A stretch of DNA of 64,000 nucleotides from positions 18,446-82,445 of IMG/VR virus record IMGVR_UViG_3300048838_001252; one strand, written 5' to 3'. This document shows, piece by piece, positions 1 through 64,000 of this stretch (its first letter is position 1; each line of letters starts with the position of its first letter). The notes under the pieces are model-generated. The model made no database searches, was not told where the DNA came from, and saw nothing but the letters and a program-made list of their open reading frames with translations. This DNA comes from a virus. A program made the translations under genes and the position numbers.

Positions 1-1
1 G

Positions 2-298
2 GAATATAAAAGCAGTTCGATTATTATGGGAGATAAAATTGCTTTGATTTCACATACCGGAGAACCACAATTTAAGGCAGCAGACCTTAATCTCGAAGAC
101 AGAGAAAGAATTTTTGATGAAGGACACCCAATTGCAAGGGGTGATGTTCTTGTTGAAGCATTGAATATTCTTAGAAAAGCACTTGTAAACCACATTCATG
201 GTTATTCAAATCTTCCAGCAGATAAAAATTCTGTCATTAATGATTTAGAAAACATTAATTTCGAAGCAATTTTACAAAAAAATATTGTAACTAACTAA
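2..298 (+). CDS. C-terminal part of a virion structural protein (5' end outside window)
   Basis: The frame is open from base 2, in phase with an internal ATG at 26, so this is probably the tail of a longer protein rather than a complete 90-residue one. The visible start reads EYKSSSIIMGDKIALISHTG, followed by a mainly helical end with HIHGYSNLPADK. This style (KIxLISH then a helical end) is seen in baseplate or spike-type structural proteins of T4-like phages, but I cannot name the family. The stop at 298 is followed directly by the promoter of the nuclease gene. Confidence 0.5.
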   Translation, partial: EYKSSSIIMGDKIALISHTGEPQFKAADLNLEDRERIFDEGHPIARGDVLVEALNILRKALVNHIHGYSNLPADKNSVINDLENINFEAILQKNIVTN

Positions 299-313
299 AA
301 TTTTGTATATTTG
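285..313 (+). promoter_or_regulatory. Bacteroidota housekeeping-type promoter
   Basis: TTG at 285-287 and TATATTTG at 306-313, 18 bases apart, match the Bacteroidota consensus TTG-N~19-TAnnTTTG. The start codon at 319 follows within a few bases. Confidence 0.6.
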
Positions 314-318
314 CTCAC

Positions 319-1107
319 ATGAATAACACGATAATACCAAGCGAATTATTTACCGCTTTTAACGATATTACGTTTTACGATGAACCACACAAATATTTTC
401 TTGAAAATCAGGAACTTATTTCTGTTACTACATTAATTCACAAGTATCAAGAAGAATTTAATGAAGACTATTGGTCAAACTATAAAGCCGACCAATTTTT
501 TTTAACACAAAGAGAAATTTTACGTGGATGGAACTTCATTAATAAAAAGGGAACTATTAAAGGTTCTGCAATTCATGATTATGCCGAAAATCTATTTTTA
601 AATAAAAAATACGAATACCCCAAAGACATTATTTTAAATGAATTTGGTTTTGACCCGGTTCACAGGGAATATGATATAACCAAAAAACACGTAAATAAAT
701 TTTATGATGATGTTAAGGGTAAATTAATTCCAATTAAAACCGAATTGGTTATTTATGATAAAGAATCATTAATTGCGGGAATGCTTGATATGTTATTTTA
801 TAATGTAAAATATAAAGTTTTTCAATTATTTGATTGGAAAACAAATAAAGATTTTACGTTTGAAATGAAAAGTAGACATTTACTTGATGATTTATGTGTG
901 ATTGAGGATTGTGATTTGGAAATTTATTCGCTTCAGCTTGGATTATACAAATATATTATTGAGAAAAATACTGGAATAAAACTCGGTAAATCATATCTGG
1001 TGTGGTTTTCACATAACAATCCAAATTATCAGATTATTGAAGCAAAGGACAGGTCTGTTTATGTTAAAATGATTGTTAATAACAGAATTCAGGAATTAGC
1101 AGCATAA
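319..1107 (+). CDS. PD-(D/E)XK nuclease (RecB/Cas4-like)
   Basis: Predicted DNA exonuclease or endonuclease of the PD-(D/E)XK superfamily. The core motifs are visible in order: KGSAIHDYAE (about 81-90), Glu142 in TELVIYD, GMLD (154-157), DWKT (172-175), and QLGLY (206-210), the RecB-family Q-x-x-x-Y motif. At 262 residues it is a stand-alone nuclease domain. It is expressed from its own host-type promoter, unlike the virion genes around it, which suggests an early role such as host DNA degradation or recombination. A hairpin terminator follows. Substrate specificity cannot be read from the sequence. Confidence 0.8.
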   Translation: MNNTIIPSELFTAFNDITFYDEPHKYFLENQELISVTTLIHKYQEEFNEDYWSNYKADQFFLTQREILRGWNFINKKGTIKGSAIHDYAENLFLNKKYEYPKDIILNEFGFDPVHREYDITKKHVNKFYDDVKGKLIPIKTELVIYDKESLIAGMLDMLFYNVKYKVFQLFDWKTNKDFTFEMKSRHLLDDLCVIEDCDLEIYSLQLGLYKYIIEKNTGIKLGKSYLVWFSHNNPNYQIIEAKDRSVYVKMIVNNRIQELAA

Positions 1108-1112
1108 AACAA

Positions 1113-1136
1113 AAAAGCCACAATAATGTGACTTTT
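1113..1136. terminator. bidirectional hairpin terminator
   Basis: AAAAGCCACA and TGTGACTTTT flank a 4-base loop; A and T runs on both sides let it serve the nuclease gene (+) and the tail tube gene (-), which converge here. Confidence 0.6.
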
Positions 1137-1156
1137 CGTAAATCTCTTTGCGTTTC

Positions 1157-1648
1157 TTAAAGATTGAGAATACATCTCCAAGGCTGGATTTCAAGTGTGA
1201 TGTTTGTTAATTCATCATTACCATAATCATTTTCTCCAAAGTCAATTGATGTAATCATACATTGCTCCAAGAACCATTTTTCAACTTCAACTCCCGTTGG
1301 GTCTAACGATTTCAACAGAATATTTTTCTTGTATCCTGCTGCGTAACCCATACGACCTGTAAGTGATTCAGCATGTAAACGAACCCATTCCATGAGTTGT
1401 TGTGATGTTGAAGGACCGATTGGGTCAAGGAATGTAATTGACATCGAATCCCAAGTATATCTACCTGCGACATAGTTTTTCTCGTTCATGTAGTCAATTT
1501 CAACCTTATTAATTTTCATTGAAGGTCTTTTGAATTTCTGAACTTTCCAGACTTCAACGCCTAATTCATCTGCAAATTCTGCGAAGAATCTGTTTGCACG
1601 TTTTGGTTCGTATTCGAATGGGATACCCCTAATCATTTCTCCTGCCAT
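1157..1648 (-). CDS. 19: tail tube protein (T4 gp19-like)
   Basis: Subunit of the inner tail tube through which DNA passes. The 163-residue length equals T4 gp19, and the sequence has the family layout: RANRFFAEF near the N terminus, a central SMSITFLDP strand, the helix SQQLMEWVRLH, and a C-terminal ITLEIQPW strand. It lies next to the sheath gene as in T4. The late motif at 1686-1693 lies 38 bases upstream of the start. Confidence 0.85.
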   Translation of the reverse strand: MAGEMIRGIPFEYEPKRANRFFAEFADELGVEVWKVQKFKRPSMKINKVEIDYMNEKNYVAGRYTWDSMSITFLDPIGPSTSQQLMEWVRLHAESLTGRMGYAAGYKKNILLKSLDPTGVEVEKWFLEQCMITSIDFGENDYGNDELTNITLEIQPWRCILNL

Positions 1649-1685
1649 TTTATTATCTGTTTTTGTATATGCTTTTTATTTTATA

Positions 1686-1693
1686 ATAAATAC
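1686..1693 (-). promoter_or_regulatory. late promoter motif (GTATTTAT)
   Basis: On the minus strand this reads AAGTATTTATTATAAAA, the late motif of this phage, before the tail tube gene. Confidence 0.6.
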
Positions 1694-1719
1694 TTATGAT
1701 GTTGAAAACAATTCATTAA

Positions 1720-2094
1720 TTATTCCGGTAATTTACCAGTTCTTCTATAATGTCTCAATTCTGCAACACTTAATTCAGCAATAGTTTTTTTTCTTACTGT
1801 TATTTCTTCCTGAATAATTTCTTCAATTTCTTTTTTAAGGTCAACACCAAATTTTTCATCAAGGTCTTTCACATCTTCTTCAAGAAATGTTATTTTAATT
1901 GAAGGTACTTCGATTTCACCATCTTCTTCACCGTCATCTTCATAAACTGGAGATTCTATTTCTTCATCAACTTCTGGCATTTCTGCTTTTAGATTAATGC
2001 TAATTGGTTCACATTCAACAACCTCTTCTTTTTTTATTTCTGGTTGTTCTTTCACGTTTTGGTTCAGAACAGCCTTTCTATTTCTTTTTGCCAT
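1720..2094 (-). CDS. small acidic protein between tube and sheath genes
   Basis: No family recognised. The start is placed at the ATG at 2094 (MAKRNRK) because the longer reading frame would begin upstream of the late motif at 2128-2135. The 124-residue product has a basic N terminus, an acidic low-complexity middle (EDDGEEDGEIE) and a helical C terminus ending in a positively charged patch. The position between tail tube and sheath suggests a tail assembly role, for example a small chaperone, but this is inference only. Confidence 0.6.
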   Translation of the reverse strand: MAKRNRKAVLNQNVKEQPEIKKEEVVECEPISINLKAEMPEVDEEIESPVYEDDGEEDGEIEVPSIKITFLEEDVKDLDEKFGVDLKKEIEEIIQEEITVRKKTIAELSVAELRHYRRTGKLPE

Positions 2095-2127
2095 AATTTT
2101 TATATAAAATTTAACAATTATTTTTAC

Positions 2128-2135
2128 ATAAATAC
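2128..2135 (-). promoter_or_regulatory. late promoter motif (GTATTTAT)
   Basis: Minus strand reads GAGTATTTATGTAAAA, 33 bases upstream of the MAKRNRK start; it decides the start of that gene. Confidence 0.55.
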
Positions 2136-2143
2136 TCATAAAT

Positions 2144-2170
2144 AAAAAAAGACCCACAAATATGTGGGTC
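2144..2170 (-). terminator. terminator of the tail sheath gene
   Basis: GACCCACA at 2151-2158 pairs with TGTGGGTC at 2163-2170; on the minus strand the hairpin is followed by a run of seven T, 20 bases after the sheath stop codon. Confidence 0.8.
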
Positions 2171-2190
2171 TTTAGTAATTAGTGTATTAA

Positions 2191-4914
2191 TTATGCACCT
2201 ACGTCTGCGAAACTTGCTCCAGAAGGTGTAATTGTAAACGTGATTCCAATAAATTCGAGAGCACGTGTTGGCTTCAAGAATATTTCACCGTATAATTCGT
2301 TTCTGTCACGACTTTCTGGTGAATTGTTACTATCGTCCATTTTGATTCTGAACTCCTGTAAACCTCTTTCTCTTTTAATTGTGTCGAGAACCGGAGTTGC
2401 TTTTTGTAAGAATTGGTCAATAGTTGCTTGGTCATTTTGTTCAAACACAAGTCTGATTGCGATATTAGCGATAAGAACTTTAATTTGAAGTAAAAGTCTA
2501 CGAACGTTAATTCTGTTAAGCGCACTTTCTTTAACCTGTAAAGTTTTTTGTCCGAAAATTGCTGTTCCTGCATCTGCAAAGTCAGCCAATGGATTAATTC
2601 TACCTGAGTAAAGAATATCACGAGCGTCAAGACTTAATTTATATTTAGATTTTCTTGCAGCAGTTACACCACGAGTTAAACCAGCAGGTGCAAACCAAGG
2701 GAATTTTGTGTTATCAGTAAACGCCATCGCTTTCACTACCTCACCTGTTGGTGGAAGATAAACATTAACGTTATTCTGGGTGTCACGCATTTGAATCCAA
2801 GGGAAGTAAGTACATGCGTAGCTACTATCGATTTCTGCTGTGTCAAGCAATTCTACGATATCCTGTGCAGCAACAACATCAGATTTGGTTTCACCAATGA
2901 TTTGCTGAATATTACTATCAGGAGAATCGATTATATATAAAGTATCGGTTCTTTCCTGTTCAAGCATTTCAATTGTGTTCTGAACCAAGATATTCTGGTC
3001 ACTCCAGTTAATACCGGGAGTTGCAAATAAGTTGATTGTAACTTCTTCTGGGTTTGCGAAAGTATTAATACCTGTTTCCCATGCTTGGAAGTCATTTCTT
3101 GGGTTTCCGTTAGGAACAACACCATCATAAATTCCATTTAGACGATAAAGGTCACCATAAGAACGACTTGTTCTGTGAACATCCCAACCATCAAAACCAC
3201 CAGCAGGTACAAAAGTGAATTTTCTTGTTACCGTTTCAAAATATGGATTTTCTGGGTCAACAACATCTTCGACTGTTCTAAATCTACCAGCACCTACTTC
3301 AAATTCGAAGTCATTATATGTTCCGGTAGCACCGCTATCCATGTGGAATCCTTTGCTGTTAACAAAACCACCATAACCATTGAAGTTAAAGAAGTTCTGG
3401 TTTACTCCTGAACCAAGTAAACTATTGTCGTCTGCATCATAACCATGTTCAGAAATACCAAGATAAATTTTTCTTGCTCTTTCATCATCATCATATTTGG
3501 TTTTGTAGTAGATTTTTGGTGTTACACCACTAAAATCTGAGAAGTCTTTAAAATTGTAACCCTCAAAACCTGCAGGGAATACACCGGGTTCAATCTCACC
3601 AGCCAATTCAACCATAATATATCTGCTCTGAAGGTCATATTCGCCATCAGAAGTACCGATACGCTGTGCAATGTAACCAGTAGTACCAACTGTTAAATTA
3701 CATCTTGAGAATGTTTCAAGAATTCTTACGCTGTCGTCAGTATCGTTAAAGTCACGAACAACAACATCAAATTCCAATGTAATTGGGTTAATATTTACAA
3801 TACTGATTTTAATTTCTTGGTTTGCAGCATCACCATCAGAAATGCTGATGAATTTGAATAATCTGTCAACACTGCTACCTTTTAATTGTGATACAATCCA
3901 AGGAGTTTCAGGTGTTCTGAATGCAGCACTACCACCAGCAGGTCTGTAGTTGGTAAATACATCATCAGTACAGTTAAGTATTGTTGTGTTTATTCCATAT
4001 GCAATACCATCAGCATCCAATTTTTTAATTAAATCGGCATAAATAGCTTCAACCCAAATTTTTGTATTTTTGTCTTTTGGTTCATAACCCACAACATTTG
4101 GTAAGAAGCTACTTGAATTCGGATTCAATGTAGCAACATATGTTTCAGTGCTTGCAGTACTTGATGCAATTAATGTAAATTGACCAAACAAATCACCAGT
4201 ACTTATATTAGTTGTATTACCAGTCATTGTAAGACTTGTGGTTTCAAAAACAGTCTTTGGAGTTGCATTCACTTGGTCTTGAACATAACCTCTACTTCTT
4301 AAAACTGCAAGTACCATACCTTCATATTCTGTATATGATGTACCAGACAATAAAGTTACTTTATCAGTTACTGTTCCACCAGTTGTAGTTTTGGTTGTTG
4401 CAGTGAACTCATGTAAATAACCTTCAAATTCTGTTGCACTTACTTTTGTGAATCCACTGAAATAAGAGCCAGTGTCCCCGGTTGCATTTAACGCAACACC
4501 TAAATAGTAACCATCAGTAAAAGGTACTCCAGTATTTGTAATTACAGTAGTAGTTGCACCTGTGGTTTCTGGGTCAACGCCAGCGTTTAAGGTAATCGCC
4601 CATGCAGTTCCTGCATCATATCCGCTCAAACCCAATACTCTGGTTACCCATAATTGATTTGATTCTTCTAAGTATGCATTTGCTACATATGGTAATTGAT
4701 ATTGTAGATTTCCATTTGAAAATCTTTTTGTGTTCTGTGCACCAAACCTTTGAGCGAACTGTGTTTTATCTTGAATAAAAACGGGTTCGAATGCCGGACC
4801 TTTTAATGTCTCGCCTACAAGACCTAAAGTGGTTACACCAACATTACGTGTTACAAATGTCAAGTCACGTTCTCTAAATTTTACTCCCGGAGAGGTAAAT
4901 ACGAATTCTGCCAT
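2191..4914 (-). CDS. 18: contractile tail sheath protein (T4 gp18-like)
   Basis: Forms the outer contractile tube of the tail. The N terminus (FTSPGVKFRERDLTF) and the first domain (WVTRVLG) are typical of sheath proteins, as is the C-terminal part with the helix ANIAIRLVFEQND, the phrase RDRNELYGEIFLKPTRALEFI and a terminal beta hairpin. At 907 residues it is longer than T4 gp18 (659), with extra Thr/Gly-rich and aromatic-rich surface domains in the middle (roughly 120-560). The promoter motif lies 63 bases upstream and a strong terminator follows, so it can be made as a single-gene transcript. Confidence 0.92.
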   Translation of the reverse strand: MAEFVFTSPGVKFRERDLTFVTRNVGVTTLGLVGETLKGPAFEPVFIQDKTQFAQRFGAQNTKRFSNGNLQYQLPYVANAYLEESNQLWVTRVLGLSGYDAGTAWAITLNAGVDPETTGATTTVITNTGVPFTDGYYLGVALNATGDTGSYFSGFTKVSATEFEGYLHEFTATTKTTTGGTVTDKVTLLSGTSYTEYEGMVLAVLRSRGYVQDQVNATPKTVFETTSLTMTGNTTNISTGDLFGQFTLIASSTASTETYVATLNPNSSSFLPNVVGYEPKDKNTKIWVEAIYADLIKKLDADGIAYGINTTILNCTDDVFTNYRPAGGSAAFRTPETPWIVSQLKGSSVDRLFKFISISDGDAANQEIKISIVNINPITLEFDVVVRDFNDTDDSVRILETFSRCNLTVGTTGYIAQRIGTSDGEYDLQSRYIMVELAGEIEPGVFPAGFEGYNFKDFSDFSGVTPKIYYKTKYDDDERARKIYLGISEHGYDADDNSLLGSGVNQNFFNFNGYGGFVNSKGFHMDSGATGTYNDFEFEVGAGRFRTVEDVVDPENPYFETVTRKFTFVPAGGFDGWDVHRTSRSYGDLYRLNGIYDGVVPNGNPRNDFQAWETGINTFANPEEVTINLFATPGINWSDQNILVQNTIEMLEQERTDTLYIIDSPDSNIQQIIGETKSDVVAAQDIVELLDTAEIDSSYACTYFPWIQMRDTQNNVNVYLPPTGEVVKAMAFTDNTKFPWFAPAGLTRGVTAARKSKYKLSLDARDILYSGRINPLADFADAGTAIFGQKTLQVKESALNRINVRRLLLQIKVLIANIAIRLVFEQNDQATIDQFLQKATPVLDTIKRERGLQEFRIKMDDSNNSPESRDRNELYGEIFLKPTRALEFIGITFTITPSGASFADVGA

Positions 4915-4976
4915 GTTAATTAGTTATTTAATTTTTATATTTATTTTTCATTCTAAGCAATGCTTAATCTTTTTCA

Positions 4977-4984
4977 ATAAATAC
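4977..4984 (-). promoter_or_regulatory. late promoter motif (GTATTTAT)
   Basis: Minus strand reads CAGTATTTATTGAAAAAG upstream of the sheath gene. Confidence 0.6.
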
Positions 4985-5190
4985 TGAAAAATTATCGAAA
5001 AGGTGTTTTGTGCTAATTATTATAGTATTGCCACAGACGACCATAAACCCCAATTTTTATCGATTTTAAATTTTTTACTCTATATTTTAAAAAAAAACGA
5101 TTTTTTTGGTTTAAATTTCTGTGGATTTCTTTAAAAAAAAATTTAAAAATTTTTGATTTTTTTTCTTCCGGTATGGTTTTTCTTAAATTA

Positions 5191-5198
5191 GTATTTAT
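5191..5198 (+). promoter_or_regulatory. late promoter motif (GTATTTAT)
   Basis: Reads TTAGTATTTATGGAAAAG, 16 bases before the ATG at 5214. Confidence 0.65.
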
Positions 5199-5213
5199 GG
5201 AAAAGCATTATAT

Positions 5214-7322
5214 ATGAATAGGTCACAACGAATTTATTTGGATGTTAATTCTCTTGATGTAGATAATCACATTAAAATAAAACTCGAACAAGAAACAGAC
5301 AGTCTTGAATTTTTAAGCATGAGCATCGATACCAAAGATGTTTATCAGGATTTTAATGCTGATTATGGTGTTTTGGTGGGTAGAGTTATAGCAAATGGTG
5401 GTATAGGTATCCCAAATGCCAAAATAAGCATTTTTATGCCCCTTACAGACGATGATGCTGAGAATGGTGAGATATACAGTATATACCCCTATAAGACTCC
5501 CAGAGACAAGAATATAGAGGGAAAACGATATAATTTATTACCAAGGGTAGGTAAAAAAAATCCTGCCACACAAGAAGTAAAACCTAAACAACCATTTGGC
5601 AGTTTTCCAATCAAAGAAGAAATTGTAACAAATGAACCGTTTTTAAATGTTTATAAAAAATACTATAAATATACTGCTACCACAAATGATGCTGGTGATT
5701 ACATGATATTCGGTGTTCCAATTGGTACACAAACTGTTCACCTTAGTGTTGATATTACCGATATTGGTAAATATAGCATGACACCAGCAGCTATGGTAAC
5801 AAACTTAGGCTATTCACCAAACCTATTTACTGATGGTGGCAGTAAAATTAAACCAAGTAATGACTTAGGTGACCTACCACACATTGAAACACAAGAAATT
5901 AGTGTTGATATCATACCGTTTTGGGGTGATGTTGAAAATTTTGAAATAGGTATTACTCGTCAGGATTTCAGAATTAGGTCAGTATTATCAAATACATTTA
6001 CAATTTTTGGTAGTATTTTCACAGATGGTGATAATTCAATGTGGGGTGCTAATAATGAAGATGGTAGAACAATTAGAGAGTTATATAAACTTAGAAGTAA
6101 TACCAGTGAAAATAAAGGAATGGTATCGAAAAGAATCGGAATTGTTACAGAAAAAATTTATTACTATCCCGCTTCCATAAATGATAGTGAAATAAGTACT
6201 GCCGACCCTAAAACAGATATGTTACTTTTAGACCCAACGCAATATTCTGCATATAAAAGAGATGGTGATTTTGTTTTTATTATTAATTGTAATAGAGGTA
6301 GGGTTATTACTGATGAATTTGGTAATGAAACACCTGTAGATGAAAATTCTTCCACAGGTGTTTATACTAAGTTTAAAGGTTTTATGACATTAGAAGCAAC
6401 TGTTGATGATATACCCATGAATTTCACCGGAGATTTAGGTAGTAGTACCACATTAAGACCAATTAGATATAAATTTAAATTTCCACAATTTGCTTCTGAA
6501 GGTCGAGGACTCAGAAGAGACAACCGTGACTCACAATCACAAGCAGATGTTCAAACATGGAGAAAACAACACTATACATTTTCTGGCGGTGGTTTTTATA
6601 GTGTTTCAAGATTTCATGGTGTTGTATATAATGCGCATAATAATGAAAACGAAAATAATGATTTTGATGACCACACAAATAATGCGTTTTCAAACAGGGA
6701 CGCAATAAATGACCCAAAGGATAGAGATACAAATTGGGATGTTGGAATTATTCAAACCAATGATGTTGATGTTACTGGTAACACACAGTATGGAATGGTT
6801 TATAATACAACATATTCAACACAACAACTTTTTGGTGCAAACTGGTTAAATTTTGCAATACATTTACCACAGGTAGCATTTTTATCGAACGGATATTCAT
6901 ATGTAGAAAATTGGCGTTCAAATACCAATTTCACTCATGATTTTAAAAGCACACATTTCTTTGGGGATAATAGTCAGATAATTGCAGGTAATGACTTCAA
7001 CACTAAATTCATGGCACGTTCCGACTTGCACTGGACTGACTTTATTCATGTGCCAAAAGAAGACCTTCCTGAATTAAAGAATATGCCAAAAGGGTTTAAA
7101 GGTACAGGAACAAATGGAAATTCTATACCGGGTTATACACTTAAAGGTAAATATCGTAATGGTAAATATATACCATCGGGTTGGACTGCAGCCTGTCCTT
7201 TAAAGGGTGGAAGATTAAATGGTGATGCCGATGTTAGTACACAAGACCCAAATACCTACTTTTACAAAGGTTTTGATACTGCGGATTGTATTGATTATTT
7301 ATATTTATTAGGACTTGTTTAA
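5214..7322 (+). CDS. large virion protein with carboxypeptidase-regulatory-like domain
   Basis: A 702-residue protein of unknown exact role. The segment VLVGRVIANGGIGIPNAKI, then an insertion, then TNDAGDYMIFGVPIGTQTV looks like a split carboxypeptidase-regulatory-like beta sandwich, a fold often used for surface attachment. The rest is rich in Asn, Tyr and Gly, as in tail fibres or whiskers. It has its own late promoter and a terminator, and sits between sheath and two further structural-looking genes. Probable tail-surface or baseplate component; adhesin function is inference. Confidence 0.6.
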   Translation: MNRSQRIYLDVNSLDVDNHIKIKLEQETDSLEFLSMSIDTKDVYQDFNADYGVLVGRVIANGGIGIPNAKISIFMPLTDDDAENGEIYSIYPYKTPRDKNIEGKRYNLLPRVGKKNPATQEVKPKQPFGSFPIKEEIVTNEPFLNVYKKYYKYTATTNDAGDYMIFGVPIGTQTVHLSVDITDIGKYSMTPAAMVTNLGYSPNLFTDGGSKIKPSNDLGDLPHIETQEISVDIIPFWGDVENFEIGITRQDFRIRSVLSNTFTIFGSIFTDGDNSMWGANNEDGRTIRELYKLRSNTSENKGMVSKRIGIVTEKIYYYPASINDSEISTADPKTDMLLLDPTQYSAYKRDGDFVFIINCNRGRVITDEFGNETPVDENSSTGVYTKFKGFMTLEATVDDIPMNFTGDLGSSTTLRPIRYKFKFPQFASEGRGLRRDNRDSQSQADVQTWRKQHYTFSGGGFYSVSRFHGVVYNAHNNENENNDFDDHTNNAFSNRDAINDPKDRDTNWDVGIIQTNDVDVTGNTQYGMVYNTTYSTQQLFGANWLNFAIHLPQVAFLSNGYSYVENWRSNTNFTHDFKSTHFFGDNSQIIAGNDFNTKFMARSDLHWTDFIHVPKEDLPELKNMPKGFKGTGTNGNSIPGYTLKGKYRNGKYIPSGWTAACPLKGGRLNGDADVSTQDPNTYFYKGFDTADCIDYLYLLGLV

Positions 7323-7328
7323 AACAAA

Positions 7329-7353
7329 AAACCCCTCGATATTGAGGGGTTTT
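7329..7353. terminator. bidirectional terminator
   Basis: AACCCCTC and GAGGGGTT around a 6-base loop, with A run before and T run after; it separates the converging virion gene (+) and lipoprotein gene (-). Confidence 0.8.
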
Positions 7354-7366
7354 TAATTGTATATTA

Positions 7367-7822
7367 TTAACGTTCAAGGGTATAAATACCATTAATGGGG
7401 GTATCACTCTTCACACAATCAATGAGTTTCAATTTAAGTACAGTACCGTTAAAGGTTTCGGCATTAAGAATTTGAAGTTCAATTTGGTCTTCAAAATTAA
7501 TCACCAAATCATTAAGAGTATAGTTATATTCTGCTTCCCAGACACCATCATTATTATCAAAATATGGGTCATTAAGGGTTGCGGTGGCTGTGGTAACATC
7601 CAAAAGACTTAGACCAACAAGGTCGTAGGTTTCATTTAGTGTCCAGAGTTCAGCTTCTGTGTCATAGACAGTTCCGTTAAATTCCAGAGAAACGAAATTC
7701 CAGTCACCAAGCAAATCCTGAACGGTAATCTGGTCTTCAACAATAGGGTCTTCTTTTTCGCAGCTAAAACTCATCAGAGTAATTGCGAGAACAACAGTCA
7801 GTAAATAAGCAAATTTTTTCAT
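7367..7822 (-). CDS. phage-encoded lipoprotein, lipocalin-like
   Basis: The first 20 residues form a lipoprotein signal peptide with a lipobox ending in Cys21 (LMSFSC). The residues after the Cys are EKED, an acidic and Lys-containing stretch that resembles the surface-export signal of Bacteroidota lipoproteins. The mature part starts with a DLLGDWNFVSLEFNG pattern typical of Bacteroidota lipocalin-like lipoproteins. Its promoter is of the GTAACAT-N14-CGTATAA class, not the late class, so it may be expressed at another time. A role in blocking superinfection is plausible, as for known phage lipoproteins such as T5 Llp, but is inference. Confidence 0.7.
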   Translation of the reverse strand: MKKFAYLLTVVLAITLMSFSCEKEDPIVEDQITVQDLLGDWNFVSLEFNGTVYDTEAELWTLNETYDLVGLSLLDVTTATATLNDPYFDNNDGVWEAEYNYTLNDLVINFEDQIELQILNAETFNGTVLKLKLIDCVKSDTPINGIYTLER

Positions 7823-7862
7823 AATTTCAAATTTTAGTTAAACATTTTTGTTTGCTACACGC

Positions 7863-7890
7863 TTATACGTAATGTATTTAAAAATGTTAC
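7863..7890 (-). promoter_or_regulatory. ECF-like promoter GTAACAT-N14-CGTATAA
   Basis: On the minus strand GTAACAT (7890-7884) and CGTATAA (7869-7863) are separated by exactly 14 bases, 40 bases before the lipoprotein start. Same motif and spacing as at 37153, 46655 and 54967. Confidence 0.65.
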
Positions 7891-7914
7891 AAAAAATCAT
7901 AAAAATTTTTGAAG

Positions 7915-7922
7915 GTATTTAT
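7915..7922 (+). promoter_or_regulatory. late promoter motif (GTATTTAT)
   Basis: Reads AAGGTATTTATATGATATGG; the start codon at 7928 is only 5 bases beyond the motif, so the untranslated leader must be nearly absent. Confidence 0.55.
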
Positions 7923-7927
7923 ATGAT

Positions 7928-9577
7928 ATGGATGAAAACATCAAAATATTGCTTAATAGTAATCAGAACATTGATTCGGTAAACGTGAATAGTTACAATA
8001 AAATAGAACTGCAAAACAAACGTTTACCTATTCTTGAATATGACATCAGAAATGTATTAAGTGCAACGGAAATATTTGATATTGAAAGAGAAACAAATGA
8101 GATTTACAGGATTTACGGTAAAATCGAATACATGTCGCTTTTAAATGGTTTAAGAACAGGATATAGTAAACTTGAACATTTCTTTTTACCTTTACAGAAT
8201 TTAACAACTTCAAAAAACCTATTGAATTCTTTTGATTTTTATCTCGTTAGACCAGCAGTTAGCGGATATACGACTTTTGGTGGAAATACTGGTACAAGCA
8301 CAACATTTTATTATGTAAATGAAGACTTTGATGATTGGATAACAAGCACCCCAAGTGACTATCCTGCTGGTTGGACTGTCAGTGTTGGTGTTGGTAGTTA
8401 TGTTGAACAAACTGTAACAAATCAAGCTAAATTTGTTCTTGGAAACAATCCTTTTATTAATTTAATTACATTATCAAAAGAATTAACTACTCCTGCATAT
8501 GGTGATATCACAATTGAAACAGTTGTTGACATCTTACCGAATTTAATTCCGGGGACAGATTTATTTACAATAATCTTATTCAACGGAAGTAACATATTAC
8601 ATAGTTTCAATACTCTTTCAGGTAGTACTGGATTGAAAACATATCAAGTTAATGTTCCTATCGGTACACCAGTAACTAAAGTCACTATTATTGCAAACAG
8701 TACAAATAAAAGTATTTTCATGGATTATTTTAAAATGTATACCGGAACATTTGGTGGCGCAAGTAATACAGGATTCATAAGATACTTTCAAGTAGTGGCA
8801 ACACCGAATGAATTTGAATTATTTCCTGTCGGTTTTGCAAACAACATTTATAACGAACAAACATATGGATTCAGTTTTAATACGGATTTTGATGTTAGTA
8901 ATTATGTTGATAATTTTGGTTTTCCATTAACTGAGTTGTTTTTATATGCAGCATATAAAAAATGGAATTCACCAGCAGAAACCCTTTCATTTACAAGGTT
9001 TTCTACAGGCGGTACTGCAACAAAAGTTGCGTTTTCAACAACTTCTTTAAATATTGGTGATTATGTTAAAACCACTACGGGTGAAAAAATCGGGGATGTT
9101 GTAGAATATTCCAAACCAGATTTTTATCAGGCACAATTAACACCGCAAACATTTTACATAAGAACACCATATGTTGATGGCTTTACAAGTAAGGCACTTA
9201 TCTGGAAATACAATCCATTTATTCCATTTAGATTAAGATATTTTAGTAATGAAATATATAAAACAAACATTAATAACTCATCATATGAACAGGTAATGTC
9301 AATACCTTATTATGCAACAGCATTGGATAGTGGTAATTATGTCTGGAGAACCATATTACCTCAAGGCTATGTTGACCCATTAACTGGTATAGGGGTAGAT
9401 TATCCCTTTGTAAATAAAAAAAGGTATTTATTTTCAACAATTATACTTGATGTAGTTCCAGACTTAACTGATGCTTTAACATATACCGCATTTAAAGACA
9501 TAAAATTTGGAACACCAACGAATTTAAACATTACACCTATGAGTGATTTGAATAATATCGGAAAGCCATGTCTATAA
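7928..9577 (+). CDS. virion structural protein, beta-rich (fibre or whisker-like)
   Basis: No named family. The 549 residues are rich in Thr, Asn, Gly and aromatic residues. The middle (about 120-285, from STTFYYVNEDFDDW to SIFMDYFKMYTG) has the layout of a carbohydrate-binding-like jelly roll: an opening FYYVNEDFDDW strand, and a closing DYFKMY strand. It is late-expressed and overlaps the next gene by 10 bases, suggesting translational coupling and a joint function in the tail or head surface. Confidence 0.55.
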   Translation: MDENIKILLNSNQNIDSVNVNSYNKIELQNKRLPILEYDIRNVLSATEIFDIERETNEIYRIYGKIEYMSLLNGLRTGYSKLEHFFLPLQNLTTSKNLLNSFDFYLVRPAVSGYTTFGGNTGTSTTFYYVNEDFDDWITSTPSDYPAGWTVSVGVGSYVEQTVTNQAKFVLGNNPFINLITLSKELTTPAYGDITIETVVDILPNLIPGTDLFTIILFNGSNILHSFNTLSGSTGLKTYQVNVPIGTPVTKVTIIANSTNKSIFMDYFKMYTGTFGGASNTGFIRYFQVVATPNEFELFPVGFANNIYNEQTYGFSFNTDFDVSNYVDNFGFPLTELFLYAAYKKWNSPAETLSFTRFSTGGTATKVAFSTTSLNIGDYVKTTTGEKIGDVVEYSKPDFYQAQLTPQTFYIRTPYVDGFTSKALIWKYNPFIPFRLRYFSNEIYKTNINNSSYEQVMSIPYYATALDSGNYVWRTILPQGYVDPLTGIGVDYPFVNKKRYLFSTIILDVVPDLTDALTYTAFKDIKFGTPTNLNITPMSDLNNIGKPCL

Positions 9578-10368
9578 TCAGAGAAGTTGTAAAATATAAT
9601 CAAACCGATATTAATATCAAAATACCTATTGGAATAACTGATGGATTTTCGGGATATCAGCAGGAAATTGAAAAACTTACATCATTTTCTGCAACAAATT
9701 TGGTTAACCCGGAGAACGATATTGAGGTGAGAAGGTTTAAATATTACACCACAACAAACTCAACAATGCAGTTTCAGTTTTATAATGGCTCGAATTATAG
9801 TACAAATTTTACATATGCCGGATTTGCTTCAGCAGAAATAAATCCAAGTAATGGAAAAATAACCAATAGTTTTTTTATTCTGGATTTTTATGATTCGTTC
9901 GACCCATATAATCAAAATAAAATATTTTCAACGTACCAAACCAAATTGGTAACTGGTACAAGTAAGACAGCCAATTATAAAATCATCACCTCACAATTTT
10001 ATAATTTTTATGTTCCCATTAATTATATTAATTCTTTCACAGGAACAACGGTGATTGGATATAGTAAATTCAGTTTTTATAATGCTAAAACCGGAAAAAT
10101 TCAGTTATTTTTTAATAATGATAATAGTAGTATGCTCTTATCACCAGAAAAACTATATTATAAAACTGAATTAAATTTAACTGCAAAGACATGGAGATTT
10201 ATCACTTCCTCATCTCCAAACATGATTGCAAAAGAAATACCTTACACAACCAACACAGAATATAGTGATAAGGTAAATAACACTTTTGATAAATTCAATA
10301 GTAAAGCACAAGATTACCCAAGTGGCAATACGTTTAACTTTGAAGACGGAACTTATGATATAACGTAA
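9568..10368 (+). CDS. putative virion protein, partner of the preceding gene
   Basis: 266 residues, no recognised family. The sequence is rich in Asn, Thr, Tyr and Phe and starts MSIIREVVKYNQTDINIKIP, similar in style to phage tail surface proteins. The ATG lies inside the last codons of the preceding gene (10-base overlap), so both are probably translated together. It converges with the gp15-like gene with a 16-base overlap of the ends. Confidence 0.5.
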   Translation: MSIIREVVKYNQTDINIKIPIGITDGFSGYQQEIEKLTSFSATNLVNPENDIEVRRFKYYTTTNSTMQFQFYNGSNYSTNFTYAGFASAEINPSNGKITNSFFILDFYDSFDPYNQNKIFSTYQTKLVTGTSKTANYKIITSQFYNFYVPINYINSFTGTTVIGYSKFSFYNAKTGKIQLFFNNDNSSMLLSPEKLYYKTELNLTAKTWRFITSSSPNMIAKEIPYTTNTEYSDKVNNTFDKFNSKAQDYPSGNTFNFEDGTYDIT

Positions 10369-11117
10369 CCAATTTTTGGTTTTCTGGTCGTTTTAACTAT
10401 CTCAAATTCTTTTTCGTCCTGAATAAAACCAAGAACTTTAAGTGCGTACTTAGATACGAAGAATCTATCACCGTCAATGTTTTCAATCGGGTTGCTCTCT
10501 GCAAATCCCTCAAAATGTAATGGAAGTGGATTTCCTTTTACAAACAAATAGTCTTGACGACTGGCAAAATTTCTTAAAACCTGTTCATCGTACTGGTTCA
10601 CATCAACCCTGTATTTGGTGAATAATGCTGCTTCATAGATTAAGTCAACATTCACGGGTTCTGGCATTCTGAATTGCAAGTAAATAACTTCACCATTATC
10701 CAGTATAGGAACGTTCATATATCTGAACTTGCGTGCCTGTGGAACACGATACTTACCACCAATACGAGTTCCGGGTTGTTTATCAATACGTCTCACCGTA
10801 ATATATGGGGTTGGTACGTTATTATCATTATCCATGAACTTCCATGTCTTACTAAATTCTCCCCAACGGTCATTATCAAGATAAAATGTCGGGACGATTT
10901 TGTTGTCAATCACACATTTCATGTTGTCCTGATTGACATAATCAAAAACAGCTTGGTCTAAATCTTCAAATGCAATGGTTCTTGGTAAGAATTTAGTTTT
11001 TGTGTCGGTCTGACGCATAAGTTCTTCAATTCTATCCATACCATATTTAAGGTATTCTGTACCAACACTTGGTGGATTAGTGTCCAGAGTAAGTTTTACT
11101 TTTTTTGGAAGTGACAT
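10353..11117 (-). CDS. 15: tail sheath stabiliser / completion protein (T4 gp15-like)
   Basis: Predicted to cap the head-proximal end of the tail. The segment DLIYEAALFTKYRVDVNQYD followed by EQVLRNF resembles, from memory, T4 gp15 (IYELSIFTRY...EQILPYF), and the length (254 versus 272) fits. Preceding strands with YITVRRID and YMNVPI and the following domain ending in VLGFIQDEKEFEIVK also agree with a gp15-type fold. A late motif lies 15 bases upstream. The assignment rests on remembered motif similarity, so an alignment is needed to be sure. Confidence 0.6.
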   Translation of the reverse strand: MSLPKKVKLTLDTNPPSVGTEYLKYGMDRIEELMRQTDTKTKFLPRTIAFEDLDQAVFDYVNQDNMKCVIDNKIVPTFYLDNDRWGEFSKTWKFMDNDNNVPTPYITVRRIDKQPGTRIGGKYRVPQARKFRYMNVPILDNGEVIYLQFRMPEPVNVDLIYEAALFTKYRVDVNQYDEQVLRNFASRQDYLFVKGNPLPLHFEGFAESNPIENIDGDRFFVSKYALKVLGFIQDEKEFEIVKTTRKPKIGYVIS

Positions 11118-11132
11118 TTATTCTTTTTTATT

Positions 11133-11140
11133 ATAAATAC
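11133..11140 (-). promoter_or_regulatory. late promoter motif (GTATTTAT)
   Basis: Minus strand reads GAGTATTTATAATAAAAAAG before the gp15-like gene; it lies back to back with the host-type promoter of the following plus-strand operon. Confidence 0.6.
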
Positions 11141-11142
11141 TC

Positions 11143-11173
11143 TTGCACTTTAATTCTTAATGCACTATATTTG
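11143..11173 (+). promoter_or_regulatory. Bacteroidota housekeeping-type promoter of the nucleotide-metabolism operon
   Basis: TTG at 11143-11145 and TATATTTG at 11166-11173. It precedes the plus-strand run KTSC - MazG-like - dut - thyA. Confidence 0.6.
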
Positions 11174-11193
11174 TTTTCTAAAAATATGTCATT

Positions 11194-11529
11194 ATGCTTG
11201 TAGAACGCAAAGAAGTTAAAAATGAAGATGATAGTATTGGATACATAGAATCAATTTTTAAATCAGATAACATACTAAAAACCACATATTTTCCTGCAAT
11301 GCAGAGACTTTATATTGCTTTTAGCAGGGGTCATACGTATTCATATGGAAACATATCACCGGATTTTTATGAAGAATTTGAGGAAGCCGAATCTCATGGA
11401 AAATTCTTTCACCAGTACATAAATAACAAGACAAAATATCCTTATCGTAAGGAATTTACACTATATCCTACGGAAATAAACGAAGTTAGACAAATAATCG
11501 AAGAAAATAAAGCCGAAGATAATGAATAG
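11194..11529 (+). CDS. KTSC domain protein
   Basis: The centre of the 111-residue protein, TTYFPAMQRLYIAFSRGHTY through SPDFYEEFEEAESHGKFFHQ, has the pattern of the KTSC domain: a small beta-rich unit with a conserved Tyr-Tyr and Ser-x-Gly-x-(Y/F)-(F/H). Family function is poorly known; an RNA- or nucleic-acid-linked role has been suggested for some members. First gene of a tightly packed early operon, overlapping the next gene. Confidence 0.7.
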   Translation: MLVERKEVKNEDDSIGYIESIFKSDNILKTTYFPAMQRLYIAFSRGHTYSYGNISPDFYEEFEEAESHGKFFHQYINNKTKYPYRKEFTLYPTEINEVRQIIEENKAEDNE

Positions 11530-11836
11530 TATGGAAGACTATCAAAACATAATTGAAATGCTTAAACAAGCATTATCTTTTTATGCAAATCCTGATAATT
11601 ATAGACAGAAACACCCAATAAATCACGAATTGTTTTCATATATTGAAATGGATAGTGGTTCTCAGGCAAATTTCGCACTAAATAAACTCAGAGATTTAGA
11701 AAATTTAAATAAAAACATGGAAGAAGTGTTTGTAAAAAACATGACCAATGCGATTGAAACCGGAGAAAGCGTTGAAAATATTCAAAAAATGATTGAAGAG
11801 TTTAAAAATTTAAGTGAGAATGATAACAACGTTTAA
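11522..11836 (+). CDS. hypothetical helical protein
   Basis: 104 residues, predicted helical, with a conserved-looking segment ALSFYANPDNY and an Asp/Ser/Gly turn before an Ala/Asn helix. No function recognised. Either the ATG at 11522 or the one at 11531 (MEDYQN) may be used. It overlaps the KTSC gene at its start and the MazG-like gene at its end, so all three are probably translationally coupled. Confidence 0.6.
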   Translation: MNSMEDYQNIIEMLKQALSFYANPDNYRQKHPINHELFSYIEMDSGSQANFALNKLRDLENLNKNMEEVFVKNMTNAIETGESVENIQKMIEEFKNLSENDNNV

Positions 11837-12194
11837 CGAATATCAGAAAGAAGCAAATTTTCTTAAAATATCTTTAGATAAATTTATCGAAGAACATCCA
11901 GATACCCCAAAAGATGTAAAATTACTACTTGCGGTGGCTTATGATGGTTTGGGATTGGGTGAAGCGGGTGAAGTTCAGGGTAAAATAAAGAAAATTATAC
12001 GTGATAATGGCGGTAAAATTACACGTGAACACGTCATTGAAATAAAAAAAGAATTGGGTGATATACTTTGGTATGTAGCATCAATGTGCGATAATCTTGA
12101 AATTAGTTTGGAAGACGTTGCCACCGGAAATATTGAGAAATTAAAGGGTAGACGTGACAGAGGTACATTACATGGAAGTGGAGATAATCGATAA
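11814..12194 (+). CDS. MazG-like nucleotide pyrophosphohydrolase
   Basis: Member of the all-alpha NTP pyrophosphatase superfamily, which hydrolyses (d)NTPs to (d)NMP and pyrophosphate. The motif GLGLGEAGEVQGKIKKIIRD with later ELGDILWYVA gives the E-x2-E...E-x2-D metal site of the family. The C-terminal LKGRRDRGTLHGSGDNR tail is typical of phage MazG-like proteins. Lies two genes before dut, consistent with nucleotide-pool control. ATG at 11820 is an alternative start. Confidence 0.85.
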   Translation: MRMITTFNEYQKEANFLKISLDKFIEEHPDTPKDVKLLLAVAYDGLGLGEAGEVQGKIKKIIRDNGGKITREHVIEIKKELGDILWYVASMCDNLEISLEDVATGNIEKLKGRRDRGTLHGSGDNR

Positions 12195-12196
12195 TC

Positions 12197-12589
12197 ATGA
12201 GATATAATTGGTCATTAAGAAGATTTTGGTGGTCTTGGTTAAAACAAGATTATAAAAAACTTTTTTATAAAATCCTGTATGGATGGAAAATGGGTGCATT
12301 TGATGGTACAATGTTGCCAGATACTGGAAAGGGGAAATATGTTTCGGTTTATCGAAAAGGCGATATTATCCAGATTAAACACGAAAGTGGATATGAAGAT
12401 TTACAATTTGATGAAATCAGAATCATCCCGTATCAACCCAATCATGGTGTAATGGTTGAAAGATGGAAAGACGGTAAAATGTATAATAGACATCATCTTG
12501 ATATTAAACAATTAAGTAAAAGCATAATATATGCTTCAAATGTTGAGGCATTAGCAAGTAAAAAGAAAAATAATGGAAATCAGATTTAA
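12197..12589 (+). CDS. hypothetical protein in early operon
   Basis: 130 residues, unusually rich in Trp and Lys at the N terminus (WSLRRFWWSWLKQDYKKLFY) with a beta-rich C-terminal half (VSVYRKGDIIQIKHESGY). No family recognised. The start is two bases after the MazG-like stop, and the end overlaps dut by 17 bases, placing it firmly in the operon. Confidence 0.6.
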   Translation: MRYNWSLRRFWWSWLKQDYKKLFYKILYGWKMGAFDGTMLPDTGKGKYVSVYRKGDIIQIKHESGYEDLQFDEIRIIPYQPNHGVMVERWKDGKMYNRHHLDIKQLSKSIIYASNVEALASKKKNNGNQI

Positions 12590-13049
12590 AAAATTAATAC
12601 CGGAAGCAAAAACACCATACAAAGCCATTGATATTGACGCTGGTTTTGATTTATTTGCGACAACAATTGATGAAAATGAGAATTTCATTCAATACGGAAC
12701 TGGAATTGCCGTTGAAATACCTGAAGGGTATGTTGGATTAGTGTTTCCCAGAAGTTCAGTCACCAAATATGATTTGATGCTTAAAAACGGTGTTGGTGTA
12801 ATTGATGCATCATATCGGGGAGAAATAATGTGTAGATTCACACCAATTATCAATAATAATATCAAGGACATTGTGATTGACGAACGTGGTTTTGATTTCA
12901 TGTTTGATGAAAATAAACGCTACAATATTGGTGACCGTGTGGCACAAATAGTATTCATGGAAATTCCAAAAATAACATTAGTTGAAGCACAAGAACTATC
13001 AGATACTGAACGTGGTGATGGTGGCTTCGGGTCAACTGGTAGTAAATAA
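12573..13049 (+). CDS. dut: deoxyuridine triphosphatase (dUTPase)
   Basis: Hydrolyses dUTP to dUMP, keeping uracil out of DNA and feeding the thymidylate synthase encoded just downstream. All five trimeric dUTPase motifs are visible: DAGFDLFA, PRSS, GVGVIDASYRGE, YNIGDRVAQIVF and the C-terminal RGDGGFGSTG that closes over the active site. An insertion of about 15 residues between motifs III and IV (IVIDERGFDFMFDENK) is longer than in minimal enzymes. Length 158. Confidence 0.95.
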   Translation: MEIRFKKLIPEAKTPYKAIDIDAGFDLFATTIDENENFIQYGTGIAVEIPEGYVGLVFPRSSVTKYDLMLKNGVGVIDASYRGEIMCRFTPIINNNIKDIVIDERGFDFMFDENKRYNIGDRVAQIVFMEIPKITLVEAQELSDTERGDGGFGSTGSK

Positions 13050-13077
13050 ATAATAATAATATTAATAAATCTTGATT

Positions 13078-13281
13078 ATGAAGGGTACAACTGGAATCAG
13101 AATTAGAAGAGAAAGTGCAAGAAAAGCACTTGAAGCACAATTGGTGCGTGGCACAAAGCCAGAAAAAATAAATGGTAAGACTACCAGTAACATGGTCGCA
13201 CTTACAGATGGTGATAAAAAACGTATTGAACGTGAAATCGAGACATTGAGTAAGTCAAAGAATAAAACTGTATTGACGTAA
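13078..13281 (+). CDS. small basic protein between dut and thyA
   Basis: 67 residues from the ATG at 13078, very rich in Lys and Arg (IRIRRESARKALEAQLVRG), with no recognised family. The stop overlaps the thyA start (TAATG), indicating coupling. Could be a nucleic-acid-binding or regulatory protein. Confidence 0.6.
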   Translation: MKGTTGIRIRRESARKALEAQLVRGTKPEKINGKTTSNMVALTDGDKKRIEREIETLSKSKNKTVLT

Positions 13282-14339
13282 TGAAACAATATCTGGACTT
13301 ATTACAAAACATCGTTGATAACGGTGTGGAAAAGGAAAGTGGTAGAGCAAATATGCCAAATACCATAGGTATATCACACGGTGTGATTAAAATGGATTTA
13401 CAAGAAGGATTTCCACTGCTAACCACAAAGAAAATGTACTGGAAAGGCATTGTACATGAACTTCTTTGGTTTCTCAGAGGTGATACAAACATTAAATATC
13501 TTGTTGATAACAACGTGAACATCTGGAATGGTGATGCTTATCGCTGGTATTTGAAATGGTGGGAAGAAGAAGGTAAAGATGTTATCGGCAATAGAAAATG
13601 CGATTCAATTGAAGAATTTATCACAGAAGTTAAACAAAATCGTGCCCTTTACCCATTTCCGTGGAAAGGACATGGAGAATATATGATAGGTGATTTAGGT
13701 AAAGTCTATGGTTATCAATGGCGTAATCAGAATGGTGTTGACCAAATAAAAGAGGTTATCGAAGGTTTGAAGTCAAATCCTTATAGCAGGTATCATATAA
13801 TTGATGCGTGGCAGAAATCAGATTTTAAGGAAATGGCACTTCCACCATGTCACCTTCTTTATCAGTTTATTGTAAGACCTTTGAGTCAAAAAGAAAGAGT
13901 TGAATGGTATTTCAATGAATTTAAGCCATTATTACCTCTTATTAAAAAAGATGTTGATATGGTATTAAATAATACTAATGTTCCGAAATTCTATCTCGAC
14001 TTGAACATGTATCAAAGGTCGGTAGATACACCGCTTGGTTGTCCATATAATTTAGCGTCAATGTCATTACTATTAATGATATTTGCGAAAGCAAGTAATA
14101 TGATTGCGGGTGTTGCTACTTGGATTGGTGGTGATACACATATTTATGTTAATCAACTCGATGGAGTTAATGAACAATTAAAAAGAGAACCATATAAGTT
14201 ACCTCAAATGGTAATAAATAAGGAGTTAAATTCACTTGAAGATATTTTATTATTAACTATTGATGATTTTGAGTTAGTTGATTATGTCTCGCACCCAACA
14301 ATTAAATTCGAATTATCTGTGGGTTTAAAAAAGGTGTAG
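13281..14339 (+). CDS. thyA: thymidylate synthase (ThyA type)
   Basis: Makes dTMP from dUMP using methylene-tetrahydrofolate. Signature elements: N-terminal GISHGVIKMDLQEGFPLLTTK, GYQWR near 145, catalytic Cys190 in ALPPCHLLYQF, RSVDTPLGCPYNLAS and GDTHIYVN. At 352 residues it is longer than the usual 264, with insertions around 85-135 and 205-235. The C terminus ends in KFELSVGLKKV rather than the usual short end (AV after a conserved P/A-x-K-x-x-x-A). Operon partner of dut. Confidence 0.93.
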   Translation: MKQYLDLLQNIVDNGVEKESGRANMPNTIGISHGVIKMDLQEGFPLLTTKKMYWKGIVHELLWFLRGDTNIKYLVDNNVNIWNGDAYRWYLKWWEEEGKDVIGNRKCDSIEEFITEVKQNRALYPFPWKGHGEYMIGDLGKVYGYQWRNQNGVDQIKEVIEGLKSNPYSRYHIIDAWQKSDFKEMALPPCHLLYQFIVRPLSQKERVEWYFNEFKPLLPLIKKDVDMVLNNTNVPKFYLDLNMYQRSVDTPLGCPYNLASMSLLLMIFAKASNMIAGVATWIGGDTHIYVNQLDGVNEQLKREPYKLPQMVINKELNSLEDILLLTIDDFELVDYVSHPTIKFELSVGLKKV

Positions 14340-14367
14340 GACTACCATTCAATTTTTCATTATTGGA

Positions 14368-14375
14368 GTATTTAT
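14368..14375 (+). promoter_or_regulatory. late promoter motif before homing endonuclease
   Basis: Reads GAGTATTTATGATGAAAG, 15 bases before the ATG at 14391. T4 seg endonucleases are likewise transcribed late. Confidence 0.55.
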
Positions 14376-14390
14376 GATGAAAGAAATGTT

Positions 14391-15122
14391 ATGACTGGAA
14401 TATATAAAATCAGAAATAAAATAAACAATAAATGTTATTATGGTTCAGCAAAAAACATTAAAAGACGATGGGCGAGACATAAATCTCAACTAAAACATAA
14501 CAGACATGAGAATATTGTCTTGCAGAGGGCATGGAATAAATATGGTGAAGAAAATTTTGAATTTGTAGTAGTTGAGATATGTGATGAAAATAATTTATTA
14601 ATTTCTGAACAAAATTATTTAGATTTAAAACCAGAATATAATATTGGTAGACAAGCATCTGGTGGTGATAATTTAACTAATCACCCAAATCGAAATGACA
14701 TTATTTGTGAAAGAAAAGTTAGTAATAGAAGAAGAATTGATGAAATGTCTGATAATGATAGAAAGAGAATATGGTCAAGACCTAAAGAAAATAATGGAAA
14801 ATGGAGTGGAGGTGTTTCAATCAAATATTGTGTCTGTGGTAAACAAATTGCGTCCGAACATAAATATTGTATTGAATGTCTACCAAGAAATGGTGAAAAT
14901 AATCCATTTTATAATAAACATCATACCGAAAAAACTAAAAGAGAACTATCTGAACTACGAAAAGGAAAGTATAATGGTACACAAAATATTAAATTTATGA
15001 TTGATGATGTCGAATACTTTTCTCTCGGTGATGCTCATATTAAATTAGGTACACCTATAGCAACAATATTATGGAGATTAAAATCAAAAAATAAGAAATT
15101 TGAAAATTATAAATATTTGTAA
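14391..15122 (+). CDS. GIY-YIG homing endonuclease (Seg-like)
   Basis: N-terminal GIY-YIG nuclease domain: GIYKIRN, KCYYGSAKNIKRRWARHK with the catalytic Arg, and the distal Glu in EQNYLD. A Cys-rich insert (CVCGKQIASEHKYCIEC) looks like a zinc finger. NPFYNKHHTEKTKRELSELRKG is a NUMOD3-type DNA-binding motif, and the C terminus resembles a NUMOD1-type helix-turn-helix. It is a free-standing mobile gene inserted between thyA and the following early gene, with its own late promoter. Confidence 0.9.
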   Translation: MTGIYKIRNKINNKCYYGSAKNIKRRWARHKSQLKHNRHENIVLQRAWNKYGEENFEFVVVEICDENNLLISEQNYLDLKPEYNIGRQASGGDNLTNHPNRNDIICERKVSNRRRIDEMSDNDRKRIWSRPKENNGKWSGGVSIKYCVCGKQIASEHKYCIECLPRNGENNPFYNKHHTEKTKRELSELRKGKYNGTQNIKFMIDDVEYFSLGDAHIKLGTPIATILWRLKSKNKKFENYKYL

Positions 15123-15124
15123 TA

Positions 15125-15658
15125 ATGAACGATTTTAAAACAGGTGGCTATTGCCCCACGTGCTTACATGCAACTTCAGGATGTACTTGTATGAAAGATT
15201 ACTGGAATATTGTTGGAAATAATGAAATAAATAAGGTGTTCAAAATACATGTTGGTGATATTTCAGAAGATGAAAAAGAAAAAATCATAAAAAAATGGAA
15301 ATCATCGGGATTATTAGAAGGTCTTACTGATAATTTTGATGAAAATATCGCCAGAGTCTTTGATTTTAATAAACGACAAATTATAATGGATGAAAGATTA
15401 AAAGATGTTAACCTCTTAGATGAATTAAGAGAAACAATGGAAGACGTTGAAATTCAACTTTTCGAAGATGAGAAACGTTGGGGTGATACGTGGAAAGAAC
15501 GTGGTTTGGTTTATAATGGAATGAATCAGGAAACACGTTGGTTTTACAAAATGCAAGACTATTTCCAAGATTTTATGGATAATGGCACACCAATTCCTTG
15601 GGATAAGGTTATTGGTGAAGCACATATTGCCAAAGTAAGAGAAAAGAAACTTAAATAA
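15125..15658 (+). CDS. zinc-motif protein with a segment resembling the capsid protein N terminus
   Basis: 177 residues. The N terminus has CPTC and CTC pairs (likely zinc-binding). A following segment, KKWKSSGLLEGLTDNFDENI, resembles the propeptide of this phage's own major capsid protein (NRWEKIGLLEGLEGNVKENC), with about a dozen identities over 32 positions. The C-terminal half (EKRWGDTWKERGLVYNGMNQ) is typical of small phage proteins of unknown function. It may bind the same partner as the capsid protein, for example the chaperonin or scaffold; this is inference. Confidence 0.55.
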   Translation: MNDFKTGGYCPTCLHATSGCTCMKDYWNIVGNNEINKVFKIHVGDISEDEKEKIIKKWKSSGLLEGLTDNFDENIARVFDFNKRQIIMDERLKDVNLLDELRETMEDVEIQLFEDEKRWGDTWKERGLVYNGMNQETRWFYKMQDYFQDFMDNGTPIPWDKVIGEAHIAKVREKKLK

Positions 15659-15662
15659 TTGA

Positions 15663-15905
15663 ATGTTTATACTGTATATAGTGATATTAATATTAGTGGT
15701 AATAGTATTACTACTTGTAATATCACTATATTTTCTTGTCAGGAAAACCACCTATTTTTCTGACAAAGAAAAGGAATTCATTGTCTTCGTGATTGACATA
15801 TTTAAGGAATATGGTGATGACTTAGGTATTCAATCCAAAGAACAGCATAAAAAATTGGTTGAAGAACTTGAAAAAATAAAAAAGAAAATAAATGACAAAA
15901 CTTGA
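15663..15905 (+). CDS. small single-pass membrane protein
   Basis: 80 residues: a transmembrane segment of about 24 hydrophobic residues at the very N terminus (FILYIVILILVVIVLLLVIS) then a charged coiled-coil-like tail (KKLVEELEKIKKKIND). Overlaps the next gene by 14 bases. Function unknown. Confidence 0.6.
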   Translation: MFILYIVILILVVIVLLLVISLYFLVRKTTYFSDKEKEFIVFVIDIFKEYGDDLGIQSKEQHKKLVEELEKIKKKINDKT

Positions 15906-16167
15906 ACAAATTGTAGAATGGTATCCAGATGAAGAATTACTTTCTGCTGATGGATTTGAAGACTGTGTAATCGGTGTGACCCTTGATAAGTCTACTGCTG
16001 TGTATAAACTTGTGTACTCCACATCTAAATGTATTGAAGTCCTGATTACCAGAGACAAAATGAGTAAGGAAGAAGCAGAGGAATTCTTTGACTTTAATGT
16101 TGAGGGTGCATATATGGGTGAAAAAACACCAATATTTGTTGATGATTTTATGTTTTATTGTGAATAA
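15892..16167 (+). CDS. hypothetical phage protein
   Basis: 91 residues starting MTKLEQIVEWYPDEELLSADGF. The pattern of a short acidic helix followed by a five-stranded beta segment (IGVTLDKSTAVYKLVYS, then CIEVLITRD) is common among small phage proteins of unknown function. Ends just before a bidirectional terminator. Confidence 0.6.
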   Translation: MTKLEQIVEWYPDEELLSADGFEDCVIGVTLDKSTAVYKLVYSTSKCIEVLITRDKMSKEEAEEFFDFNVEGAYMGEKTPIFVDDFMFYCE

Positions 16168-16168
16168 A

Positions 16169-16190
16169 AAAGGGAGTGTTAACTCCCTTT
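16169..16190. terminator. bidirectional terminator
   Basis: AAAGGGAGT and ACTCCCTTT around GTTA; it separates the early plus-strand operon from the converging neck genes. The minus-strand gene stop lies inside the hairpin. Confidence 0.8.
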
Positions 16191-16730
16191 TGTTTCTGAT
16201 AAAAACGGAACAACATCTTCTTTCACCGGAACTCCAGTTATTCGTTTCCAATACGGTTTAAAACCACCAATTGTTTTTTTAGTTTCATCTGTAACATTAT
16301 TTGCGGATTCAACTTCATAATATCTACTTTTTTCACCACTCATGTTATATTCAATAATGTCACCCCTATCAATTTCGATTTGTTTTTCTTCTAATTCTTT
16401 AAGATAAACACCAAAACTAATATTTCCGGTATCATCCCTAACAATACCACCGGGATTACCACCATAAAAGTCTTGTTTCCCTTCTTCAATACTCACCATT
16501 ACCGAAATTCGAACTGGTGGCATGAACTTTTTATCTTTTGTCTTGGCTTGACCATATAAATTATGTGATTTGGTTTCAATTATATTGATTTTGTGTATTA
16601 TAACTTCCTGTGCATTATCTGTTTGTAAGAAGTTTCTGCCGTACATAACATCCAAATCGAAAGAATTGTCTGTCATAAACAAACCCATTCTTTGTTCTTC
16701 AAGGTCAATTATTTGTTTTTTCTTCTTCAT
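16179..16730 (-). CDS. 14: neck protein (T4 gp14-like)
   Basis: Predicted part of the head-tail connector. The segment GDIIEYNMSGEKSRYYEVES resembles, from memory, the gp14 phrase with GDLIY and a following EI-x-WVEPYDP. Length 183, shorter than T4 gp14 (256). The start is taken as the ATG at 16730 (MKKKKQII), one base after the stop of the upstream gp13-like gene; the slightly longer frame would need a TTG start. Position next to gp13 strongly supports the call. Confidence 0.65.
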   Translation of the reverse strand: MKKKKQIIDLEEQRMGLFMTDNSFDLDVMYGRNFLQTDNAQEVIIHKINIIETKSHNLYGQAKTKDKKFMPPVRISVMVSIEEGKQDFYGGNPGGIVRDDTGNISFGVYLKELEEKQIEIDRGDIIEYNMSGEKSRYYEVESANNVTDETKKTIGGFKPYWKRITGVPVKEDVVPFLSETKGS

Positions 16731-16731
16731 A

Positions 16732-17850
16732 TTAAATCGCAATTATTGGGAACATAGGTGGTTGATAGCCACGTTCTTTATTAACGTTTTCTGCAATTTC
16801 TGCACGAATCTTAGTCATGTTTTCCTGACTCAATTTATCTAATTGGTCAAGAATTAATTTTTCCATGTCCTCTTTTAATTTTGTGCCTTCATCCAATAGG
16901 TGACGATAGTCCATAGTTAATTGCTTGTCTGCAACACCGAGTTCACCACTATAAAAACCTCTAATTCCACCAATTACTATTTTTACTTTGGCTATAAGTA
17001 AATTTCTTATTTGCTGACGAGCAACATCATTCATGTTGTCCCATCTCAATACTTTTGTTGGGGAATCTGAAGGTAATTTAATAATATCACTATTTTCTTC
17101 CAAACACTTATCTCTACCAACATCATTTGTGTCGTAATACCAATACCAAACTTTTCTTCCGGCATAATGTTTACCCCACGAACTACTTATTTCATATCGG
17201 TCTCCGGGAACTGGATATAGATGTAATATTTTTTCACCACTTGCCAAACCCGTAATACGATATGTAAGCACAGATTGTAAAACTCTTTGTTTCATTCTTC
17301 TATCCTGTGCAGATAAAAGTGTTGAGAATGTTGGCTGCACATACATTGCTGGACGACCCATATACGACCAACCAACCATACCGGGAGTCCACGCATTTAA
17401 TGCAAAGGGGTCAACTAAGCCACTATCTATCTGTGGTGGTGTTTCCCATAATACTTCATTTACTTCTCTCCCTGCGGGGATTATATAGTGCTGTGTGTGT
17501 GCAGATGTAACAATATAGTCACGTTTTAATTCCCAACCAGTTGCTGCGGGTGCATTTGTACCCAAACCAACCTGTCTTGAATAAGCATATGTGAAACTTT
17601 CCATATATGCATTTGATTTAGTTGTAAATGCTGCGAGAAAATCACTATTTTCTTTACTTAAACCCTCTAAACTAATCCATTGCTGTTGTATTAACCATTG
17701 ATTAACAAGCGATGAATAGTCTTCCACCACCATCTCCAAATAAGAATCCATCATTTCATCTTTAATTTCAAATGGTCTCAACGGATGTCCTAATTCATGT
17801 TTAACATGAAGAAATAGTTTGTTTTTATCTGCTACTGTTATTAGTGCCAT
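16732..17850 (-). CDS. 13: neck protein (T4 gp13-like)
   Basis: Head completion protein that binds the portal and receives the tail. N-terminal half has LGHPLRPFEIKDEMMDSYLE, a short helix at the place where neck proteins carry their ELTDEQ-type helix, followed by a long aromatic-rich region, and a C-terminal helical part (RNLLIAKVKIVIGGIRGFY). Order gp13 then gp14 is as in T4. A late motif lies 20 bases upstream of the start. Confidence 0.75.
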   Translation of the reverse strand: MALITVADKNKLFLHVKHELGHPLRPFEIKDEMMDSYLEMVVEDYSSLVNQWLIQQQWISLEGLSKENSDFLAAFTTKSNAYMESFTYAYSRQVGLGTNAPAATGWELKRDYIVTSAHTQHYIIPAGREVNEVLWETPPQIDSGLVDPFALNAWTPGMVGWSYMGRPAMYVQPTFSTLLSAQDRRMKQRVLQSVLTYRITGLASGEKILHLYPVPGDRYEISSSWGKHYAGRKVWYWYYDTNDVGRDKCLEENSDIIKLPSDSPTKVLRWDNMNDVARQQIRNLLIAKVKIVIGGIRGFYSGELGVADKQLTMDYRHLLDEGTKLKEDMEKLILDQLDKLSQENMTKIRAEIAENVNKERGYQPPMFPIIAI

Positions 17851-17869
17851 GATATTGCTTTATTTTAAT

Positions 17870-17877
17870 ATAAATAC
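17870..17877 (-). promoter_or_regulatory. late promoter motif (GTATTTAT)
   Basis: Minus strand reads TTAGTATTTATATTAAAATA before the gp13-like gene. Confidence 0.6.
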
Positions 17878-17897
17878 TAAAAAGTTTTTTTAAATAA

Positions 17898-17930
17898 TTG
17901 CTATGATTTAGAATTTTTTTGATATATTTG
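17898..17930 (+). promoter_or_regulatory. Bacteroidota housekeeping-type promoter of the helicase operon
   Basis: TTG at 17898-17900 and TATATTTG at 17923-17930, before the plus-strand genes starting at 17951. Confidence 0.55.
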
Positions 17931-17950
17931 TGGTTATCAATATTTAAGAT

Positions 17951-18400
17951 ATGCATAAAATAGAGTATGATTTAGATTTAAATGATGAAGGTAGACCCTG
18001 TATTCAATTATCAGATAATTACGAAGATAAACCGGAAGACAAGTTTTTTGCAATTGAAATATCCAGATACATTATACATGATGTTTTGTCTCGAAGAAGC
18101 GCAGAATTTGACCAAGAAACAAGTGAAAAACTAAATGAATGTCTGAATATGCTTGGACAAATTGGTGATGAAATTGCAGCTTTATTGTGGGAAAACATGA
18201 AGATGTTAGGAGATGTAGACCTTATGATTAATAAAAATTATAATATCATGGTAACATCACTCGAAAACAGAGATAATCTGGGTAAATATGTTTCCTCAAA
18301 CGGAAAAATATATGAAAAAGTAGACGGATTCAAAGTACTTGTTACTGAAGAAATGAAAATATATGAATTTAAAGACGAAAACTGGAACGAAATAATATGA
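17951..18400 (+). CDS. hypothetical protein preceding helicase
   Basis: 149 residues, no family recognised. Acidic N terminus, a long helical middle (TSEKLNECLNMLGQIGDEIA) and a C-terminal beta segment (GKYVSSNGKIYEKVDGFKVL). Its stop overlaps the helicase start by 4 bases (ATGA), so the two are coupled and may act together. Confidence 0.6.
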   Translation: MHKIEYDLDLNDEGRPCIQLSDNYEDKPEDKFFAIEISRYIIHDVLSRRSAEFDQETSEKLNECLNMLGQIGDEIAALLWENMKMLGDVDLMINKNYNIMVTSLENRDNLGKYVSSNGKIYEKVDGFKVLVTEEMKIYEFKDENWNEII

Positions 18401-19884
18401 ATTTTAAACCAACCCCAGAACAAGAAAGAATATTCTTATTCACAAAGAAAAGACCGGAAAATATTTTAATCAAGGCATATGCTGGTGCAGGAAAAACTTC
18501 AACAATCGTTGAAGCCGTAAAATTATTGCCTAAAGACAAATCAATTATGTTTTTGGCATTTAATAAACACATTCAGGAAGAATTAAAAACAAGACTCCCG
18601 GAACACGTTCGTTGTTATACCACTTATGGTCTTGGTACTGCAGCAATCAAAAGAAAATATGGCGATAAAATCAGGTTTGATGAATTCAAGGTTGATAAAA
18701 TCATACAAAAAAAAGCCAAATCTTGGGGATTAGATGATGAGTTTAAAAATGATGAAGCAATTACAAATTATCTTACAAGTATAAAGAAGTTAGTTGATTT
18801 GTGTCGTTTGACATTAACTTTAAAGCCGGAATACATTCCATATATCACCGAAAGATACGATATAAGTATCAACAAACCCAAGGACATAAAGAGAGTACTT
18901 AAAGTATTGGATGAGGTCACAACAGATAGAACCAGTTTTGATTATACTGATATGATTTATCTTCCTGCTGTTGATAATGGTATCTGGATGTTTCCACAGG
19001 ATTATGTTTTTGTTGATGAGGTTCAAGACCTAAACCGTTGTCAAATCAGAATAATTGAAAAGGTACTTAAAAAAGATAAATTATCTGGTAAACTAACTGG
19101 TCGATTAATATGTGTTGGCGATTTCTTTCAGGGAATCTATGGTTTCAATGCTGCCGATGAAAAATCGTTTGAATGGTTTGAGAAGTTTCAAAACACTAAA
19201 GTTCTTCCATTATCAGTATCGTTCAGATGCTCACAGGCAGTAATAAGAAAAGCACAGGAAATTGTGCCGGATATCAAAGCACTTCCAGATGCACCAGAGG
19301 GTTGTGTTAGGGATGGTGATGTTTTAAAGGAGGCACAAAGCGGTGATTTCATTCTATGTAGAACAACAATGCCATTGGTTAAACTATTTTTCGAATTTTT
19401 GGTGCAACATAAAAAGGCAATAATAAAAGGTAGCGATATTGGAATACACTTAATTGAATTAATTGGTAAAATTAACAACATACCAAAACTAAACCAGTTC
19501 TGGGAACAAGAGTTGTCGAATTTTAGAACCGAATTAAAGAAAAGTGGTGTTTTAAACCCAAACGAACATACAGCTTATGTTGCATTAGAAGATAAGGTGA
19601 CTACACTATTGTTTTTGGCTAAACTTGCTGATAGCATTGAGGACTTAAAAAATAAAATAAGAAGCATTTTCACTGATGAAATTCAGGGAATTGTATTAAG
19701 TACCGTTCATAAAATCAAAGGTTTGGAAGCAAACCGAGTATTTATTATCAGACCGGATTTATTGCCAATGAAGGCACAAAAATCTTGGCAACACATACAG
19801 GAGAAAAACCTTGAATATGTTGCATACACAAGGGCAAAACTGGAATTAATTTTTGATAGAACATGGACAGACGAAGAAGAATGA
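18397..19884 (+). CDS. UvrD/Rep-like SF1 DNA helicase
   Basis: ATP-driven DNA unwinding, probably in replication or recombination like T4 Dda. Motifs in order: Q-motif TPEQERIF, Walker A AGAGKTST (29-36), Ia FLAFNKHIQEEL, motif II VDEVQD, motif III GDFFQGIYGF, motif IV SFRCS, motif V STVHKIKGLEANRVF and motif VI YVAYTRAK. Length 495, a compact enzyme. First in a cluster with small downstream genes. Confidence 0.93.
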   Translation: MNFKPTPEQERIFLFTKKRPENILIKAYAGAGKTSTIVEAVKLLPKDKSIMFLAFNKHIQEELKTRLPEHVRCYTTYGLGTAAIKRKYGDKIRFDEFKVDKIIQKKAKSWGLDDEFKNDEAITNYLTSIKKLVDLCRLTLTLKPEYIPYITERYDISINKPKDIKRVLKVLDEVTTDRTSFDYTDMIYLPAVDNGIWMFPQDYVFVDEVQDLNRCQIRIIEKVLKKDKLSGKLTGRLICVGDFFQGIYGFNAADEKSFEWFEKFQNTKVLPLSVSFRCSQAVIRKAQEIVPDIKALPDAPEGCVRDGDVLKEAQSGDFILCRTTMPLVKLFFEFLVQHKKAIIKGSDIGIHLIELIGKINNIPKLNQFWEQELSNFRTELKKSGVLNPNEHTAYVALEDKVTTLLFLAKLADSIEDLKNKIRSIFTDEIQGIVLSTVHKIKGLEANRVFIIRPDLLPMKAQKSWQHIQEKNLEYVAYTRAKLELIFDRTWTDEEE

Positions 19885-20021
19885 ATTCAAACCCATACGA
19901 TTTGGGACAATTGGGAATGGGATTTAATCAACCATGTCCTAAATGTGGACTTGAAATTGATAGAAGGGCAAGTCCTTATGAACCCATAGGTTTTAAAAAA
20001 TATTGTAAATGTAAACGCTGA
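19881..20021 (+). CDS. 46-residue zinc-ribbon protein
   Basis: ATG at 19881 overlaps the helicase stop (ATGA). The product contains CPKC and, 24 residues later, CKC, a likely zinc ribbon. Translational coupling to the helicase and clean end at 20021 support a real gene. Confidence 0.6.
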   Translation: MNSNPYDLGQLGMGFNQPCPKCGLEIDRRASPYEPIGFKKYCKCKR

Positions 20022-20025
20022 TATT

Positions 20026-20304
20026 ATGGAATGGATAGTTAAAATAGAAGAACAACCAAATCAAAGAATTATGGTTAGGTTCAATCCCAAAAATGAAGAA
20101 ATTTATTTTTATGGACAATATAAACCTAAAAATAAAGAATGGGTGGATTTTAGCGAAGAAACAAGTTCAATGGAAATTGATTTGGAGACAATTCAAACTC
20201 TTTTATTAAAAACCTATGAGAAATTGAAGGAAAGACTTAAAGCATATGAAAATCTTTCAGAGGGTTTTGATGTAATTAAAGTAATTGAAATCAGTGAAGA
20301 TTAA
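20026..20304 (+). CDS. hypothetical early protein
   Basis: 92 residues starting MEWIVKIEEQPNQRIMVRFNP. A short beta hairpin (IYFYGQYKPKNKEWVDF) is followed by a long helix (IQTLLLKTYEKLKERLKAYE). No family recognised. Follows the zinc-ribbon gene by four bases. Confidence 0.6.
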   Translation: MEWIVKIEEQPNQRIMVRFNPKNEEIYFYGQYKPKNKEWVDFSEETSSMEIDLETIQTLLLKTYEKLKERLKAYENLSEGFDVIKVIEISED

Positions 20305-20624
20305 TCACCTTTTACCGAAGCAAGATTAGAGTTGTCTTTAACTATTGGTTGTTTTTCTGAAGAACCTATATTAATTTTTAATTCAGTAATTTCCTTTGTG
20401 AAAGTTTTATTTAGTTCTTTCTGTTCTTGATACATTTTTTCATAGTTTTTTTCCATGTTTTCCATTCTCGGCATAATAACAAGCATATAAAAACCAAAAA
20501 AGATTCCAATCATACTGCCGATTAATGCAAAAAAACTTTTAATTGTAAATATAATTTGTGTGTTGCCACCAATTGATGTTGCTGTGACGTTTCTCGCAGT
20601 TACTGTGCTTGTTGCCTTAACCAT
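20301..20624 (-). CDS. single-pass membrane protein with coiled coil
   Basis: 107 residues from the ATG at 20624 (MVKATST); the slightly longer frame uses TTG. A transmembrane segment (FFALIGSMIGIFFGFYMLVI, about 34-53) is followed by a charged coiled coil with IxE-type sites. Late motif 18 bases upstream. A similar plan (one membrane segment, coiled coil) recurs in the gene at 24967. Could be a virion membrane-interacting or lysis-related protein. Confidence 0.6.
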   Translation of the reverse strand: MVKATSTVTARNVTATSIGGNTQIIFTIKSFFALIGSMIGIFFGFYMLVIMPRMENMEKNYEKMYQEQKELNKTFTKEITELKINIGSSEKQPIVKDNSNLASVKGD

Positions 20625-20641
20625 ATAAACCAAATTTTAGA

Positions 20642-20649
20642 ATAAATAC
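20642..20649 (-). promoter_or_regulatory. late promoter motif (GTATTTAT)
   Basis: Minus strand reads ATAGTATTTATTCTAAAA before the membrane protein gene. Confidence 0.6.
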
Positions 20650-20658
20650 TATATAATA

Positions 20659-20690
20659 AAAAAAGGTGGTCAAATTGACCACCTTTTTTA
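20659..20690 (-). terminator. terminator of the capsid operon
   Basis: GGTGGTCAA (20665-20673) pairs with TTGACCACC (20675-20683) and is followed on the minus strand by a T run. It lies 20 bases after the gp23 stop. Confidence 0.85.
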
Positions 20691-20705
20691 TTCTATATCC
20701 AGTGA

Positions 20706-22361
20706 TTACTGTAAGTCACCAATTCCGAAAGTCTGAAGACCATCGCAGAAAATTCTACCGTAGTAACGGTTAAGAACCATTTTCTTTGCATAACGAGTCA
20801 TGATACCACGAATCGGAGTGAAATCGAATGGGTTGTACATAACCGGAGTCAACTGCATCGGTACGTAAGGAGCGTAAATGTAACCAGTCTCAAGGATTGA
20901 TGTACCTTTATGTCCAATAAGTACGGTGTTAGCAGGTGCGTATGGGTCACGATAAACGATGTAACGTCCACTAAGAGTACCAATTTTTTCAATACCCATG
21001 TTATACTTATCCTGTTCAGGACTTGCATTACTTACGTGGAAGTACTCAAGGTCATCGAATACTGCACTAACTTCAGGAGATACAACTACCCATGATGCAC
21101 CACCACGAAGAGTTGCTTTGTGAATCTGTGCTGAAATCTGGTTGATTTTTGTAACCAATGTCTGATTCCAGTCTTTCTGTGTACCGTAGTATGCAGTAGA
21201 TTGTCTACGAAGACCATTATAGTCCCAACGAGCAGTCCATGCAGCACCTCTACGAAGGTCACGAAGAATTTCACGGTCGATTTCAGCAGCCATTTGTTCT
21301 GAAAGAAGAGCAGTTAACTCAGCTTCAGCGTCAATGTTGTGGAATGCACTAACGTCCTGTGCAAGTTCTGGTGTCCACATAGCACGCATTTTACGTGTTT
21401 CAACAGATACTGTTACTTGGTCAAGTACGAAAGTTACTTCAGCCATTCTTGAATCTTCTTCAAGGTCAGAGTATACTCTGTAAGTTACAGAGAAAGTAGG
21501 TGTGCTTGCAGCACTCATTGCTTGATAACCATCAGTTCCAGCGTACTGTAAGTCAGCGATAAGAACGATTTGACCATCTGAGTTAACAATTGGCTGTCCG
21601 TATTTCTGAACTTTTACGTTGAAAGGAATAGCATCACCAGCAGCGATACCTTCAAAACCAGCAGGTGCAGTTAATGCAACATCTGCAAATACTTTCAATC
21701 CAGCAAGGAAAGTTTCAGTATCCATAGGAACACCAGCAGGACCGATTAATTTACCCTGTGAATCGGTAGCGAAACCACCAACTGTTAAGGTAACGAATTT
21801 ATCAGTACCAAGTACAAATGTAGCTGCTGTAGTAGCACCTGTGATTACGTCAATCTGACCCCTTGAACGGTCGAACAATGAAGTACCTTCTTCACCATAT
21901 TCAGTTGCATAGAATGCATCGTATAATGAACGTTCTTCAAATCCGGTTCTGTTAGTGTTAGTTGCTGCGTTCTGGTATGCACCATTTGGTGATGTATGAA
22001 TTCCAGTTTCAGCATCAGTTACTCTAACGCTTGCTTTAGGGTTGATGTAGTATAATTTACCAATAGGTAAATTGAGAGCCTGTACAGAAACGATGTCGTT
22101 TGCTAAAAGTTTAGCAAATACCCTACGAATAACAGGGAATGCAACAGTTTCAAACTGACCTGACGCTGCAGAATCAGTAGATTCGTTAATCATGTGTGAA
22201 AGCTGGTTTTCGAATAACTGCGCACAGTTTTCTTTAACATTACCTTCAAGTCCTTCAAGAAGACCAATCTTTTCCCACCTGTTGGTGGTTATTTCTCTTT
22301 GCTCACGAAGTTGTTTTAATCCAATATTACCAACTTCTGCGCTTTCCATTAAAAATCCCAT
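20706..22361 (-). CDS. 23: major capsid protein precursor (T4 gp23-like)
   Basis: Main shell subunit. The N-terminal propeptide contains NRWEKIGLLEGLEGNVKENC and LFENQLSHMINE; MINE at 57-60 fits the T4 protease rule (L/I)-x-E, giving a predicted cut after Glu60 (T4 gp23 is cut after Glu65). The mature part begins STDSAASGQFETVAFPVIRR, as expected for HK97-fold T4-type capsids, and ends with RGIMTRYAKKMVLNRYYGRI. Length 551 versus 521. Cotranscribed with the scaffold gene 21 bases upstream, followed by a strong terminator. Confidence 0.93.
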   Translation of the reverse strand: MGFLMESAEVGNIGLKQLREQREITTNRWEKIGLLEGLEGNVKENCAQLFENQLSHMINESTDSAASGQFETVAFPVIRRVFAKLLANDIVSVQALNLPIGKLYYINPKASVRVTDAETGIHTSPNGAYQNAATNTNRTGFEERSLYDAFYATEYGEEGTSLFDRSRGQIDVITGATTAATFVLGTDKFVTLTVGGFATDSQGKLIGPAGVPMDTETFLAGLKVFADVALTAPAGFEGIAAGDAIPFNVKVQKYGQPIVNSDGQIVLIADLQYAGTDGYQAMSAASTPTFSVTYRVYSDLEEDSRMAEVTFVLDQVTVSVETRKMRAMWTPELAQDVSAFHNIDAEAELTALLSEQMAAEIDREILRDLRRGAAWTARWDYNGLRRQSTAYYGTQKDWNQTLVTKINQISAQIHKATLRGGASWVVVSPEVSAVFDDLEYFHVSNASPEQDKYNMGIEKIGTLSGRYIVYRDPYAPANTVLIGHKGTSILETGYIYAPYVPMQLTPVMYNPFDFTPIRGIMTRYAKKMVLNRYYGRIFCDGLQTFGIGDLQ

Positions 22362-22382
22362 TGTATGAATGTTTTAAATTTT

Positions 22383-23939
22383 TTAAAGATTATTTTTTTT
22401 GCCTCTATGTTCTACGTATTCAATAAGTTTTTTCATTTTCTGAATATGTTTATCGTTTTCGTAGGCTGTTTTTTCCACTACTTCGTCAAGTTTTTGTTTT
22501 GAAGACGGTTGAATTGAGGCGTTCACCTTTTCTTCAATACTTTCAGTTAAAGTTTTTTTGCTTTCTTTCATTTCTGTAAGAACTGCTTTATACTTCTTCT
22601 GTGATTCAGTAATGCTATCAACTTTTTTAAATTCGTTGATAATTTTAATTTTATCTTCCTGAGTCAATGCCAATTCTTCATTTACCAAAAGGTTATTTAC
22701 ATGTGCCAAATTGGTATTAAAAACTGCCATCTCCTTCAATTGATTACGATACTTGTCAAGTGCGGTCTTATAGCTTTCAACTAAAGTTCCAACGGATTCC
22801 TTGTACTTCTTTGTTTCGTTCATTTTCTTGGTCAACTTCTTGTTTTCCTCAAGTAAACTTTCAAACTTTTTCTCAGTACTTTCGTTTTGTGGATTGTTTA
22901 CACTACCATAACGTTTGTGACGCTGTGGTGCGAAATCTTTTCCCGGTAAATGGTCACCAGCTACATGTTTGCTTGTACTGTGAGCCATACCAGATGCTTC
23001 ATCAACAGATTGCTCTGCAGGTGCACCCAATACTGCTTCAATATCAGCATCAGTAATTGGTTCTTCATCAATCATCTGAGTGGTAGGACCACCATTTTCA
23101 CGACCGGGGATACTTTGTTTTCCACCTTGGTTCTTCTGTTCTTCTACAGGTAATTCTTCGTCAATCATTTGAGTGGTCGGACCACCATTTTCACGACCCG
23201 GAATACTCTGTTTTCCACCTTGATTTTTCTGCTCTTCAACGCCAAACCCTTTAATCATTTCATCGAGTTTGTTTCTCATGTTAACAAGTTCTGAATATGG
23301 GTCACTATCTTTAGCTTCTTCCATAGCATTCATCCCGTTAAGGTTTTCCATGCTTGCAATTTCGCTTTCAATTTCTTCCATTGTTAGAACTTCGTCTTCA
23401 TCATCAGCATTTTCCAAAGCAGAACCGACACTATCAACATCGAGTTCTGTTACATCAAATTCTTCAGAAATGTTTGAAATCGGTTTTCCTGAACTTGGAT
23501 TTACTTTATCGGTGAAGATGTTACCTTTCTCGGTTTCACCTTTTCCCTGATTTGGCGTATCGCTTTCGATATCAGCCATAAATTCTTTCTCACGTTCTTC
23601 TTTAACGGTTTCAAGTCCTTTTGCTTTTTCATCAAAGGGTTTTCCTTCTCCAGCATTTTCTTTTACAACCTTTTTGGTCTCTTTAGTTTGATTCTTCATA
23701 ACAGATTCTTTATTTGTTTCAACATCATCTGATTCCTCAGATTCTTTCTTTACATCCAATTTTTTATAGGATTCTTTTTTTGATTTATTTTTATTTATTT
23801 CTTCCTTTAATAAGCTACTAAACTTTTCAGGAAATTCTTCGGCTAATTTCTTTTTAGCATTAGTTTCCGCAGCCTCCTTGATTGCATTGTAATCAGTTAA
23901 GGCTTCTTTAATAATCGATGATTTTTTATCGTCTTTCAT
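22383..23939 (-). CDS. 22: prohead core scaffold protein (T4 gp22-like)
   Basis: Internal scaffold that is degraded by the prohead protease. The C-terminal part (AVFNTNLAHVNNLLVNEELA, then LTQEDKIKIINEF) is typical of gp22. The N terminus MKDDKKSSIIKEAL has an IKE site, and further (L/I/V)-x-E sites are scattered through the chain. At 518 residues it is almost twice T4 gp22 (269), because of an acidic linker including a tandem duplication of a unit beginning EEQKNQGGKQSIPGRENGG. Order gp21-gp22-gp23 is that of T4. Confidence 0.85.
   Translation of the reverse strand: MKDDKKSSIIKEALTDYNAIKEAAETNAKKKLAEEFPEKFSSLLKEEINKNKSKKESYKKLDVKKESEESDDVETNKESVMKNQTKETKKVVKENAGEGKPFDEKAKGLETVKEEREKEFMADIESDTPNQGKGETEKGNIFTDKVNPSSGKPISNISEEFDVTELDVDSVGSALENADDEDEVLTMEEIESEIASMENLNGMNAMEEAKDSDPYSELVNMRNKLDEMIKGFGVEEQKNQGGKQSIPGRENGGPTTQMIDEELPVEEQKNQGGKQSIPGRENGGPTTQMIDEEPITDADIEAVLGAPAEQSVDEASGMAHSTSKHVAGDHLPGKDFAPQRHKRYGSVNNPQNESTEKKFESLLEENKKLTKKMNETKKYKESVGTLVESYKTALDKYRNQLKEMAVFNTNLAHVNNLLVNEELALTQEDKIKIINEFKKVDSITESQKKYKAVLTEMKESKKTLTESIEEKVNASIQPSSKQKLDEVVEKTAYENDKHIQKMKKLIEYVEHRGKKNNL
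23060..23240 (-). repeat. tandem in-gene duplication in the scaffold gene
   Basis: Two copies of a unit of about 90 bases, each encoding EEQKNQGGKQSIPGRENGG plus PTTQMIDEE. Synonymous differences between the copies show the duplication is not very recent. Confidence 0.75.
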
Positions 23940-23976
23940 GTTGTTAATAAGTCGTATCTAATACTATAATTTTTAT

Positions 23977-23984
23977 ATAAATAC
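23977..23984 (-). promoter_or_regulatory. late promoter motif (GTATTTAT)
   Basis: Minus strand reads AATGTATTTATATAAAAA, upstream of the scaffold-capsid operon. Confidence 0.55.
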
Positions 23985-24066
23985 ATTCTCATTGCGAAAA
24001 AGTATGTTTTTTTATAAAATTCTTGATGTTTCCGAATTTTATCATTATTTTTGCCACCATTTTTTC

Positions 24067-24768
24067 TTATAATAAGAATCGATTTACGGCTGTTATTATT
24101 TTACTGTCCTCTTCTTTTAAATAAATACCGTTCTTGTTCACATAGTTCTCACCGAATCCAACGCTATTTTGTTTTTCTGGAAATAAATATGCACCGGGAG
24201 TACTTGGCGTAGCTACAAGGTCGAAACCGATTAATTCAAAATCATTCTGAACCATGTTTTCACCATTAACTTCTTTGAGTGTACCAACACCACGACTGGA
24301 AATACCTAACTTAATTTTATTTTGTAGGTACAATACAATCTTATCACCAACTACTGAAACAACACCATATTTTATGTATCCCGGAGAAACAATTAATTTC
24401 AACTGACCATATAAAACATTTTCTTGCTCATTACTTCCCCACCACATCTTTGTAATCATGTGAGAGATATTTTGAAGCGATATGATACTACTATCTGGGT
24501 GGTCGGCTTCTGAAACAGCACTGTTTGTTTTAACCAATTCCTGATAAACGTCAACTTGTGGTATTAAAACGTCTTTGGGGTAGATACGACCGTTTTTGTT
24601 TTTAACGCCCCATTTTTGTAAAATACAGTTAACTAATACAGGTTGTCCGGGTTTTAACTCAAAACTTTCGGTTAAAATATCCTTGTTGATTTCACTATTA
24701 ATATATCCAGCATCATGTTCAATCAGAATTCCGAATCCAACATCACCTGCTTGTAATATCTTGCTCAT
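24067..24768 (-). CDS. 21: prohead maturation protease (T4 gp21-like)
   Basis: Serine protease that cuts scaffold, capsid and internal proteins at (L/I)-x-E. Family elements: KNGRIYPKDVL (about 58-68), EADHP with catalytic His90, and the strand GISSRGVGTL with the nucleophile Ser157 or Ser158, then FELIGFDLVATPSTPGAYLF. Length 233, close to T4 gp21 (212). Upstream motif at 24784 is a CTATTTAT variant. This enzyme is the key to the leader-peptide family described in the findings. Confidence 0.92.
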   Translation of the reverse strand: MSKILQAGDVGFGILIEHDAGYINSEINKDILTESFELKPGQPVLVNCILQKWGVKNKNGRIYPKDVLIPQVDVYQELVKTNSAVSEADHPDSSIISLQNISHMITKMWWGSNEQENVLYGQLKLIVSPGYIKYGVVSVVGDKIVLYLQNKIKLGISSRGVGTLKEVNGENMVQNDFELIGFDLVATPSTPGAYLFPEKQNSVGFGENYVNKNGIYLKEEDSKIITAVNRFLL

Positions 24769-24783
24769 AATAATTTCTTTAAT

Positions 24784-24791
24784 ATAAATAG
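24784..24791 (-). promoter_or_regulatory. late promoter motif, variant CTATTTAT
   Basis: Minus strand reads AAACTATTTATATTAAAG, 15 bases upstream of the protease start. Confidence 0.45.
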
Positions 24792-24797
24792 TTTTGT

Positions 24798-24953
24798 TTA
24801 TCGTTTTTTATTGTCACCGTTTTTTGATGTCGATAAACTCACAATTTTTCCCGCATTATTAATGTTTAATAAAAAAGCACGGGTTTCTAATTTTGCAATA
24901 GCTTCTTCAAGAACTAAATTAATTTCCTTGAGTTTTTTAATTTTTTCCGGCAT
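24798..24953 (-). CDS. 51-residue helical protein
   Basis: A short reading frame from ATG at 24953 to TAA at 24798, starting MPEKIKKLKEINLVLEEAIA. It fills the gap between the protease and the next minus-strand gene exactly, in the same orientation, and is predicted to be one helix plus a short tail. In T4 this position holds gene 67/68 small core proteins, so a prohead core function is possible. Confidence 0.55.
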   Translation of the reverse strand: MPEKIKKLKEINLVLEEAIAKLETRAFLLNINNAGKIVSLSTSKNGDNKKR

Positions 24954-24966
24954 GTCGATAAAAATA

Positions 24967-25446
24967 TTATTCTGTTTTCGTTAACTTTTCTAACTTTCCT
25001 TGAATCTCATCAAGTTTTGTTAAAATTTCGTTGGTTTGAAAACTCTCTATCTTTCCTTGAATATCTCCAAGAAGTTTCATAATTTTTTCGGATTCAACTT
25101 TCCCAATTTTCTCACTTAAATCAAGAAGAACAGATACACCATTTAATACATACAGGGTTTCTTTTTCACTTTCCATCCACTGTCGTGTTCTTTCTTCTTC
25201 ACGTTTAAGCATTTCCAATCTAATTTTCTCCAGTGTTTCATTATGTTCTTTTCTGATATTGTCTACTTTTGCAATTTGTTGGTCTTGCATTAATTTAAAA
25301 TCTGCGCTTTTCTTTCTAAAGACACGTATGTAATATATCCACGAAATCATAGTGACTATGGTGGATAAGATAAACAGGTAAAAGAAAGCGTTATAGTACC
25401 AAATCGGATGGTGAACAACTAATATCGTTTGTAGGATTGAACTCAT
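24967..25446 (-). CDS. membrane-anchored coiled-coil protein
   Basis: 159 residues: a transmembrane segment (FFYLFILSTIVTMISWIYYI, about 21-40), then a long highly charged coiled coil (EEERTRQWMESEKETLYVLN and beyond). Function unknown; similar plan to the gene at 20301. Located directly upstream of the head operon on the same strand. Confidence 0.6.
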   Translation of the reverse strand: MSSILQTILVVHHPIWYYNAFFYLFILSTIVTMISWIYYIRVFRKKSADFKLMQDQQIAKVDNIRKEHNETLEKIRLEMLKREEERTRQWMESEKETLYVLNGVSVLLDLSEKIGKVESEKIMKLLGDIQGKIESFQTNEILTKLDEIQGKLEKLTKTE

Positions 25447-25461
25447 TTTTTCGTTTTAATA

Positions 25462-25469
25462 ATAAATAG
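25462..25469 (-). promoter_or_regulatory. late promoter motif, variant CTATTTAT
   Basis: Minus strand reads AAACTATTTATTATTAAAA before the coiled-coil gene. Confidence 0.45.
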
Positions 25470-25517
25470 TTTAAATAGTTCAAATGTTTTGTCTATTTTT
25501 ATATTTTTTACTGTGAG

Positions 25518-25525
25518 GTATTTAT
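25518..25525 (+). promoter_or_regulatory. late promoter motif (GTATTTAT)
   Basis: Reads GAGGTATTTATATTTAAAA, 16 bases before the ATG at 25542. Confidence 0.65.
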
Positions 25526-25541
25526 ATTTAAAATCAAAAGA

Positions 25542-28500
25542 ATGGCAAGTAATGTAGAACTTATTGACCCGAATGTGGTTGCGACAAAAGGAAATCCACA
25601 TGTTAACGGTATACCACAATATCAGGACATGTATATTTTTGCCGAACTAACTGCAAAGAGTAGAGGTAGGACTGTTGTTATAACCACAAACGATGGGAAT
25701 ATAAGTAAAGGAACATTTAAAACAGGTTTAGAAAAACCAAGAAACGTTAATCTATTAGGTGTGAATCAAATAGAAGATGACCCAAACTATCTTAATTTTA
25801 CCACGAATTATTATGATGGTAGTACTGGAAATTATACACAATATGAAAGTTTTGGTATTAATAATATTAAGGTAATTATCAATTCATCGTTTGTTCCACA
25901 AGTAAACGTACAATTTGTTGATATAAGGGGTTTATCTTTCTTCAATCAAGAAGGTTCTCCATATAGAATGCTTTTTGATTTTCCACCACCAGTTTTTGAA
26001 TTATCAATTAAGGGATATTATGGTAAAACACTTACATATCAACTACATCTCGTAAAATATACCACAGAATTTCAATCTGATACCGGAAACTTTGTTATTG
26101 ATGCACAATTTGTGGCAGTTACATTTGCGCCACTAAGCGATGTATTATTTAGATATGTTGTAAATGGTGCATTAATAGATAGAAATGTTTCATTATCACC
26201 CGAACCCGGAACTCCACCAAATAATACATTTGAATTAATAACCAAATTAAAAAATTTATATACTCCACTTCCAGAATTTGTAAAAACAGATGTTGAGGTT
26301 AAAGAATATGATAATGCAAATGCCGATATAAAGGGTATTGAAACATTGGTTTCTATAATTCGAAATTTTAAAGCAGACCCTGCCTTGGAAAAACTTGGCA
26401 ATACATTTTTAATTGCCAAACAAAACGACCCAAAAAATTTTGTTCAGGTTGAAGTAACACCTGTTGTTGAAGACGATGACAATATTATTATATTAGAATC
26501 GTTATCTCAATATGATGATATTATAAAAAGTCTTGCAACCGATAGTATTCCCACAACAATGACAAATAGATTGTATATTGTGACACCTACACAATATAAT
26601 ACAAGTCCCGAAGAAAAATACAATCCTTTCGCCACAGGCGATAATCCAATAAAAAGTTTTCCCGAACTACTTCCCGGTAAAATTAATAGTGAGAGATTGG
26701 CTTTTGATTCATTTAAAAATAAACTTGTTAAAAGAACAACAGAAATACTTGGAAGCACAGAATCTGTAACCCAATCGCAAATATCTGATATTATATTTGA
26801 TAACTATAAAAATGTTTCAACCAATAAATTACAAAAAGAAACAACAAAATATATAGGTATTGATATCACTGACTATTATTTGAAACTATATAAAACAAAT
26901 TTTTCGTTAAATAAGGATAAAGCCACGCTTTCAAAAAATATCGCAACAAAAATAAATAACATGATATCCCAAAATCTGGGTATGATGCCAACAATTTATA
27001 ATGTTTTTAAAATAATATTGGATGATGTTGATACATTTTTTGAAAAATTAAGAGATACTTCGAAGGAAGCAGAAGTCAAACATAATGAATCTTCAAGCAG
27101 AAACATTATTATTGGTGATAGTTATAAGGACAATCAAGATAAAATATTTGCATTTCCGTTAATTGTTGATACACAAAAAGTTGTTTGTGGTGGAAATAAA
27201 GAAGAAAGAATAGCACCAATAGAATTAAGTAAAAAAACCACATTTCCTGAAATGGATTTAGTAAATAAATTTATTAAAACATTTTTTGACCAACAGAAAT
27301 TGGAGATTTTAAATACAATGCGTGAGAAAAAAAATGCTGAAGGTGTTAACGAGTGGTTACCAGTATCACCAGCAGATTCAACCATTGGCTCAAAAGATAC
27401 CAAGAGTCCTTATGCTGGTGTTGATACCACAACGGGTATACCTAATTTATCTGAAGATAATAGGTTGTCACAAATATTAAAGATTGTTTTAAAGCGATAC
27501 TACGCATTATCTCAGGGTATTATACCAAATGCTTTTTATAATACATATAATGGTCGTGTAAATGATGCTTATGTTAAATTATATGCTGAATCTGAAGCAG
27601 TAAACCTTGCAACATCTGCAACAAATTCTGAATATGGAAATCTTTTAAAATCAAACGCTGCAATTTATAAGGATAATATTAATGGTATAAATGGTTTTTA
27701 TACGCTATTACAGAATACCGTTCCAGATTTTTATGGGTTCGATAATGATGTGGTGACCTCTATCAATATTACAGATACTAATGATGTGTATGTGGATAAA
27801 AATAATCCAAATTTTGAGGGAGTTATAATATACAGAAATGATATAAGCGAACAACAAGTAGATAAAAACTCAAATAGACCAATAGATAAATTCAAAGCGG
27901 GGGTACAAAAAACTTTTTTCACCACAACAAAAAAAGAAGAATATTATACCTTCACAGAGGAAAACGTTCAATTCATTGCAGATAAAAGAAGAAATAAAAG
28001 TGGTGAAGATAAAAGACAAAATAAGGACGATGGGAAGGGTAATAACATTATTACCAGATTTTTGACTGATGTGGAAATGAAAGTTGAAAATATCAACGAA
28101 ACTGATGACTATCCAACTGTTCAACAATTATTAAATAGCGGTAATGCTGTTTGGGGATATTTGGGTACAAGTGCAGCTAAACAAAACATTAATCGATTTG
28201 AAAATATTATCGACATATGGGTTGACCAATTATCCAGTAAATATGGTGGTCAATTTTTTGATAATTTAATACATGATGAAATAATTAATACTCGTTCAAA
28301 ATTAAGTGCAATGTTTATTCTTTCGAATTTTGGACATGCACTCGCAACATTCAATGTAAAACCAAGTGCTTTAAATGAACTTATATTTACCACACCCGCA
28401 GTAGTTGAAGTTCCAAGATTTTTACCTGCATATATTGGTGCACTTATTGATGCTAAAGAAGATGGGTGGGATAATGAAATTATTGATTTTTTTACTGCCG

Positions 28501-30068
28501 GAACGGGTTCGAAATTCTACAATAATGGCTGCTTAATAATTGCAGATTATGTTGACGTGAATAAATATATTTCTAAAAAAGACAAAGAAATTTTTAGGCA
28601 AGAGTTTCTCGATTATTATTCGAATGGTGCAGAACGTGGAGAGTATTATAGATATGCATCAAGACTAAAAAATTTATATGACAGTGTTAATAGTGGCAAT
28701 AAAGATAAAAAAGATACATATGAGGAATATTTAAATACTACAGGTGATTATTATGATGGTGTCATATTACCAATGATTGAAAGAACAAATCTTGCAATTT
28801 TTAGTGAAAGAACATTCAGGAGAGTAACCACATATCCTGCCACATACAGGTCGATAAAAAATATGACAGGTAAAACAGAAAGTGAAACAAATATAAATTA
28901 TTTTAAGGTCTTCTTGACCAAACTAAATGATGAAATTCTTAAAAAGGATGAAGAATTAAAGGAGCAGGAAGTTGAAGAAGAAAAAAAGAAAAGCGATAAG
29001 GACATTATAACCCAAACATACTATTCATTTAAAAATATTAATGATAAGTGGTTAACAGGTCCTACTCAAAGCAATACCTATGGATATCCGTTTAATAGAA
29101 CTAACAGAGCAAGACTAATTGATTCGTTTGTATTTGTTGATAGAGCAATGAATCCTATCGGTGACACTATACTCAATGCTGAAATACTTATTGATTTATT
29201 TGAAGACCCTAACGTAAGTTTATTCAGTGTTTTATCACAACTTTTATCGCTTAATGGATTTGAGTTTTTTCCACTACAAAATTTTATGTCATATACTAAT
29301 GACTCGTGGGAAGATTCTTTCAGAATTGATACAAGTGGTGATGCTGGTCAAAGAACCGCATTTGTGTGTATGTATATAGGTGGCACATCAAGTTATCCCT
29401 CAACAGGTAGTAATGATTTTATTAATGATGGAATAGTTGATTTAGGAAATACTGATGCCAAAGATTTCAGCACTACTGAAGAAAATTGTGAACAATTTCC
29501 AGATTTTGATAATCAAGTAGCATCTAACGAAGATTTTCCTTATAGAAAAGTCAGAGCATTTCGTGTTAGATTTGGAGAACAAAATCAATCGATGTTTATT
29601 AACATGAAAATCGATAGTAAGGAATATCCAGAAACAAACGAAAGCATTCAAATTTTATCAAGATTGGCTGGTGATAATAGAGAGCAAGCACCCATACCTA
29701 AAGGACAAAATTTATATAATCTGTACGAAAATAGGGCGTATAGCGCAACAATTACTGGTCTGGGAAATGCTATGATTCAACCAACACAATATTTTCAATT
29801 AGAAAACATTCCTATATTTAACGGAGCGTATCTTATATTAAGTGTTGAGCATTCAATTACTGCGAATAAAATGACTACGAGTTTTACTGGCACTAAAATT
29901 ATGAAATATCCGATGCCAAGAGTAACATCACCATTTGCTTTTGCAGGTTTTGATGGTGAGTTGGATTTAAGCGAATTAACTCCGGGAGAACTTACACAGG
30001 CTGCAAATGCAATTAATACAGAACAAAAGGCACAATTTAACTCAATGTATGAATTCAAAATTCAATAA
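25542..30068 (+). CDS. giant baseplate hub-like virion protein
   Basis: 1508 residues, the largest gene here. The N terminus (YQDMYIFAELTAKSRGRTVV, then IKGYYGKTLTYQLHLVKYTT) and the C terminus (AYSATITGLGNAMIQPTQYF followed by IPIFNGAYLILSVEHSI and MTTSFTGTKIMKYPMP) have the look of hub proteins of the gp27/gpD type, with the two halves of the fold separated by a roughly 1000-residue helical and mixed insertion. The gene is followed two bases later by a lysozyme-like gene, as expected for a hub and its cell-puncturing partner. Exact T4 counterpart is uncertain. Confidence 0.65.
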   Translation: MASNVELIDPNVVATKGNPHVNGIPQYQDMYIFAELTAKSRGRTVVITTNDGNISKGTFKTGLEKPRNVNLLGVNQIEDDPNYLNFTTNYYDGSTGNYTQYESFGINNIKVIINSSFVPQVNVQFVDIRGLSFFNQEGSPYRMLFDFPPPVFELSIKGYYGKTLTYQLHLVKYTTEFQSDTGNFVIDAQFVAVTFAPLSDVLFRYVVNGALIDRNVSLSPEPGTPPNNTFELITKLKNLYTPLPEFVKTDVEVKEYDNANADIKGIETLVSIIRNFKADPALEKLGNTFLIAKQNDPKNFVQVEVTPVVEDDDNIIILESLSQYDDIIKSLATDSIPTTMTNRLYIVTPTQYNTSPEEKYNPFATGDNPIKSFPELLPGKINSERLAFDSFKNKLVKRTTEILGSTESVTQSQISDIIFDNYKNVSTNKLQKETTKYIGIDITDYYLKLYKTNFSLNKDKATLSKNIATKINNMISQNLGMMPTIYNVFKIILDDVDTFFEKLRDTSKEAEVKHNESSSRNIIIGDSYKDNQDKIFAFPLIVDTQKVVCGGNKEERIAPIELSKKTTFPEMDLVNKFIKTFFDQQKLEILNTMREKKNAEGVNEWLPVSPADSTIGSKDTKSPYAGVDTTTGIPNLSEDNRLSQILKIVLKRYYALSQGIIPNAFYNTYNGRVNDAYVKLYAESEAVNLATSATNSEYGNLLKSNAAIYKDNINGINGFYTLLQNTVPDFYGFDNDVVTSINITDTNDVYVDKNNPNFEGVIIYRNDISEQQVDKNSNRPIDKFKAGVQKTFFTTTKKEEYYTFTEENVQFIADKRRNKSGEDKRQNKDDGKGNNIITRFLTDVEMKVENINETDDYPTVQQLLNSGNAVWGYLGTSAAKQNINRFENIIDIWVDQLSSKYGGQFFDNLIHDEIINTRSKLSAMFILSNFGHALATFNVKPSALNELIFTTPAVVEVPRFLPAYIGALIDAKEDGWDNEIIDFFTAGTGSKFYNNGCLIIADYVDVNKYISKKDKEIFRQEFLDYYSNGAERGEYYRYASRLKNLYDSVNSGNKDKKDTYEEYLNTTGDYYDGVILPMIERTNLAIFSERTFRRVTTYPATYRSIKNMTGKTESETNINYFKVFLTKLNDEILKKDEELKEQEVEEEKKKSDKDIITQTYYSFKNINDKWLTGPTQSNTYGYPFNRTNRARLIDSFVFVDRAMNPIGDTILNAEILIDLFEDPNVSLFSVLSQLLSLNGFEFFPLQNFMSYTNDSWEDSFRIDTSGDAGQRTAFVCMYIGGTSSYPSTGSNDFINDGIVDLGNTDAKDFSTTEENCEQFPDFDNQVASNEDFPYRKVRAFRVRFGEQNQSMFINMKIDSKEYPETNESIQILSRLAGDNREQAPIPKGQNLYNLYENRAYSATITGLGNAMIQPTQYFQLENIPIFNGAYLILSVEHSITANKMTTSFTGTKIMKYPMPRVTSPFAFAGFDGELDLSELTPGELTQAANAINTEQKAQFNSMYEFKIQ

Positions 30069-30070
30069 TC

Positions 30071-31021
30071 ATGGCATATAGACAATTAACAGAAGAGGGT
30101 AAAAGTTTCATTAGAAAAATTTGTGAAGGTAATGGTAATAGCTTACTTTCTGGAAAGAGTCGATTTAAAATCAAAGACCCCACCAACAAATTGTACAACC
30201 CTAATGGAGTTTTACCCTATTGTACCCCAGAAACACCTGCAACAAAAATCTGGACATCAAATGCTAAGTATGAAGGTAGTTTAATTACAACAAATGCTGC
30301 TCTGGGTGAAGCACTTATTAAGTGGTATGACAAATACGGAAAAATATATGAAATGGATGCTAATGTTTTAGCAGCGCAAGCATTTCAGGAATCTGGCTAT
30401 TATATTTGGAATTATGCATTAACAAGCACGGCTTCCGGTATTAGTCAATTTACTGCCGATACACTTTGGGGAATTATTATAAATAATAATCATCCAAATA
30501 TTACACCTTTATTTACTGACGATGAAATTAATGCAATAGCAAATAACATCACAGACAATAAATTTGATAAAAATTCATATACTGTTAAAAGTGATAGTAA
30601 TGGTAGAAAAAATAGGGCAATAATACATCAAAATGTTATCGATAACCCAGAAATAATGATTAAAGCACAATTTAGATACATGAAGTACATTGCAAACAAA
30701 TGCGATGGATTGGCAAGTTCAACATTATTGGGTTATAGTAGGGGGGACGGTCTTGCAACTAAATCATATGCTGAATCCATAAATAAAGTAATTAATTATG
30801 GAGTAAAAAAAGAAATGGATGAATATGAAAAAGAAGGTATTGACTACGTTTTTAAAATCTTTGCTTTATTAGGCGATAAAAATAACGAACTTACAAGTTC
30901 AAAACCCCAAGGTTATTATTTTGGTTATGATAAGGGAACACTGGATTTGAAAATGAGAAGTGGTGTTGTTTTTGATGCTCAAACCGCATTGGCTATTGAT
31001 TCTAACGTGAGATACCAATAA
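30071..31021 (+). CDS. tail-associated peptidoglycan hydrolase (SLT-type)
   Basis: 316 residues. The segment VLAAQAFQESGYYIWNYALT with TASGISQFTADTLW matches the lytic transglycosylase core: catalytic Glu in Q-E-S-G, then the A-S-G-(I/L)-x-Q-(F/I) motif. Translated directly after the hub-like gene (2-base gap), so it probably sits in the baseplate and opens the cell wall during injection, as gp5 lysozyme does in T4. No signal peptide, consistent with virion use rather than lysis. Confidence 0.8.
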   Translation: MAYRQLTEEGKSFIRKICEGNGNSLLSGKSRFKIKDPTNKLYNPNGVLPYCTPETPATKIWTSNAKYEGSLITTNAALGEALIKWYDKYGKIYEMDANVLAAQAFQESGYYIWNYALTSTASGISQFTADTLWGIIINNNHPNITPLFTDDEINAIANNITDNKFDKNSYTVKSDSNGRKNRAIIHQNVIDNPEIMIKAQFRYMKYIANKCDGLASSTLLGYSRGDGLATKSYAESINKVINYGVKKEMDEYEKEGIDYVFKIFALLGDKNNELTSSKPQGYYFGYDKGTLDLKMRSGVVFDAQTALAIDSNVRYQ

Positions 31022-31044
31022 AAAATGCCACATTGTGGCATTTT
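31022..31044. terminator. bidirectional terminator
   Basis: AAAATGCCACA and TGTGGCATTTT with a single-base spacer between the hub-lysozyme operon (+) and the converging gene (-). Confidence 0.8.
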
Positions 31045-31822
31045 AAAGTAATTCTTTTTTCAGTTCATGTAGTGAGATTATGTCCTCGTCTACTTTATCT
31101 TCTTTATACACCATTTCCTTAATCTTCTCAATTGCTTTCGTTATACTGTCTTTAACACTTTCTTTATTTAATCCTTCTAAAATACTGAGGCTCTCGTTCT
31201 TATATGCTTCAAGTAATTCCTCTTTTTCTTTATTGTTTGATTTAATTAAAGTGTGAAGTAGATTTTTGTCATCTTCATTTAATGAATTATATTTTTCGTT
31301 AAATTTATCAATCGCTATCTCAATAACGTCTTCATTTATTGGTTCAACATCAACGTTCTCGATTAAATTTTTCTTAGCAGTTCTTACATGATTTAGAACA
31401 AAACTAAATGATTCGTGAATTGCATCAACATCGATTTTATCGTAGTCATTTAATGATTCTGTAATTAATCTGTCAATTGCAGTGTATAATTGAACCCTAT
31501 TATCCTCAACCGGAAGATTTTCCTCACTAATAAACGCATTTAACTTCTCACGTTCAGCATCGATTTCTTCAATGGTGTACACTTCAAATAACTTGATATT
31601 ATTATCAATATATCTGGTAGCAACCAATTCGTTATCTATGTGTTTGTTTTCGATGTTGTTAAAAACCTTAAACTCTAACTGTAGAATTGGAGATTCCTTT
31701 ACTACATCGAAAAAATCAACAGTTAACTTTTTCGATTCCTCAATTAAACTACTATTAAAATAAGAATCTTTTAATTTGTTTGAAATTATCAAATTAGCAA
31801 TTCCTATGTTGAAATTTTTCAT
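31043..31822 (-). CDS. hypothetical acidic helical protein, possibly capsid-associated
   Basis: 259 residues, predicted almost entirely helical, rich in Glu, Lys, Asn and Ile, starting MKNFNIGIANLIISNKLKDS. Contains several (L/I)-x-E sites (SLIEE, NLIEN, PINED, SILEG). It lies directly upstream of the portal gene with its own late promoter. No family recognised; position and composition suggest a head core or internal protein. Confidence 0.55.
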   Translation of the reverse strand: MKNFNIGIANLIISNKLKDSYFNSSLIEESKKLTVDFFDVVKESPILQLEFKVFNNIENKHIDNELVATRYIDNNIKLFEVYTIEEIDAEREKLNAFISEENLPVEDNRVQLYTAIDRLITESLNDYDKIDVDAIHESFSFVLNHVRTAKKNLIENVDVEPINEDVIEIAIDKFNEKYNSLNEDDKNLLHTLIKSNNKEKEELLEAYKNESLSILEGLNKESVKDSITKAIEKIKEMVYKEDKVDEDIISLHELKKELL

Positions 31823-31842
31823 ACGGTTTAATTCGATTTATT

Positions 31843-31850
31843 ATAAATAC
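31843..31850 (-). promoter_or_regulatory. late promoter motif (GTATTTAT)
   Basis: Minus strand reads AGAGTATTTATAATAAAT before the gene at 31043-31822. Confidence 0.6.
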
Positions 31851-31898
31851 TCTAATTAATTATAAACGTTTATTTAACATCAATTTTATTAAATACTT

Positions 31899-33905
31899 TT
31901 AGTTTTCATCTAAATCAATGGATTCAAGTGTTTCGAAATCAATATCTTCTGCTTCGTTTGTTCTTTGAATTGCATTAATACTTTCCGAACTTTTTAGTAA
32001 TTCATCGATTTCATTTATCATGTTTTGTGCATTTTGGTTCAATTTATCGTTGATTTGATTATTTTCATTGATAATTCTCTTCTGTTTGCTAATCTTTTTT
32101 CTTTCTGGTTCTTGACTATAACCAAAAACCATTTTTTCTACATGATTACTATATTCTTCATCTGTCATTTTACTGCTTTCTGCTAATGCTGGTGGCATTT
32201 CTCCACCACCCATTCCACCACCACCTAATGGTGCTGCTCCTGCTCCCGGAGGTGGCATTTCTCCACCTGCTGCTGGTGGTGCTGGTGGCATTCCACCACC
32301 TTCAGGTGGCATTCCACCTTGTTCTGTTCCACCCGTATCTGCAGCAACTGGCATACCCTCAACAGGCTCACCGAATCTTTTATCAATGTCGGTAAATAAA
32401 CCGGATTTCTTAATTGTAACTGGAGAATCAACAAGTTCTTGCATAACAACCTTTTCCATTTTCTGTTGTTTCAAGTCTTCAACAATTTCTCTGTCACTCA
32501 TGTTGAATACCATACGTTTTGCAGTTGTATGTGACATTGCAGCAATACCGCCTTCAGCACGTGTTAATTCAGTATATGTTTGTGCTTTCTCACGTAATAA
32601 TTCTGATTTGAGTAATTCCTGTTGTGTAGAAGGATTTGTAAGCGTCAATGTAAAACTATTCAAGTCCTCACCACTATAACCCAACAAGAATAAATGTATC
32701 ATTGCCATTTTATTGAGTTCCTGTATCATGGCTTGCTGAATACGATTAACCTTTTTTGCAAATCTGATATCATATTGTGCCATGTTTTTGCCAGCACCTG
32801 CAGCATCCTGAAAACTCAAGAATGGTTTTGGAATACCAAGTCCGATGAATAGATTATCTCTAAGATATTCAATATCTTGAATCTGGTCGAGATTTGATGC
32901 ACCCGCTAAAGTATCAATACCTGTTTGAGTATTTGCGTTTCTTACGGGTAGGAAATAATCTTCATCGTTTCCCAATATATTGAAACGGTAATCAATTTGA
33001 CCATCAGTGGGAGACACCTGTGCAATCTTTTTAAACTTGGTAGCAACTTTGTAAATATAATCCTCAATATCGTCTTCATCTATGTTTCCAACGTCAATTT
33101 TAAAAACCTTCTTTTCACCTGCACGAATAATACGGTAGGTAAGCATAGCGTCTTCTGCCATTACTAATTGACGGAAAACTCTTCTGACTTTATTTAAAAC
33201 CGATGAACCATATGGCAAGTACTTATCATCTCCAAGAAGTCTGAAGTGAGCAATTTCGAAAGTATTAAATTCGTCACCAGTCATTCTTTCTTTAAACTTC
33301 ACAATTGGTTTACCGTTTTGTATTCTTTCGAGTCTTTCAATTTCATAATTAACCAATTGTTTTACGTGTGTAATACCTTTCTTACGTTCACCATAGAGTA
33401 ATACAAAATTATCACCATATTTCACAAGATTTCTTACCCAGAACGGTAAGTTTACATTCACGTTAACAGTATCGAAGAAAAATTCTTCAAGTAATGTTTT
33501 AATCCTTTCCTTATTCGAATATATGTTAAGCATTTTACCATTTAAACCAATGGTGGTTGCTTCTTCCATAAATAAATCCAATGCAGAAGAAATAATTGGG
33601 TAATATTCCATACCCTCATAGTCGATATATGCTGGAAGTCTGGCAGCTTCATATTGTAATGCCTTTTGAAAACCCCTATCGGTTGTCCTGAAGAATTTAT
33701 TCTGAAGTTCTTTCTTCTGTTCTAACTCCAAACCCTTCCTATGTATTTCTTCGGGAGTATTACCTTTTATAATAACCTTTGGTTGTTTTGCTATTGGAGT
33801 TGATTGTGATACGGCAGGTTGTGAATCCTGAAAACCAAAACCATCCAAATTCAACATTTTGTTGAGTTGTTGATATAATGTGCCTTTTTGTTCCTTTTCA
33901 GCCAT
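31899..33905 (-). CDS. 20: portal protein (T4 gp20-like)
   Basis: Dodecameric channel at the capsid vertex. Typical portal text: FFRTTDRGFQKALQYEAARL, YGDNFVLLYGE, IAHFRLLGDDKYLPYGSSVL, AMLTYRIIRAGEKKVFKIDVGNI (in two parts) and GLGIPKPFLSF. Length 668 versus 524 in T4. The extra length is a C-terminal Gly/Pro/Met-rich linker (about 515-590, GGMPPEGGGMPP) followed by a helical tail with IINE and MINE sites that could be cut by the prohead protease. Confidence 0.92.
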   Translation of the reverse strand: MAEKEQKGTLYQQLNKMLNLDGFGFQDSQPAVSQSTPIAKQPKVIIKGNTPEEIHRKGLELEQKKELQNKFFRTTDRGFQKALQYEAARLPAYIDYEGMEYYPIISSALDLFMEEATTIGLNGKMLNIYSNKERIKTLLEEFFFDTVNVNVNLPFWVRNLVKYGDNFVLLYGERKKGITHVKQLVNYEIERLERIQNGKPIVKFKERMTGDEFNTFEIAHFRLLGDDKYLPYGSSVLNKVRRVFRQLVMAEDAMLTYRIIRAGEKKVFKIDVGNIDEDDIEDYIYKVATKFKKIAQVSPTDGQIDYRFNILGNDEDYFLPVRNANTQTGIDTLAGASNLDQIQDIEYLRDNLFIGLGIPKPFLSFQDAAGAGKNMAQYDIRFAKKVNRIQQAMIQELNKMAMIHLFLLGYSGEDLNSFTLTLTNPSTQQELLKSELLREKAQTYTELTRAEGGIAAMSHTTAKRMVFNMSDREIVEDLKQQKMEKVVMQELVDSPVTIKKSGLFTDIDKRFGEPVEGMPVAADTGGTEQGGMPPEGGGMPPAPPAAGGEMPPPGAGAAPLGGGGMGGGEMPPALAESSKMTDEEYSNHVEKMVFGYSQEPERKKISKQKRIINENNQINDKLNQNAQNMINEIDELLKSSESINAIQRTNEAEDIDFETLESIDLDEN

Positions 33906-33929
33906 TTTTATAATTTTTTATACTTTTTT

Positions 33930-33937
33930 ATAAATAC
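33930..33937 (-). promoter_or_regulatory. late promoter motif (GTATTTAT)
   Basis: Minus strand reads GTAGTATTTATAAAAAAG, 24 bases before the portal start. A second copy lies at 33968-33975. Confidence 0.6.
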
Positions 33938-33967
33938 TACACTTTTCTTGAAAAGTCGTTCATAGAT

Positions 33968-33975
33968 ATAAATAC
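33968..33975 (-). promoter_or_regulatory. second late promoter motif upstream of portal
   Basis: Minus strand reads ATGTATTTATATCTATG, just after the terminase stop codon, giving the portal gene a tandem pair of motifs. Confidence 0.4.
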
Positions 33976-33981
33976 ATTTGA

Positions 33982-36033
33982 TTATTTCTTTTTCTTATCT
34001 AATCCATCAAATAACCATGAATGTGCAAGATATGGATTCATCGATGATGGACTATTGGGGGAAATCATTGGTTTATTTTTTATGTCTTGTTTTCTTCCTA
34101 TTTCAGAAATATCGTTATTGGTAATGATGGCATTAAGCATTTTTTCAGTAACACCCTTACTTTGCTTAAATCTTGCCATATCAAAATTCAAAACATATAA
34201 TCCAATTGACAATCCCATTATACTATCATCGTGAAAACTACGTTTATGGTCAGCCACACGATTTCCGGGAATCGTGACGAATGTTTTTAATTCATTCAAT
34301 AATCTTACTGACCTAATAATCACGTCTTCCAAATGCACTGCTCTTTGCATTTCAAGAAGCACCGAAGCACGGTTATTTCCAATAAAGAATCCGGGAATCA
34401 GGTCAACATTTACGACAGAACCATCTGCCATTGTTTTCTGACCCTTTTTAATATATCCTTGTAACCTATCTCTTGAAGGTTTATGTGTAACTTCTGCAAA
34501 GTGAACACTATCGTACCCAAATTCAAGTAATTTTTCCACGCTTTGCACACCATAACCACCAGTTATATCAACAACCGCATATGCATTATTATATCGTTTT
34601 CCATATTGATATGCAATTTCTGCAAGCATTTGTGGTGTTACTTTTCCATAGTATTCCGCAACCTGTTCAACTTTATGTCTTCTGATTTTAACTTTTTTTA
34701 TTTTATCGCCCTTTTTAATAACCTTTTCTTCAATTACTTCAACAGTTTTCAACATATTCAATGTTGAATTGTCATCACCGTGTCCCGGAGACGCATCGAG
34801 TGCTATAATGTAATCTTCTCCCGGTAATGGGTCTTCAAAAATCCACATATTTAAGTCGGTGTATTCTTGACGAATAGGTGTACGTACTTCATTTTCCTGA
34901 ATACGTTTAAGATATTCTTCAGCGATAAAGTTATCACCAGAACCCAAGAATGAACATAAAAGTTCTTGCGCAATTTTACGCATATCTCCGTTTGCATCTC
35001 TAACTTGTTCTTCAAACCAAGGACTGCTGGCTTCCCAACCGTCTTCCATCATTTGAATTCTGGTTTTTTTATCCCAATTTTGGTCAATTAATTTCTTTTC
35101 GTTTTCTTTACCTTTATTTTTCAACCAGCACAAATCTTTATTATATCTTGGGTCATTATACCACCATAGTTCAACCGCTTTAAAGTTATTTTCGTTTCTT
35201 CGTGCACCATCAAATGTTTTGTAGAATACTGCATCAAGACCGGAAGGAGTACTAACCATAATCGCAGCACCACCAGTTTGAAGTGTTGGTTTCGCTGCAG
35301 TCCAGAATTTATCTCCCTTTTCTGTCCATGCAGTTTCGTCCCAGAAAATAAGTGTTGGTGTCATACCACGAAGACCTTTAGAAGAGAAAGCACCTAATCT
35401 TGAATTATTATCGTAAATTTTTAATTTTTGTGTGTCCTTGAAATTACCAACAGCTTCTCTACCAGTTTTTGGTCTAAGCCAATCCGGGCAACCTTCAATA
35501 AATAAAACCACATCACTCATAATTTCATCACGTGCGGTTTCAAGTTTATCTGCAACAATTGCAACCTGTCTGTTCGGGTTGAACATCACATACCATGCTA
35601 TATATGCACAAGTTGTCGTGGATATACCTGCCTGACGATATTTGTTGGCAACCACAAATCTATTATCTCGATATGTTTGGATTAATTCTTTCTGAAAATC
35701 AAAAAGTTTGAATGGTACAATCATACCAGCCATACCCTGTGTCTGGTCAAAAATTGTTAAATATGTCTCAATAAAATATACGGGGTCTGTTGCACACCTA
35801 ATGATTTCCTGCTTTTGTTCTGTGATTGTTAATTCACTGGCTCTCTTAGCAATACCGTCTTTAGTAACAACAATTGGTTCAATCTTAGCAGATTGTTTTC
35901 TGAGTTCTGCAGCTAATTTCCTAATCTGTTCCTTTTCTTTTTCCCTCTGAACATCAATGGGTATTACTGGAACGTGTTCTGGAAATATATCTTCGATTTC
36001 TTTCTTTTCAACCTTTTCTTTATCAGTACTCAT
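33982..36033 (-). CDS. terL: terminase large subunit (T4 gp17-like)
   Basis: ATP-driven DNA packaging motor with nuclease. ATPase domain: KYRQAGISTTT (about 131-141, Walker A-like), FWDETAWTE (Walker B with catalytic Glu), and VSTPSGLDAVFY (coupling motif). Nuclease domain: IIALDASPGHGDDNSTL and AYAVVDITGGYG supply the metal-binding Asp residues of the RNase H-like fold. Length 683 versus 610 in T4. Late promoter 17 bases upstream of the start. Confidence 0.95.
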   Translation of the reverse strand: MSTDKEKVEKKEIEDIFPEHVPVIPIDVQREKEKEQIRKLAAELRKQSAKIEPIVVTKDGIAKRASELTITEQKQEIIRCATDPVYFIETYLTIFDQTQGMAGMIVPFKLFDFQKELIQTYRDNRFVVANKYRQAGISTTTCAYIAWYVMFNPNRQVAIVADKLETARDEIMSDVVLFIEGCPDWLRPKTGREAVGNFKDTQKLKIYDNNSRLGAFSSKGLRGMTPTLIFWDETAWTEKGDKFWTAAKPTLQTGGAAIMVSTPSGLDAVFYKTFDGARRNENNFKAVELWWYNDPRYNKDLCWLKNKGKENEKKLIDQNWDKKTRIQMMEDGWEASSPWFEEQVRDANGDMRKIAQELLCSFLGSGDNFIAEEYLKRIQENEVRTPIRQEYTDLNMWIFEDPLPGEDYIIALDASPGHGDDNSTLNMLKTVEVIEEKVIKKGDKIKKVKIRRHKVEQVAEYYGKVTPQMLAEIAYQYGKRYNNAYAVVDITGGYGVQSVEKLLEFGYDSVHFAEVTHKPSRDRLQGYIKKGQKTMADGSVVNVDLIPGFFIGNNRASVLLEMQRAVHLEDVIIRSVRLLNELKTFVTIPGNRVADHKRSFHDDSIMGLSIGLYVLNFDMARFKQSKGVTEKMLNAIITNNDISEIGRKQDIKNKPMISPNSPSSMNPYLAHSWLFDGLDKKKK

Positions 36034-36049
36034 TTATAATATTTTATAA

Positions 36050-36057
36050 ATAAATAC
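36050..36057 (-). promoter_or_regulatory. late promoter motif (GTATTTAT)
   Basis: Minus strand reads AAAGTATTTATTTATAAAA before terL. Confidence 0.6.
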
Positions 36058-36069
36058 TTTCCAGTATAA

Positions 36070-36180
36070 AAACCGCAGAGCACGGTATGAATCTGGTCAT
36101 ATCGTGCTCCGAAACCTTTTCTCCCTAATCTGGTGAGATAGGCAATTTAAATTTGCAGGAAACGTATAATGTCTTGATTT
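36070..36180. other. structured intergenic element upstream of terL
   Basis: GAGCACGGTATGA at about 36077-36089 pairs along 13 positions with TCATATCGTGCTC after a 6-base loop (one G-U on the plus strand), then come two copies of AATCTGGT in the loop and downstream, and a weaker hairpin near 36190 (TTCCAAATGGAA). On the minus strand the hairpin is followed by TGCGGTTTTT and could terminate the upstream gene; on the plus strand it could be a small RNA. Confidence 0.45.
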
Positions 36181-36234
36181 ACGATTCCCGATTTCCTTCT
36201 TCCAAATGGAAAGATGAACTTAAAAATATAAATA

Positions 36235-36720
36235 CTATATTTTTAATGAAGAAACCTCAACAAATTCATTATCTTTTGCAATAATTTTTCTTGAGTTCAA
36301 CATTTCTTTTATTTTTGCAAGTGTTATTCCGTAGTGGAAAACTAATAATGGCGTGTCATCGTCTTCATTTTCAAACATTTTCTGATAATCACTATAGCCA
36401 TTAGTATCATCTTCTGGTGGTGGAATTTCGTATGCTAAAGCATGAATTGTGTGATAACCATGCATATATTCTCTATCTACTGCTTCGTGCAGACAAAATA
36501 AATCAAATGTGCTGGTTTTTAAGTTATAAATTGAATTGATGAATTCTTCTGTTGGGGGCATTGCATTGTCGCAAGCAGGAGACATATCCCAACACCAACC
36601 TTCAATATCGATATTTGATGGGTCAAATGAAAAAATAAATTCAAACAACCCTTCGCCTTTTGCGTTATAACCAATTTTATTTACGTAAATTAGTTTTAAC
36701 TTTTTATCGTCATTCTCCAT
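36235..36720 (-). CDS. hypothetical protein upstream of terL
   Basis: 161 residues starting MENDDKKLKLIYVNKIGYN, with an alternating beta pattern, an Asp/Pro-rich loop (WCWDMSPACDNAMPP) and several Tyr/His residues in the middle. No family recognised. Late motif 13 bases upstream. Confidence 0.6.
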   Translation of the reverse strand: MENDDKKLKLIYVNKIGYNAKGEGLFEFIFSFDPSNIDIEGWCWDMSPACDNAMPPTEEFINSIYNLKTSTFDLFCLHEAVDREYMHGYHTIHALAYEIPPPEDDTNGYSDYQKMFENEDDDTPLLVFHYGITLAKIKEMLNSRKIIAKDNEFVEVSSLKI

Positions 36721-36733
36721 ATTATCTTTATTG

Positions 36734-36741
36734 ATAAATAC
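36734..36741 (-). promoter_or_regulatory. late promoter motif (GTATTTAT)
   Basis: Minus strand reads TCAGTATTTATCAATAAAG before the gene at 36235-36720. Confidence 0.6.
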
Positions 36742-36759
36742 TGAGAATAATGAAACGTT

Positions 36760-37146
36760 TTATTGGTTCGATAATAATATACCATAATCCTCAAATATAA
36801 CAATATCAACAATTTTGAGTGAAAACAAATACATTTTAATCCTGTTGGCAAGTCTTTTTCCCCAATAAATTTTAAGGAATTGAAAGAGAATTGATGTAGA
36901 GAATAATGATATGCTAAACACCGGAAATTGATATAAAATGAGGGCAAAAATAATTAGTATCCAAGATATTATTTCTGATACCTTTTTTCTACTAAAAAAG
37001 ACGTGTAAATCGGCTTCACGTTCTTCAATAAGAAGTCTCCTGTATTCAAAATCCCTTTTTGCCTCTGCAAGTTTTACCAGTTCAGCATTTCGGTTTTTAC
37101 CACGTGAGATTCTCAGTGTTGTGTATGTTCTATTAATATTTTTCAT
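36760..37146 (-). CDS. two-pass membrane protein
   Basis: 128 residues: a basic N-terminal helix (RISRGKNRNAELVKLAEAKR), then two hydrophobic segments (about 59-78 IISWILIIFALILYQFPVF and 79-92) and a C-terminal soluble part. Function unknown; could act at the host membrane. It uses the ECF-like promoter at 37153, like the lipoprotein and the secreted protein genes, suggesting a shared expression time. Confidence 0.6.
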   Translation of the reverse strand: MKNINRTYTTLRISRGKNRNAELVKLAEAKRDFEYRRLLIEEREADLHVFFSRKKVSEIISWILIIFALILYQFPVFSISLFSTSILFQFLKIYWGKRLANRIKMYLFSLKIVDIVIFEDYGILLSNQ

Positions 37147-37152
37147 AAAGAC

Positions 37153-37180
37153 TTATACGTAAAGAGAAAAAAAATGTTAC
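37153..37180 (-). promoter_or_regulatory. ECF-like promoter GTAACAT-N14-CGTATAA
   Basis: Minus strand GTAACAT (37180-37174), 14 bases, CGTATAA (37159-37153). Its upstream edge merges with the T run of the terminator at 37185. The start codon at 37146 is only 6 bases beyond the -10 element, so the mRNA may be leaderless or the true start lies further in. Confidence 0.6.
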
Positions 37181-37184
37181 AAAA

Positions 37185-37208
37185 AAACCGGACTTTTTTG
37201 CCCGGTTT
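37185..37208 (-). terminator. terminator of the gene at 37217
   Basis: AAACCGG (37185-37191) pairs with CCGGTTT (37202-37208); on the minus strand it ends in a run of T that is shared with the -35 region of the next promoter. Confidence 0.7.
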
Positions 37209-37216
37209 TTATTTTT

Positions 37217-39622
37217 TTAAGTACCTAATCTACTTCTGCCTCTCGCAAAATCACTTGGTCCTCCAACCTCACTATGGTCTACTGGAATGTATTCCACAAA
37301 ATTGTTTTTTCCAATCTTTAATTTACCCAAACCACTTGGGTCTGCTGCTGCTTGTTGTAGAATTACTAATTTATTTTCTGCTGGTGTTCTTGAGAGATAT
37401 CTTTCAATACCACCTTCGAAATCAATTTTAAATGTTTTATTAAGCCAATGATTTAATTCGTGTGGCTCTTCAACAGATAGTGAAGGTAAAACTGCTTTTA
37501 AGTCTTTTTGTTTTTTTAATCTACCTTCTGCCCATTGAGATGCTTTACCCATCCAATCGGTAATACCTTCATCTACAACTTCATCTTTTTTTTTAGACAC
37601 AACAGATTCATATAGACCAAACTGTTCGTCAATTATTTTATCGAGTCTTTTAAGTGTATCAGATTTTTTATCTTCGTTAAGACTTGCTTTTTTCAAACCA
37701 GCTTTAACTTCAAGACGTTCACGAATGTATTTTCTAATCTTTTTTTCTGATTCACTCATTGTAACATTAACAGTTTTATTCTGAGCATCGACATTTACAT
37801 CAACTCCTGTTGTTGGAGCACCTGCAGGTTTAACTGTATCTACACCAAGTGTTTGTGAATCTGGGGCGAAACCGATTTCAGGCGTACCTTCATCGTCAAT
37901 TTCTTCAGCACCGTCTTCCATTAATGCATTTGGTTGAACTTCAACACCTGCCGGGTCAACACCTTCTGCAGCAAATTTACTTAAATTAGCAGTACCAGCT
38001 TTACTTCCAAGTTGATTTTGAATAGTTGCTAAAATACTTCTAACATTAACTGGTTGTTTTCCGGCTTTTTCTAATCTTGTATTTAATGCAGCAATTTGTT
38101 TACCCAAACTTGCAGCAACGGTTTCAAGTTTTTTTATTTCCCCCGGTACTTCACCTGTATGATATGCTTGTTTTACGTCAGTAGCGTATTGTCCTACTGC
38201 TTGTCCTGCCTTTTGTGCAGCACCCGCAACAGCACCACCTACTTTTTGTGCAGCACCTGCAACAGCCTGTCCTGCCTTCTGAGCACCTGCTTTAATATCA
38301 CCACCTACTTTTCCAAATGCTTGTTTCATACCGCCCCAAAGTTCATCAATTTGTGCAGCTTTATCTTCCTCACTTGCTTCACTTAATGAGTTAACCATTG
38401 GTTCTAATTGACTTGCGTATTCGTCATGTCCATAATCACCTTTTAATTTATCCATGATTTCCGGTGTGATAAACAATGCAACTGCTTTGAAATCGCCATC
38501 ATTCTGACCTTCACCATGTGCGTTTGCATAGCCACTAACCAAGTTAGCCATTTCTTCTTCACCACATTCCATAATTGATTCTCTGGTATAGCCACGTGAT
38601 TCTGCGTACATTCCAAAGCTACCACATTCTGAACATTTTGCTTCTTCAACTTCTTCAGGTTCGTCAACAGACATATCATCACCAACTTCAATATCTTCGA
38701 TATCTTCATCAGGAACAACCTTTAAAATTTTATCTGCCATTGCTTTTCTGTCTTCAATTTCTACTTCATCAAACTTGTCTTTAAATGCAGTAAGAAATGA
38801 ATTTACATATGATTTAACCTGTGCAGGTTCTAATTCTGTTTTTCTGATTTTATTTGTTAATTTACCGAGACCCTTTTCAATTTCGGTTGTGGTAAGGTCT
38901 TTTTCTTCTGCGGGTGCAGCATCGCCTTCTCCACCTTCTGGTTCTTCTTCGCCACCCATTTCTGCTGGCATTTCTTCTCCACCTTCTGGTTCTTCTTCGC
39001 CACCCATTTCTGCTGGCATTTCTTCTCCACCTTCTTCGCTACCCATGTCGGCAGGTAATTCTTCACCACCTTCGGGTGCAGGTTCATCAACAGGCATTTC
39101 TTCGCCACCCATTTCTGCTGGCATTTCTTCATCACCCATTGGTTCTCCACTAAAATCAGGTTCTGGTTCGGCAGGAACTTCAGTTGCAGCAGTTGCAGCT
39201 TCCAAGTCACCTACTTTACTTGCAGCCATTTCAATTTCTTCACCAGCTTTGTCTTCATGAAGTTTTTGTTTTTTACTGCCAGTTTTACTTGGTTTCAATG
39301 TGACTGCCTCATTAATAACTTGAAACAACATGTTTCTTTGTTTATCAGCTTCAGCCAATGATTTGTATTGGTGTTTTGTAATGTTTTCTAAACCACCTAT
39401 ATATGCGAAATCAGATACGTTTGGGTCTTGTTTTAAACCACCCTTTTTAACAAAATATTGGTGATTTTCTTTCACAATTCCATAAGCAACTCCATCTGCT
39501 GCTCTTTTGTAATCTATTAAAGTACCCAAATTACGAGTAGATTCTTTTATTGTGGGTTTCTTTACTTCTGCTAATTGCTGAAGCCTTTGGTAAAACGCTT
39601 CTTGTGAATTATGTTTCTTCAT
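37217..39622 (-). CDS. large internal-protein candidate with protease-cleavable leader
   Basis: 801 residues. N terminus MKKHNSQEAFYQRLQQLAEV followed by KKPTIKE ends in an IKE site at 25-27, the shared leader of this phage's putative internal proteins. Then come an acidic Glu/Pro/Met/Gly repeat region (units like EEMPAEMGG, about 135-240), a Cys pair (CSEC), an Ala/Gly/Gln repeat segment with amphipathic helices (AGAAQKVGGAVAGAAQKAG), and a C-terminal globular part. No enzyme motif recognised. Probably packaged in the head and ejected; inference. Confidence 0.6.
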   Translation of the reverse strand: MKKHNSQEAFYQRLQQLAEVKKPTIKESTRNLGTLIDYKRAADGVAYGIVKENHQYFVKKGGLKQDPNVSDFAYIGGLENITKHQYKSLAEADKQRNMLFQVINEAVTLKPSKTGSKKQKLHEDKAGEEIEMAASKVGDLEAATAATEVPAEPEPDFSGEPMGDEEMPAEMGGEEMPVDEPAPEGGEELPADMGSEEGGEEMPAEMGGEEEPEGGEEMPAEMGGEEEPEGGEGDAAPAEEKDLTTTEIEKGLGKLTNKIRKTELEPAQVKSYVNSFLTAFKDKFDEVEIEDRKAMADKILKVVPDEDIEDIEVGDDMSVDEPEEVEEAKCSECGSFGMYAESRGYTRESIMECGEEEMANLVSGYANAHGEGQNDGDFKAVALFITPEIMDKLKGDYGHDEYASQLEPMVNSLSEASEEDKAAQIDELWGGMKQAFGKVGGDIKAGAQKAGQAVAGAAQKVGGAVAGAAQKAGQAVGQYATDVKQAYHTGEVPGEIKKLETVAASLGKQIAALNTRLEKAGKQPVNVRSILATIQNQLGSKAGTANLSKFAAEGVDPAGVEVQPNALMEDGAEEIDDEGTPEIGFAPDSQTLGVDTVKPAGAPTTGVDVNVDAQNKTVNVTMSESEKKIRKYIRERLEVKAGLKKASLNEDKKSDTLKRLDKIIDEQFGLYESVVSKKKDEVVDEGITDWMGKASQWAEGRLKKQKDLKAVLPSLSVEEPHELNHWLNKTFKIDFEGGIERYLSRTPAENKLVILQQAAADPSGLGKLKIGKNNFVEYIPVDHSEVGGPSDFARGRSRLGT
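38935..39130 (-). repeat. coding tandem repeat (Glu/Met/Pro/Gly units)
   Basis: Repeated units encoding EEMPAEMGGEEEPEGG and shorter variants inside the gene at 37217; the two longest copies are nearly identical at DNA level. Confidence 0.75.
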
Positions 39623-39663
39623 TTTTATATTTTTTTATGCCTATAATTTAGTTACATTTTTTT

Positions 39664-39671
39664 ATAAATAC
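39664..39671 (-). promoter_or_regulatory. late promoter motif (GTATTTAT)
   Basis: Minus strand reads TAAGTATTTATAAAAAAATG before the gene at 37217. Confidence 0.6.
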
Positions 39672-39698
39672 TTAATTAAGAACAAAAAAATGGAAATG

Positions 39699-39947
39699 TT
39701 AAATTATTTCCCATTTTTCATTGATAATTTTATGTTTGACAAGCATTTCTTGAACTCTCGGTGTGATTAAATTCCTTCTACGAAAATCGTCAATTATCGA
39801 CTGGTTCGCTTTTTTTTCTGAAACGTTCTCATTTAAAAACTTAGCGTTTTTATGAAGACTTTCAATAACAGAATAGAAAATCTTTTCCGCTTTCTTCTTT
39901 TCTACGAATTCATCTAATTGCTTGCGTGTAACGATTATTCTCTTCAT
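39699..39947 (-). CDS. small protein with internal-protein-type leader
   Basis: 82 residues. Residues 22-40 (KIFYSVIESLHKNAKFLNE) align with the leader RLF-E-V-M...LNE of the neighbouring genes at the same spacing, with an LNE site at 38-40. The remaining 42 residues are mostly helical and end IINEKWEII. The start overlaps the stop of the next gene upstream (ATGA), so it is coupled to the nucleotidyltransferase-like gene. Confidence 0.55.
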   Translation of the reverse strand: MKRIIVTRKQLDEFVEKKKAEKIFYSVIESLHKNAKFLNENVSEKKANQSIIDDFRRRNLITPRVQEMLVKHKIINEKWEII

Positions 39948-40948
39948 GTTAAAAATTCATTTAAACTCAATTCTTTGGTTAAATAGTCGTTCTTGATTTC
40001 AACCATTCTACCAAGATACCCGGTATTCCTTAATATTTTAAATACGAGATTTTCTGTTGAAAATTCTCCACCCGTATCAAGTCCGGTTTGTCTATATTTT
40101 TTTATTTTATTTTTTAATGCCTCATGCCTTTTTATAAAGTCTTTTTGGGTAATGTGACTTTCCAAATCTTCAATAGCATTCATTAAGTCTGCTGCCTTCA
40201 ACTGTACGTCTGCAGTATCAATGTTGACAATTTTTTTTGTTGGTTTTCTAAGCCATTCGTCTTTAATTAAAGAATATGTTCCAGATGAATGATGTGGTTC
40301 TGCGCTATCTTGAAAATACATTTCAACATCATGTCCTTTTATCTGGATTGGTAATTTCTCTGCCCATAACTGTTTTTTCATTTTAAAGAAATCACCAACA
40401 AAATCCTTATTCTCTGAAATCTGATTAAAATCCAATATAACATGAACATCTAAATCAGAATTCTCATTATAATTATAGTTGGACATACTACCAGTTAAAA
40501 TTATGTCGTTGAATTTAAGATTTTCTGCATCACAAAATTCAATAAACCTTTTGGCGTTCATTAATAATGATTTCCTGACTTCAGTTTTCATTTTTTCATC
40601 GGATTCCCAGATAAGTGGACATAGTGTGTCATGCATTTGAATTGAAGACACGTCAACAACATCTGGTTCAACAATTTCTTTTAAAATATCTGAAACATTA
40701 TTTCTCGACCAGAATTTACATGACCAATAACGTGGAGTTGTTTTATCTTTGGCAGTGTCACACTTATGACGAGCACGAAAACTTTTACGTCTTTCTGGGT
40801 CATCACGTTTAATCTCCATATTAGGGTCACCAAAATTAACCTTTTTAACGTTATCTGTGCTTGGGTCTTTAACAAAGACCTTATACTTTTTAACGTCACC
40901 CTTCGTAGGTTTATTTAATTCGACACTATTTCCTTGATATTCTGCCAT
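39944..40948 (-). CDS. nucleotidyltransferase-fold virion-associated protein
   Basis: 334 residues with two parts. The N-terminal part (KKVNFGDPNMEIKRDDPERR, then FRARHKCDTAKDK and RYWSCKFW) is a motif that I know from many marine T4-like phage structural proteins. The second part has the DNA polymerase beta-type nucleotidyltransferase signature: TGSMSNYNYNENSDLDVHVI, with the Gly-Ser and the Asp-x-Asp pair, and a later VEMYF strand. The target nucleotide or substrate is unknown. The C terminus ends SLNEFLT. Confidence 0.65.
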   Translation of the reverse strand: MAEYQGNSVELNKPTKGDVKKYKVFVKDPSTDNVKKVNFGDPNMEIKRDDPERRKSFRARHKCDTAKDKTTPRYWSCKFWSRNNVSDILKEIVEPDVVDVSSIQMHDTLCPLIWESDEKMKTEVRKSLLMNAKRFIEFCDAENLKFNDIILTGSMSNYNYNENSDLDVHVILDFNQISENKDFVGDFFKMKKQLWAEKLPIQIKGHDVEMYFQDSAEPHHSSGTYSLIKDEWLRKPTKKIVNIDTADVQLKAADLMNAIEDLESHITQKDFIKRHEALKNKIKKYRQTGLDTGGEFSTENLVFKILRNTGYLGRMVEIKNDYLTKELSLNEFLT

Positions 40949-40963
40949 AATATTCTTTTCAAT

Positions 40964-41308
40964 TTAATTAATATATGTGGTTAATTCGTATTTACCACTT
41001 TCCATTCGATAAATTATAATTTGTAGTGCTTTTCTCTGCTCCTTACCGTCTTTATATATCGCAATACTACCACGTTTAGTTTCACCATATCCAACACCAC
41101 CAGTACCAAATTGATTAAATAATTCGTCATTGTCAACAGTAAATCCTCTACTTTCAGCCATTTGAACTGCTGCTTCAAGTGCTGCGCTTAATGTTTCAAA
41201 ATATGTTTCTGGTTTAAATGTTGAAATTTCATTTAAATTATCTTTAAATGATTTATCAACTTTTGACATAACCTCAAAAAGTCTCTGTTTATTATCAACT
41301 TTTTTCAT
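40964..41308 (-). CDS. internal-protein candidate with leader (RLFEVM...LNE)
   Basis: 114 residues. The leader MKKVDNKQRLFEVMSKVDKS is followed by FKDNLNE, giving a predicted prohead-protease cut after Glu27. The remaining 87 residues form a small alpha/beta domain (ALEAAVQMAESRGFTVDNDE, then GSIAIYKDGKEQRKALQIII). No enzyme family recognised. Part of the minus-strand internal-protein cluster 39.7-43.0 kb. Confidence 0.6.
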   Translation of the reverse strand: MKKVDNKQRLFEVMSKVDKSFKDNLNEISTFKPETYFETLSAALEAAVQMAESRGFTVDNDELFNQFGTGGVGYGETKRGSIAIYKDGKEQRKALQIIIYRMESGKYELTTYIN

Positions 41309-41325
41309 AAAGAATTTTTTAAACT

Positions 41326-41760
41326 TTATTTTCCAACTTTTGCAATATCAACAACTGGAATTTTTGATTTTTTTTCTTCTTCGGCAGGTGCTTCATCATT
41401 TTCTTCAGCTTCTGGTTCGTCATCATCCATTTTACGACTTGAACCTTCTTCTTCGCCTTCTTTTTCTTCTTCTTCACCGTGCATCCAACCATAAACATCA
41501 TTAAGATGCTCTTTAGCTATAACAATTTTATCTTGCACCCATGAAGGTAAATCACCTTCAGGTAATCCTTCATATGCTTTTTTTGCTAAATCAACAAGTT
41601 CTTCTAATTTGGCTTTATATGATGCACCTTCTTTTCCGTGTTCCTGTGGTTCTACAGAAATTTCTTCTTTTTCTTCAAACTCTTCATTTAAATTAGGTTT
41701 AAATGTTTTGTCGAGTCTACCCATGACTTCGAAAAGTCTTACTTTTGTATTTTTTTTCAT
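41326..41760 (-). CDS. internal-protein candidate with leader (RLFEVM...LNE)
   Basis: 144 residues. Leader MKKNTKVRLFEVMGRLDKTF plus KPNLNE, predicted cut after Glu26. The body has a helical segment (KLEELVDLAKKAYEGLP, WVQDKIVIAKEHLNDVYGWM) that is a recurrent motif in T4-like phage head proteins, then a highly acidic tail (EEEEKEGEEEG). Late motif 15 bases upstream. Confidence 0.65.
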   Translation of the reverse strand: MKKNTKVRLFEVMGRLDKTFKPNLNEEFEEKEEISVEPQEHGKEGASYKAKLEELVDLAKKAYEGLPEGDLPSWVQDKIVIAKEHLNDVYGWMHGEEEEKEGEEEGSSRKMDDDEPEAEENDEAPAEEEKKSKIPVVDIAKVGK

Positions 41761-41774
41761 GTTTTTATTTTTCT

Positions 41775-41782
41775 ATAAATAC
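41775..41782 (-). promoter_or_regulatory. late promoter motif (GTATTTAT)
   Basis: Minus strand reads TAAGTATTTATAGAAAAATA before the gene at 41326. Confidence 0.6.
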
Positions 41783-41788
41783 TTATAA

Positions 41789-42979
41789 TTAATGTATTAA
41801 CAAATATACCCCAAGTACATCTTTTCGATGTGCTGCAGTATCTGCATCTGAAGGTGTTACGATAACATTCCAAAGATTTGTTCCTTGCTCTGGTTTTTTC
41901 AACATTTCGTCAGAAGATATAATTGTATTTCTATCAATATCGTAGAATGTTGCCATAAAATCTTTTAACTGATTAAGTGCTTCTGGTGATTTGTAACGGT
42001 AAATATTTTTATATTCGGGTTTACCTTGTTTCATTACCTGCTCACCCTTTTTATTTAGGACTGGTTTCTTAATTACATTAATATAGTCTTTAAAGACATG
42101 TTTTGGAACAACATCTGCGTGCTTATCTTTTAGTTTGTCTATTAAATGTGTTTCTGGAGAACCGGGGTCAACCGAGAACCGGAATACAAAATTATCTGGA
42201 ACATCTGCTTTTTTTGCAGAAGAAACCATTTTTGTATATGCATAATGTAAAACATTTGGCGTTCTTCTTGCAATGTCCATAGCTAATTCAAGGTATTTGT
42301 CAGAAATAAAATCTCCAGAATCATGCCATCTAACTATTGTCGTTAAACCCTTTTTTTCATTGTTAATTCTGGCAGTTTCAATTTCATCAATAACTTTATA
42401 TCTAAACTCATCCCAATGATTTAAAAGAAAATTTAAAATTCTTGATTTGCTCATTGCAGCATCATTGTACATTACAGACCTACCTTTTTGCTGAAAACAG
42501 TAATCTTTACAATGACCAGCGTTTGGGCAAGTATCCACAACTTTAAATTCTTTATTTTTTTCGTCAAAGAACAAACCCTTATATGCAGGTAATGAAATTT
42601 TTAATATGTTGGTTTTTCCAACCTTATCATTTGTACCTAAAATTGTTAATGGTCTTTGCGTAAATTCTTGTGCTAATTTTTTATCGTCAATTACGTTTCC
42701 ACCCATGTCAACAATTTCAATTGTTTTTTTATGAATGTATGGGTCTTCCCTATCACGGGGAGCATCACTTTTTCTTTTATCTGTAATTGTTTGTACATCT
42801 GCAGGTCTTAATCCAACCCCCTCAATATCTTCTTCAAGATTAGGGGTTTTCGCAAAACTTTCTAAATCGATGAAATCGCTACCATCAAAACCCGGTGGTA
42901 ATGAACCAGCTTCGTTTAATTTCATACCTGCGACTCTTTCCATCATTTCAAAAAGTCGCTTTTTAGTATCCTTTATCAT
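41789..42979 (-). CDS. GP88-like protein with internal-protein leader
   Basis: Starts at ATG 42979 (MIKDTKKRLFEMMERVAGMK, then LNE at 21-23); a longer frame from 42997 is unlikely because that ATG lies inside the late promoter motif. The body matches the phage 'gene product 88' family: a Cys cluster DTCPNAGHCKDYCFQQKG, then IVRWHDSGDF, HYAYTK, FVFRFSVDPGSPE. The Cys cluster suggests a metal or Fe-S site. An enzyme-like domain behind a head-targeting leader would mean delivery into the host; inference. Confidence 0.65.
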   Translation of the reverse strand: MIKDTKKRLFEMMERVAGMKLNEAGSLPPGFDGSDFIDLESFAKTPNLEEDIEGVGLRPADVQTITDKRKSDAPRDREDPYIHKKTIEIVDMGGNVIDDKKLAQEFTQRPLTILGTNDKVGKTNILKISLPAYKGLFFDEKNKEFKVVDTCPNAGHCKDYCFQQKGRSVMYNDAAMSKSRILNFLLNHWDEFRYKVIDEIETARINNEKKGLTTIVRWHDSGDFISDKYLELAMDIARRTPNVLHYAYTKMVSSAKKADVPDNFVFRFSVDPGSPETHLIDKLKDKHADVVPKHVFKDYINVIKKPVLNKKGEQVMKQGKPEYKNIYRYKSPEALNQLKDFMATFYDIDRNTIISSDEMLKKPEQGTNLWNVIVTPSDADTAAHRKDVLGVYLLIH

Positions 42980-42995
42980 TCTGAAATCATTTTTC

Positions 42996-43003
42996 ATAAA
43001 TAC
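42996..43003 (-). promoter_or_regulatory. late promoter motif (GTATTTAT)
   Basis: Minus strand reads GAAGTATTTATGAAAAATG; the motif contains the first in-frame ATG of the downstream frame, so the real start must be a later one. Confidence 0.6.
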
Positions 43004-43026
43004 TTCAATATATTCAAATACAAATA

Positions 43027-43034
43027 GTATTTAT
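43027..43034 (+). promoter_or_regulatory. late promoter motif (GTATTTAT)
   Basis: Reads ATAGTATTTATATTAAATTC, 18 bases before the ATG at 43053; back to back with the minus-strand motif at 42996. Confidence 0.6.
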
Positions 43035-43052
43035 ATTAAATTCTTGTACAAA

Positions 43053-44909
43053 ATGAATTTAGAATGCTTAAACGACATAATAACCGATAATTTGGCTATA
43101 CATATTGACCTAACGAACGTTAAGTCATGGGACTTAAATACGGGGTTCACATCAATTAGTTTAACTAAATGGTCTGGTGCAGTTTCTGATAATCTGGACT
43201 TAATTGATTTCGGTTTAACTGGTTTTGATAACGGCAGAACCGATAAAATGTGGGAAGGAATTAAATTTACACCCAAAGATACATTATTTACTATGTATCG
43301 TATAGGGTATAACGTAGTTGATAATCCAACAAGCGGTGAAACAAGTGGTGTTACGGTTTCAACCGAATTTGACTTATATCCAATAAGTGCCATAACCACC
43401 GGAGCAAGCGGAAACTACTTTGAACTTGCTGGTGGGTATTTACAAGGATTTTTCAAATTAGACCAATATAATTACGAACTTCTACCCGCAAGATATAATA
43501 ATGGTATAACCATAGAAACACTATTATACTTACACCCAAATTCTCAGGGTATTTTTTACATGATGGGTGCACGTGCGGAAGATAAGTATAATCCATACTT
43601 TAGTGGAGAAACCATTACAGGTATCACTTCAACTGGTGTCACTACAAGTTTTGACAACTATCTCGATGCTATTAAGGAAAAGGAAACTGTAAAAAGTGGT
43701 TTTGGTGTGTATGAAGACAGAATGGAAATAACACCGGAACAAGTAAATCCAATTGAAAATATAAAAAATAATGTGATTGCTTTTGCAATGACCGAAGATA
43801 AAAAATTAGCGTACAAGTACATTAATAATGAAGGATTAGTTGTGGTTAACACATCGCCTTCTGCAATTAGTAGAACCGGATTTACGTGGATTACGATTGG
43901 TTTTGCACCCGATAGCGTGATAGATGACCCAGATTTACTTATTTGTGCAGAACAAAGAAAAGGAAGATTAACGTTCTATATCAATGGTCGTGCTTTCTGG
44001 ACATTAAAAGAATTTCCAGAATTCTTTTTCAAATCGTTTGCAAATGACAAAGAAAAACAAATAGGTGTACCATATTCTATTAGTTGGGGTGGTGGTTCAT
44101 TTGGATTAAAACACTCGTGGCACTATGATTATCAGACATATAATATCTATACTGGTCAAGACGATGATTACTTAAACAACACTTTTTTAATTCAAGGAGA
44201 CCCAATCCCTAACGAATGTAACCCAACACCAAGTGAGCAATATTTACCGGGATTGTCATTAAGTGCTGATAGTACTACTTTCAGCGTTATTGATGAATGT
44301 AATCCAGAGGTAGAAACTCCATTGACTGTAATGAGGATTGAACATACCGGAAATACAGCAACAACTTATTTTATTAAGTTCAACCAACCAGTTTCAGTAT
44401 TATCGAACAGAAATTATGTTGTTGACATGTCAGTATATAACGATAATTTCTTCACATATCTTGCTCAAAATAAGAAAATAACAATTTTGGTTTACAGCGA
44501 TACTGTAGATGTGAGTATTATAGAAAGTGTTGAATACACCAAGAATTCGTTTGTTGGTACATGGATGCCACTTAAAACTGTTTTCAGAACTGAAGAAAAT
44601 AGTGGACAACATTTTGTTTATATTGGTATTCTTATTGAGTCCGACCTCGAATTTAATCTAAATTCACCATTATTTGTAAGAGATTTTACATATACTGGTG
44701 CTGATATTCTTGTGATTGATGAAAGAAAAGATGATTTGTTGATTGAACAAAACTTTGACTCAGGCTTCATTGGTGGAATTCAAAAACTACGTATATATGA
44801 TACAGCGTTGACCTCAACAGAAGTTCTACATAATATCTATTGGGAAACCAGAAATAATCCGGGTCAGAACATTGTTGTCAGCAAGGGTGGAAGAATAATA
44901 TATCGTTAA
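43053..44909 (+). CDS. LamG-like tail fibre or adhesin
   Basis: 618 residues from ATG 43053, chosen because the late motif lies just upstream; the open frame extends further upstream without meaning. The N-terminal half has concanavalin/LamG-type phrases (ITIETLLYLHP, FTWITIGFAPD, RLTFYINGRAFWTLKEFPEF). The C-terminal half is a second beta-rich domain with Cys residues and ends FIGGIQKLRIYDTALTSTEV, the classic last strand of LamG domains. Likely binds host surface glycans; inference. Confidence 0.7.
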   Translation: MNLECLNDIITDNLAIHIDLTNVKSWDLNTGFTSISLTKWSGAVSDNLDLIDFGLTGFDNGRTDKMWEGIKFTPKDTLFTMYRIGYNVVDNPTSGETSGVTVSTEFDLYPISAITTGASGNYFELAGGYLQGFFKLDQYNYELLPARYNNGITIETLLYLHPNSQGIFYMMGARAEDKYNPYFSGETITGITSTGVTTSFDNYLDAIKEKETVKSGFGVYEDRMEITPEQVNPIENIKNNVIAFAMTEDKKLAYKYINNEGLVVVNTSPSAISRTGFTWITIGFAPDSVIDDPDLLICAEQRKGRLTFYINGRAFWTLKEFPEFFFKSFANDKEKQIGVPYSISWGGGSFGLKHSWHYDYQTYNIYTGQDDDYLNNTFLIQGDPIPNECNPTPSEQYLPGLSLSADSTTFSVIDECNPEVETPLTVMRIEHTGNTATTYFIKFNQPVSVLSNRNYVVDMSVYNDNFFTYLAQNKKITILVYSDTVDVSIIESVEYTKNSFVGTWMPLKTVFRTEENSGQHFVYIGILIESDLEFNLNSPLFVRDFTYTGADILVIDERKDDLLIEQNFDSGFIGGIQKLRIYDTALTSTEVLHNIYWETRNNPGQNIVVSKGGRIIYR

Positions 44910-45113
44910 ATGAGCAGACTACTTGAAATTTACGAAGGCTGGAAAAATTACACGTTTCCAAATGCTGAAGTTGAAAAGCAAGCCAAGGAAAGAATGAAAA
45001 TTTGTATAGACTGTAAAATGATAAAGAAAAATAACGTCTGCATGATGTGCGGTTGTTATATGCCAGCCAAGGTCAGAAGTCCAAAATCCAGTTGTAAGTT
45101 AAAAAAATGGTAG
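44910..45113 (+). CDS. small zinc-finger phage protein
   Basis: 67 residues directly following the fibre gene with no gap. MKICIDCK, VCMMCGCYMPAKVRSP and SSCKLKKW provide five or more Cys in two pairs, probably one zinc site. This CxxC...CxxCGCxMPAKVR...C..KKW pattern is widespread in T4-like phages of unknown function. Possibly a structural or regulatory accessory of tail assembly. Confidence 0.7.
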   Translation: MSRLLEIYEGWKNYTFPNAEVEKQAKERMKICIDCKMIKKNNVCMMCGCYMPAKVRSPKSSCKLKKW

Positions 45114-45114
45114 T

Positions 45115-45531
45115 TTAAATTGTACTTGTTGTGAGAACATATGAGTTTTCAAGTGCTTTCCCTTCAAAAACATCATCATCTAAACACATCTTATTGTATT
45201 GTTCGAGAATTTTAGTTTCACCGTGAATAATAATTTCGAGACGACCATTCAAACATGTAATACAACCAATATATTCTCTCTTTTTAAGGTCAAAATATGC
45301 ACCCTTGGGAATGTAAAAGAAAATTGTTTTTTCTTGAGGTTTGTCTGTATTAACAACCTTTTTATATTTAATTTGGGTATTATCTTCACAGTTGTCCCAA
45401 TATGTGAAAAAACGAATAATAATACCATCATCAACTTCGTGAACAACAGGAAGTTGTTGAATTAGCAATTCTTTTCTTTTGTCGATTAAATCATTAATTT
45501 TTTTTAATATTTCCCTTTTTTCATTGTTCAT
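45115..45531 (-). CDS. hypothetical protein
   Basis: 138 residues, helical N terminus (KREILKKINDLIDKRKELLI) then a beta-rich domain (IIRFFTYWDNCEDN, KTIFFYIPKGAYFDL, IGCITCLNGRLEIIIHGETK). The latter pattern looks like a small cupin-like sandwich. No assignment. Four bases after the stop of the upstream gene. Confidence 0.55.
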   Translation of the reverse strand: MNNEKREILKKINDLIDKRKELLIQQLPVVHEVDDGIIIRFFTYWDNCEDNTQIKYKKVVNTDKPQEKTIFFYIPKGAYFDLKKREYIGCITCLNGRLEIIIHGETKILEQYNKMCLDDDVFEGKALENSYVLTTSTI

Positions 45532-45535
45532 CTTT

Positions 45536-46189
45536 TTAACAATATGGTGCTTTACTTAAATTCTTAAATTCCCTACTATTATCTTCAATACCTAAACTAT
45601 TGCTTTCGATATAGCCTTCAGTATATTCTTTAATAAATAGTGTTCTGATATTATGTGGTGCTCTTTGAAATGCGGTAAATTTAATTTCATCGCCATCGCT
45701 TGAAAACAATGAAACCTCAACATCGTCCCAATCCAAATAATTAAAATATGCTTCGCCAGAAGGTTCAATTGCATCTGCCATAGTACCACCCCAATTACCG
45801 GGGTCATAATATCCACCTTTACCAATCGAGATTCTGTCTGAGTTGAAAAATAAATTGAATTTTAGGGGTTCTTTGTATTGGTCGTACTTATAGGTTATCT
45901 CTAAATTATAATCTAAGGTGATGTAGGAAGCATCGTCAAAATCATCTTCCCAATTTCCACCGATACTTGCATCTTCAACTTTTATTCCAATTTTGGAATT
46001 TCTTGCCGTCTTTTTATTGTCGCTAACACTTAATAAAGAATCACAAATAAATTGTTTTTGGAAATCTTCGTTGCTTAACAAATCCAAGACTTCCTGTTCT
46101 TTAAGGTATGCATCATTACCTAAAAAATCAAAATTCGAAACTTCTTCGTTAATGATTTTAATTAAATCTTTCTTTTTCACAGAAATCAT
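45536..46189 (-). CDS. internal-protein candidate with short leader (INE site)
   Basis: 217 residues. The N terminus MISVKKKDLIKIINEEVSNF has an INE site at 13-15, a short form of the leader found on other candidates here. The body is acidic and beta-rich with repeated Asp-Asp/Gly loops (ISIGKGGYYDPGNWGG). No family recognised. Late motif 8 bases upstream. Confidence 0.55.
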   Translation of the reverse strand: MISVKKKDLIKIINEEVSNFDFLGNDAYLKEQEVLDLLSNEDFQKQFICDSLLSVSDNKKTARNSKIGIKVEDASIGGNWEDDFDDASYITLDYNLEITYKYDQYKEPLKFNLFFNSDRISIGKGGYYDPGNWGGTMADAIEPSGEAYFNYLDWDDVEVSLFSSDGDEIKFTAFQRAPHNIRTLFIKEYTEGYIESNSLGIEDNSREFKNLSKAPYC

Positions 46190-46197
46190 TTTTAATA

Positions 46198-46205
46198 ATA
46201 AATAC
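46198..46205 (-). promoter_or_regulatory. late promoter motif (GTATTTAT)
   Basis: Minus strand reads TAAGTATTTATTATTAAAAATG before the gene at 45536. Confidence 0.6.
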
Positions 46206-46249
46206 TTATAACTTTATATAAAATCAAAAACATTTTTGTCACTTGAAAG

Positions 46250-46257
46250 TATTTATG
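46250..46257 (+). promoter_or_regulatory. late promoter motif with no annotated gene downstream
   Basis: Reads AAAGTATTTATGTAAAGAAAG; about 130 bases later a strong terminator follows. Confidence 0.55.
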
Positions 46258-46261
46258 TAAA

Positions 46262-46418
46262 GAAAGTCATTGCTTAATTTAGAATTAAGTTAGGTCTGAT
46301 AAAGTCAGGAATGATTTTTAAAATTAAATACCACATCGCCCGACAGGGGTTAGGTAAAATTTTAAGAACTTGACTTCAAAATTATAATTGCATCACAGTG
46401 TGGTGCAATTATTTTTTA
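46262..46418 (+). ncRNA. candidate late small RNA (about 155 nt)
   Basis: The interval lies between a late promoter motif and a 13-bp terminator hairpin. Inside it CTTAATT/AATTAAG form a short hairpin near 46273-46290 and AAGTCA pairs with TGACTT near the 3' end. The only frame of note encodes a 20-residue peptide (MIFKIKYHIARQGLGKILRT), so a tiny basic peptide is the alternative. Confidence 0.4.
46385..46418 (+). terminator. strong terminator
   Basis: ATAATTGCATCAC (46385-46397) pairs with GTGGTGCAATTAT (46401-46413), one G-U pair, followed by a T run. Confidence 0.8.
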
Positions 46419-46448
46419 AAATATTTTTCATTTTTTTTGAAAAAAGTT

Positions 46449-46478
46449 TGTATTTATGATTTTAATGCATATATTTGC
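46449..46478 (+). promoter_or_regulatory. housekeeping-type promoter of tRNA leader 1
   Basis: TTG near 46449-46451 and TATATTTG at 46471-46478, 19 bases apart, the optimum for Bacteroidota. It precedes the leader peptide ORF at 46521. Confidence 0.65.
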
Positions 46479-46520
46479 ATCGAAGTTTTTAGTTAAACAT
46501 AGTTGTTAGAGTTTTGAGTT

Positions 46521-46595
46521 ATGAAAAATTTAGTGTACATAGTGCCCCAACCGCAACAACATCCACAGGATGGTGAATGGGGAAAGTACGCTTAA
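46521..46595 (+). CDS. leader peptide 1 (Pro/Gln/His sensor), 24 residues
   Basis: Short ORF beginning MKNLVYIVPQPQQHPQ. It has eight consecutive Pro, Gln and His codons (46545-46568, CCC CAA CCG CAA CAA CAT CCA CAG) just before a segment, GAATGGGG at 46575-46582, that can pair with the 5' arm of the following terminator. The tRNA cluster downstream codes mainly for Pro, Gln and His tRNAs. Same MKNL start and layout as leader 2 at 51362. It is read as a regulatory leader peptide of the trp/his attenuator type. Confidence 0.75.
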   Translation: MKNLVYIVPQPQQHPQDGEWGKYA

Positions 46596-46654
46596 ATTTT
46601 TCGTGAAAGTTTAAGGTGAAGTAGACCCCATTCTGAAAAGAGTGGGGTTTTTTT
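46575..46654 (+). promoter_or_regulatory. attenuator 1: antiterminator/terminator switch
   Basis: Terminator: CCCCATTC (46626-46633) with GAGTGGGG (46640-46647) then seven T. Antiterminator: GAATGGGG (46575-46582, inside the leader ORF) is an exact complement of CCCCATTC, 8 perfect pairs versus 7 plus one G-U in the terminator. A ribosome at the stop codon (46593-46595) would cover the antiterminator arm; one stalled at the PQPQQHPQ codons would leave it free. Confidence 0.75.
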
Positions 46655-46682
46655 GTAACATTTTTTTCGTTCTTTCGTATAA
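46655..46682 (+). promoter_or_regulatory. ECF-like promoter GTAACAT-N14-CGTATAA
   Basis: GTAACAT at 46655-46661, 14 bases, CGTATAA at 46676-46682. It begins in the T run of the attenuator terminator and lies 21 bases before the HNH start. Confidence 0.65.
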
Positions 46683-46703
46683 TGAGTTTTGAAATATATA
46701 AAA

Positions 46704-47135
46704 ATGAATAAGATTTGTACAAAATGTAAGAGTTCTTTGAATATTGATGAATTTCCCATTGTTAATGGAAAAACAAAAAAACGTAGTTCAATGTGTTTGA
46801 CGTGTAAAAGAGAGTATGATAGGGAATATCATAAGAAATATGCCGAAAAACGTAATGAACTAAAAAGAAAAACACAATTAAAGAATAGACTTAGAAATAG
46901 AAAGTTTATTGTTGATTATTTAAAAGAAAATCCGTGCGTTGATTGCGGGGAAAATGATTTTATTGTGCTTGAATTTGACCACAAATACGATAAAAAATTT
47001 AACCTTGCTGACGCAGCCAGACGTGGGTATTCTTTGAAAACAATAAAAAAAGAAATTGAAAAGTGTGATGTTGTTTGTGCCAATTGTCATAGACGCAGAA
47101 CAGCAAAACAATTTAATTATTATATCAGGGTGTGA
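46704..47135 (+). CDS. HNH homing endonuclease ending inside a tRNA gene
   Basis: 143 residues from ATG 46704. N-terminal zinc motif (CTKCKSSLNIDEF ... CLTCK), a long basic helix, then the HNH domain: CVDCGENDFIVLEFDH with the catalytic His, and CDVVCANCHRRRTAKQF. The last three codons and stop (47124-47135) lie inside the acceptor stem of the tRNA-Pro that follows. It sits between attenuator 1 and the tRNA cluster, so readthrough transcripts would contain it. Confidence 0.85.
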   Translation: MNKICTKCKSSLNIDEFPIVNGKTKKRSSMCLTCKREYDREYHKKYAEKRNELKRKTQLKNRLRNRKFIVDYLKENPCVDCGENDFIVLEFDHKYDKKFNLADAARRGYSLKTIKKEIEKCDVVCANCHRRRTAKQFNYYIRV

Positions 47136-47219
47136 GCGAGAGGTTGAAGCTACTGGTCTTGGAAACCAGTGACGGCACAAAGGCGTTGTCGTCCGTGGGT
47201 TCGAACCCCACCACCCTGA
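47126..47219 (+). tRNA. tRNA-Pro(UGG) with long variable arm
   Basis: Acceptor CAGGGTG/CACCCTG (7 bp), D stem AGC/GCT, anticodon stem CTGGT/ACCAG with loop CTTGGAA (anticodon TGG), T arm GTGGG-TTCGAAC-CCCAC, A73. C1-G72, A73 and the UGG anticodon are proline identity features. Between anticodon and T stems it has 25 bases with a 7-bp stem (GACGGCA/TGTCGTC), an arm normally seen only in Ser, Leu and Tyr tRNAs. Confidence 0.75.
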
Positions 47220-47226
47220 CAAACCG

Positions 47227-47288
47227 CCCCAAACGGTATATAAAATTGTAATCAAGCAGTGCGCATTTAGTGCTAATTACATATTTGG
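47227..47288 (+). other. intergenic stem-loop between tRNAs
   Basis: CCCAAA near 47227 pairs with TTTGGG near 47284, enclosing TGTAAT/ATTACA with AGCA/TGCT. Probably a structured spacer of the tRNA transcript. Confidence 0.3.
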
Positions 47289-47295
47289 GACACAT

Positions 47296-47371
47296 GGTGA
47301 TTGTAGAGGAATTGGTAGACTCACCTGACTGTGAATCAGGAATCTTGCGGGTTCAAGTCCCGTCTTTCACC
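47296..47371 (+). tRNA. tRNA-His(GUG), acceptor stem with mismatches
   Basis: Anticodon stem CCTGA/TCAGG, loop CTGTGAA (anticodon GTG). A G at position -1 opposite C73 fits histidine identity. T arm GCGGG-TTCAAGT-CCCGT. The acceptor has two U-U mismatches (GTGATTG with CTTTCAC). Confidence 0.8.
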
Positions 47372-47400
47372 CAAATAGTGTTCATTGAAATATTGTTTTT

Positions 47401-47473
47401 CGGGATGTGGTGTAGTTGGTAACATGCGTGCTTTGGGAGCATGAGACCGTGGGTTCGAGTCCCGCCATCCCGA
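47401..47473 (+). tRNA. tRNA-Pro(UGG)
   Basis: Acceptor CGGGATG/CATCCCG, anticodon stem CGTGC/GCATG with loop TTTGGGA, T arm GTGGG-TTCGAGT-CCCGC, A73. C1-G72 as in bacterial tRNA-Pro. Short variable loop. Confidence 0.9.
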
Positions 47474-47475
47474 CT

Positions 47476-47549
47476 GTGTTAGTGGACTGTTGGTTTGTCC
47501 GTCAAGATTGTGACTCTTGTTGACGGGGGTTCGATTCCCCTCTAACACC
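47476..47549 (+). tRNA. tRNA-His(GUG), second copy
   Basis: Acceptor GTGTTAG/CTAACAC (7 perfect pairs), anticodon stem CAAGA/TCTTG with loop TTGTGAC, T arm GGGGG-TTCGATT-CCCCT, C73. Position -1 is T, not G, so the extra G would have to be added. Confidence 0.8.
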
Positions 47550-47565
47550 CAAAAATACATGATAT

Positions 47566-47638
47566 TGTCTCATGGTGTAATTGGCAACACGTTTGACTCT
47601 GAATCAAAAGAGTGGGGGTTCGAAACCCTCTGAGACAA
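47566..47638 (+). tRNA. tRNA-Gln(CUG)
   Basis: Acceptor TGTCTCA/TGAGACA, D stem GTGT/ACAC, anticodon stem TTTGA/TCAAA with loop CTCTGAA, T arm GGGGG-TTCGAAA-CCCTC, A73. Confidence 0.88.
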
Positions 47639-47643
47639 CAAAT

Positions 47644-47752
47644 GGTCTTCTGGTGGAATTGGAAGACATACCCTTTAAGGGGGCGAAGGTAATAACAGGT
47701 GTTCCAATAGAACAGAATAACTTCATTGCAGGTTCGAATCCTGTGAAGACCA
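47644..47752 (+). tRNA. tRNA-Leu(UAA) with oversized variable arm
   Basis: Acceptor GGTCTTC/GAAGACC, Leu-type D arm (GTGGAATTGG), anticodon loop TTTAAGG (anticodon TAA) on a weak stem, T arm GCAGG-TTCGAAT-CCTGT. The variable region is about 42 bases: GAAG/CTTC outside and a TGTTC/GAACA hairpin inside. Total 109 bases, unusually long. Confidence 0.65.
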
Positions 47753-47797
47753 CGAATGCCGAAATGCGGAGCAGAAATGCGCCAAATTACGGAATAT

Positions 47798-47878
47798 TAT
47801 CCTCTGGCAGAATGGTTATTGCATCGCCCTTTGAAGGCGACACCGAAAGGTTTGCAGGTTCGAGTCCTGCGGGGATAA
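47798..47878 (+). tRNA. tRNA-Gln(UUG) with hairpin in the variable loop
   Basis: Acceptor TATCCTC/GGGGATA (one G-U), D stem GCAG/TTGC, anticodon stem TCGCC/GGCGA with loop CTTTGAA, T arm GCAGG-TTCGAGT-CCTGC. Variable region 13 bases with ACC-GAAA-GGT, where class I tRNAs have 4-5. Confidence 0.75.
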
Positions 47879-47887
47879 CAAAAAATT

Positions 47888-47916
47888 TTGAAAATTCAAT
47901 TTTTTTTCTACCTTTG
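47888..47916 (+). promoter_or_regulatory. housekeeping-type promoter before tRNA-Gln
   Basis: TTG at 47888-47890 and TACCTTTG at 47909-47916, 18 bases apart; the tRNA starts at 47925. Confidence 0.6.
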
Positions 47917-47924
47917 TAAAAAAT

Positions 47925-47997
47925 TGACCTGTGGTGTAATTGGCAACACGTCAGATTTTGGTTCTGAAGTCTCTGAGTTCGAGTCTCAGCAGGTCAA
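47925..47997 (+). tRNA. tRNA-Gln(UUG)
   Basis: Acceptor TGACCTG/CAGGTCA, D stem GTGT/ACAC, anticodon stem TCAGA/TCTGA with loop TTTTGGT, T arm CTGAG-TTCGAGT-CTCAG. Own promoter immediately upstream. Confidence 0.9.
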
Positions 47998-48013
47998 CTA
48001 ATTTTCTTGGAAT

Positions 48014-48241
48014 ATGGATGAATTAGAAATATTACGAAAAGAAAACGAAGATTTAAAAGACAAACTAACCGATTTGACTTTCGAATTGAATTACAATAAA
48101 CAAACGGAGTTAATTGAATTCGTTCGTGAATTATATCAATCATTAGGCAATGTTGGTAAAAATCTTACAAAAAAAGAATTGGTTGAAAATCTGAGAAACT
48201 ATATTAGAGAGTTTACAAAAAATAATAAAATACAATTATGA
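48014..48241 (+). CDS. small coiled-coil protein
   Basis: 75 residues, predicted coiled coil (ILRKENEDLKDKLTDLTFEL) followed by a helical tail (KNLTKKELVENLRNYIREFT). Stop overlaps the next start (ATGA). Probably forms a unit with the receiver-domain gene. Function unknown. Confidence 0.6.
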   Translation: MDELEILRKENEDLKDKLTDLTFELNYNKQTELIEFVRELYQSLGNVGKNLTKKELVENLRNYIREFTKNNKIQL

Positions 48242-48672
48242 GTTACAATTTATTTCTTGACGATGTTCGTATGCCGAAGGATGCCTTCGAATACATGAAA
48301 CAACCAATTTATATTTCGGTTGAATGGATTGTTGTCAGGAATTATTATGCCTTCATCACACTAATTGAGAATAAGGGTGTCCCGGAAATCATATCGTTTG
48401 ACCACGACCTTGCCGATGAGCATTACGATTATCAAGAACAGTTTGGCAACAACGAAATCTACGATGTTATGACCGAAAAAACCGGATATCATTGTGCAAA
48501 GTGGCTTATTGATTACTGTATTGATAATGAAAAGGAACTTCCTGCCGAAATCATCATTCATTCAATGAATCCTGCAGGAAGTATGAACATCAAGTCATTA
48601 TTTAACACCTACATCAAAGTACATGGAAAAAAGCCAATTGATGTTTATGTATTACCTTCTTCCAGAAGATGA
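48238..48672 (+). CDS. cyclic-phosphate-processing receiver (cREC) domain protein
   Basis: Receiver-like fold with the phage/bacterial cREC layout: LFLDDVRMP (Asp8-Asp9), IISFDHDLADEH, TGYHCAKWLIDY, then IIHSMNPAGSMNI. This family has been proposed from comparative genomics to act on cyclic-phosphate ends of RNA or nucleotides. Placed within a tRNA island, a role in repairing cut tRNA ends is attractive but unproven. Its end overlaps a convergent gene by 21 bases. Confidence 0.7.
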   Translation: MSYNLFLDDVRMPKDAFEYMKQPIYISVEWIVVRNYYAFITLIENKGVPEIISFDHDLADEHYDYQEQFGNNEIYDVMTEKTGYHCAKWLIDYCIDNEKELPAEIIIHSMNPAGSMNIKSLFNTYIKVHGKKPIDVYVLPSSRR

Positions 48673-49518
48673 ACGGCTTGAACCAGTAGAACTTCCTGTA
48701 CTTCTATTTACTGTCCCACTATTTGAACTCCTTGATTGCGTTGGTTGTGAATAACTACGTGGCGTTGTATTTGTCGTTCTATTTGTCGGTGCAACTGACG
48801 GTGCTCTTGTCGGTGCAGTACGTGAATATGAGGGAGCAGTTGAGGGTGCTCTTGAGGGAGCAGTTCTCGTTGGTGTACTATAAGTACGTGATTGAGTACT
48901 TGTAGTTGTACGTGTTGTTGTACTTCGAGTTGTATTAGTATTATTATATGCTGGACGTGTGCTCATGCGTGGTGAACTATAGGTCGGCTTGTAAGTTCTC
49001 GCATCATCAGTGCGAGTTTCTTGTCTCTGTAGAGTAGATGTTCTCCTTTGTGGTTGATTATAAACAGACCTACTTGAAGTCACATATCTATTTCTATGAC
49101 CGTAATTATAGCTAACATATTGTCTATTATGACCCCAATACCCATAATTATAGCTAATATAGTATCTATTGTAGTGCCAATAGTTATATCTATAATAAGG
49201 AGTGTACCAGTAATCATAGAAGAAAGGGTCGTAATAACTATAATATGGCTGATAATAGTATGGGTATCGGTAGCCGAAAGTCAATAAAAAACGATAATTT
49301 GGCTCGTTATAATCTCTACAATAATTGTTAATTATCACTGGTTCAGATTTTTCCTTAACAACAATATAAACAGTATCTATTTTTGTTGTGTCAGGAGTAC
49401 CATATAATTCTTTGTCTTTCTCCAGACGATATTTCTCGTAATTTGAGAGTTCTCTTTCCTGTGCAATTAATGTAAATGCAAAGAGAATTGCGAGTAGTGT
49501 TAATAGTATCTTTTTCAT
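48652..49518 (-). CDS. secreted Tyr-rich then Ser/Thr/Arg-rich low-complexity protein
   Basis: Signal peptide MKKILLTLLAILFAFTLIAQ. After a short charged part comes a segment extremely rich in Tyr (about 75-140, YYYQPYYSYYDPFFYDYWY) and then a Ser/Thr/Arg/Pro-rich tail to the end. The composition resembles proteins of the Bacteroidota envelope. Phage genes with this composition are rare; it may coat the cell surface or be of host origin. The promoter motif upstream is a CTATTTAT variant. Confidence 0.6.
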   Translation of the reverse strand: MKKILLTLLAILFAFTLIAQERELSNYEKYRLEKDKELYGTPDTTKIDTVYIVVKEKSEPVIINNYCRDYNEPNYRFLLTFGYRYPYYYQPYYSYYDPFFYDYWYTPYYRYNYWHYNRYYISYNYGYWGHNRQYVSYNYGHRNRYVTSSRSVYNQPQRRTSTLQRQETRTDDARTYKPTYSSPRMSTRPAYNNTNTTRSTTTRTTTSTQSRTYSTPTRTAPSRAPSTAPSYSRTAPTRAPSVAPTNRTTNTTPRSYSQPTQSRSSNSGTVNRSTGSSTGSSRSSSGRR

Positions 49519-49565
49519 GACTTGTGTGTTTTTAATTAAAAGGCAATTAACGTGCCAGATTTTTT

Positions 49566-49573
49566 ATAAATAG
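49566..49573 (-). promoter_or_regulatory. late promoter motif, variant CTATTTAT
   Basis: Minus strand reads AATCTATTTATAAAAAATC before the secreted protein gene; back to back with the plus-strand motif at 49578. Confidence 0.4.
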
Positions 49574-49577
49574 ATTG

Positions 49578-49585
49578 GTATTTAT
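49578..49585 (+). promoter_or_regulatory. late promoter motif (GTATTTAT)
   Basis: Reads TTGGTATTTATGTAAAAAATA, 18 bases before the ATG at 49604. Confidence 0.6.
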
Positions 49586-49603
49586 GTAAAAAATATTCTT
49601 TCA

Positions 49604-50191
49604 ATGAAACAAAATGATAAAGAAAGGCTTTTTGAAGTCATGCATAAAGTTGCTGGACTACCATTAATCAATGAGAATATTGAAGAAAACAATGTTCCAA
49701 AATTAGGTTCTGTATATAAGGAAGGGGAAAGCTATCTTTGGAAAAACCAAAAAGTATTTGTCGATGAAAATAAAGAAACATTAATATTTGAACTTTTAAT
49801 TTCTGAGGTCATAAAATATGTTGCACCGGAATTAACACAGAAAATGAATATAGTTGGTAATCAAGTATTAAATTTACCATCATTTGACGACCAATTAACT
49901 CGAAATCAAGAATATTCGTCCATGTATCGACAATCGGGTGGTGATGAATTCTATAAAAAATACGATAAAATAAGTAAAACAATCTATAGAATCTTAAATT
50001 ATAACATCAATCTTACGGTGGTTATGGAAAAATCTCAAGCCAACCCCAAAGACTTTGTTCCTGTTGAACATATTTCAGGATTTAACAAAGCCATTGAAGA
50101 AATTAGTAAAGTTTTTAATGTTAATAAAATTGATTTAAGTATTGATATTGGAAAATTGTTACAGAAAAATTTTATAGAAATTGACAATTAA
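49604..50191 (+). CDS. internal-protein candidate with leader (RLFEVM...INE)
   Basis: 195 residues. Leader MKQNDKERLFEVMHKVAGLP then LINE, predicted cut after Glu24. The body is mostly helical (LLISEVIKYVAPELTQKMNI) with no recognised motif. It lies far from the 37-43 kb internal-protein cluster and on the other strand, yet has the same leader and the same promoter type, which argues for a family defined by the leader. Confidence 0.65.
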   Translation: MKQNDKERLFEVMHKVAGLPLINENIEENNVPKLGSVYKEGESYLWKNQKVFVDENKETLIFELLISEVIKYVAPELTQKMNIVGNQVLNLPSFDDQLTRNQEYSSMYRQSGGDEFYKKYDKISKTIYRILNYNINLTVVMEKSQANPKDFVPVEHISGFNKAIEEISKVFNVNKIDLSIDIGKLLQKNFIEIDN

Positions 50192-50202
50192 ATACATGAT
50201 TT

Positions 50203-51234
50203 ATGAAACAAAATGATAAACAAAGACTTTTTGAAGTCATGACAAGGCTCGATAAAACATTCAAACCCAAATTGAATGAAGAAACATTTCGTGATAAAAA
50301 TTTCAAGTTTCATGAAGGAGATGAAGTTACGTTTTTAAAAGACGGAAAACAAATTGATGGTATTATTTCAGATTATGATTATCATATGATGACTTGGAAA
50401 CCCACATATAATATTGATTATATGCAAGATGGTAGAAAAATGACCATAATTGGTGTTTCAGAGGATAACATTACACTAAAAAAATCCGGGTCAGAAGAAG
50501 AGTATCAAAAAAGATTTAATCAAAATAAAATGATACATAAAATGCAAGATGGTTTAGAAGAAGAAGCAAACAACAACCAATATTTTCCAATAACAACACC
50601 TGTTAGTAGTGAAGACGATAAATTATTTACCGGATTGGTTAATCAGGGAATTGATTCGCATCTTGAAGGATTCACCAAAAGTACATTTGATGTAAAAGAT
50701 AGTGGTTTGGGAAAACGTAGGGTTTTTAATTTCCACACATCGGAACTTCCAATATTATTAAGAAGACTTGAAGAACTTGGAACGGAAGAAGCACTCCAAT
50801 GGAAAGACGATATTGAAAATTATGATAATAATATCAATGAAATGAATATTGGAGAAATGAGAGATGATGAATTTAAATATTTTCATCAAAGCGAAGGAAC
50901 ACCAATTACTAAACATAATGTTCTTGATTGGTTAAGAGACCATCCAGAAGATTTTGATAAATATAAACATTTATTAAATCCAAAGAGTACTGATACCATG
51001 AGACGTTTATTAATTACGCATCCTCAATTCGTCAATAAATTAAATTGGTATTTTAATCGTTTGGGTAGTGTTGACCTTAATCATATGTTAAATAAACGAC
51101 CAGAATTAATTGATGCAGTCGAATTACCATTAGAACATTTAGGTAGGAGAGATTTATTCTCGATATTGAAAAATCATCCTGAATTAAATAATCACCCTAA
51201 ACTACAACAAATAAAACAAAAATACGTAATATAA
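50203..51234 (+). CDS. internal-protein candidate with leader (RLFEVM...LNE)
   Basis: 343 residues. Leader MKQNDKQRLFEVMTRLDKTF plus KPKLNE, predicted cut after Glu26; nearly identical to that of the gene at 41326. The body contains a beta segment (VTFLKDGKQIDGIISDYDYH, possibly an SH3-like fold), and a helical C-terminal half with repeated motifs around HPEDFDKY, HPQFVNKL, RPELIDAV and HPELNNHP, resembling short helical repeats. Eleven bases after the preceding gene. Confidence 0.65.
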   Translation: MKQNDKQRLFEVMTRLDKTFKPKLNEETFRDKNFKFHEGDEVTFLKDGKQIDGIISDYDYHMMTWKPTYNIDYMQDGRKMTIIGVSEDNITLKKSGSEEEYQKRFNQNKMIHKMQDGLEEEANNNQYFPITTPVSSEDDKLFTGLVNQGIDSHLEGFTKSTFDVKDSGLGKRRVFNFHTSELPILLRRLEELGTEEALQWKDDIENYDNNINEMNIGEMRDDEFKYFHQSEGTPITKHNVLDWLRDHPEDFDKYKHLLNPKSTDTMRRLLITHPQFVNKLNWYFNRLGSVDLNHMLNKRPELIDAVELPLEHLGRRDLFSILKNHPELNNHPKLQQIKQKYVI

Positions 51235-51291
51235 AAACACGTTAATTATCAATCATTTATAAAAAAAATAAAAAATAATTTAAAAAAAGTT

Positions 51292-51320
51292 TGGAATTGT
51301 TGTAACATTTTATACCTTTG
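51292..51320 (+). promoter_or_regulatory. housekeeping-type promoter of tRNA leader 2
   Basis: TTG at 51292-51294 and TACCTTTG at 51313-51320, 18 bases apart. The leader ORF starts at 51362. Confidence 0.65.
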
Positions 51321-51361
51321 TAACGTATTTAGATAAAAACGATTTAATTATAAAAAAGAAA

Positions 51362-51457
51362 ATGAAAAATTTACTCGACATATTAATGGTAGCGGTAGCC
51401 TTGGAAGCAGACCTATTATGGGTGGCTGATGAGGATATGCTATGCGGAGTCGGGTAA
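51362..51457 (+). CDS. leader peptide 2 (Leu/Asp/Val/Ala/Glu/Trp/Gly sensor), 31 residues
   Basis: Short ORF starting MKNLLDILMVAVALEADLLW. Of residues 4-31, 24 are Leu (7), Asp (4), Val (4), Ala (4), Glu (2), Gly (2) or Trp (1); the others are Met, Ile and Cys. These seven amino acids are the ones whose tRNAs are encoded in the cluster after it (51562-54813). Its last codons GGA GTC GGG (51446-51454) form the antiterminator arm. Read as a multi-amino-acid attenuator leader peptide. Confidence 0.75.
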   Translation: MKNLLDILMVAVALEADLLWVADEDMLCGVG

Positions 51458-51526
51458 TAAAAGTTTTTTTAATACCTCCTTTCTTTTAAAAAGAAAACCC
51501 GACTCCCCGAAAAAGTCGGGTTTTTT
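51446..51526 (+). promoter_or_regulatory. attenuator 2: antiterminator/terminator switch
   Basis: Terminator: AAAACCCGACT (51494-51504) with AGTCGGGTTTT (51514-51524). Antiterminator: GGAGTCGGG (51446-51454, last codons of the leader ORF) is a perfect 9-base complement of CCCGACTCC (51498-51506). Ribosomes that reach the stop at 51455-51457 would mask it and let the terminator form. Confidence 0.75.
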
Positions 51527-51561
51527 GTTTTGGGGGTGGTTCTTTGACATGTTGGAAATTT

Positions 51562-51636
51562 GGTGCTGTAGTTCAGCTTGGTTAGAATGCCTGCCTGTCA
51601 CGCAGGAGGTCGTGGGTTCGAGTCCCATCAGCACCG
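51562..51636 (+). tRNA. tRNA-Asp(GUC)
   Basis: Acceptor GGTGCTG/CAGCACC, anticodon stem CCTGC/GCAGG with loop CTGTCAC, T arm GTGGG-TTCGAGT-CCCAT, G73 as in tRNA-Asp. First tRNA after attenuator 2. Confidence 0.92.
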
Positions 51637-51642
51637 CAAATG

Positions 51643-51706
51643 GTCTTCTCTGGAAGTGCACAACTATTCGTGATATCAAATAGTCTCGAATCCAGAGGTG
51701 ACCGCC
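51643..51706 (+). other. tRNA remnant
   Basis: GGTCTTCTCTGG at the start and CCAGAGGTGACC at the end resemble the acceptor region of a tRNA, with a CTATT...AATAG stem between; there is no proper T loop. Low-confidence degenerate tRNA. Confidence 0.25.
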
Positions 51707-51711
51707 ACATT

Positions 51712-51789
51712 GGTCTTATGTGCTTGACTGGCGTGCAGGATTTGGGTTGTCGCCCCACAAAAACGAGGGTTCGAATCCCTCTAAGACCG
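51712..51789 (+). tRNA. tRNA-like gene, anticodon probably GUC (Asp), distorted
   Basis: Acceptor GGTCTTA/TAAGACC and T arm GAGGG-TTCGAAT-CCCTC are perfect, G73. The best anticodon arm is TTGGG/CCCAC with loop TTGTCGC (anticodon GTC). The D region is about four bases longer than normal. A second Asp tRNA or a decaying copy. Confidence 0.5.
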
Positions 51790-51793
51790 CAAT

Positions 51794-51923
51794 GCTTTGC
51801 TGTCGGCTCATACTTAGAGGGTATGGGGTACGAAGATACACGGGTTAGTGTAATAAACACGTCTGCTTAATAACCAGATAACTGTGACATGAAAAAGTCA
51901 TCATCCGTAACAAGTGGCAAAGT
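51794..51923 (+). ncRNA. structured RNA with tRNA-like arms (N0)
   Basis: GCTTTGCT (51794-51801) pairs with GGCAAAGT (51916-51923). Inside lie GTGT/ACAC, TCTG/CAGA and TGAC/GTCA hairpins, a cloverleaf-like arrangement, but no TTCGAAT loop. Possibly a tRNA-derived non-tRNA element. Confidence 0.3.
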
Positions 51924-51930
51924 ATTTCAA

Positions 51931-52002
51931 CGATTCCGTAGTGTAATGGTTAACATCCCGCACTGTCTATGCGGGGAAGGGGTTCGAGTCCCACGGGGTC
52001 GG
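51931..52002 (+). tRNA. tRNA-Asp(GUC), weak T stem
   Basis: Acceptor CGATTCC/GGGGTCG (two G-U), D stem GTGT/ACAT, anticodon stem CCGCA/TGCGG with loop CTGTCTA, T loop TTCGAGT on a stem with only three good pairs, G73. Confidence 0.65.
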
Positions 52003-52016
52003 CAAAATTTAAAACA

Positions 52017-52127
52017 ATGAAAAAGAAAGAAACATCTGGAATCTCCAGAAAAAAGGTTGAGTTTAAATTAATTTCAAAGGAAGAACTTCAGAAAAATAGA
52101 AGTAATGCCTACGAATATTTGGTTTAA
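52017..52127 (+). CDS. 36-residue peptide flanked by palindromes
   Basis: ORF starting MKKKETSGISRKKVEFKLIS, highly basic and acidic, between tRNA genes. Two near-identical palindromes, TCTGGAATCTCCAGA at 52029-52043 (inside the ORF) and TCTGGAATTTCCAGA at 52129-52143 (just after the stop), frame it. Could be a small regulator binding these sites, or a third leader-type ORF; no function known. Confidence 0.45.
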   Translation: MKKKETSGISRKKVEFKLISKEELQKNRSNAYEYLV

Positions 52128-52144
52128 GTCTGGAATTTCCAGAC
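52028..52144. repeat. pair of 15-bp palindromes
   Basis: TCTGGAATCTCCAGA and TCTGGAATTTCCAGA, 100 bp apart, each with perfect 6-bp half-sites (8-bp in the second). Typical of operator sites or RNA hairpins. Confidence 0.6.
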
Positions 52145-52149
52145 AATCT

Positions 52150-52252
52150 ACCGTTTTAGCAGTAAAAAGTGTAATATATGATACTTTTAGTTAACATTTT
52201 AGCCAAAAGTACCGTTTTAACAGTAAAAAGTGCAATATATGATACTTTTGCA
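52150..52252. repeat. two imperfect direct repeats of about 40 bp
   Basis: TACCGTTTTAGCAGTAAAAA at 52150 and TACCGTTTTAACAGTAAAAA at about 52210, each followed by GTGyAATATATGATACTTTT. Each contains TTTTA/TAAAA and AAAAGT/ACTTTT hairpins; the second ends in TACTTTTG, a possible -7 element. Confidence 0.6.
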
Positions 52253-52413
52253 TGCAAATACATATAATTGCATAAAAACAATTAAATTCATATGCTTTTG
52301 CATATAAAAGATAGTGATGACCGATGTAAAAAACTGCACGAGAAACAGACACGAGTGGGTTAAGAGATGTTTTAATACTCACAAGGGTTGCCAGTACCCA
52401 AGGTCATCCAAAT

Positions 52414-52488
52414 GCTGCGGTTGGCAAATTAGGTTAAGCCACCAGACCTTCAATCTGGTCATTGCGGGTTCGATTCCCGTCCGCAGTA
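52414..52488 (+). tRNA. tRNA-Glu(UUC) with C33
   Basis: Acceptor GCTGCGG/CCGCAGT (one G-U), D stem GGC/GCC, anticodon stem CCAGA/TCTGG (extended to 6 bp), loop CCTTCAA giving TTC with C instead of the nearly universal U at position 33. T arm GCGGG-TTCGATT-CCCGT, A73. Confidence 0.7.
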
Positions 52489-52514
52489 CCCTTGGTCGTT
52501 TTCTGTACTTTCTC

Positions 52515-52522
52515 GTATTTAT
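52515..52522 (+). promoter_or_regulatory. late promoter motif (GTATTTAT)
   Basis: Reads CTCGTATTTATGGGAAAG, 15 bases before the GIY-YIG gene at 52538. Confidence 0.55.
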
Positions 52523-52537
52523 GGGAAAGTATAGATT

Positions 52538-53200
52538 ATGGCAAGAAAAGAAAAGAAGTATCATTTAATCTACAAGACCACGAATATCTTAACTGGTCGA
52601 TATTATTATGGAATGCATAGCACCGATAATCTCGATGATGGTTATTTGGGGTCAGGTAAGAGATTAAAATACTCAATTAATAAATATGGCAAGGATGTTC
52701 ATAAACGAGAAATTGTTGAATTTTGTTCAAATCGTGAATTATTGAATAACAAAGAAAAAGAAGTTATCACCCTCAATGAAATAGGAAAAAAAGATTGTAT
52801 GAATTTAATTGTTGGTGGTCAAGGTGGTGATGGTGGATTAAGCAATGTATCACCAGAAAAAATTCAAAACATTCGCAAAGGTGCATCAGATTTCATGAAC
52901 AGACTATGGAAAGACCCAAAATTTATTGAAGGTCATAAACAAAGGACAATAGAGATTTTAAAGAAAAGACATCAAAGGGGTGAGGTTAAATATGATACGT
53001 TCACAGGAAAAAAACATAGTGAGGAAACTAAGATAAAAATGAGTAATCTTAAAAGAGGAAAAGGTGTTGGTAATAATAATTCACAATTTGGTACTTGTTG
53101 GATAACAAAAAACGGTAATGATAAAAAAATAAAAAAAGAATACCTTCAAGAATATCTTTCTGAAGGTTGGATTAAGGGTAGATATGTTCGGGTCTTCTAA
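52538..53200 (+). CDS. GIY-YIG homing endonuclease ending inside a tRNA gene
   Basis: 220 residues. GIY-YIG-type nuclease core: HLIYKTTNILTGRYYYGMHS, GYLGSGKRLKYSINKYG and KREIVEF with Glu in NKEKEVI. NUMOD3-type element FTGKKHSEETKIKMSNLKRG near 160, and a C-terminal winged-helix-like part. The last five codons and stop lie within the acceptor and D arm of tRNA-Glu (53186-53257), the same overlap as the HNH gene with tRNA-Pro at 47126. Confidence 0.88.
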   Translation: MARKEKKYHLIYKTTNILTGRYYYGMHSTDNLDDGYLGSGKRLKYSINKYGKDVHKREIVEFCSNRELLNNKEKEVITLNEIGKKDCMNLIVGGQGGDGGLSNVSPEKIQNIRKGASDFMNRLWKDPKFIEGHKQRTIEILKKRHQRGEVKYDTFTGKKHSEETKIKMSNLKRGKGVGNNNSQFGTCWITKNGNDKKIKKEYLQEYLSEGWIKGRYVRVF

Positions 53201-53257
53201 CGGTCAGGAATCTGGGTTTTCATCCCAGCAATCGGGGTTCGATTCCCCGTCCGAATA
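53186..53257 (+). tRNA. tRNA-Glu(UUC)
   Basis: Acceptor GTTCGGG/TCCGAAT (G-U pairs at both ends), D stem TTCT/AGGA, anticodon stem CTGGG/CCCAG with loop TTTTCAT, T arm CGGGG-TTCGATT-CCCCG, A73. Its first 15 bases are also the end of the GIY-YIG ORF. Confidence 0.85.
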
Positions 53258-53267
53258 CAAATCAATC

Positions 53268-53341
53268 GCTTCCTTAACTCAGTCCGGGAGAGTGTTTGCT
53301 CGACATGCAAAAAGTCGTAGGTTCAAATCCTACAGGAAGTA
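53268..53341 (+). tRNA. tRNA-Val(GAC) with C33
   Basis: Acceptor GCTTCCT/AGGAAGT, anticodon stem TTTGC/GCAAA, loop TCGACAT (GAC with C33), T arm GTAGG-TTCAAAT-CCTAC, A73. Close relative of the tRNA-Val at 53537, so it looks like a diverged duplicate. Confidence 0.65.
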
Positions 53342-53350
53342 CAAAAAATG

Positions 53351-53460
53351 CCGTAAACTTGGGATAACATTCTCTTAAAAGGAAACCGGAGTAGCGAATA
53401 GCTTAAAGCGAAGGGGTTTCATAGTGAGCGGTAACAGCGAAAAGTTAGCCACTTAGTAGT
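53351..53460 (+). other. structured spacer between tRNA genes
   Basis: GAAACC (about 53382) pairs with GGTTTC (about 53415), and AGTG with nested GGTAAC pairs with GTTAGCCACT (53430-53455). No tRNA hallmarks. Confidence 0.3.
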
Positions 53461-53462
53461 TG

Positions 53463-53535
53463 TTGGGTGATAGTGTAGTGGTAGCACGCCCGTGTGAAAA
53501 CGGGTAGGTCGGGTTCGAGTCCCAACACCCCTTAA
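53463..53535 (+). tRNA. degenerate tRNA-like gene, anticodon uncertain
   Basis: D arm GTG/CAC and T loop TTCGAGT with CGGG/CCC are present, and CCCG/CGGG forms the anticodon stem, but the loop is 6 or 8 bases (around TGTGAAAA) and the acceptor pairs only partly (GGGTG with CACCC). GTG or GAA are possible anticodons. It may be inactive. Confidence 0.35.
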
Positions 53536-53536
53536 T

Positions 53537-53611
53537 GCTTCCTTAACTCAGTTGGTTCAGAGTGCCACCCTTACAAGGTGGAAGTCGTAGGTTCGACCCC
53601 TACAGGAAGCA
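53537..53611 (+). tRNA. tRNA-Val(UAC)
   Basis: Acceptor GCTTCCT/AGGAAGC, anticodon stem CCACC/GGTGG with loop CTTACAA, T arm GTAGG-TTCGACC-CCTAC, A73. Confidence 0.9.
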
Positions 53612-53621
53612 CAACTAATTG

Positions 53622-53696
53622 CAATGGTTCTTAACGGGTTCGATTCCCGCTCGTCAGAAGTAATTACCTGATGGGATGGTGTGAAATGGTACGACA
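53622..53696 (+). other. two tRNA halves in inverted order (possible permuted tRNA)
   Basis: A 3' tRNA half (CGGG-TTCGATT-CCCG then CTCGTCAG) comes first and is followed after 10 bases by a 5' half (CTGATGGG then a GTGT/ACAC D arm). CTCGTCAG and CTGATGGG pair over 8 positions with two G-U pairs. No convincing anticodon arm can be assembled. Confidence 0.3.
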
Positions 53697-53701
53697 CAAA
53701 T

Positions 53702-53776
53702 AGTCCCTTAGTTTAGTTGGTAAAAACGTCTGGCTTACATCCAGAAGATGCACTGGTTCGAATCCAGTAGGGACTA
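53702..53776 (+). tRNA. tRNA-Val(UAC), second
   Basis: Acceptor AGTCCCT/AGGGACT, anticodon stem TCTGG/CCAGA with loop CTTACAT, T arm ACTGG-TTCGAAT-CCAGT, A73. Body differs from the Val tRNA at 53537. Confidence 0.88.
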
Positions 53777-53788
53777 CAAAATAAATTT

Positions 53789-53870
53789 CTCGCAGTGTTG
53801 TAACTGGTAGCCAAGCTGGTCTAAGAAGCCAGTGTCGAAAGACGTGTGGGTTCGACTCCCACCTGCGAGA
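53789..53870 (+). tRNA. tRNA-Leu(AAG)
   Basis: Acceptor CTCGCAG/CTGCGAG, anticodon stem CTGGT/GCCAG with loop CTAAGAA (anticodon AAG), class II variable arm with GTC-GAAA-GAC, T arm GTGGG-TTCGACT-CCCAC. AAG is an unusual anticodon in bacteria and would need A34 editing to inosine to read CUC well. Confidence 0.8.
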
Positions 53871-53876
53871 CGATAT

Positions 53877-53950
53877 GCGGACGTGCCGGAACTGGCATAC
53901 GGGTTAGTCTTAGAAACTAAATTTTGTGGGTTCGATTCCCACCGTCCGTA
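53877..53950 (+). tRNA. tRNA-Leu(UAG) with short variable loop
   Basis: Acceptor GCGGACG/CGTCCGT, Leu-like D loop (GGAACTGGCATAC), anticodon stem TTAGT/ACTAA with loop CTTAGAA, T arm GTGGG-TTCGATT-CCCAC. The variable loop is only 5 bases (ATTTT), whereas bacterial tRNA-Leu normally has a long arm. Confidence 0.75.
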
Positions 53951-53954
53951 CAAA

Positions 53955-54034
53955 GATGTTAATAAATAGTGTTGAAGGGCAGTAAGAGTGGTAATACGAC
54001 AAGTCCTAAGAACCACCACCAGTTTATTAACATT
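53955..54034 (+). ncRNA. structured RNA closed by 12-bp stem (N1)
   Basis: ATGTTAATAAA (53956-53966) pairs perfectly with TTTATTAACAT (54023-54033), plus a flanking G-U. Inside, GTGGT (53989) can pair with ACCAC (54012). About 80 nt, similar in size to a tRNA but lacking its arms. Confidence 0.4.
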
Positions 54035-54039
54035 GAGAG

Positions 54040-54182
54040 AGGCGCATGACAGACTCAAGCAGGGGTGACTGCGTAGCCTGTACCGAGTGTTCTTAAAAGT
54101 GAAGGAGTAATACCTTCAAACACATTATTTCGAACTGCAAAGGGGTAATGGTTGAACTACTAATAAGGTACTACTCTCATTT
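54040..54182 (+). other. spacer with small hairpins
   Basis: TGAAGG/CCTTCA around 54101-54118 and GCAG...CTGC near 54059-54074 form hairpins. No tRNA or ORF seen. Confidence 0.3.
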
Positions 54183-54256
54183 GGGGTCGTGGCAAAATTG
54201 GCTAATGCACCTGCCTTGCACGCAGGGGATTGAGGGTTCGAGTCCCTTCGACTCCA
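54183..54256 (+). tRNA. tRNA-Ala(UGC)
   Basis: Acceptor GGGGTCG/CGACTCC (G3-U70, the alanine identity pair), anticodon stem CCTGC/GCAGG with loop CTTGCAC, T arm GAGGG-TTCGAGT-CCCTT, A73. Confidence 0.92.
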
Positions 54257-54257
54257 C

Positions 54258-54340
54258 AAAAATGAAAGTGAATGGCACACTACCATTTAATGATTACCGA
54301 CAAGTTGAAAGAGTCTTGGGTTATAACAGCTTTCATTTTT
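54258..54340 (+). ncRNA. structured RNA closed by 11-bp stem (N2)
   Basis: AAAAATGAAAG (54258-54268) pairs perfectly with CTTTCATTTTT (54330-54340). Inside, AATGG/CCATT (54271-54287) and CAAG/CTTG (54301-54318) give a three-way junction. It fills the space between two tRNA-Ala genes. Confidence 0.45.
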
Positions 54341-54345
54341 ACCAC

Positions 54346-54418
54346 GGGGCAGTGGTGACAAAGGCTAACACGATAGGTTTGCAACCTTTAGATACGGGTT
54401 CGATTCCCGTCTGCTCCA
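54346..54418 (+). tRNA. tRNA-Ala(UGC), second
   Basis: Acceptor GGGGCAG/CTGCTCC with G3-U70, anticodon loop TTTGCAA on a stem with one U-U mismatch, T arm ACGGG-TTCGATT-CCCGT, A73. Confidence 0.85.
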
Positions 54419-54420
54419 CA

Positions 54421-54494
54421 AAACTTGACAGACCCCCAAACTGTACATCGAAGTGGCGGTTTTAATACCCATGAAATGGCATGGAGTCAAGTTC
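54421..54494 (+). ncRNA. structured RNA closed by 8-bp stem (N3)
   Basis: AACTTGAC (54422-54429) pairs with GTCAAGTT (54486-54493). Inside, AAACTG/CGGTTT (54438-54462) and CCATG/CATGG (54469-54484) again make a three-way junction, as in N2. Confidence 0.45.
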
Positions 54495-54498
54495 TTTT

Positions 54499-54571
54499 GC
54501 CCCGTTGACGTAACTGGCAACCGTATCAGGCTTAAAATCTGAGTTTCTCAGTTCGAATCTGAGGCGGGGTA
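54499..54571 (+). tRNA. tRNA-Leu(UAA) with short variable loop
   Basis: Acceptor GCCCCGT/GCGGGGT, D stem ACG/CGT, anticodon stem TCAGG/TCTGA with loop CTTAAAA, T arm CTCAG-TTCGAAT-CTGAG, A73. Variable loop only 4 bases. Confidence 0.78.
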
Positions 54572-54574
54572 CAA

Positions 54575-54660
54575 ATTACCGGAAATTGCCGGATAGTAAT
54601 TAAGTACATCTGATTATCAATTAATTATGATTTTATTTTTTGCCGGATATTACCGGATAT
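54575..54660 (+). repeat. CCGGA repeats
   Basis: Four copies of (A/G)CCGGA(A/T)A: two near 54579-54594 and two near 54640-54658. Each half could fold on its CCGG cores. Function unknown; the intervening sequence is AT-rich. Confidence 0.45.
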
Positions 54661-54662
54661 AC

Positions 54663-54735
54663 ACGTCCGTAGTTCAGTTGGTAGAATAGTGGTCTCCAAA
54701 ACCGAAGGTCGGGAGTTCGAGTCTCTCCGGGCGTG
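54663..54735 (+). tRNA. tRNA-Trp(CCA)
   Basis: Acceptor ACGTCCG/CGGGCGT, anticodon stem TGGT/ACCG with loop CTCCAAA, T arm GGGAG-TTCGAGT-CTCTC, G73 as in tRNA-Trp. Confidence 0.85.
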
Positions 54736-54741
54736 CAATAT

Positions 54742-54813
54742 GTGTCTGTCATCTAATGGCTAAGATATCGGCTTCCAACCCCGATGATGAGGGTTCGACT
54801 CCTTCCAGACATG
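54742..54813 (+). tRNA. tRNA-Gly(UCC) with enlarged anticodon loop
   Basis: Acceptor GTGTCTG/CAGACAT, D stem ATCT/AGAT, anticodon stem ATCGG/CCGAT enclosing nine bases, CTTCCAACC, two more than normal; TCC is the most natural anticodon. T arm GAGGG-TTCGACT-CCTTC, G73. Confidence 0.65.
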
Positions 54814-54824
54814 CAAATTCGAAA

Positions 54825-54949
54825 TGAAGTGGTGGTAAAAATCGCAGGTGTGTGTCAGACTCACTGTTCAAGTCCAAATTGAATACGAGACCACTGAGGG
54901 CAGAAGTGTACCCAAGAGCAATATCAGTTACTGGCACGACACCGCTTCA
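54825..54949 (+). ncRNA. structured RNA closed by 10-bp stem (N4)
   Basis: TGAAGTGGTG (54825-54834) pairs with CACCGCTTCA (54940-54949), one G-U. Inside are TTCAA/TTGAA (about 54868-54885) and CAGT/ACTG hairpins. About 125 nt, following the last tRNA of cluster 2. Confidence 0.4.
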
Positions 54950-54966
54950 GAAATCCAGATAATTTT

Positions 54967-54994
54967 GTAACATTCCTTGTTTTTCTTCGTATAA
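54967..54994 (+). promoter_or_regulatory. ECF-like promoter GTAACAT-N14-CGTATAA
   Basis: GTAACAT at 54967-54973, 14 bases, CGTATAA at 54988-54994, then a late motif at 55013 before the same gene. Confidence 0.65.
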
Positions 54995-55012
54995 ATATCT
55001 ATTTTAGCGCAA

Positions 55013-55020
55013 GTATTTAT
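55013..55020 (+). promoter_or_regulatory. late promoter motif (GTATTTAT)
   Basis: Reads CAAGTATTTATGGTAAAATA, 14 bases before the ATG at 55035; second promoter of this gene. Confidence 0.6.
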
Positions 55021-55034
55021 GGTAAAATAAAACT

Positions 55035-55448
55035 ATGAAGAAAATATTTTTAATGATTATGTTGATAATTTTCACATTATCAGCATTTTCGCAGGAAACA
55101 TTACGAAAAAAAGAAACATACTACCAACAAGCATTTGCTTTACTTATTGGTGGTGAAACAGAAATGATATTAAAAGACCGTACACGTGTTGATATAGTAA
55201 CTGAAACACATGCGATTGAAGTCGATTTTGCTGAAAAATGGGCAGAAAGTATTGGACAAGCATTACATTATGAAGGAATGACTGGAAAAAAAGCTGGTGT
55301 TTTACTTGTAATAAAAGGACGTGAGGATGAAAGATTTCTTGATAGATTAATGGGTGTTGCAGCAAAACACGGAATTGATGTTTGGGTCTGGGATTGGACA
55401 CAGGATACTTGGAGTAAGGTTGATTATAAAATCGAATACATATATTAA
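55035..55448 (+). CDS. secreted PD-(D/E)XK-like protein
   Basis: Signal peptide MKKIFLMIMLIIFTLSAFSQ, then about 117 residues. GGETEMILKDRTRVDIVTET followed by HAIEVDFAEKWAESIGQALHY matches a family of small bacterial proteins whose E...D...E-x-D...Q pattern suggests a PD-(D/E)XK nuclease fold. Export suggests action in the periplasm, where it might cut incoming DNA of competing phages; this is inference. It has both an ECF-like and a late promoter and overlaps the next gene by one base. Confidence 0.65.
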   Translation: MKKIFLMIMLIIFTLSAFSQETLRKKETYYQQAFALLIGGETEMILKDRTRVDIVTETHAIEVDFAEKWAESIGQALHYEGMTGKKAGVLLVIKGREDERFLDRLMGVAAKHGIDVWVWDWTQDTWSKVDYKIEYIY

Positions 55449-56170
55449 TGTACATAATTTCAAAACATAAAGATTATTATGATGGTGTTGTCGGTACTGT
55501 TGGTATGGACAAGACACTGGTCTATGAACGTGAAAGCGAAGAAATCACTGAAGGCAAATTAATGCCAAAAGAATTTCAAGGCACACGTAATAGCGGTTGG
55601 CATGGTGTTAATCGTGACAATCCCTTTTTAAATATTGGATATGCTGATATTGATAGAAAAAAGACAAAGAAATATACCGGAAGAAGTTTTTTCATAGTAG
55701 GATTTTGTGGAAAACTCTATTTGGGTTGGAAATTATATTATGAGGTAAAGGAAGTTGTTGATAACCAATTTAAAGAAGTAGTGAAAGTTGATATCGTTTA
55801 TGGTTATGAGAACGTCAAAGACTTCATTAGAGAAAGCTACTGGAGGGGAAATCTTAATGATGATGTTGAATATGTTTTGAGTTACAACGCAATTGATATT
55901 TTCAGAAACATTAATGCACCTGTTTTTGTTTATGATACCAACAGAGATGCACCACGAAATTCAGATACGTTCTTTATAAATCCAATACTAAAGGATTGGG
56001 AATTCTATAAGGTTGTTGATAGTTTCACAGCTTTTCAGGAAATTCAAATGTTTATTGGTGGGGTGCTTGGTAGGGGTGAAAAGGAAATCGTTGTTGTTGA
56101 AGATAAATATAAGATTGCACAACACGGATTTGATAAATGGAGTTTTAGAAAAGAACCACAAAATAAATAA
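55448..56170 (+). CDS. conserved phage protein of unknown function
   Basis: 240 residues starting MYIISKHKDYYDGVVGTVGM, then DKTLVYERESEEI. This N-terminal pattern is common in proteins of large phages that are annotated as hypothetical. Alternating beta and helical segments (SFFIVGFCGKLYLGWKL; APVFVYDTNRDAPRN). No active-site motif recognised. Confidence 0.65.
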   Translation: MYIISKHKDYYDGVVGTVGMDKTLVYERESEEITEGKLMPKEFQGTRNSGWHGVNRDNPFLNIGYADIDRKKTKKYTGRSFFIVGFCGKLYLGWKLYYEVKEVVDNQFKEVVKVDIVYGYENVKDFIRESYWRGNLNDDVEYVLSYNAIDIFRNINAPVFVYDTNRDAPRNSDTFFINPILKDWEFYKVVDSFTAFQEIQMFIGGVLGRGEKEIVVVEDKYKIAQHGFDKWSFRKEPQNK

Positions 56171-56173
56171 ATT

Positions 56174-56536
56174 ATGAGCGCATTATATCCACAAGACGAA
56201 AACTTTCAAAGAAGAGTACAGGAAATTATTTCTGAAAGAAAACAAGAAATTTTTTCTAAAAGACAACAAGAAAGTCAACTTTTCTCACCAAGAAAAACCA
56301 GCGATGAAATAAAAATCAGTGTTTTAACTGAAGAAAATGAAAAACTGAGAAAACAGTATGCCGACTTAGTTCAAAAGGCAAATAGATTAGTTGCTGCATA
56401 TCGAGAACTGGAAGTTGAAAATAAAGAATTAAAAGCGAAGAACAATAAACGTGATTCGGTTGTTAAAACCGTTGAGAACTCAAAGAATTTTTTCAGAAAC
56501 ATCTGGAATAATTTTATTAATTGGCTTAATACGTAA
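56174..56536 (+). CDS. coiled-coil protein
   Basis: 120 residues, almost wholly helical and charged (ISERKQEIFSKRQQESQLFS; VLTEENEKLRKQYADLVQKA) with an aromatic C terminus (NFFRNIWNNFINWLN). Its stop overlaps the next start by one base. Function unknown. Confidence 0.6.
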   Translation: MSALYPQDENFQRRVQEIISERKQEIFSKRQQESQLFSPRKTSDEIKISVLTEENEKLRKQYADLVQKANRLVAAYRELEVENKELKAKNNKRDSVVKTVENSKNFFRNIWNNFINWLNT

Positions 56537-56796
56537 TGGAAAAAGAAATACATTCAATTGATATTATACCTGCAGTATTTGTTAAATACCGGGAAGACGG
56601 TAACGTAGTTTTAAGATGTTTACAGGGTGAAAAAACTGTTAATAGAGCATTTGAACCACACTTGTTTAAAAATATACCGGAACTAAAGTATTTATTTTTG
56701 GGAATTATAACTGGTGTTGGATACATGCAATTGAATGTTTGTGATGGAAATGAATTCGAGTACTTATTCAAGAAGAAATGGAAGGAGTTATTATGA
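56536..56796 (+). CDS. hypothetical protein
   Basis: 86 residues, starting MEKEIHSIDIIPAVFVKYRE. Beta-rich N-terminal part (NVVLRCLQGEKTVN) then a hydrophobic segment (YLFLGIITGVGYMQLN). No family recognised. Overlaps the following gene by four bases. Confidence 0.55.
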   Translation: MEKEIHSIDIIPAVFVKYREDGNVVLRCLQGEKTVNRAFEPHLFKNIPELKYLFLGIITGVGYMQLNVCDGNEFEYLFKKKWKELL

Positions 56797-56984
56797 AAAT
56801 GATTAATGAAATAAAACAAGATATCATTGCTGCTCTTTACGATGGGCGCATAAGCGATTTATCTGACATTGGAAACGAGATTGGAATTGTAATTGGAAAA
56901 TATACTGATGATGAAAATACGATTGAAGATTTCATTCGAGGCGTAAAACACGGAGTATCGTTGGCTGACGGTACACATCCATAA
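56793..56984 (+). CDS. small helical protein
   Basis: 63 residues from ATG 56793; this start is preferred because AAGGAG lies 7 bases upstream, an unusually good Shine-Dalgarno match for this genome. Sequence starts MKMINEIKQDIIAALYDGRI and is helical. Function unknown. Confidence 0.55.
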   Translation: MKMINEIKQDIIAALYDGRISDLSDIGNEIGIVIGKYTDDENTIEDFIRGVKHGVSLADGTHP

Positions 56985-57014
56985 TTTCGAAAATCATTAA
57001 TAATTAATAATATA

Positions 57015-57176
57015 ATGGAAAAGCACGAAGAAATTTTAAAAGAATTGGAACGGAAAAGAAAGGCAAATAATCGACATTGTGAATTAAATGATTGTCCTGC
57101 AACACCATATATGGAAGGTGCAAATCGTGTTCTCGATGAAATGATTGAATTTGTTAAATGTTTAACAAATAAATGA
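57015..57176 (+). CDS. 53-residue protein
   Basis: ORF from ATG 57015 starting MEKHEEILKELERKRKANNR, then HCELNDC and a helical end (VLDEMIEFVKCLTNK). Same strand and tight spacing as its neighbours support a real gene. Confidence 0.5.
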   Translation: MEKHEEILKELERKRKANNRHCELNDCPATPYMEGANRVLDEMIEFVKCLTNK

Positions 57177-57195
57177 ATAAGTTCTTTAAAATAAT

Positions 57196-57559
57196 GGGGC
57201 AGACTGGTTTTGACTTCATGTCAGACTTGGTAATGTAAGCAAGTCGTAGTTGAATCGGACTACGTTAAAAAGGTTCAAAACAACAAATGCAGAGGATATA
57301 ATGTCCATTCCAACGTCTCTTACAAGAGGCAAAAGCGTTTTTGCGAGAAATACTGAACTCGCATTTGCTGCGTAGGAACAATAAAACAGTAAAAACAACG
57401 GGTAGTCATCCTGAGTTGATTTGTTCTCAAGGATGTGGCGTTGAAAAATAGAAAACTGAAAAAATAAAATATTTTGCTGGTTTAGAAAAACCGGATAAAC
57501 TTGTAGAAAACTTATTAATCACATGAAACACAGGGGTTCGACTCCCCTCTGCTCCACCA
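57196..57559 (+). ncRNA. ssrA: tmRNA with tag ARNTELAFAA
   Basis: Transfer-messenger RNA that rescues stalled ribosomes. The tRNA-like ends are clear: 5' GGGGCAGA with CTGGTTTTGAC, 3' GGGG-TTCGACT-CCCC and CTGCTCC with encoded ACCA; the acceptor has the G3-U70 pair for alanine charging. The tag frame resumes at GCG (57343) and reads ARNTELAFAA before TAG at 57373, preceded by a CTCTT/AAGAG hairpin. The 364-base length is normal for tmRNA. Confidence 0.92.
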
Positions 57560-57583
57560 ATATTGTAAGTTAAATAATTGATT

Positions 57584-58012
57584 ATGAAACCTGATTACGA
57601 AGGAATGTTGAAAAAAATGGATGAATGGGTAGAATCTGATGATGGTAAAGCCTATTTTGAGAATCTTAGAAAGAAAAATGAGATTCAAGAAGGTCGTTAT
57701 AGACGTTTTGAAAAATGGTTAGAGCAAAATGATTTTGATACGTTAATATATAAATTGATTTATGAACACGGAGAAGAATGGCGAGAAAAGTGTTGGCATA
57801 ATGGCTGTGAAGTTTATCCAAATAATAAACTACAATTTATAATTGATTATGTTTTCGATAACTATGCACCCATTAGTGTCCCACAACTTGAAAATATGTT
57901 CACCACAGATATTAGATTTTTTAAAGGATATTATTTCAGAATAATGCACGGACAAGGTTCTGTATTTGATTTATATAATGGAGATGATTTTCAACACCTG
58001 TTAAGCGCATGA
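57584..58012 (+). CDS. hypothetical protein
   Basis: 142 residues from ATG 57584 (MKPDYEGMLKKMDEWVESDD); a TTG six bases earlier is less likely. Helical N-terminal half, then WREKCWHNGCEVYPNNK and a C-terminal part with SVPQLENMFTTDIRFFKGYY. No family recognised. Overlaps the next gene by 4 bases. Confidence 0.6.
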   Translation: MKPDYEGMLKKMDEWVESDDGKAYFENLRKKNEIQEGRYRRFEKWLEQNDFDTLIYKLIYEHGEEWREKCWHNGCEVYPNNKLQFIIDYVFDNYAPISVPQLENMFTTDIRFFKGYYFRIMHGQGSVFDLYNGDDFQHLLSA

Positions 58013-58320
58013 CAACATACAATAAATTAGTACGGGATAAAATAGTTAAAATATTAAAGAAATCCAGCATTGGTTATAAGTACCATATCGCTAAAGATGA
58101 TACAGAATTTCTCGAAAAACTATATGAAAAACTTCAGGAAGAAATACAAGAATTTCGTGAAAAACCAAGTCTTGAAGAATTTGCAGATATACTGCAAGTA
58201 CTGGAAGCCATTGCAAAATTCAACGAGTTTGATTTAAATAAAATTAAAGAAGCAAAAGCAAATAAACTTCATAACAAAGGCGGTTTCAATAATAGAATTA
58301 TTTTGGAAGAAACGAAATAA
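58009..58320 (+). CDS. MazG/HisE-like house-cleaning pyrophosphohydrolase
   Basis: 103 residues. YNKLVRDKIVKILKKSSIG, then KLQEEIQEFREKPSLEEFAD with ADILQVLEAI gives the E-x2-E...E-x2-D metal-binding pattern of small phosphoribosyl-ATP pyrophosphohydrolase-like/MazG-like proteins, and KANKLHNKGGFNNRIIL is their usual end. Second member of this superfamily in the window (the other at 11814). Confidence 0.82.
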   Translation: MTTYNKLVRDKIVKILKKSSIGYKYHIAKDDTEFLEKLYEKLQEEIQEFREKPSLEEFADILQVLEAIAKFNEFDLNKIKEAKANKLHNKGGFNNRIILEETK

Positions 58321-58332
58321 TAACTATCTTTG
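58303..58332 (+). promoter_or_regulatory. housekeeping-type promoter before tRNA-Leu
   Basis: TTG at 58303-58305 and TATCTTTG at 58325-58332, 19 bases apart; the tRNA starts at 58351. Confidence 0.6.
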
Positions 58333-58350
58333 TTCTGTGTTTTTTGAAAT

Positions 58351-58436
58351 GGCGGGATGTCGTAATTGGTAGCCGAGACAGACTTAAAATCTGTTGAACC
58401 TTTGTGTTCGTGTGGGTTCGAGTCCCATTCCCGCTA
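58351..58436 (+). tRNA. tRNA-Leu(UAA), class II
   Basis: Acceptor GGCGGGA/TCCCGCT, D stem TCG/CGA, anticodon stem ACAGA/TCTGT with loop CTTAAAA, variable arm with GAAC/GTTC, T arm GTGGG-TTCGAGT-CCCAT, A73. Confidence 0.88.
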
Positions 58437-58440
58437 CTAA

Positions 58441-58537
58441 ACATTTGGTGGCATTGCTACAAATTAACAAAGGCGGGTTTGGTTTCCCAACATCGGTGAA
58501 AATCGGTAACATGAGTTCGAGTCTCACCACCGAATGT
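58441..58537 (+). other. tRNA-like element with extended acceptor
   Basis: ACATTTGGTGG (58441-58451) pairs with CCACCGAATGT (58527-58537) over 11 positions, and TGAG-TTCGAGT-CTCA is a good T arm. The anticodon region (GGG-TTTGGTTT-CCC) is irregular and the variable region holds two ATCGGT copies. Could be a decayed Pro or Thr tRNA. Confidence 0.4.
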
Positions 58538-58554
58538 TTTTAAATAAAAATGAT

Positions 58555-58821
58555 ATGAAAGAAATTAAAAAAGCAATACGGAATGAAATTCGTAAGGATT
58601 GTCGTGAGGAAGCTAAGAAAATTCTTGAACTTGGTGACGATAAAGACCGTGGAGATTTTATGAAATATCATGAAGAAGATAAGGGAAACATTTGTTGTCT
58701 TGTTCTGGACTTTGCAAAGAAAAAATTAATTGAAGCCGGAAAATGGGAGTTTAATGAGAATGATTGTTTTAACGACCAGTTTAGATTTTTGGAAGATGAA
58801 GACAGTAAAGAAACTGAATAA
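58555..58821 (+). CDS. small charged helical protein
   Basis: 88 residues from ATG 58555 (MKEIKKAIRNEIRKDCREEA); the longer frame from 58534 would start inside the tRNA-like element. Contains CC and acidic C terminus. Function unknown. Confidence 0.5.
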   Translation: MKEIKKAIRNEIRKDCREEAKKILELGDDKDRGDFMKYHEEDKGNICCLVLDFAKKKLIEAGKWEFNENDCFNDQFRFLEDEDSKETE

Positions 58822-58918
58822 TGACAATTGTTGTGGGAAACCACTAAAGGTTGTTGACCCCAGAAGGAAAAAAGATTTGGGGATTAAAAAAGTAATTAAG
58901 AAGAGAACGCCCGGATGA
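58796..58918 (+). CDS. 40-residue basic protein overlapping tRNA-Leu
   Basis: ORF in another frame from ATG 58796, overlapping the preceding gene by 26 bases: MKTVKKLNNDNCCGKPLKVV and a Lys/Arg-rich end. Its stop (58916-58918) lies in the acceptor stem of the next tRNA. Moderate support only. Confidence 0.35.
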   Translation: MKTVKKLNNDNCCGKPLKVVDPRRKKDLGIKKVIKKRTPG

Positions 58919-58982
58919 CGGAACTGGCATACGTATTAGATTCAAAACCTAAGTTTTGTGGGTTCGACTCCCACTCTGGGCA
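58909..58982 (+). tRNA. tRNA-Leu(CAA) with short variable loop
   Basis: Acceptor GCCCGGA/TCTGGGC, D stem ACG/CGT with Leu-like loop, anticodon stem TTAG/CTAA with loop TTCAAAA, T arm GTGGG-TTCGACT-CCCAC, A73. Variable loop about 5 bases, like the Leu tRNAs at 53877 and 54499. Confidence 0.75.
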
Positions 58983-58989
58983 CAAATTA

Positions 58990-58997
58990 GTATTTAT
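58990..58997 (+). promoter_or_regulatory. late promoter motif (GTATTTAT)
   Basis: Reads TTAGTATTTATATAAAACTG, upstream of the gene at 59070. Confidence 0.55.
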
Positions 58998-59036
58998 ATA
59001 AAACTGCATTTTATCATGAAAGAAAAATTTAAAGTC

Positions 59037-59065
59037 CTGTAACGCAACTCAAATGGTGCGTTCAG
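59037..59065 (+). promoter_or_regulatory. stem-loop at the start of the gene at 59070
   Basis: CCTG-AACGCA pairs with TGCGTT-CAGG (10 bp, one bulged T), and the AGGA before the ATG is partly inside the stem. It could block translation until unfolded or bound by a protein. Confidence 0.45.
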
Positions 59066-59069
59066 GAAA

Positions 59070-59372
59070 ATGGGAAACAAAAACATTGTAGATAATACCA
59101 CGAATCGTGGTGAATTCAACCGTGCTTACAAAAGATATCTTGAAGGCAAGGGAAAAATCAGTTGTACTTATTGCCGTTATCATCGTAACGAAAACGGTAA
59201 AGGTAGAGGATATTATGGTGGATATGAAAGAACCAACGGTCATGTCAAAATAATTTATCCAAACTGGAAACTTGTTTCAAGTAACCGTAAGCAATGGATG
59301 AAAAAATCGATGAAAGTCGTTGAAAAAACTGTGCGCTGGTCAGGCGCAAAATACATCGACATTACTTGGTAA
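59070..59372 (+). CDS. small basic protein with Cys pair
   Basis: 100 residues, starting MGNKNIVDNTTNRGEFNRAY. CTYCRYHRNENGKGRGYYGG supplies a CxxC and His close to a Gly/Arg-rich stretch; the C terminus is basic with many Trp and Lys. Reminiscent of nucleic-acid-binding proteins, but no family named. Preceded by a strong stem-loop and followed by tRNA-Met. Confidence 0.6.
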   Translation: MGNKNIVDNTTNRGEFNRAYKRYLEGKGKISCTYCRYHRNENGKGRGYYGGYERTNGHVKIIYPNWKLVSSNRKQWMKKSMKVVEKTVRWSGAKYIDITW

Positions 59373-59382
59373 TGTCGATTAT

Positions 59383-59455
59383 GGCGGGATAGCTTAGTTG
59401 GTAAAGCACTTGAGTCATAACCAAGAGACCGAGGGTTCGAGTCCCTCTCCCGCTA
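59383..59455 (+). tRNA. tRNA-Met(CAU)
   Basis: Acceptor GGCGGGA/TCCCGCT, D stem GCTT/AAGC, anticodon stem CTTG/CAAG with loop GTCATAA, T arm GAGGG-TTCGAGT-CCCTC, A73. Initiator features are absent; an Ile(CAU) with modified C34 cannot be excluded. Confidence 0.85.
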
Positions 59456-59463
59456 CAAATAAA

Positions 59464-59487
59464 AAACCCATCGAATTCGATGGGTTT
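59464..59487. terminator. bidirectional terminator closing the tRNA island
   Basis: AAACCCATCGA and TCGATGGGTTT, a perfect palindrome around an AT core, between tRNA-Met (+) and the converging membrane gene (-). Confidence 0.75.
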
Positions 59488-59501
59488 AAATTTCCAACAT
59501 G

Positions 59502-59774
59502 TTATTTCTTCTTTTTGTTCAGCCATTCGAACAATCTGTACATGCCATAGGCAGCAGATATAAACAACCAGAGTCCAAGAATTGTTTCTGCACCGGGAAC
59601 TCCTTTTTCATATATCATTGAATATGCTGTAAATATCACAACATAACTAATGGTAATCATCCAATTATTTTTAAACCATTCTTTTACTGCTCCCCATTTA
59701 GGAAGTACCCATTTTTTAATGGCTACCCATTTAGCGAGAAGCCATGTTTTAATTTTTTCCCATATTTTTTTCAT
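59502..59774 (-). CDS. small membrane protein, holin-like
   Basis: 90 residues. N-terminal Trp/Lys amphipathic helices (KKIWEKIKTWLLAKWVAIKK), then two transmembrane segments (ITISYVVIFTAYSMIY and ETILGLWLFISAAYGMYRLF) and a Lys-rich end. Size and topology fit a class II holin, but nothing else links it to lysis. Independent gene with AT-rich leader. Confidence 0.55.
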   Translation of the reverse strand: MKKIWEKIKTWLLAKWVAIKKWVLPKWGAVKEWFKNNWMITISYVVIFTAYSMIYEKGVPGAETILGLWLFISAAYGMYRLFEWLNKKKK

Positions 59775-59804
59775 AATTTTCGTTTTTATATTTTTAAATA
59801 ATTT

Positions 59805-60641
59805 TTACACTATAATATGTTCAGACCACTCAGGCATATTATTTTCTTCAGATATTGTTGCTGCTTGACCTTGTACAAATTTTGCTGTTTTAATTACTCT
59901 GTCATTCAAAAGTTGTTCCAGCAATTCATCTGATATTTTAGCATAGGATATCTTAGTTCTATATGTTCGATTCGTTTTATACTTCAACAATTCCGGGTTC
60001 TTGGATTCAACTGCAGTTATCTCAACCGTATGATATTTTCCTCTTTGAACAAGTTTTTCGAATAAATTAAAAATATAATCCATATCGTTTGTGAAAACAT
60101 TTGGTGTCGTAACCGAAACAAAGAAATTACTATCAATTTCCATTATGATTGCAATAAGTGTTTTCATATTTTCTTTGGTCTTATCAGACACGCCAAAATT
60201 TTCTGTATTAAATGCTGTCACATTAAAGCCTAAACCCATGTCGTTTATTCTTTTTGCTTCATTCATAAAATTAGTTCCATGAGCATCCCAACGGTCTTGT
60301 TGACCTGTTGTTAATAATTTTACGTGAATCATTTCATGTGCTAACGTGCTTTTAAAATTACTATATGGAATTTGATAGAACCCCGACATTGCCAGATGTT
60401 GAATTTTTATCTGACCGTCATAGTTGTTTTTTAAATACTTAACATGACCCAACGAAGTTTTTCTATTGCTCCAACGCATTGGTACTCTGGGTAATTGATT
60501 ATTAAAAAGCATTGAATTATACTTATTGTATTCTTGTTGTAAATCAATACTTTGAAAATCAACGATTTCGTTATCTTCATGTTCTTTGGCTTCGCCAAGA
60601 AAACTACTAATTTCTTCCTTAATTATTATATTTAATTTCAT
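59805..60641 (-). CDS. SprT-like zinc metalloprotease with short leader
   Basis: 278 residues from ATG 60641 (MKLNIIIKEEISSFLGEAKE); this start lies one base after the stop of the upstream gene. The N-terminal IIKE fits the protease-cleavable leader. Metalloprotease core: AHEMIHVKL (HExxH) in STLAHEMIHVKLLTT, preceded by the SprT-like elements YNSMLFNNQLPRVPMRWSNR. If packaged it could cut host proteins on entry; this is inference. Confidence 0.72.
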   Translation of the reverse strand: MKLNIIIKEEISSFLGEAKEHEDNEIVDFQSIDLQQEYNKYNSMLFNNQLPRVPMRWSNRKTSLGHVKYLKNNYDGQIKIQHLAMSGFYQIPYSNFKSTLAHEMIHVKLLTTGQQDRWDAHGTNFMNEAKRINDMGLGFNVTAFNTENFGVSDKTKENMKTLIAIIMEIDSNFFVSVTTPNVFTNDMDYIFNLFEKLVQRGKYHTVEITAVESKNPELLKYKTNRTYRTKISYAKISDELLEQLLNDRVIKTAKFVQGQAATISEENNMPEWSEHIIV

Positions 60642-60642
60642 A

Positions 60643-61302
60643 TTAAAAAGATACTCTACAAATTTGATTCTTGAAATCAAAATCTAATTCATTGACATAT
60701 AATCCACTGCTTAATGCTATTGAAACATTTTCTATTTGGAAATTCCATTGGATTTCTGATACATTTTTTTCTGTTTCCTGAACCAATTCGTCACTTTGTT
60801 TGTCATATAGATTCAGCACATAGATACCCTCAACCTTATCAATTTCAACATTAAAACTCTCAATACCATATCTATTAACCCATAAATTAACACTCCAGCT
60901 TATCATTATTTTTGTTCTATTGATATCGGCTTCATAATCAGATGAAAAATATTGATAATTATAAAAATCTGCATCAACAAATGATGAAAAATGTAGTCTT
61001 TCGTCCTTAAACACAGAAGATTCTGATAAAAAATTTTGAAATTCTTCATTTATTATTTCATTAATTTTATCATATCTATGATATATGTTTTTACCGTTAA
61101 TATCAACAACACTTAAACCATAAAAACTTGAATTGAGTTTTTCTGCAATTTTTAATGCTTCGCTCGGTTCAAATTTAATAACTTCCGGGTCATTAAACGG
61201 ATTTTTACTTGATTGATAACTAAAACTATTTGGTTGAATATTAGTTATATACTTTTTTTCTCCGTTCTTAATTATCTTTATAATTACTTTTGAGGCATCC
61301 AT
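60643..61302 (-). CDS. hypothetical protein upstream of SprT-like protease
   Basis: 219 residues starting MDASKVIIKIIKNGEKKYIT. An N-terminal beta domain is followed by an internal EIINEEFQNFLSE segment that resembles the INE-type cleavage site and then a beta-rich domain. Late motif 15 bases upstream. Confidence 0.55.
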   Translation of the reverse strand: MDASKVIIKIIKNGEKKYITNIQPNSFSYQSSKNPFNDPEVIKFEPSEALKIAEKLNSSFYGLSVVDINGKNIYHRYDKINEIINEEFQNFLSESSVFKDERLHFSSFVDADFYNYQYFSSDYEADINRTKIMISWSVNLWVNRYGIESFNVEIDKVEGIYVLNLYDKQSDELVQETEKNVSEIQWNFQIENVSIALSSGLYVNELDFDFKNQICRVSF

Positions 61303-61317
61303 TCATAAACATTTTTT

Positions 61318-61325
61318 ATAAATAC
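61318..61325 (-). promoter_or_regulatory. late promoter motif (GTATTTAT)
   Basis: Minus strand reads CGAGTATTTATAAAAAATG before the gene at 60643. Confidence 0.6.
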
Positions 61326-61364
61326 TCGATATGTATTAAACTTCCATTCTTTCAAAACATGAGT

Positions 61365-62279
61365 TTATATCTCTTCCCGCTCAGAAATATCTTCAGGTTC
61401 TGCTTTCGATGTTTTGTCAATTAAATTGAAATACTGAGAATACTTTTCAAATTTAAACGCAGGATTATTCCACGTTCTACCAGCACCCGCAAATCTTTTA
61501 ATTTGTTTTAATTTTAATCCTCTAAATGGAACACCTGAACCAGATGTTACTGGTTTTTCTTTTGATAAGAAACTTGGCTGAAAGTATTCTGAATATTTTT
61601 CTTTAACTTCTCTTGATTTTAATGCTTCAACCATATTACCATTTTCATCTAAAACAAGAACTATTGAAAAAGACGATTCGGGTACAACAGATACTTCTTC
61701 TTGACCACTTCTATCAAATTTTACTGCGTTAAAACCGGGTACTTCAGTATATTGCCCTTTTCTTTGTTGAATTTCCCATTCAGGATTAATTCTATCAACA
61801 TAATCTTTATATGTCATTTCCCATCTGAACAAATATTCAGTTAGTTTTAAAAATCTTCCAACCATTGGATTTTGTTTGGGTTTTGCTAAATATCTGTCCC
61901 ATACACCCGCATATTGAGCCGTTTGATAACTACCTTTCGGTGCTTTTTCTTTCCAATATTTGAAAATATCATTAATTTCTTCTGCTTCTTGACTGCTGGC
62001 AGGAATTTCTGCTTGTGTTTCTTTTCTTGTTTGCAATACATAATCAAGTGTTTGTTGTACTTCTTCAGGAGAAACTGAATAAGAATCTGCCAATGTTTGT
62101 ATATCTTTTGGTGATAAGGAAGTTCTTGTTCCAAGTAATACGTTTATATCGTTTATCATTTCTTGAGAATATGAAGATTTTTGTTCTTCCACAAAATATT
62201 CTTCTTTAATTATAAAGTCAGAATTGACTTTTTTCATCATTTCAAAAAGCATTTGCTTACTATTGGTATTTTTTTTCAT
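61365..62279 (-). CDS. internal-protein candidate with leader (LFEMM...IKE)
   Basis: 304 residues. Leader MKKNTNSKQMLFEMMKKVNS then DFIIKE, predicted cut after Glu26. A helix-turn-helix-like segment follows (LSPKDIQTLADSYSVSPEEV), then a mixed domain including SFSIVLVLDENGNMVEALKS and FAGAGRTWNNPAFKF. No enzyme motif recognised. Confidence 0.65.
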   Translation of the reverse strand: MKKNTNSKQMLFEMMKKVNSDFIIKEEYFVEEQKSSYSQEMINDINVLLGTRTSLSPKDIQTLADSYSVSPEEVQQTLDYVLQTRKETQAEIPASSQEAEEINDIFKYWKEKAPKGSYQTAQYAGVWDRYLAKPKQNPMVGRFLKLTEYLFRWEMTYKDYVDRINPEWEIQQRKGQYTEVPGFNAVKFDRSGQEEVSVVPESSFSIVLVLDENGNMVEALKSREVKEKYSEYFQPSFLSKEKPVTSGSGVPFRGLKLKQIKRFAGAGRTWNNPAFKFEKYSQYFNLIDKTSKAEPEDISEREEI

Positions 62280-62292
62280 AACAAATTTTTTT

Positions 62293-62300
62293 ATAAATAC
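62293..62300 (-). promoter_or_regulatory. late promoter motif (GTATTTAT)
   Basis: Minus strand reads AGAGTATTTATAAAAAAATT before the gene at 61365. Confidence 0.6.
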
Positions 62301-62324
62301 TCTATGAAATTCAAAATAGTTTGA

Positions 62325-62332
62325 TATCTTTG
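62325..62332 (+). promoter_or_regulatory. housekeeping-type -7 element TATCTTTG
   Basis: Matches TAnnTTTG, 21 bases before the ATG at 62354; no clear TTG partner. Confidence 0.4.
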
Positions 62333-62353
62333 TGTCTCAAATGCATTTATAAA

Positions 62354-62653
62354 ATGACGAACTATTCGTACAAATTATTCAGACAATTAAAGTCTGGTGA
62401 AATTACATCGCTATTCATCAATAAAACTGAACGATTAGAAAAAGGTGTCTGGCTCGAAGCCAGAGAATTTCCAACAGCAGGTTATAAATTCAGACCATTC
62501 TGGCATTGTACTGCAAAACCGGAAGCACCACATTTAAGTGAAAAGGGTAGAATTTGGTTAAAAGTGGAAATGCAGGATTATGAAATTTTCGAAAGACCCG
62601 AACACCAAGGTGGAAAATGGTTTCTCGCAAAAAGAATAAAAATTGTTGAATGA
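62354..62653 (+). CDS. hypothetical early protein
   Basis: 99 residues from ATG 62354 (MTNYSYKLFRQLKSGEITSL). Contains WLEAREFPTAGYKFRPFWHC and a C-terminal EKGRIWLKVEMQDYEIF beta segment. No family recognised. Confidence 0.6.
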   Translation: MTNYSYKLFRQLKSGEITSLFINKTERLEKGVWLEAREFPTAGYKFRPFWHCTAKPEAPHLSEKGRIWLKVEMQDYEIFERPEHQGGKWFLAKRIKIVE

Positions 62654-62665
62654 CGGAATAAAGTT

Positions 62666-64000
62666 TTAAAGTTTTGATAATCTACCAAGTTGTGTATTTT
62701 TAGTTCCTTTATATTCATCATGTTTTTTAATTTCAGCAGTAAATGCAAAAACATCACCTTTACTGAACCCAAATAAATCTTCAGAACCTTCAGGTGCTTG
62801 TTCGATTACAAATTTTTCTGAAAGTGTGCCAAATTTCTTTAAAATATTACCCTTATCATCAACGAATGACCACAAATACCAAGTTCCAAATTGACCATCA
62901 CCACTTCTTGCATCAACTAATTTAGCATACGGTATTCTCACTTTCTCATTAACATTTCCAATCCATTGAGAATCTTTTCTTTCTGCTGCTTCAGCACTTC
63001 TTTTCTTTTCATTTTCGAAATAATTAATTGCTGATGCTAAAAATGCTGTGTCTTTTATTCTAAAATTTGGATGCGCTATAAGTTGTTTTACTTTTGCACG
63101 ATATTCATTAAACCCAATGTTTTTATCATATTCTGTGCCGTCATACTTGTCGGTCACAATATTTGGTGGTAAGGGGTCTAATGTACTTGCAAATTCTTTA
63201 AACTCCTTAACATACTGTCCATCAATTGGATAATTATTAAAATCTTCTCTATTGTCAATAATTTTTTCTGCTTTATCTGCACTGGCTTCACCGTCATTTA
63301 GTCTATATCTTGGTGCTCTGTCCGGGTATTCCCACTCACGTTTAGTGTAACCCTCATTTTCAATATAATAATGAAGAATTGAAATAACTCTATTAATATC
63401 AACTACACGGTTTGAAGGACTCATTCTATGTCCACCGCCACCACCACCTTCATTACCACCAAAATCGTCATCTAATCCACCCATTTCTTGAGTAAAATCA
63501 CGTAAATAATCAAGGGTTCTTATATACTTAGCTGGGTTAATGCCAATATATTTTTTAACACAGGAACTACCCAATCTTAAATATTTTCCTTTATCTTCAT
63601 CTTTAACGATGAAATTTTTTCCTCTATAACGTTCTTGATGACAATAATCACAATCTCCACTGCTTTCTAAATATTCTGGTGGTACGGGTTCTGTTTCATC
63701 GATTTCAATTGAACCTCCGGTCATGTTATCAACAACAGCAACTAATTTATTGTTGCCGGGTAATTTAAACATACCTTCGACTTTAACTGTTAGGTCGTAA
63801 ATATCAATTAAATATGTATCACAAGGTGGTATTTCACAGGGTATTGCAATTTTTTTCTGATAAACAGCACCTTCAATTACTTGTGGTTCAGGTAATTTCA
63901 GTTTTCTTGCCATTTTTCTTAATGATTCAATATTCTTATCGGCAAGTCTTTTCTTATATGTTGGAACTTTAACAGTAAAATCAACACCTTTTTTGTCTTG
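62666..64000 (-). CDS. zinc-motif phage protein (5' end outside window)
   Basis: The frame is open up to the window edge, so the Met at 63913 is not necessarily the start. The visible N-terminal part includes KVPTYKKRLADKNIESLRKM. A Cys4-type motif, CDYCHQERYRGKNF followed by LRLGSSCVKKYIG, is typical of a conserved phage family of unknown function. A Gly-rich linker (GGNEGGGGGGHRM) leads to a helical region, and a C-terminal beta domain (GTWYLWSFVDDKGN, KKHDEYKGTKNTQLGR) looks like an OB or similar nucleic-acid-binding fold. Confidence 0.6.
   Translation of the reverse strand, partial: QDKKGVDFTVKVPTYKKRLADKNIESLRKMARKLKLPEPQVIEGAVYQKKIAIPCEIPPCDTYLIDIYDLTVKVEGMFKLPGNNKLVAVVDNMTGGSIEIDETEPVPPEYLESSGDCDYCHQERYRGKNFIVKDEDKGKYLRLGSSCVKKYIGINPAKYIRTLDYLRDFTQEMGGLDDDFGGNEGGGGGGHRMSPSNRVVDINRVISILHYYIENEGYTKREWEYPDRAPRYRLNDGEASADKAEKIIDNREDFNNYPIDGQYVKEFKEFASTLDPLPPNIVTDKYDGTEYDKNIGFNEYRAKVKQLIAHPNFRIKDTAFLASAINYFENEKKRSAEAAERKDSQWIGNVNEKVRIPYAKLVDARSGDGQFGTWYLWSFVDDKGNILKKFGTLSEKFVIEQAPEGSEDLFGFSKGDVFAFTAEIKKHDEYKGTKNTQLGRLSKL

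Follow-up and report, generated by a model that had tools for sequence, protein, structure and literature searches.

What large sets of tRNA genes are for in phage genomes is a long-standing question, and the locus described here raises a related one, namely how the supply of such tRNAs could be controlled. The window, a stretch of 64,000 nucleotides of viral DNA, was analysed together with related viral contigs.

Two tRNA operons headed by leader cassettes

ARAGORN identified 23 tRNA genes between positions 46449 and 54814, arranged in two operons (Table 1). Each operon is headed by a promoter of the Bacteroidota primary-sigma type (TTG-N-TAnnTTTG), a short leader ORF and an intrinsic terminator. 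The preliminary description of this DNA had proposed two tRNA operons, each with a matching leader, and the tRNA search, ORFs, promoters, terminators and composition statistics confirm it. The distal Leu(UAA), Leu(CAA) and Met(CAU) tRNA genes, placed by tRNA search and by the layout of relatives, are probably the end of the operon B unit.

Table 1. Features of the tRNA island in the window
Feature	Position	Strand	Description
Promoter A	46448..46477	+	TTGTATTTATGATTTTAATGCATATATTTG, matches TTG-N-TAnnTTTG
Leader ORF A	46521..46595	+	peptide MKNLVYIVPQPQQHPQDGEWGKYA, control codons PQPQQHPQ
Region 2, leader A	46575..46582	+	GAATGGGG, within the ORF; antiterminator arm, complementary to 46626-46633
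Terminator A	46623..46654	+	3:4 hairpin, dG -18.1 kcal/mol, then T run
Region 3, terminator A	46626-46633	+	CCCCATTC
ORF between terminator A and first tRNA	46704..47135	+	HNH-like Cys/His motif by eye
tRNA operon A	47126..47998	+	Pro(UGG), His, Pro(UGG), His, Gln(CUG), Gln(UUG), Gln(UUG)
Weak tRNA-like stretch in operon A	47644-47752
cREC domain gene	48238..48672	+	cyclic-phosphate processing receiver domain, PF20274, E 3.4e-22
Promoter B	51291..51320	+	TTGGAATTGTTGTAACATTTTATACCTTTG, matches TTG-N-TAnnTTTG
Leader ORF B	51362..51457	+	peptide MKNLLDILMVAVALEADLLWVADEDMLCGVG
Region 2, leader B	51446..51455	+	GGAGTCGGGT, reaches into the stop codon; antiterminator arm, complementary to 51497-51506
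Terminator B	51497..51526	+	hairpin, then T run
Region 3, terminator B	51497-51506	+	ACCCGACTCC
Region 4, terminator B	51514-51521	+	AGTCGGGT, T run after
tRNA operon B	51562..54814	+	Asp x3, Glu x2, Val(GAC), odd tRNA, Val(UAC) x2, Leu(AAG), Leu(UAG), Ala x2, Leu(UAA), Trp x2, in this order
GIY-YIG homing-endonuclease-like gene	52538..53200	+	between Glu tRNA genes of operon B
tmRNA	57196..57559	+	distal, same direction as operon B
Distal tRNAs	58351..59456	+	Leu(UAA), Leu(CAA), Met(CAU)
Terminator-like hairpin	59464-59487		after the distal tRNAs

The composition of each leader peptide follows the tRNA genes downstream of it. Pro, His and Gln make up 8 of the 23 residues of leader A (proteome frequency 0.091, binomial p 7e-4), and all eight form one unbroken run. 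Leader B (…LDILMVAVALEADLLWVADEDML…) precedes the Asp, Glu, Val, Ala, Leu and Trp tRNA genes, with Met distally; these seven amino acids account for 24 of its 30 residues (p 7e-7). None of about 8,190 stretches of the same length from the phage's own proteins matches equally well. The matches listed for the PQPQQHP codon pattern in bacterial genomes were scattered over unrelated organisms and were judged to be due to chance. In some operons, including operon A of the window, an ORF lies between the terminator and the first tRNA gene, and these may contain a further promoter in the same interval; the ORF of operon A has no Pfam match.

Leader classes in related phages

A detector that requires a promoter, an ORF and an intrinsic terminator, and is blind to peptide composition, was run on related viral contigs. 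In this giant-phage group leader cassettes precede almost all of the many tRNA genes, and the TTG-N-TAnnTTTG element stands before nearly all leaders. In 1.21 Mb of clade DNA, 94 of 99 cassettes precede tRNA genes; among the other five is a class D leader truncated where the locus ends. The first set of relatives contains 86 cassettes before tRNA operons, with 70 distinct leader peptides, and in 67 of the 70 every downstream isotype is represented; since leaders within a class are homologous, such counts are not independent. Overall, 98.7% of operon isotypes are present in the leaders, compared to 58.5% and 63.8% for the other two frames. Matching residues make up 44.5% of the leaders, compared to 14.6% and 17.8% in the other frames and 10.9% in leaders of other classes.

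The relatives carry two additional leader types, so that class A (P, H, Q), class B (D, E, V, A, L, W, M), class C (K, Y) and class D (C, N, I, S, F, G, T, R) jointly cover 20 amino acids. Strong independent cases are few, namely the differences between classes, genomes G018 and G019, and G026. In G019 the Thr, Arg and Ile tRNAs are split off as a separate Thr-Arg-Arg-Ile cluster; a fifth leader was predicted from this split and then found (MKNIITITQITRIRGTKTSSNGFIV, rich in T, R and I), and the class D leader of this genome has no Arg and a single Thr. Leucine codons go with the tRNAs in two genomes. In G018 and G019 the TTA and TTG codons occur only in leader B, the one with Leu(UAA) and Leu(CAA), and leader D of G019 contains CTA, CTG and CTT codons upstream of Leu(UAG) and Leu(AAG) tRNAs. 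Isoacceptor coverage is 229 of 249, against 200 expected from codon usage. The presence or absence of a single isoacceptor within a class does not predict the matching leader codon, and the claim is therefore held at the level of amino acids and of the leucine codon-family split.

The remaining irregularities are as follows. The two apparent failures of the detector (L082 and L084) come from its longest-ORF rule, and the right leaders of these two cassettes are read in a different frame. Some leaders contain codons for amino acids for which no tRNA was found in the operon, such as His in L081, L084 and L113. The operons of L157 and L158 each contain a Leu tRNA from outside their class, and Leu is missing from the L158 leader. 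No leader was found for the Tyr, Tyr, Met, Leu cluster of G018, and four T4-like jumbo or large outgroup phages have no such leaders.

The preliminary description had held that tRNA families are grouped by the leader that senses them, in a supply-on-demand arrangement. Comparison of leader composition with tRNA content across related phages strongly supports this, as composition tracks operon content in four to five classes. The same comparison bears on whether the short ORFs encode functional small proteins, with hairpins that terminate upstream genes and an amino-acid match that is coincidental. The peptides are indeed conserved within a class, as such proteins would be. However, four to five peptide classes that are unrelated to each other all show the match, it fails in other frames, the prediction of the fifth leader was borne out, and nearly all such cassettes precede tRNA genes. 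Both coincidence and a small-protein function were rejected on this comparative evidence, and we consider them extremely improbable.

Terminator and antiterminator structures

The terminators, whose presence the detector requires between the leader ORF and the first gene, have a median dG of -16.1 kcal/mol. The complement of region 3, region 2, is located at the 3' end of the leader ORF (p<0.05 in 91% of cases), and its end is mostly 2 to 27 nt upstream of the last stop-codon nucleotide. The arms of a cassette outscore swapped arms in every leader class. With arm 4 removed, 73 of 76 folds have arm 3 paired to the leader, compared to 38.7 ± 3.2 for shuffled sequences. The pairing between the 3' end of the leader and the 5' arm of the terminator covaries, with three-way compensatory changes among the substitutions. 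In class C one position is paired in the 2:3 conformation in 13 of 13 cases and in the 3:4 conformation only about half the time. By these features the antiterminator (2:3) and the terminator (3:4) are mutually exclusive, and a ribosome that has reached the stop codon would hide region 2.

Translation of the leader is supported by class A, where the peptide run is invariant among 15 leaders and its codons differ at third positions only. The same pattern bears on the idea that the leader RNA senses uncharged tRNA directly, in the manner of a T-box and without a translating ribosome. Such an element would in principle also be a tRNA-responsive attenuator, but no Rfam covariance model of the T-box matches these leaders, the third-position variation points to translation, and a ribosome would cover region 2, which is within the end of the ORF. 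We give this idea hardly any credence. No known amino-acid operon leader in Rfam scored above its cut-off either, the best hit being Thr_leader with 23.1 bits against a cut-off of 55.

Proposed mechanism

From the cassette anatomy, the composition match, the antiterminator complementarity and covariation and the restriction to tRNA operons, all of which are read from the sequence, we infer that each tRNA operon is very probably under ribosome-mediated transcription attenuation. Host RNA polymerase would initiate at the host-type promoter, and a ribosome would translate the leader ORF, whose codons demand the tRNA species encoded by the operon. With all of these tRNAs available, the ribosome would reach the stop codon and cover region 2, the 3:4 terminator would form, and transcription would stop before the tRNA genes. 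If any one aminoacyl-tRNA were short, the ribosome would stall upstream on its codon; the 2:3 pairing would then block the terminator, and readthrough would allow the whole matching tRNA set to be transcribed. The outcome would be supply on demand with negative feedback, in sets that jointly cover 20 amino acids.

The cause of tRNA depletion during infection can be proposed on a more tentative basis. The leaders could sense ordinary amino-acid starvation or the high demand of late infection, so that supply is tuned to the translation load with no role in defence. The same anatomy is predicted in this case, and the Leu codons found in the leaders are ones that the phage seldom uses (CTA, CTC), not the common CTT; rare codons are expected to be sensitive control codons, as in the leu leader of Escherichia coli. 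On the other hand, extra tRNA would not restore charging in pure amino-acid starvation, which makes the logic of such control less sensible. We place this possibility somewhat short of an even chance.

Alternatively, as a specific version of the attenuation explanation, the trigger could be destruction of tRNAs by host anticodon nucleases of the PrrC, PARIS AriB or retron-Eco7 type, with the leaders acting as damage sensors and the operons as the re-supply. Phage tRNAs are known to overcome tRNA-cleaving defences: tRNA-Tyr counters retron-Eco7 and tRNA-Lys counters PrrC (PMC11555353), and tRNA-Lys, -Thr and -Asn counter PARIS (PMC12409363). Class C corresponds exactly to Lys and Tyr. The preliminary description had suggested this trigger and had connected a nearby tmRNA and a cREC domain gene with it, and both of these genes are real. 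The cREC gene, on the same strand and 240 nt past the last tRNA of operon A, adjoins the tRNA island in 20 of 20 clade records searched, and several relatives have the tmRNA in the distal portion of the B unit. The leaders themselves show no link to a defence system; the same anatomy would be expected from high demand by the phage or from general control of charging, coverage of 20 amino acids suits general supply control equally well, and an RtcB ligase was not found in the 13 records searched. We regard nuclease damage as a possible but doubtful trigger. Still more speculative, and on balance unlikely, is a genome-wide viral tRNA-supply network in which a few codon-reading leaders would monitor 20 amino acids (in one lineage down to the codon family) and re-supply the depleted set; such a network would have arisen as a sensor-effector counter-defence to the anticodon nucleases of the host.

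Comparison with known systems

The phage cassettes resemble the attenuators of amino-acid operons (trp, his, leu, phe, thr, ilvGMEDA) in having a promoter, a short leader ORF with many control codons, exclusive 2:3 and 3:4 pairings, and a region 2 located at or just past the ORF end. In contrast to these attenuators, the cassettes are viral and would control tRNAs rather than biosynthetic enzymes; each leader would sense 2 to 8 amino acids, and four to five leaders cover 20. The preliminary description had drawn this contrast, and its points on the breadth of sensing and on tRNAs as the controlled genes are the distinctive ones; its view of classical attenuators as sensing one amino acid was overstated, as the ilvGMEDA and thrABC attenuators sense several. 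T-box riboswitches likewise control transcription by tRNA charging, often by antitermination, but they recognise uncharged tRNA by direct binding, and their targets are synthetases and amino-acid genes, whereas the phage cassettes have a translatable leader and no detected T-box.

Among phages, anti-defence tRNA islands (T5 against retron-Eco7, PrrC and PARIS) are similar in their large sets that replace host tRNA. In a studied T5-like phage tRNA-Tyr is expressed from a strong promoter (PMC11555353), and leader-peptide control was not found in the literature searched on these islands. Huge Bacteroidetes phages (bS21 phages, PMC9723584; huge phage clades, PMC7162821) are alike in genomes of about 300-330 kb, tRNA genes, a large terminase and capsid gene block and predicted Bacteroidetes hosts; searches of both texts turned up neither leader peptides nor attenuation of tRNA genes.

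What is distinctive here is the breadth of amino acids that would be sensed and the prediction that tRNAs are the controlled genes; a classic bacterial switch has apparently been put to new use in the control of tRNA supply itself. No leader-peptide control of tRNA genes was found in the open-access literature searched, and as far as that literature shows, this would be the first attenuator of tRNA genes and the first leader set spanning 20 amino acids. Under such control the tRNA sets would answer a shortage, and their grouping would reveal the tRNAs for which a joint loss is to be expected. The debate between codon compensation and evasion of defence would become directly testable with reporters, and the leaders could serve as ready-made sensors for individual tRNA sets.

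Within operon B, the homing-endonuclease-like gene has weak Pfam matches to PF19835 / NUMOD3, which are below the cut-off.

Leader cassettes in the window

The window originates from an 82 kb IMG/VR virus contig whose terminase and major capsid proteins are T4-like, as judged by distant protein matches. Both of its tRNA operons are preceded by a three-part cassette of a Bacteroidota primary-sigma type promoter, a short ORF and an intrinsic terminator. Leader ORF A (MKNLVYIVPQPQQHPQDGEWGKYA) precedes tRNA genes for Pro, His and Gln, and leader ORF B (MKNLLDILMVAVALEADLLWVADEDMLCGVG) those for Asp, Glu, Val, Ala, Leu and Trp; the fit of each leader to its own tRNA set is unequalled by any same-length stretch of the phage's own proteins. 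Distal to the operon B tRNAs are a tmRNA and two Leu and one Met tRNA genes.

Features of the tRNA island and other elements (window positions)
Feature	Position	Description
tRNA operon A	47126-47998	Pro, His, Gln
tRNA operon B	51562-54814	Asp, Glu, Val, Ala, Leu, Trp
cREC domain protein	48238-48672	
Proteins with MKQNDKQRLFEVMTRLDKTFKPKLNE-like N-terminus	41326-41760, 41789-42997, 49604-50191, 50203-51234, 61365-62279	
tRNA-like gene	53462-53534	abnormal anticodon loop
Weak tRNA match	47644-47752	long insert
Repeat element	46636-46699; 37136-37199 (- strand)	78% identical copies

Leader classes in related phages

A terminase search of viral contigs yielded 60 loci, and tRNA regions were retrieved from these and from contigs found via leader patterns. 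Cassettes were detected by promoter, ORF length, terminator and nearby tRNA, and amino acid composition was never used. The first set of relatives contained 86 cassettes with 70 distinct peptides; further cassettes were detected in two additional jumbo phages. The leaders form four classes: PQPQQHPQ-like (A, before Pro/His/Gln tRNAs), TYYYGKKSYKK-like (C, before Lys/Tyr tRNAs), and those rich in D/E/V/A/L/W/M (B) or S/T/I/N/R/G/C/F (D), each preceding tRNAs of the same amino acids. All four are present on the maps of G010, G034, G052, G054 and G055, and in the most complete cases they account together for all 20 amino acids; some other mapped records, e.g. G046, are partial contigs. Since some contigs were recruited by patterns A, C or D, the presence of these patterns there is not independent; contigs recovered through the terminase search only (G001-G026 and others) give the same picture.

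The grouping of tRNA families by sensing leader, proposed in the preliminary description, is strongly supported by the relatives: every downstream tRNA isotype is represented in 67 of the 70 distinct leaders, which are related sequences. Of the three exceptions, two are artefacts that arise from the longest-ORF rule, and in the other one Leu tRNA of a D operon is unmatched. Isotype coverage in the other two reading frames is only 58-64%, and 44.5% of residues match the operon in true leaders versus 11% in leaders of other classes. Codons of the class A PQPQQHPQ motif vary only at third positions. Within the 1.21 Mb of fetched clade sequence, with loci chosen around tRNA genes, tRNA genes follow 94 of 99 cassettes. 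No matching leader precedes the examined tRNA clusters of four T4-like outgroup phages, of which three carry 28 to 60 tRNA genes.

In the related contig G019, leader D has no Arg and one Thr, and a Thr-Arg-Arg-Ile tRNA cluster is located 3 kb upstream of it. If leaders sense their tRNA sets, a separate leader containing T, R and I is expected before this cluster; such a leader, MKNIITITQITRIRGTKTSSNGFIV, was found, followed by a terminator. The Leu(UAA)/(CAA) genes of G018 and G019 belong to operon B, where the leader has only TTA/TTG Leu codons, and the Leu(UAG)/(AAG) genes of G019 to operon D, where it has CTA, CTG and CTT plus two TTA. This split is probably one evolutionary event of the lineage; within-class matching of single isoacceptors to leader codons found no support. 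In G018, the tRNA cluster at L087:8379-8912 (Tyr, Tyr, Met, Leu) has no leader cassette and is an exception to the regulated operons.

Predicted antiterminator pairing

The 5' arm of the terminator (region 3) is complementary to the 3' end of the leader ORF (region 2), with p<0.05 against shuffles in 91% of cases; the complementary segments are GAATGGGG/CCCCATTC in leader A and GGAGTCGGGT/ACCCGACTCC in leader B. Of 76 folds made without the 3' arm (region 4), 73 show region 3 paired to leader sequence, versus 38.7 +- 3.2 for shuffled leaders. Arms swapped within a class fit worse than own arms in all four classes, and compensatory changes at single positions occur on all three strands. One class C position is always paired in 2:3 and in only half of cases in 3:4, so the 2:3 pairing seems to be selected in its own right. 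Region 2 is encoded by C-terminal residues that do not match the operon, EWG in leader A and GVG in leader B.

The layout of ORF, region 2 and terminator is that of classical attenuators. A ribosome at the leader stop codon would mask region 2, allowing the terminator to form and transcription to end, and one stalled at control codons would expose region 2, which could then disrupt the terminator.

Possible function

If any one aminoacyl-tRNA in a set ran short, transcription of that set's tRNA genes would be turned on, and the new tRNAs would relieve the shortage; judging by sequence, the cassettes probably provide negative-feedback control of tRNA supply. Degraded host tRNA and heavy demand are candidate causes of the shortage, as are host anticodon nucleases, for which there are three circumstantial points. 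Phage tRNAs are known to defeat such defences (PMC11555353, PMC12409363, PMC10264068). Lys and Tyr tRNAs, the class C set, are both targets of known defence nucleases. Finally, a gene with a cyclic-phosphate processing receiver domain (cREC, PF20274) adjoins the tRNA island, close to where A and B meet, in each of the 20 clade records searched; the ends of cleaved RNA may be a substrate of its product. RtcB was not found in the 13 records searched.

Attenuation as a class of mechanism is already known. Searches of the open-access literature revealed no case in which leader peptides attenuate tRNA genes, and text searches of two papers on similar huge phages (PMC9723584, PMC7162821) gave no mention of it. 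What appears to be new is the application to tRNA genes, together with the breadth and the organisation as a 20-amino-acid set, the attenuator reading being based on related sequences from metagenomic contigs.

Other features of the window and its relatives

A tRNA with anticodon CUA (Pyl according to ARAGORN), possibly an amber suppressor, is found in G010, G019, G026, G034, G048, G050, G054 and G055, usually after operon D. The TAG stop is absent from the 76 leader ORFs (67 TAA, 9 TGA).

Two tRNA-like elements of the window are unusual. ARAGORN assigns a two-base anticodon to the first; reverse-complementing its anticodon stem-loop CCCGTGTGAAAACGGG gives CCCGTTTTCACACGGG, which is a stem-loop of Glu type whose anticodon is UUC. 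The second, detected by Rfam and not called by ARAGORN, may be the decayed remnant of a Leu-type tRNA.

An N-terminal stretch resembling MKQNDKQRLFEVMTRLDKTFKPKLNE and ending in L-x-E or I-x-E recurs in several phage proteins. Its resemblance to the capsid-targeting sequences that the prohead protease cleaves in T4 suggests a family of internal head proteins.

The repeat element includes GTAACATTTTTTTCGTTCTTTCGTATAATGAG; one copy lies directly after terminator A and another elsewhere in the genome. The element is possibly a phage promoter, and as such could also drive transcription of operon A.
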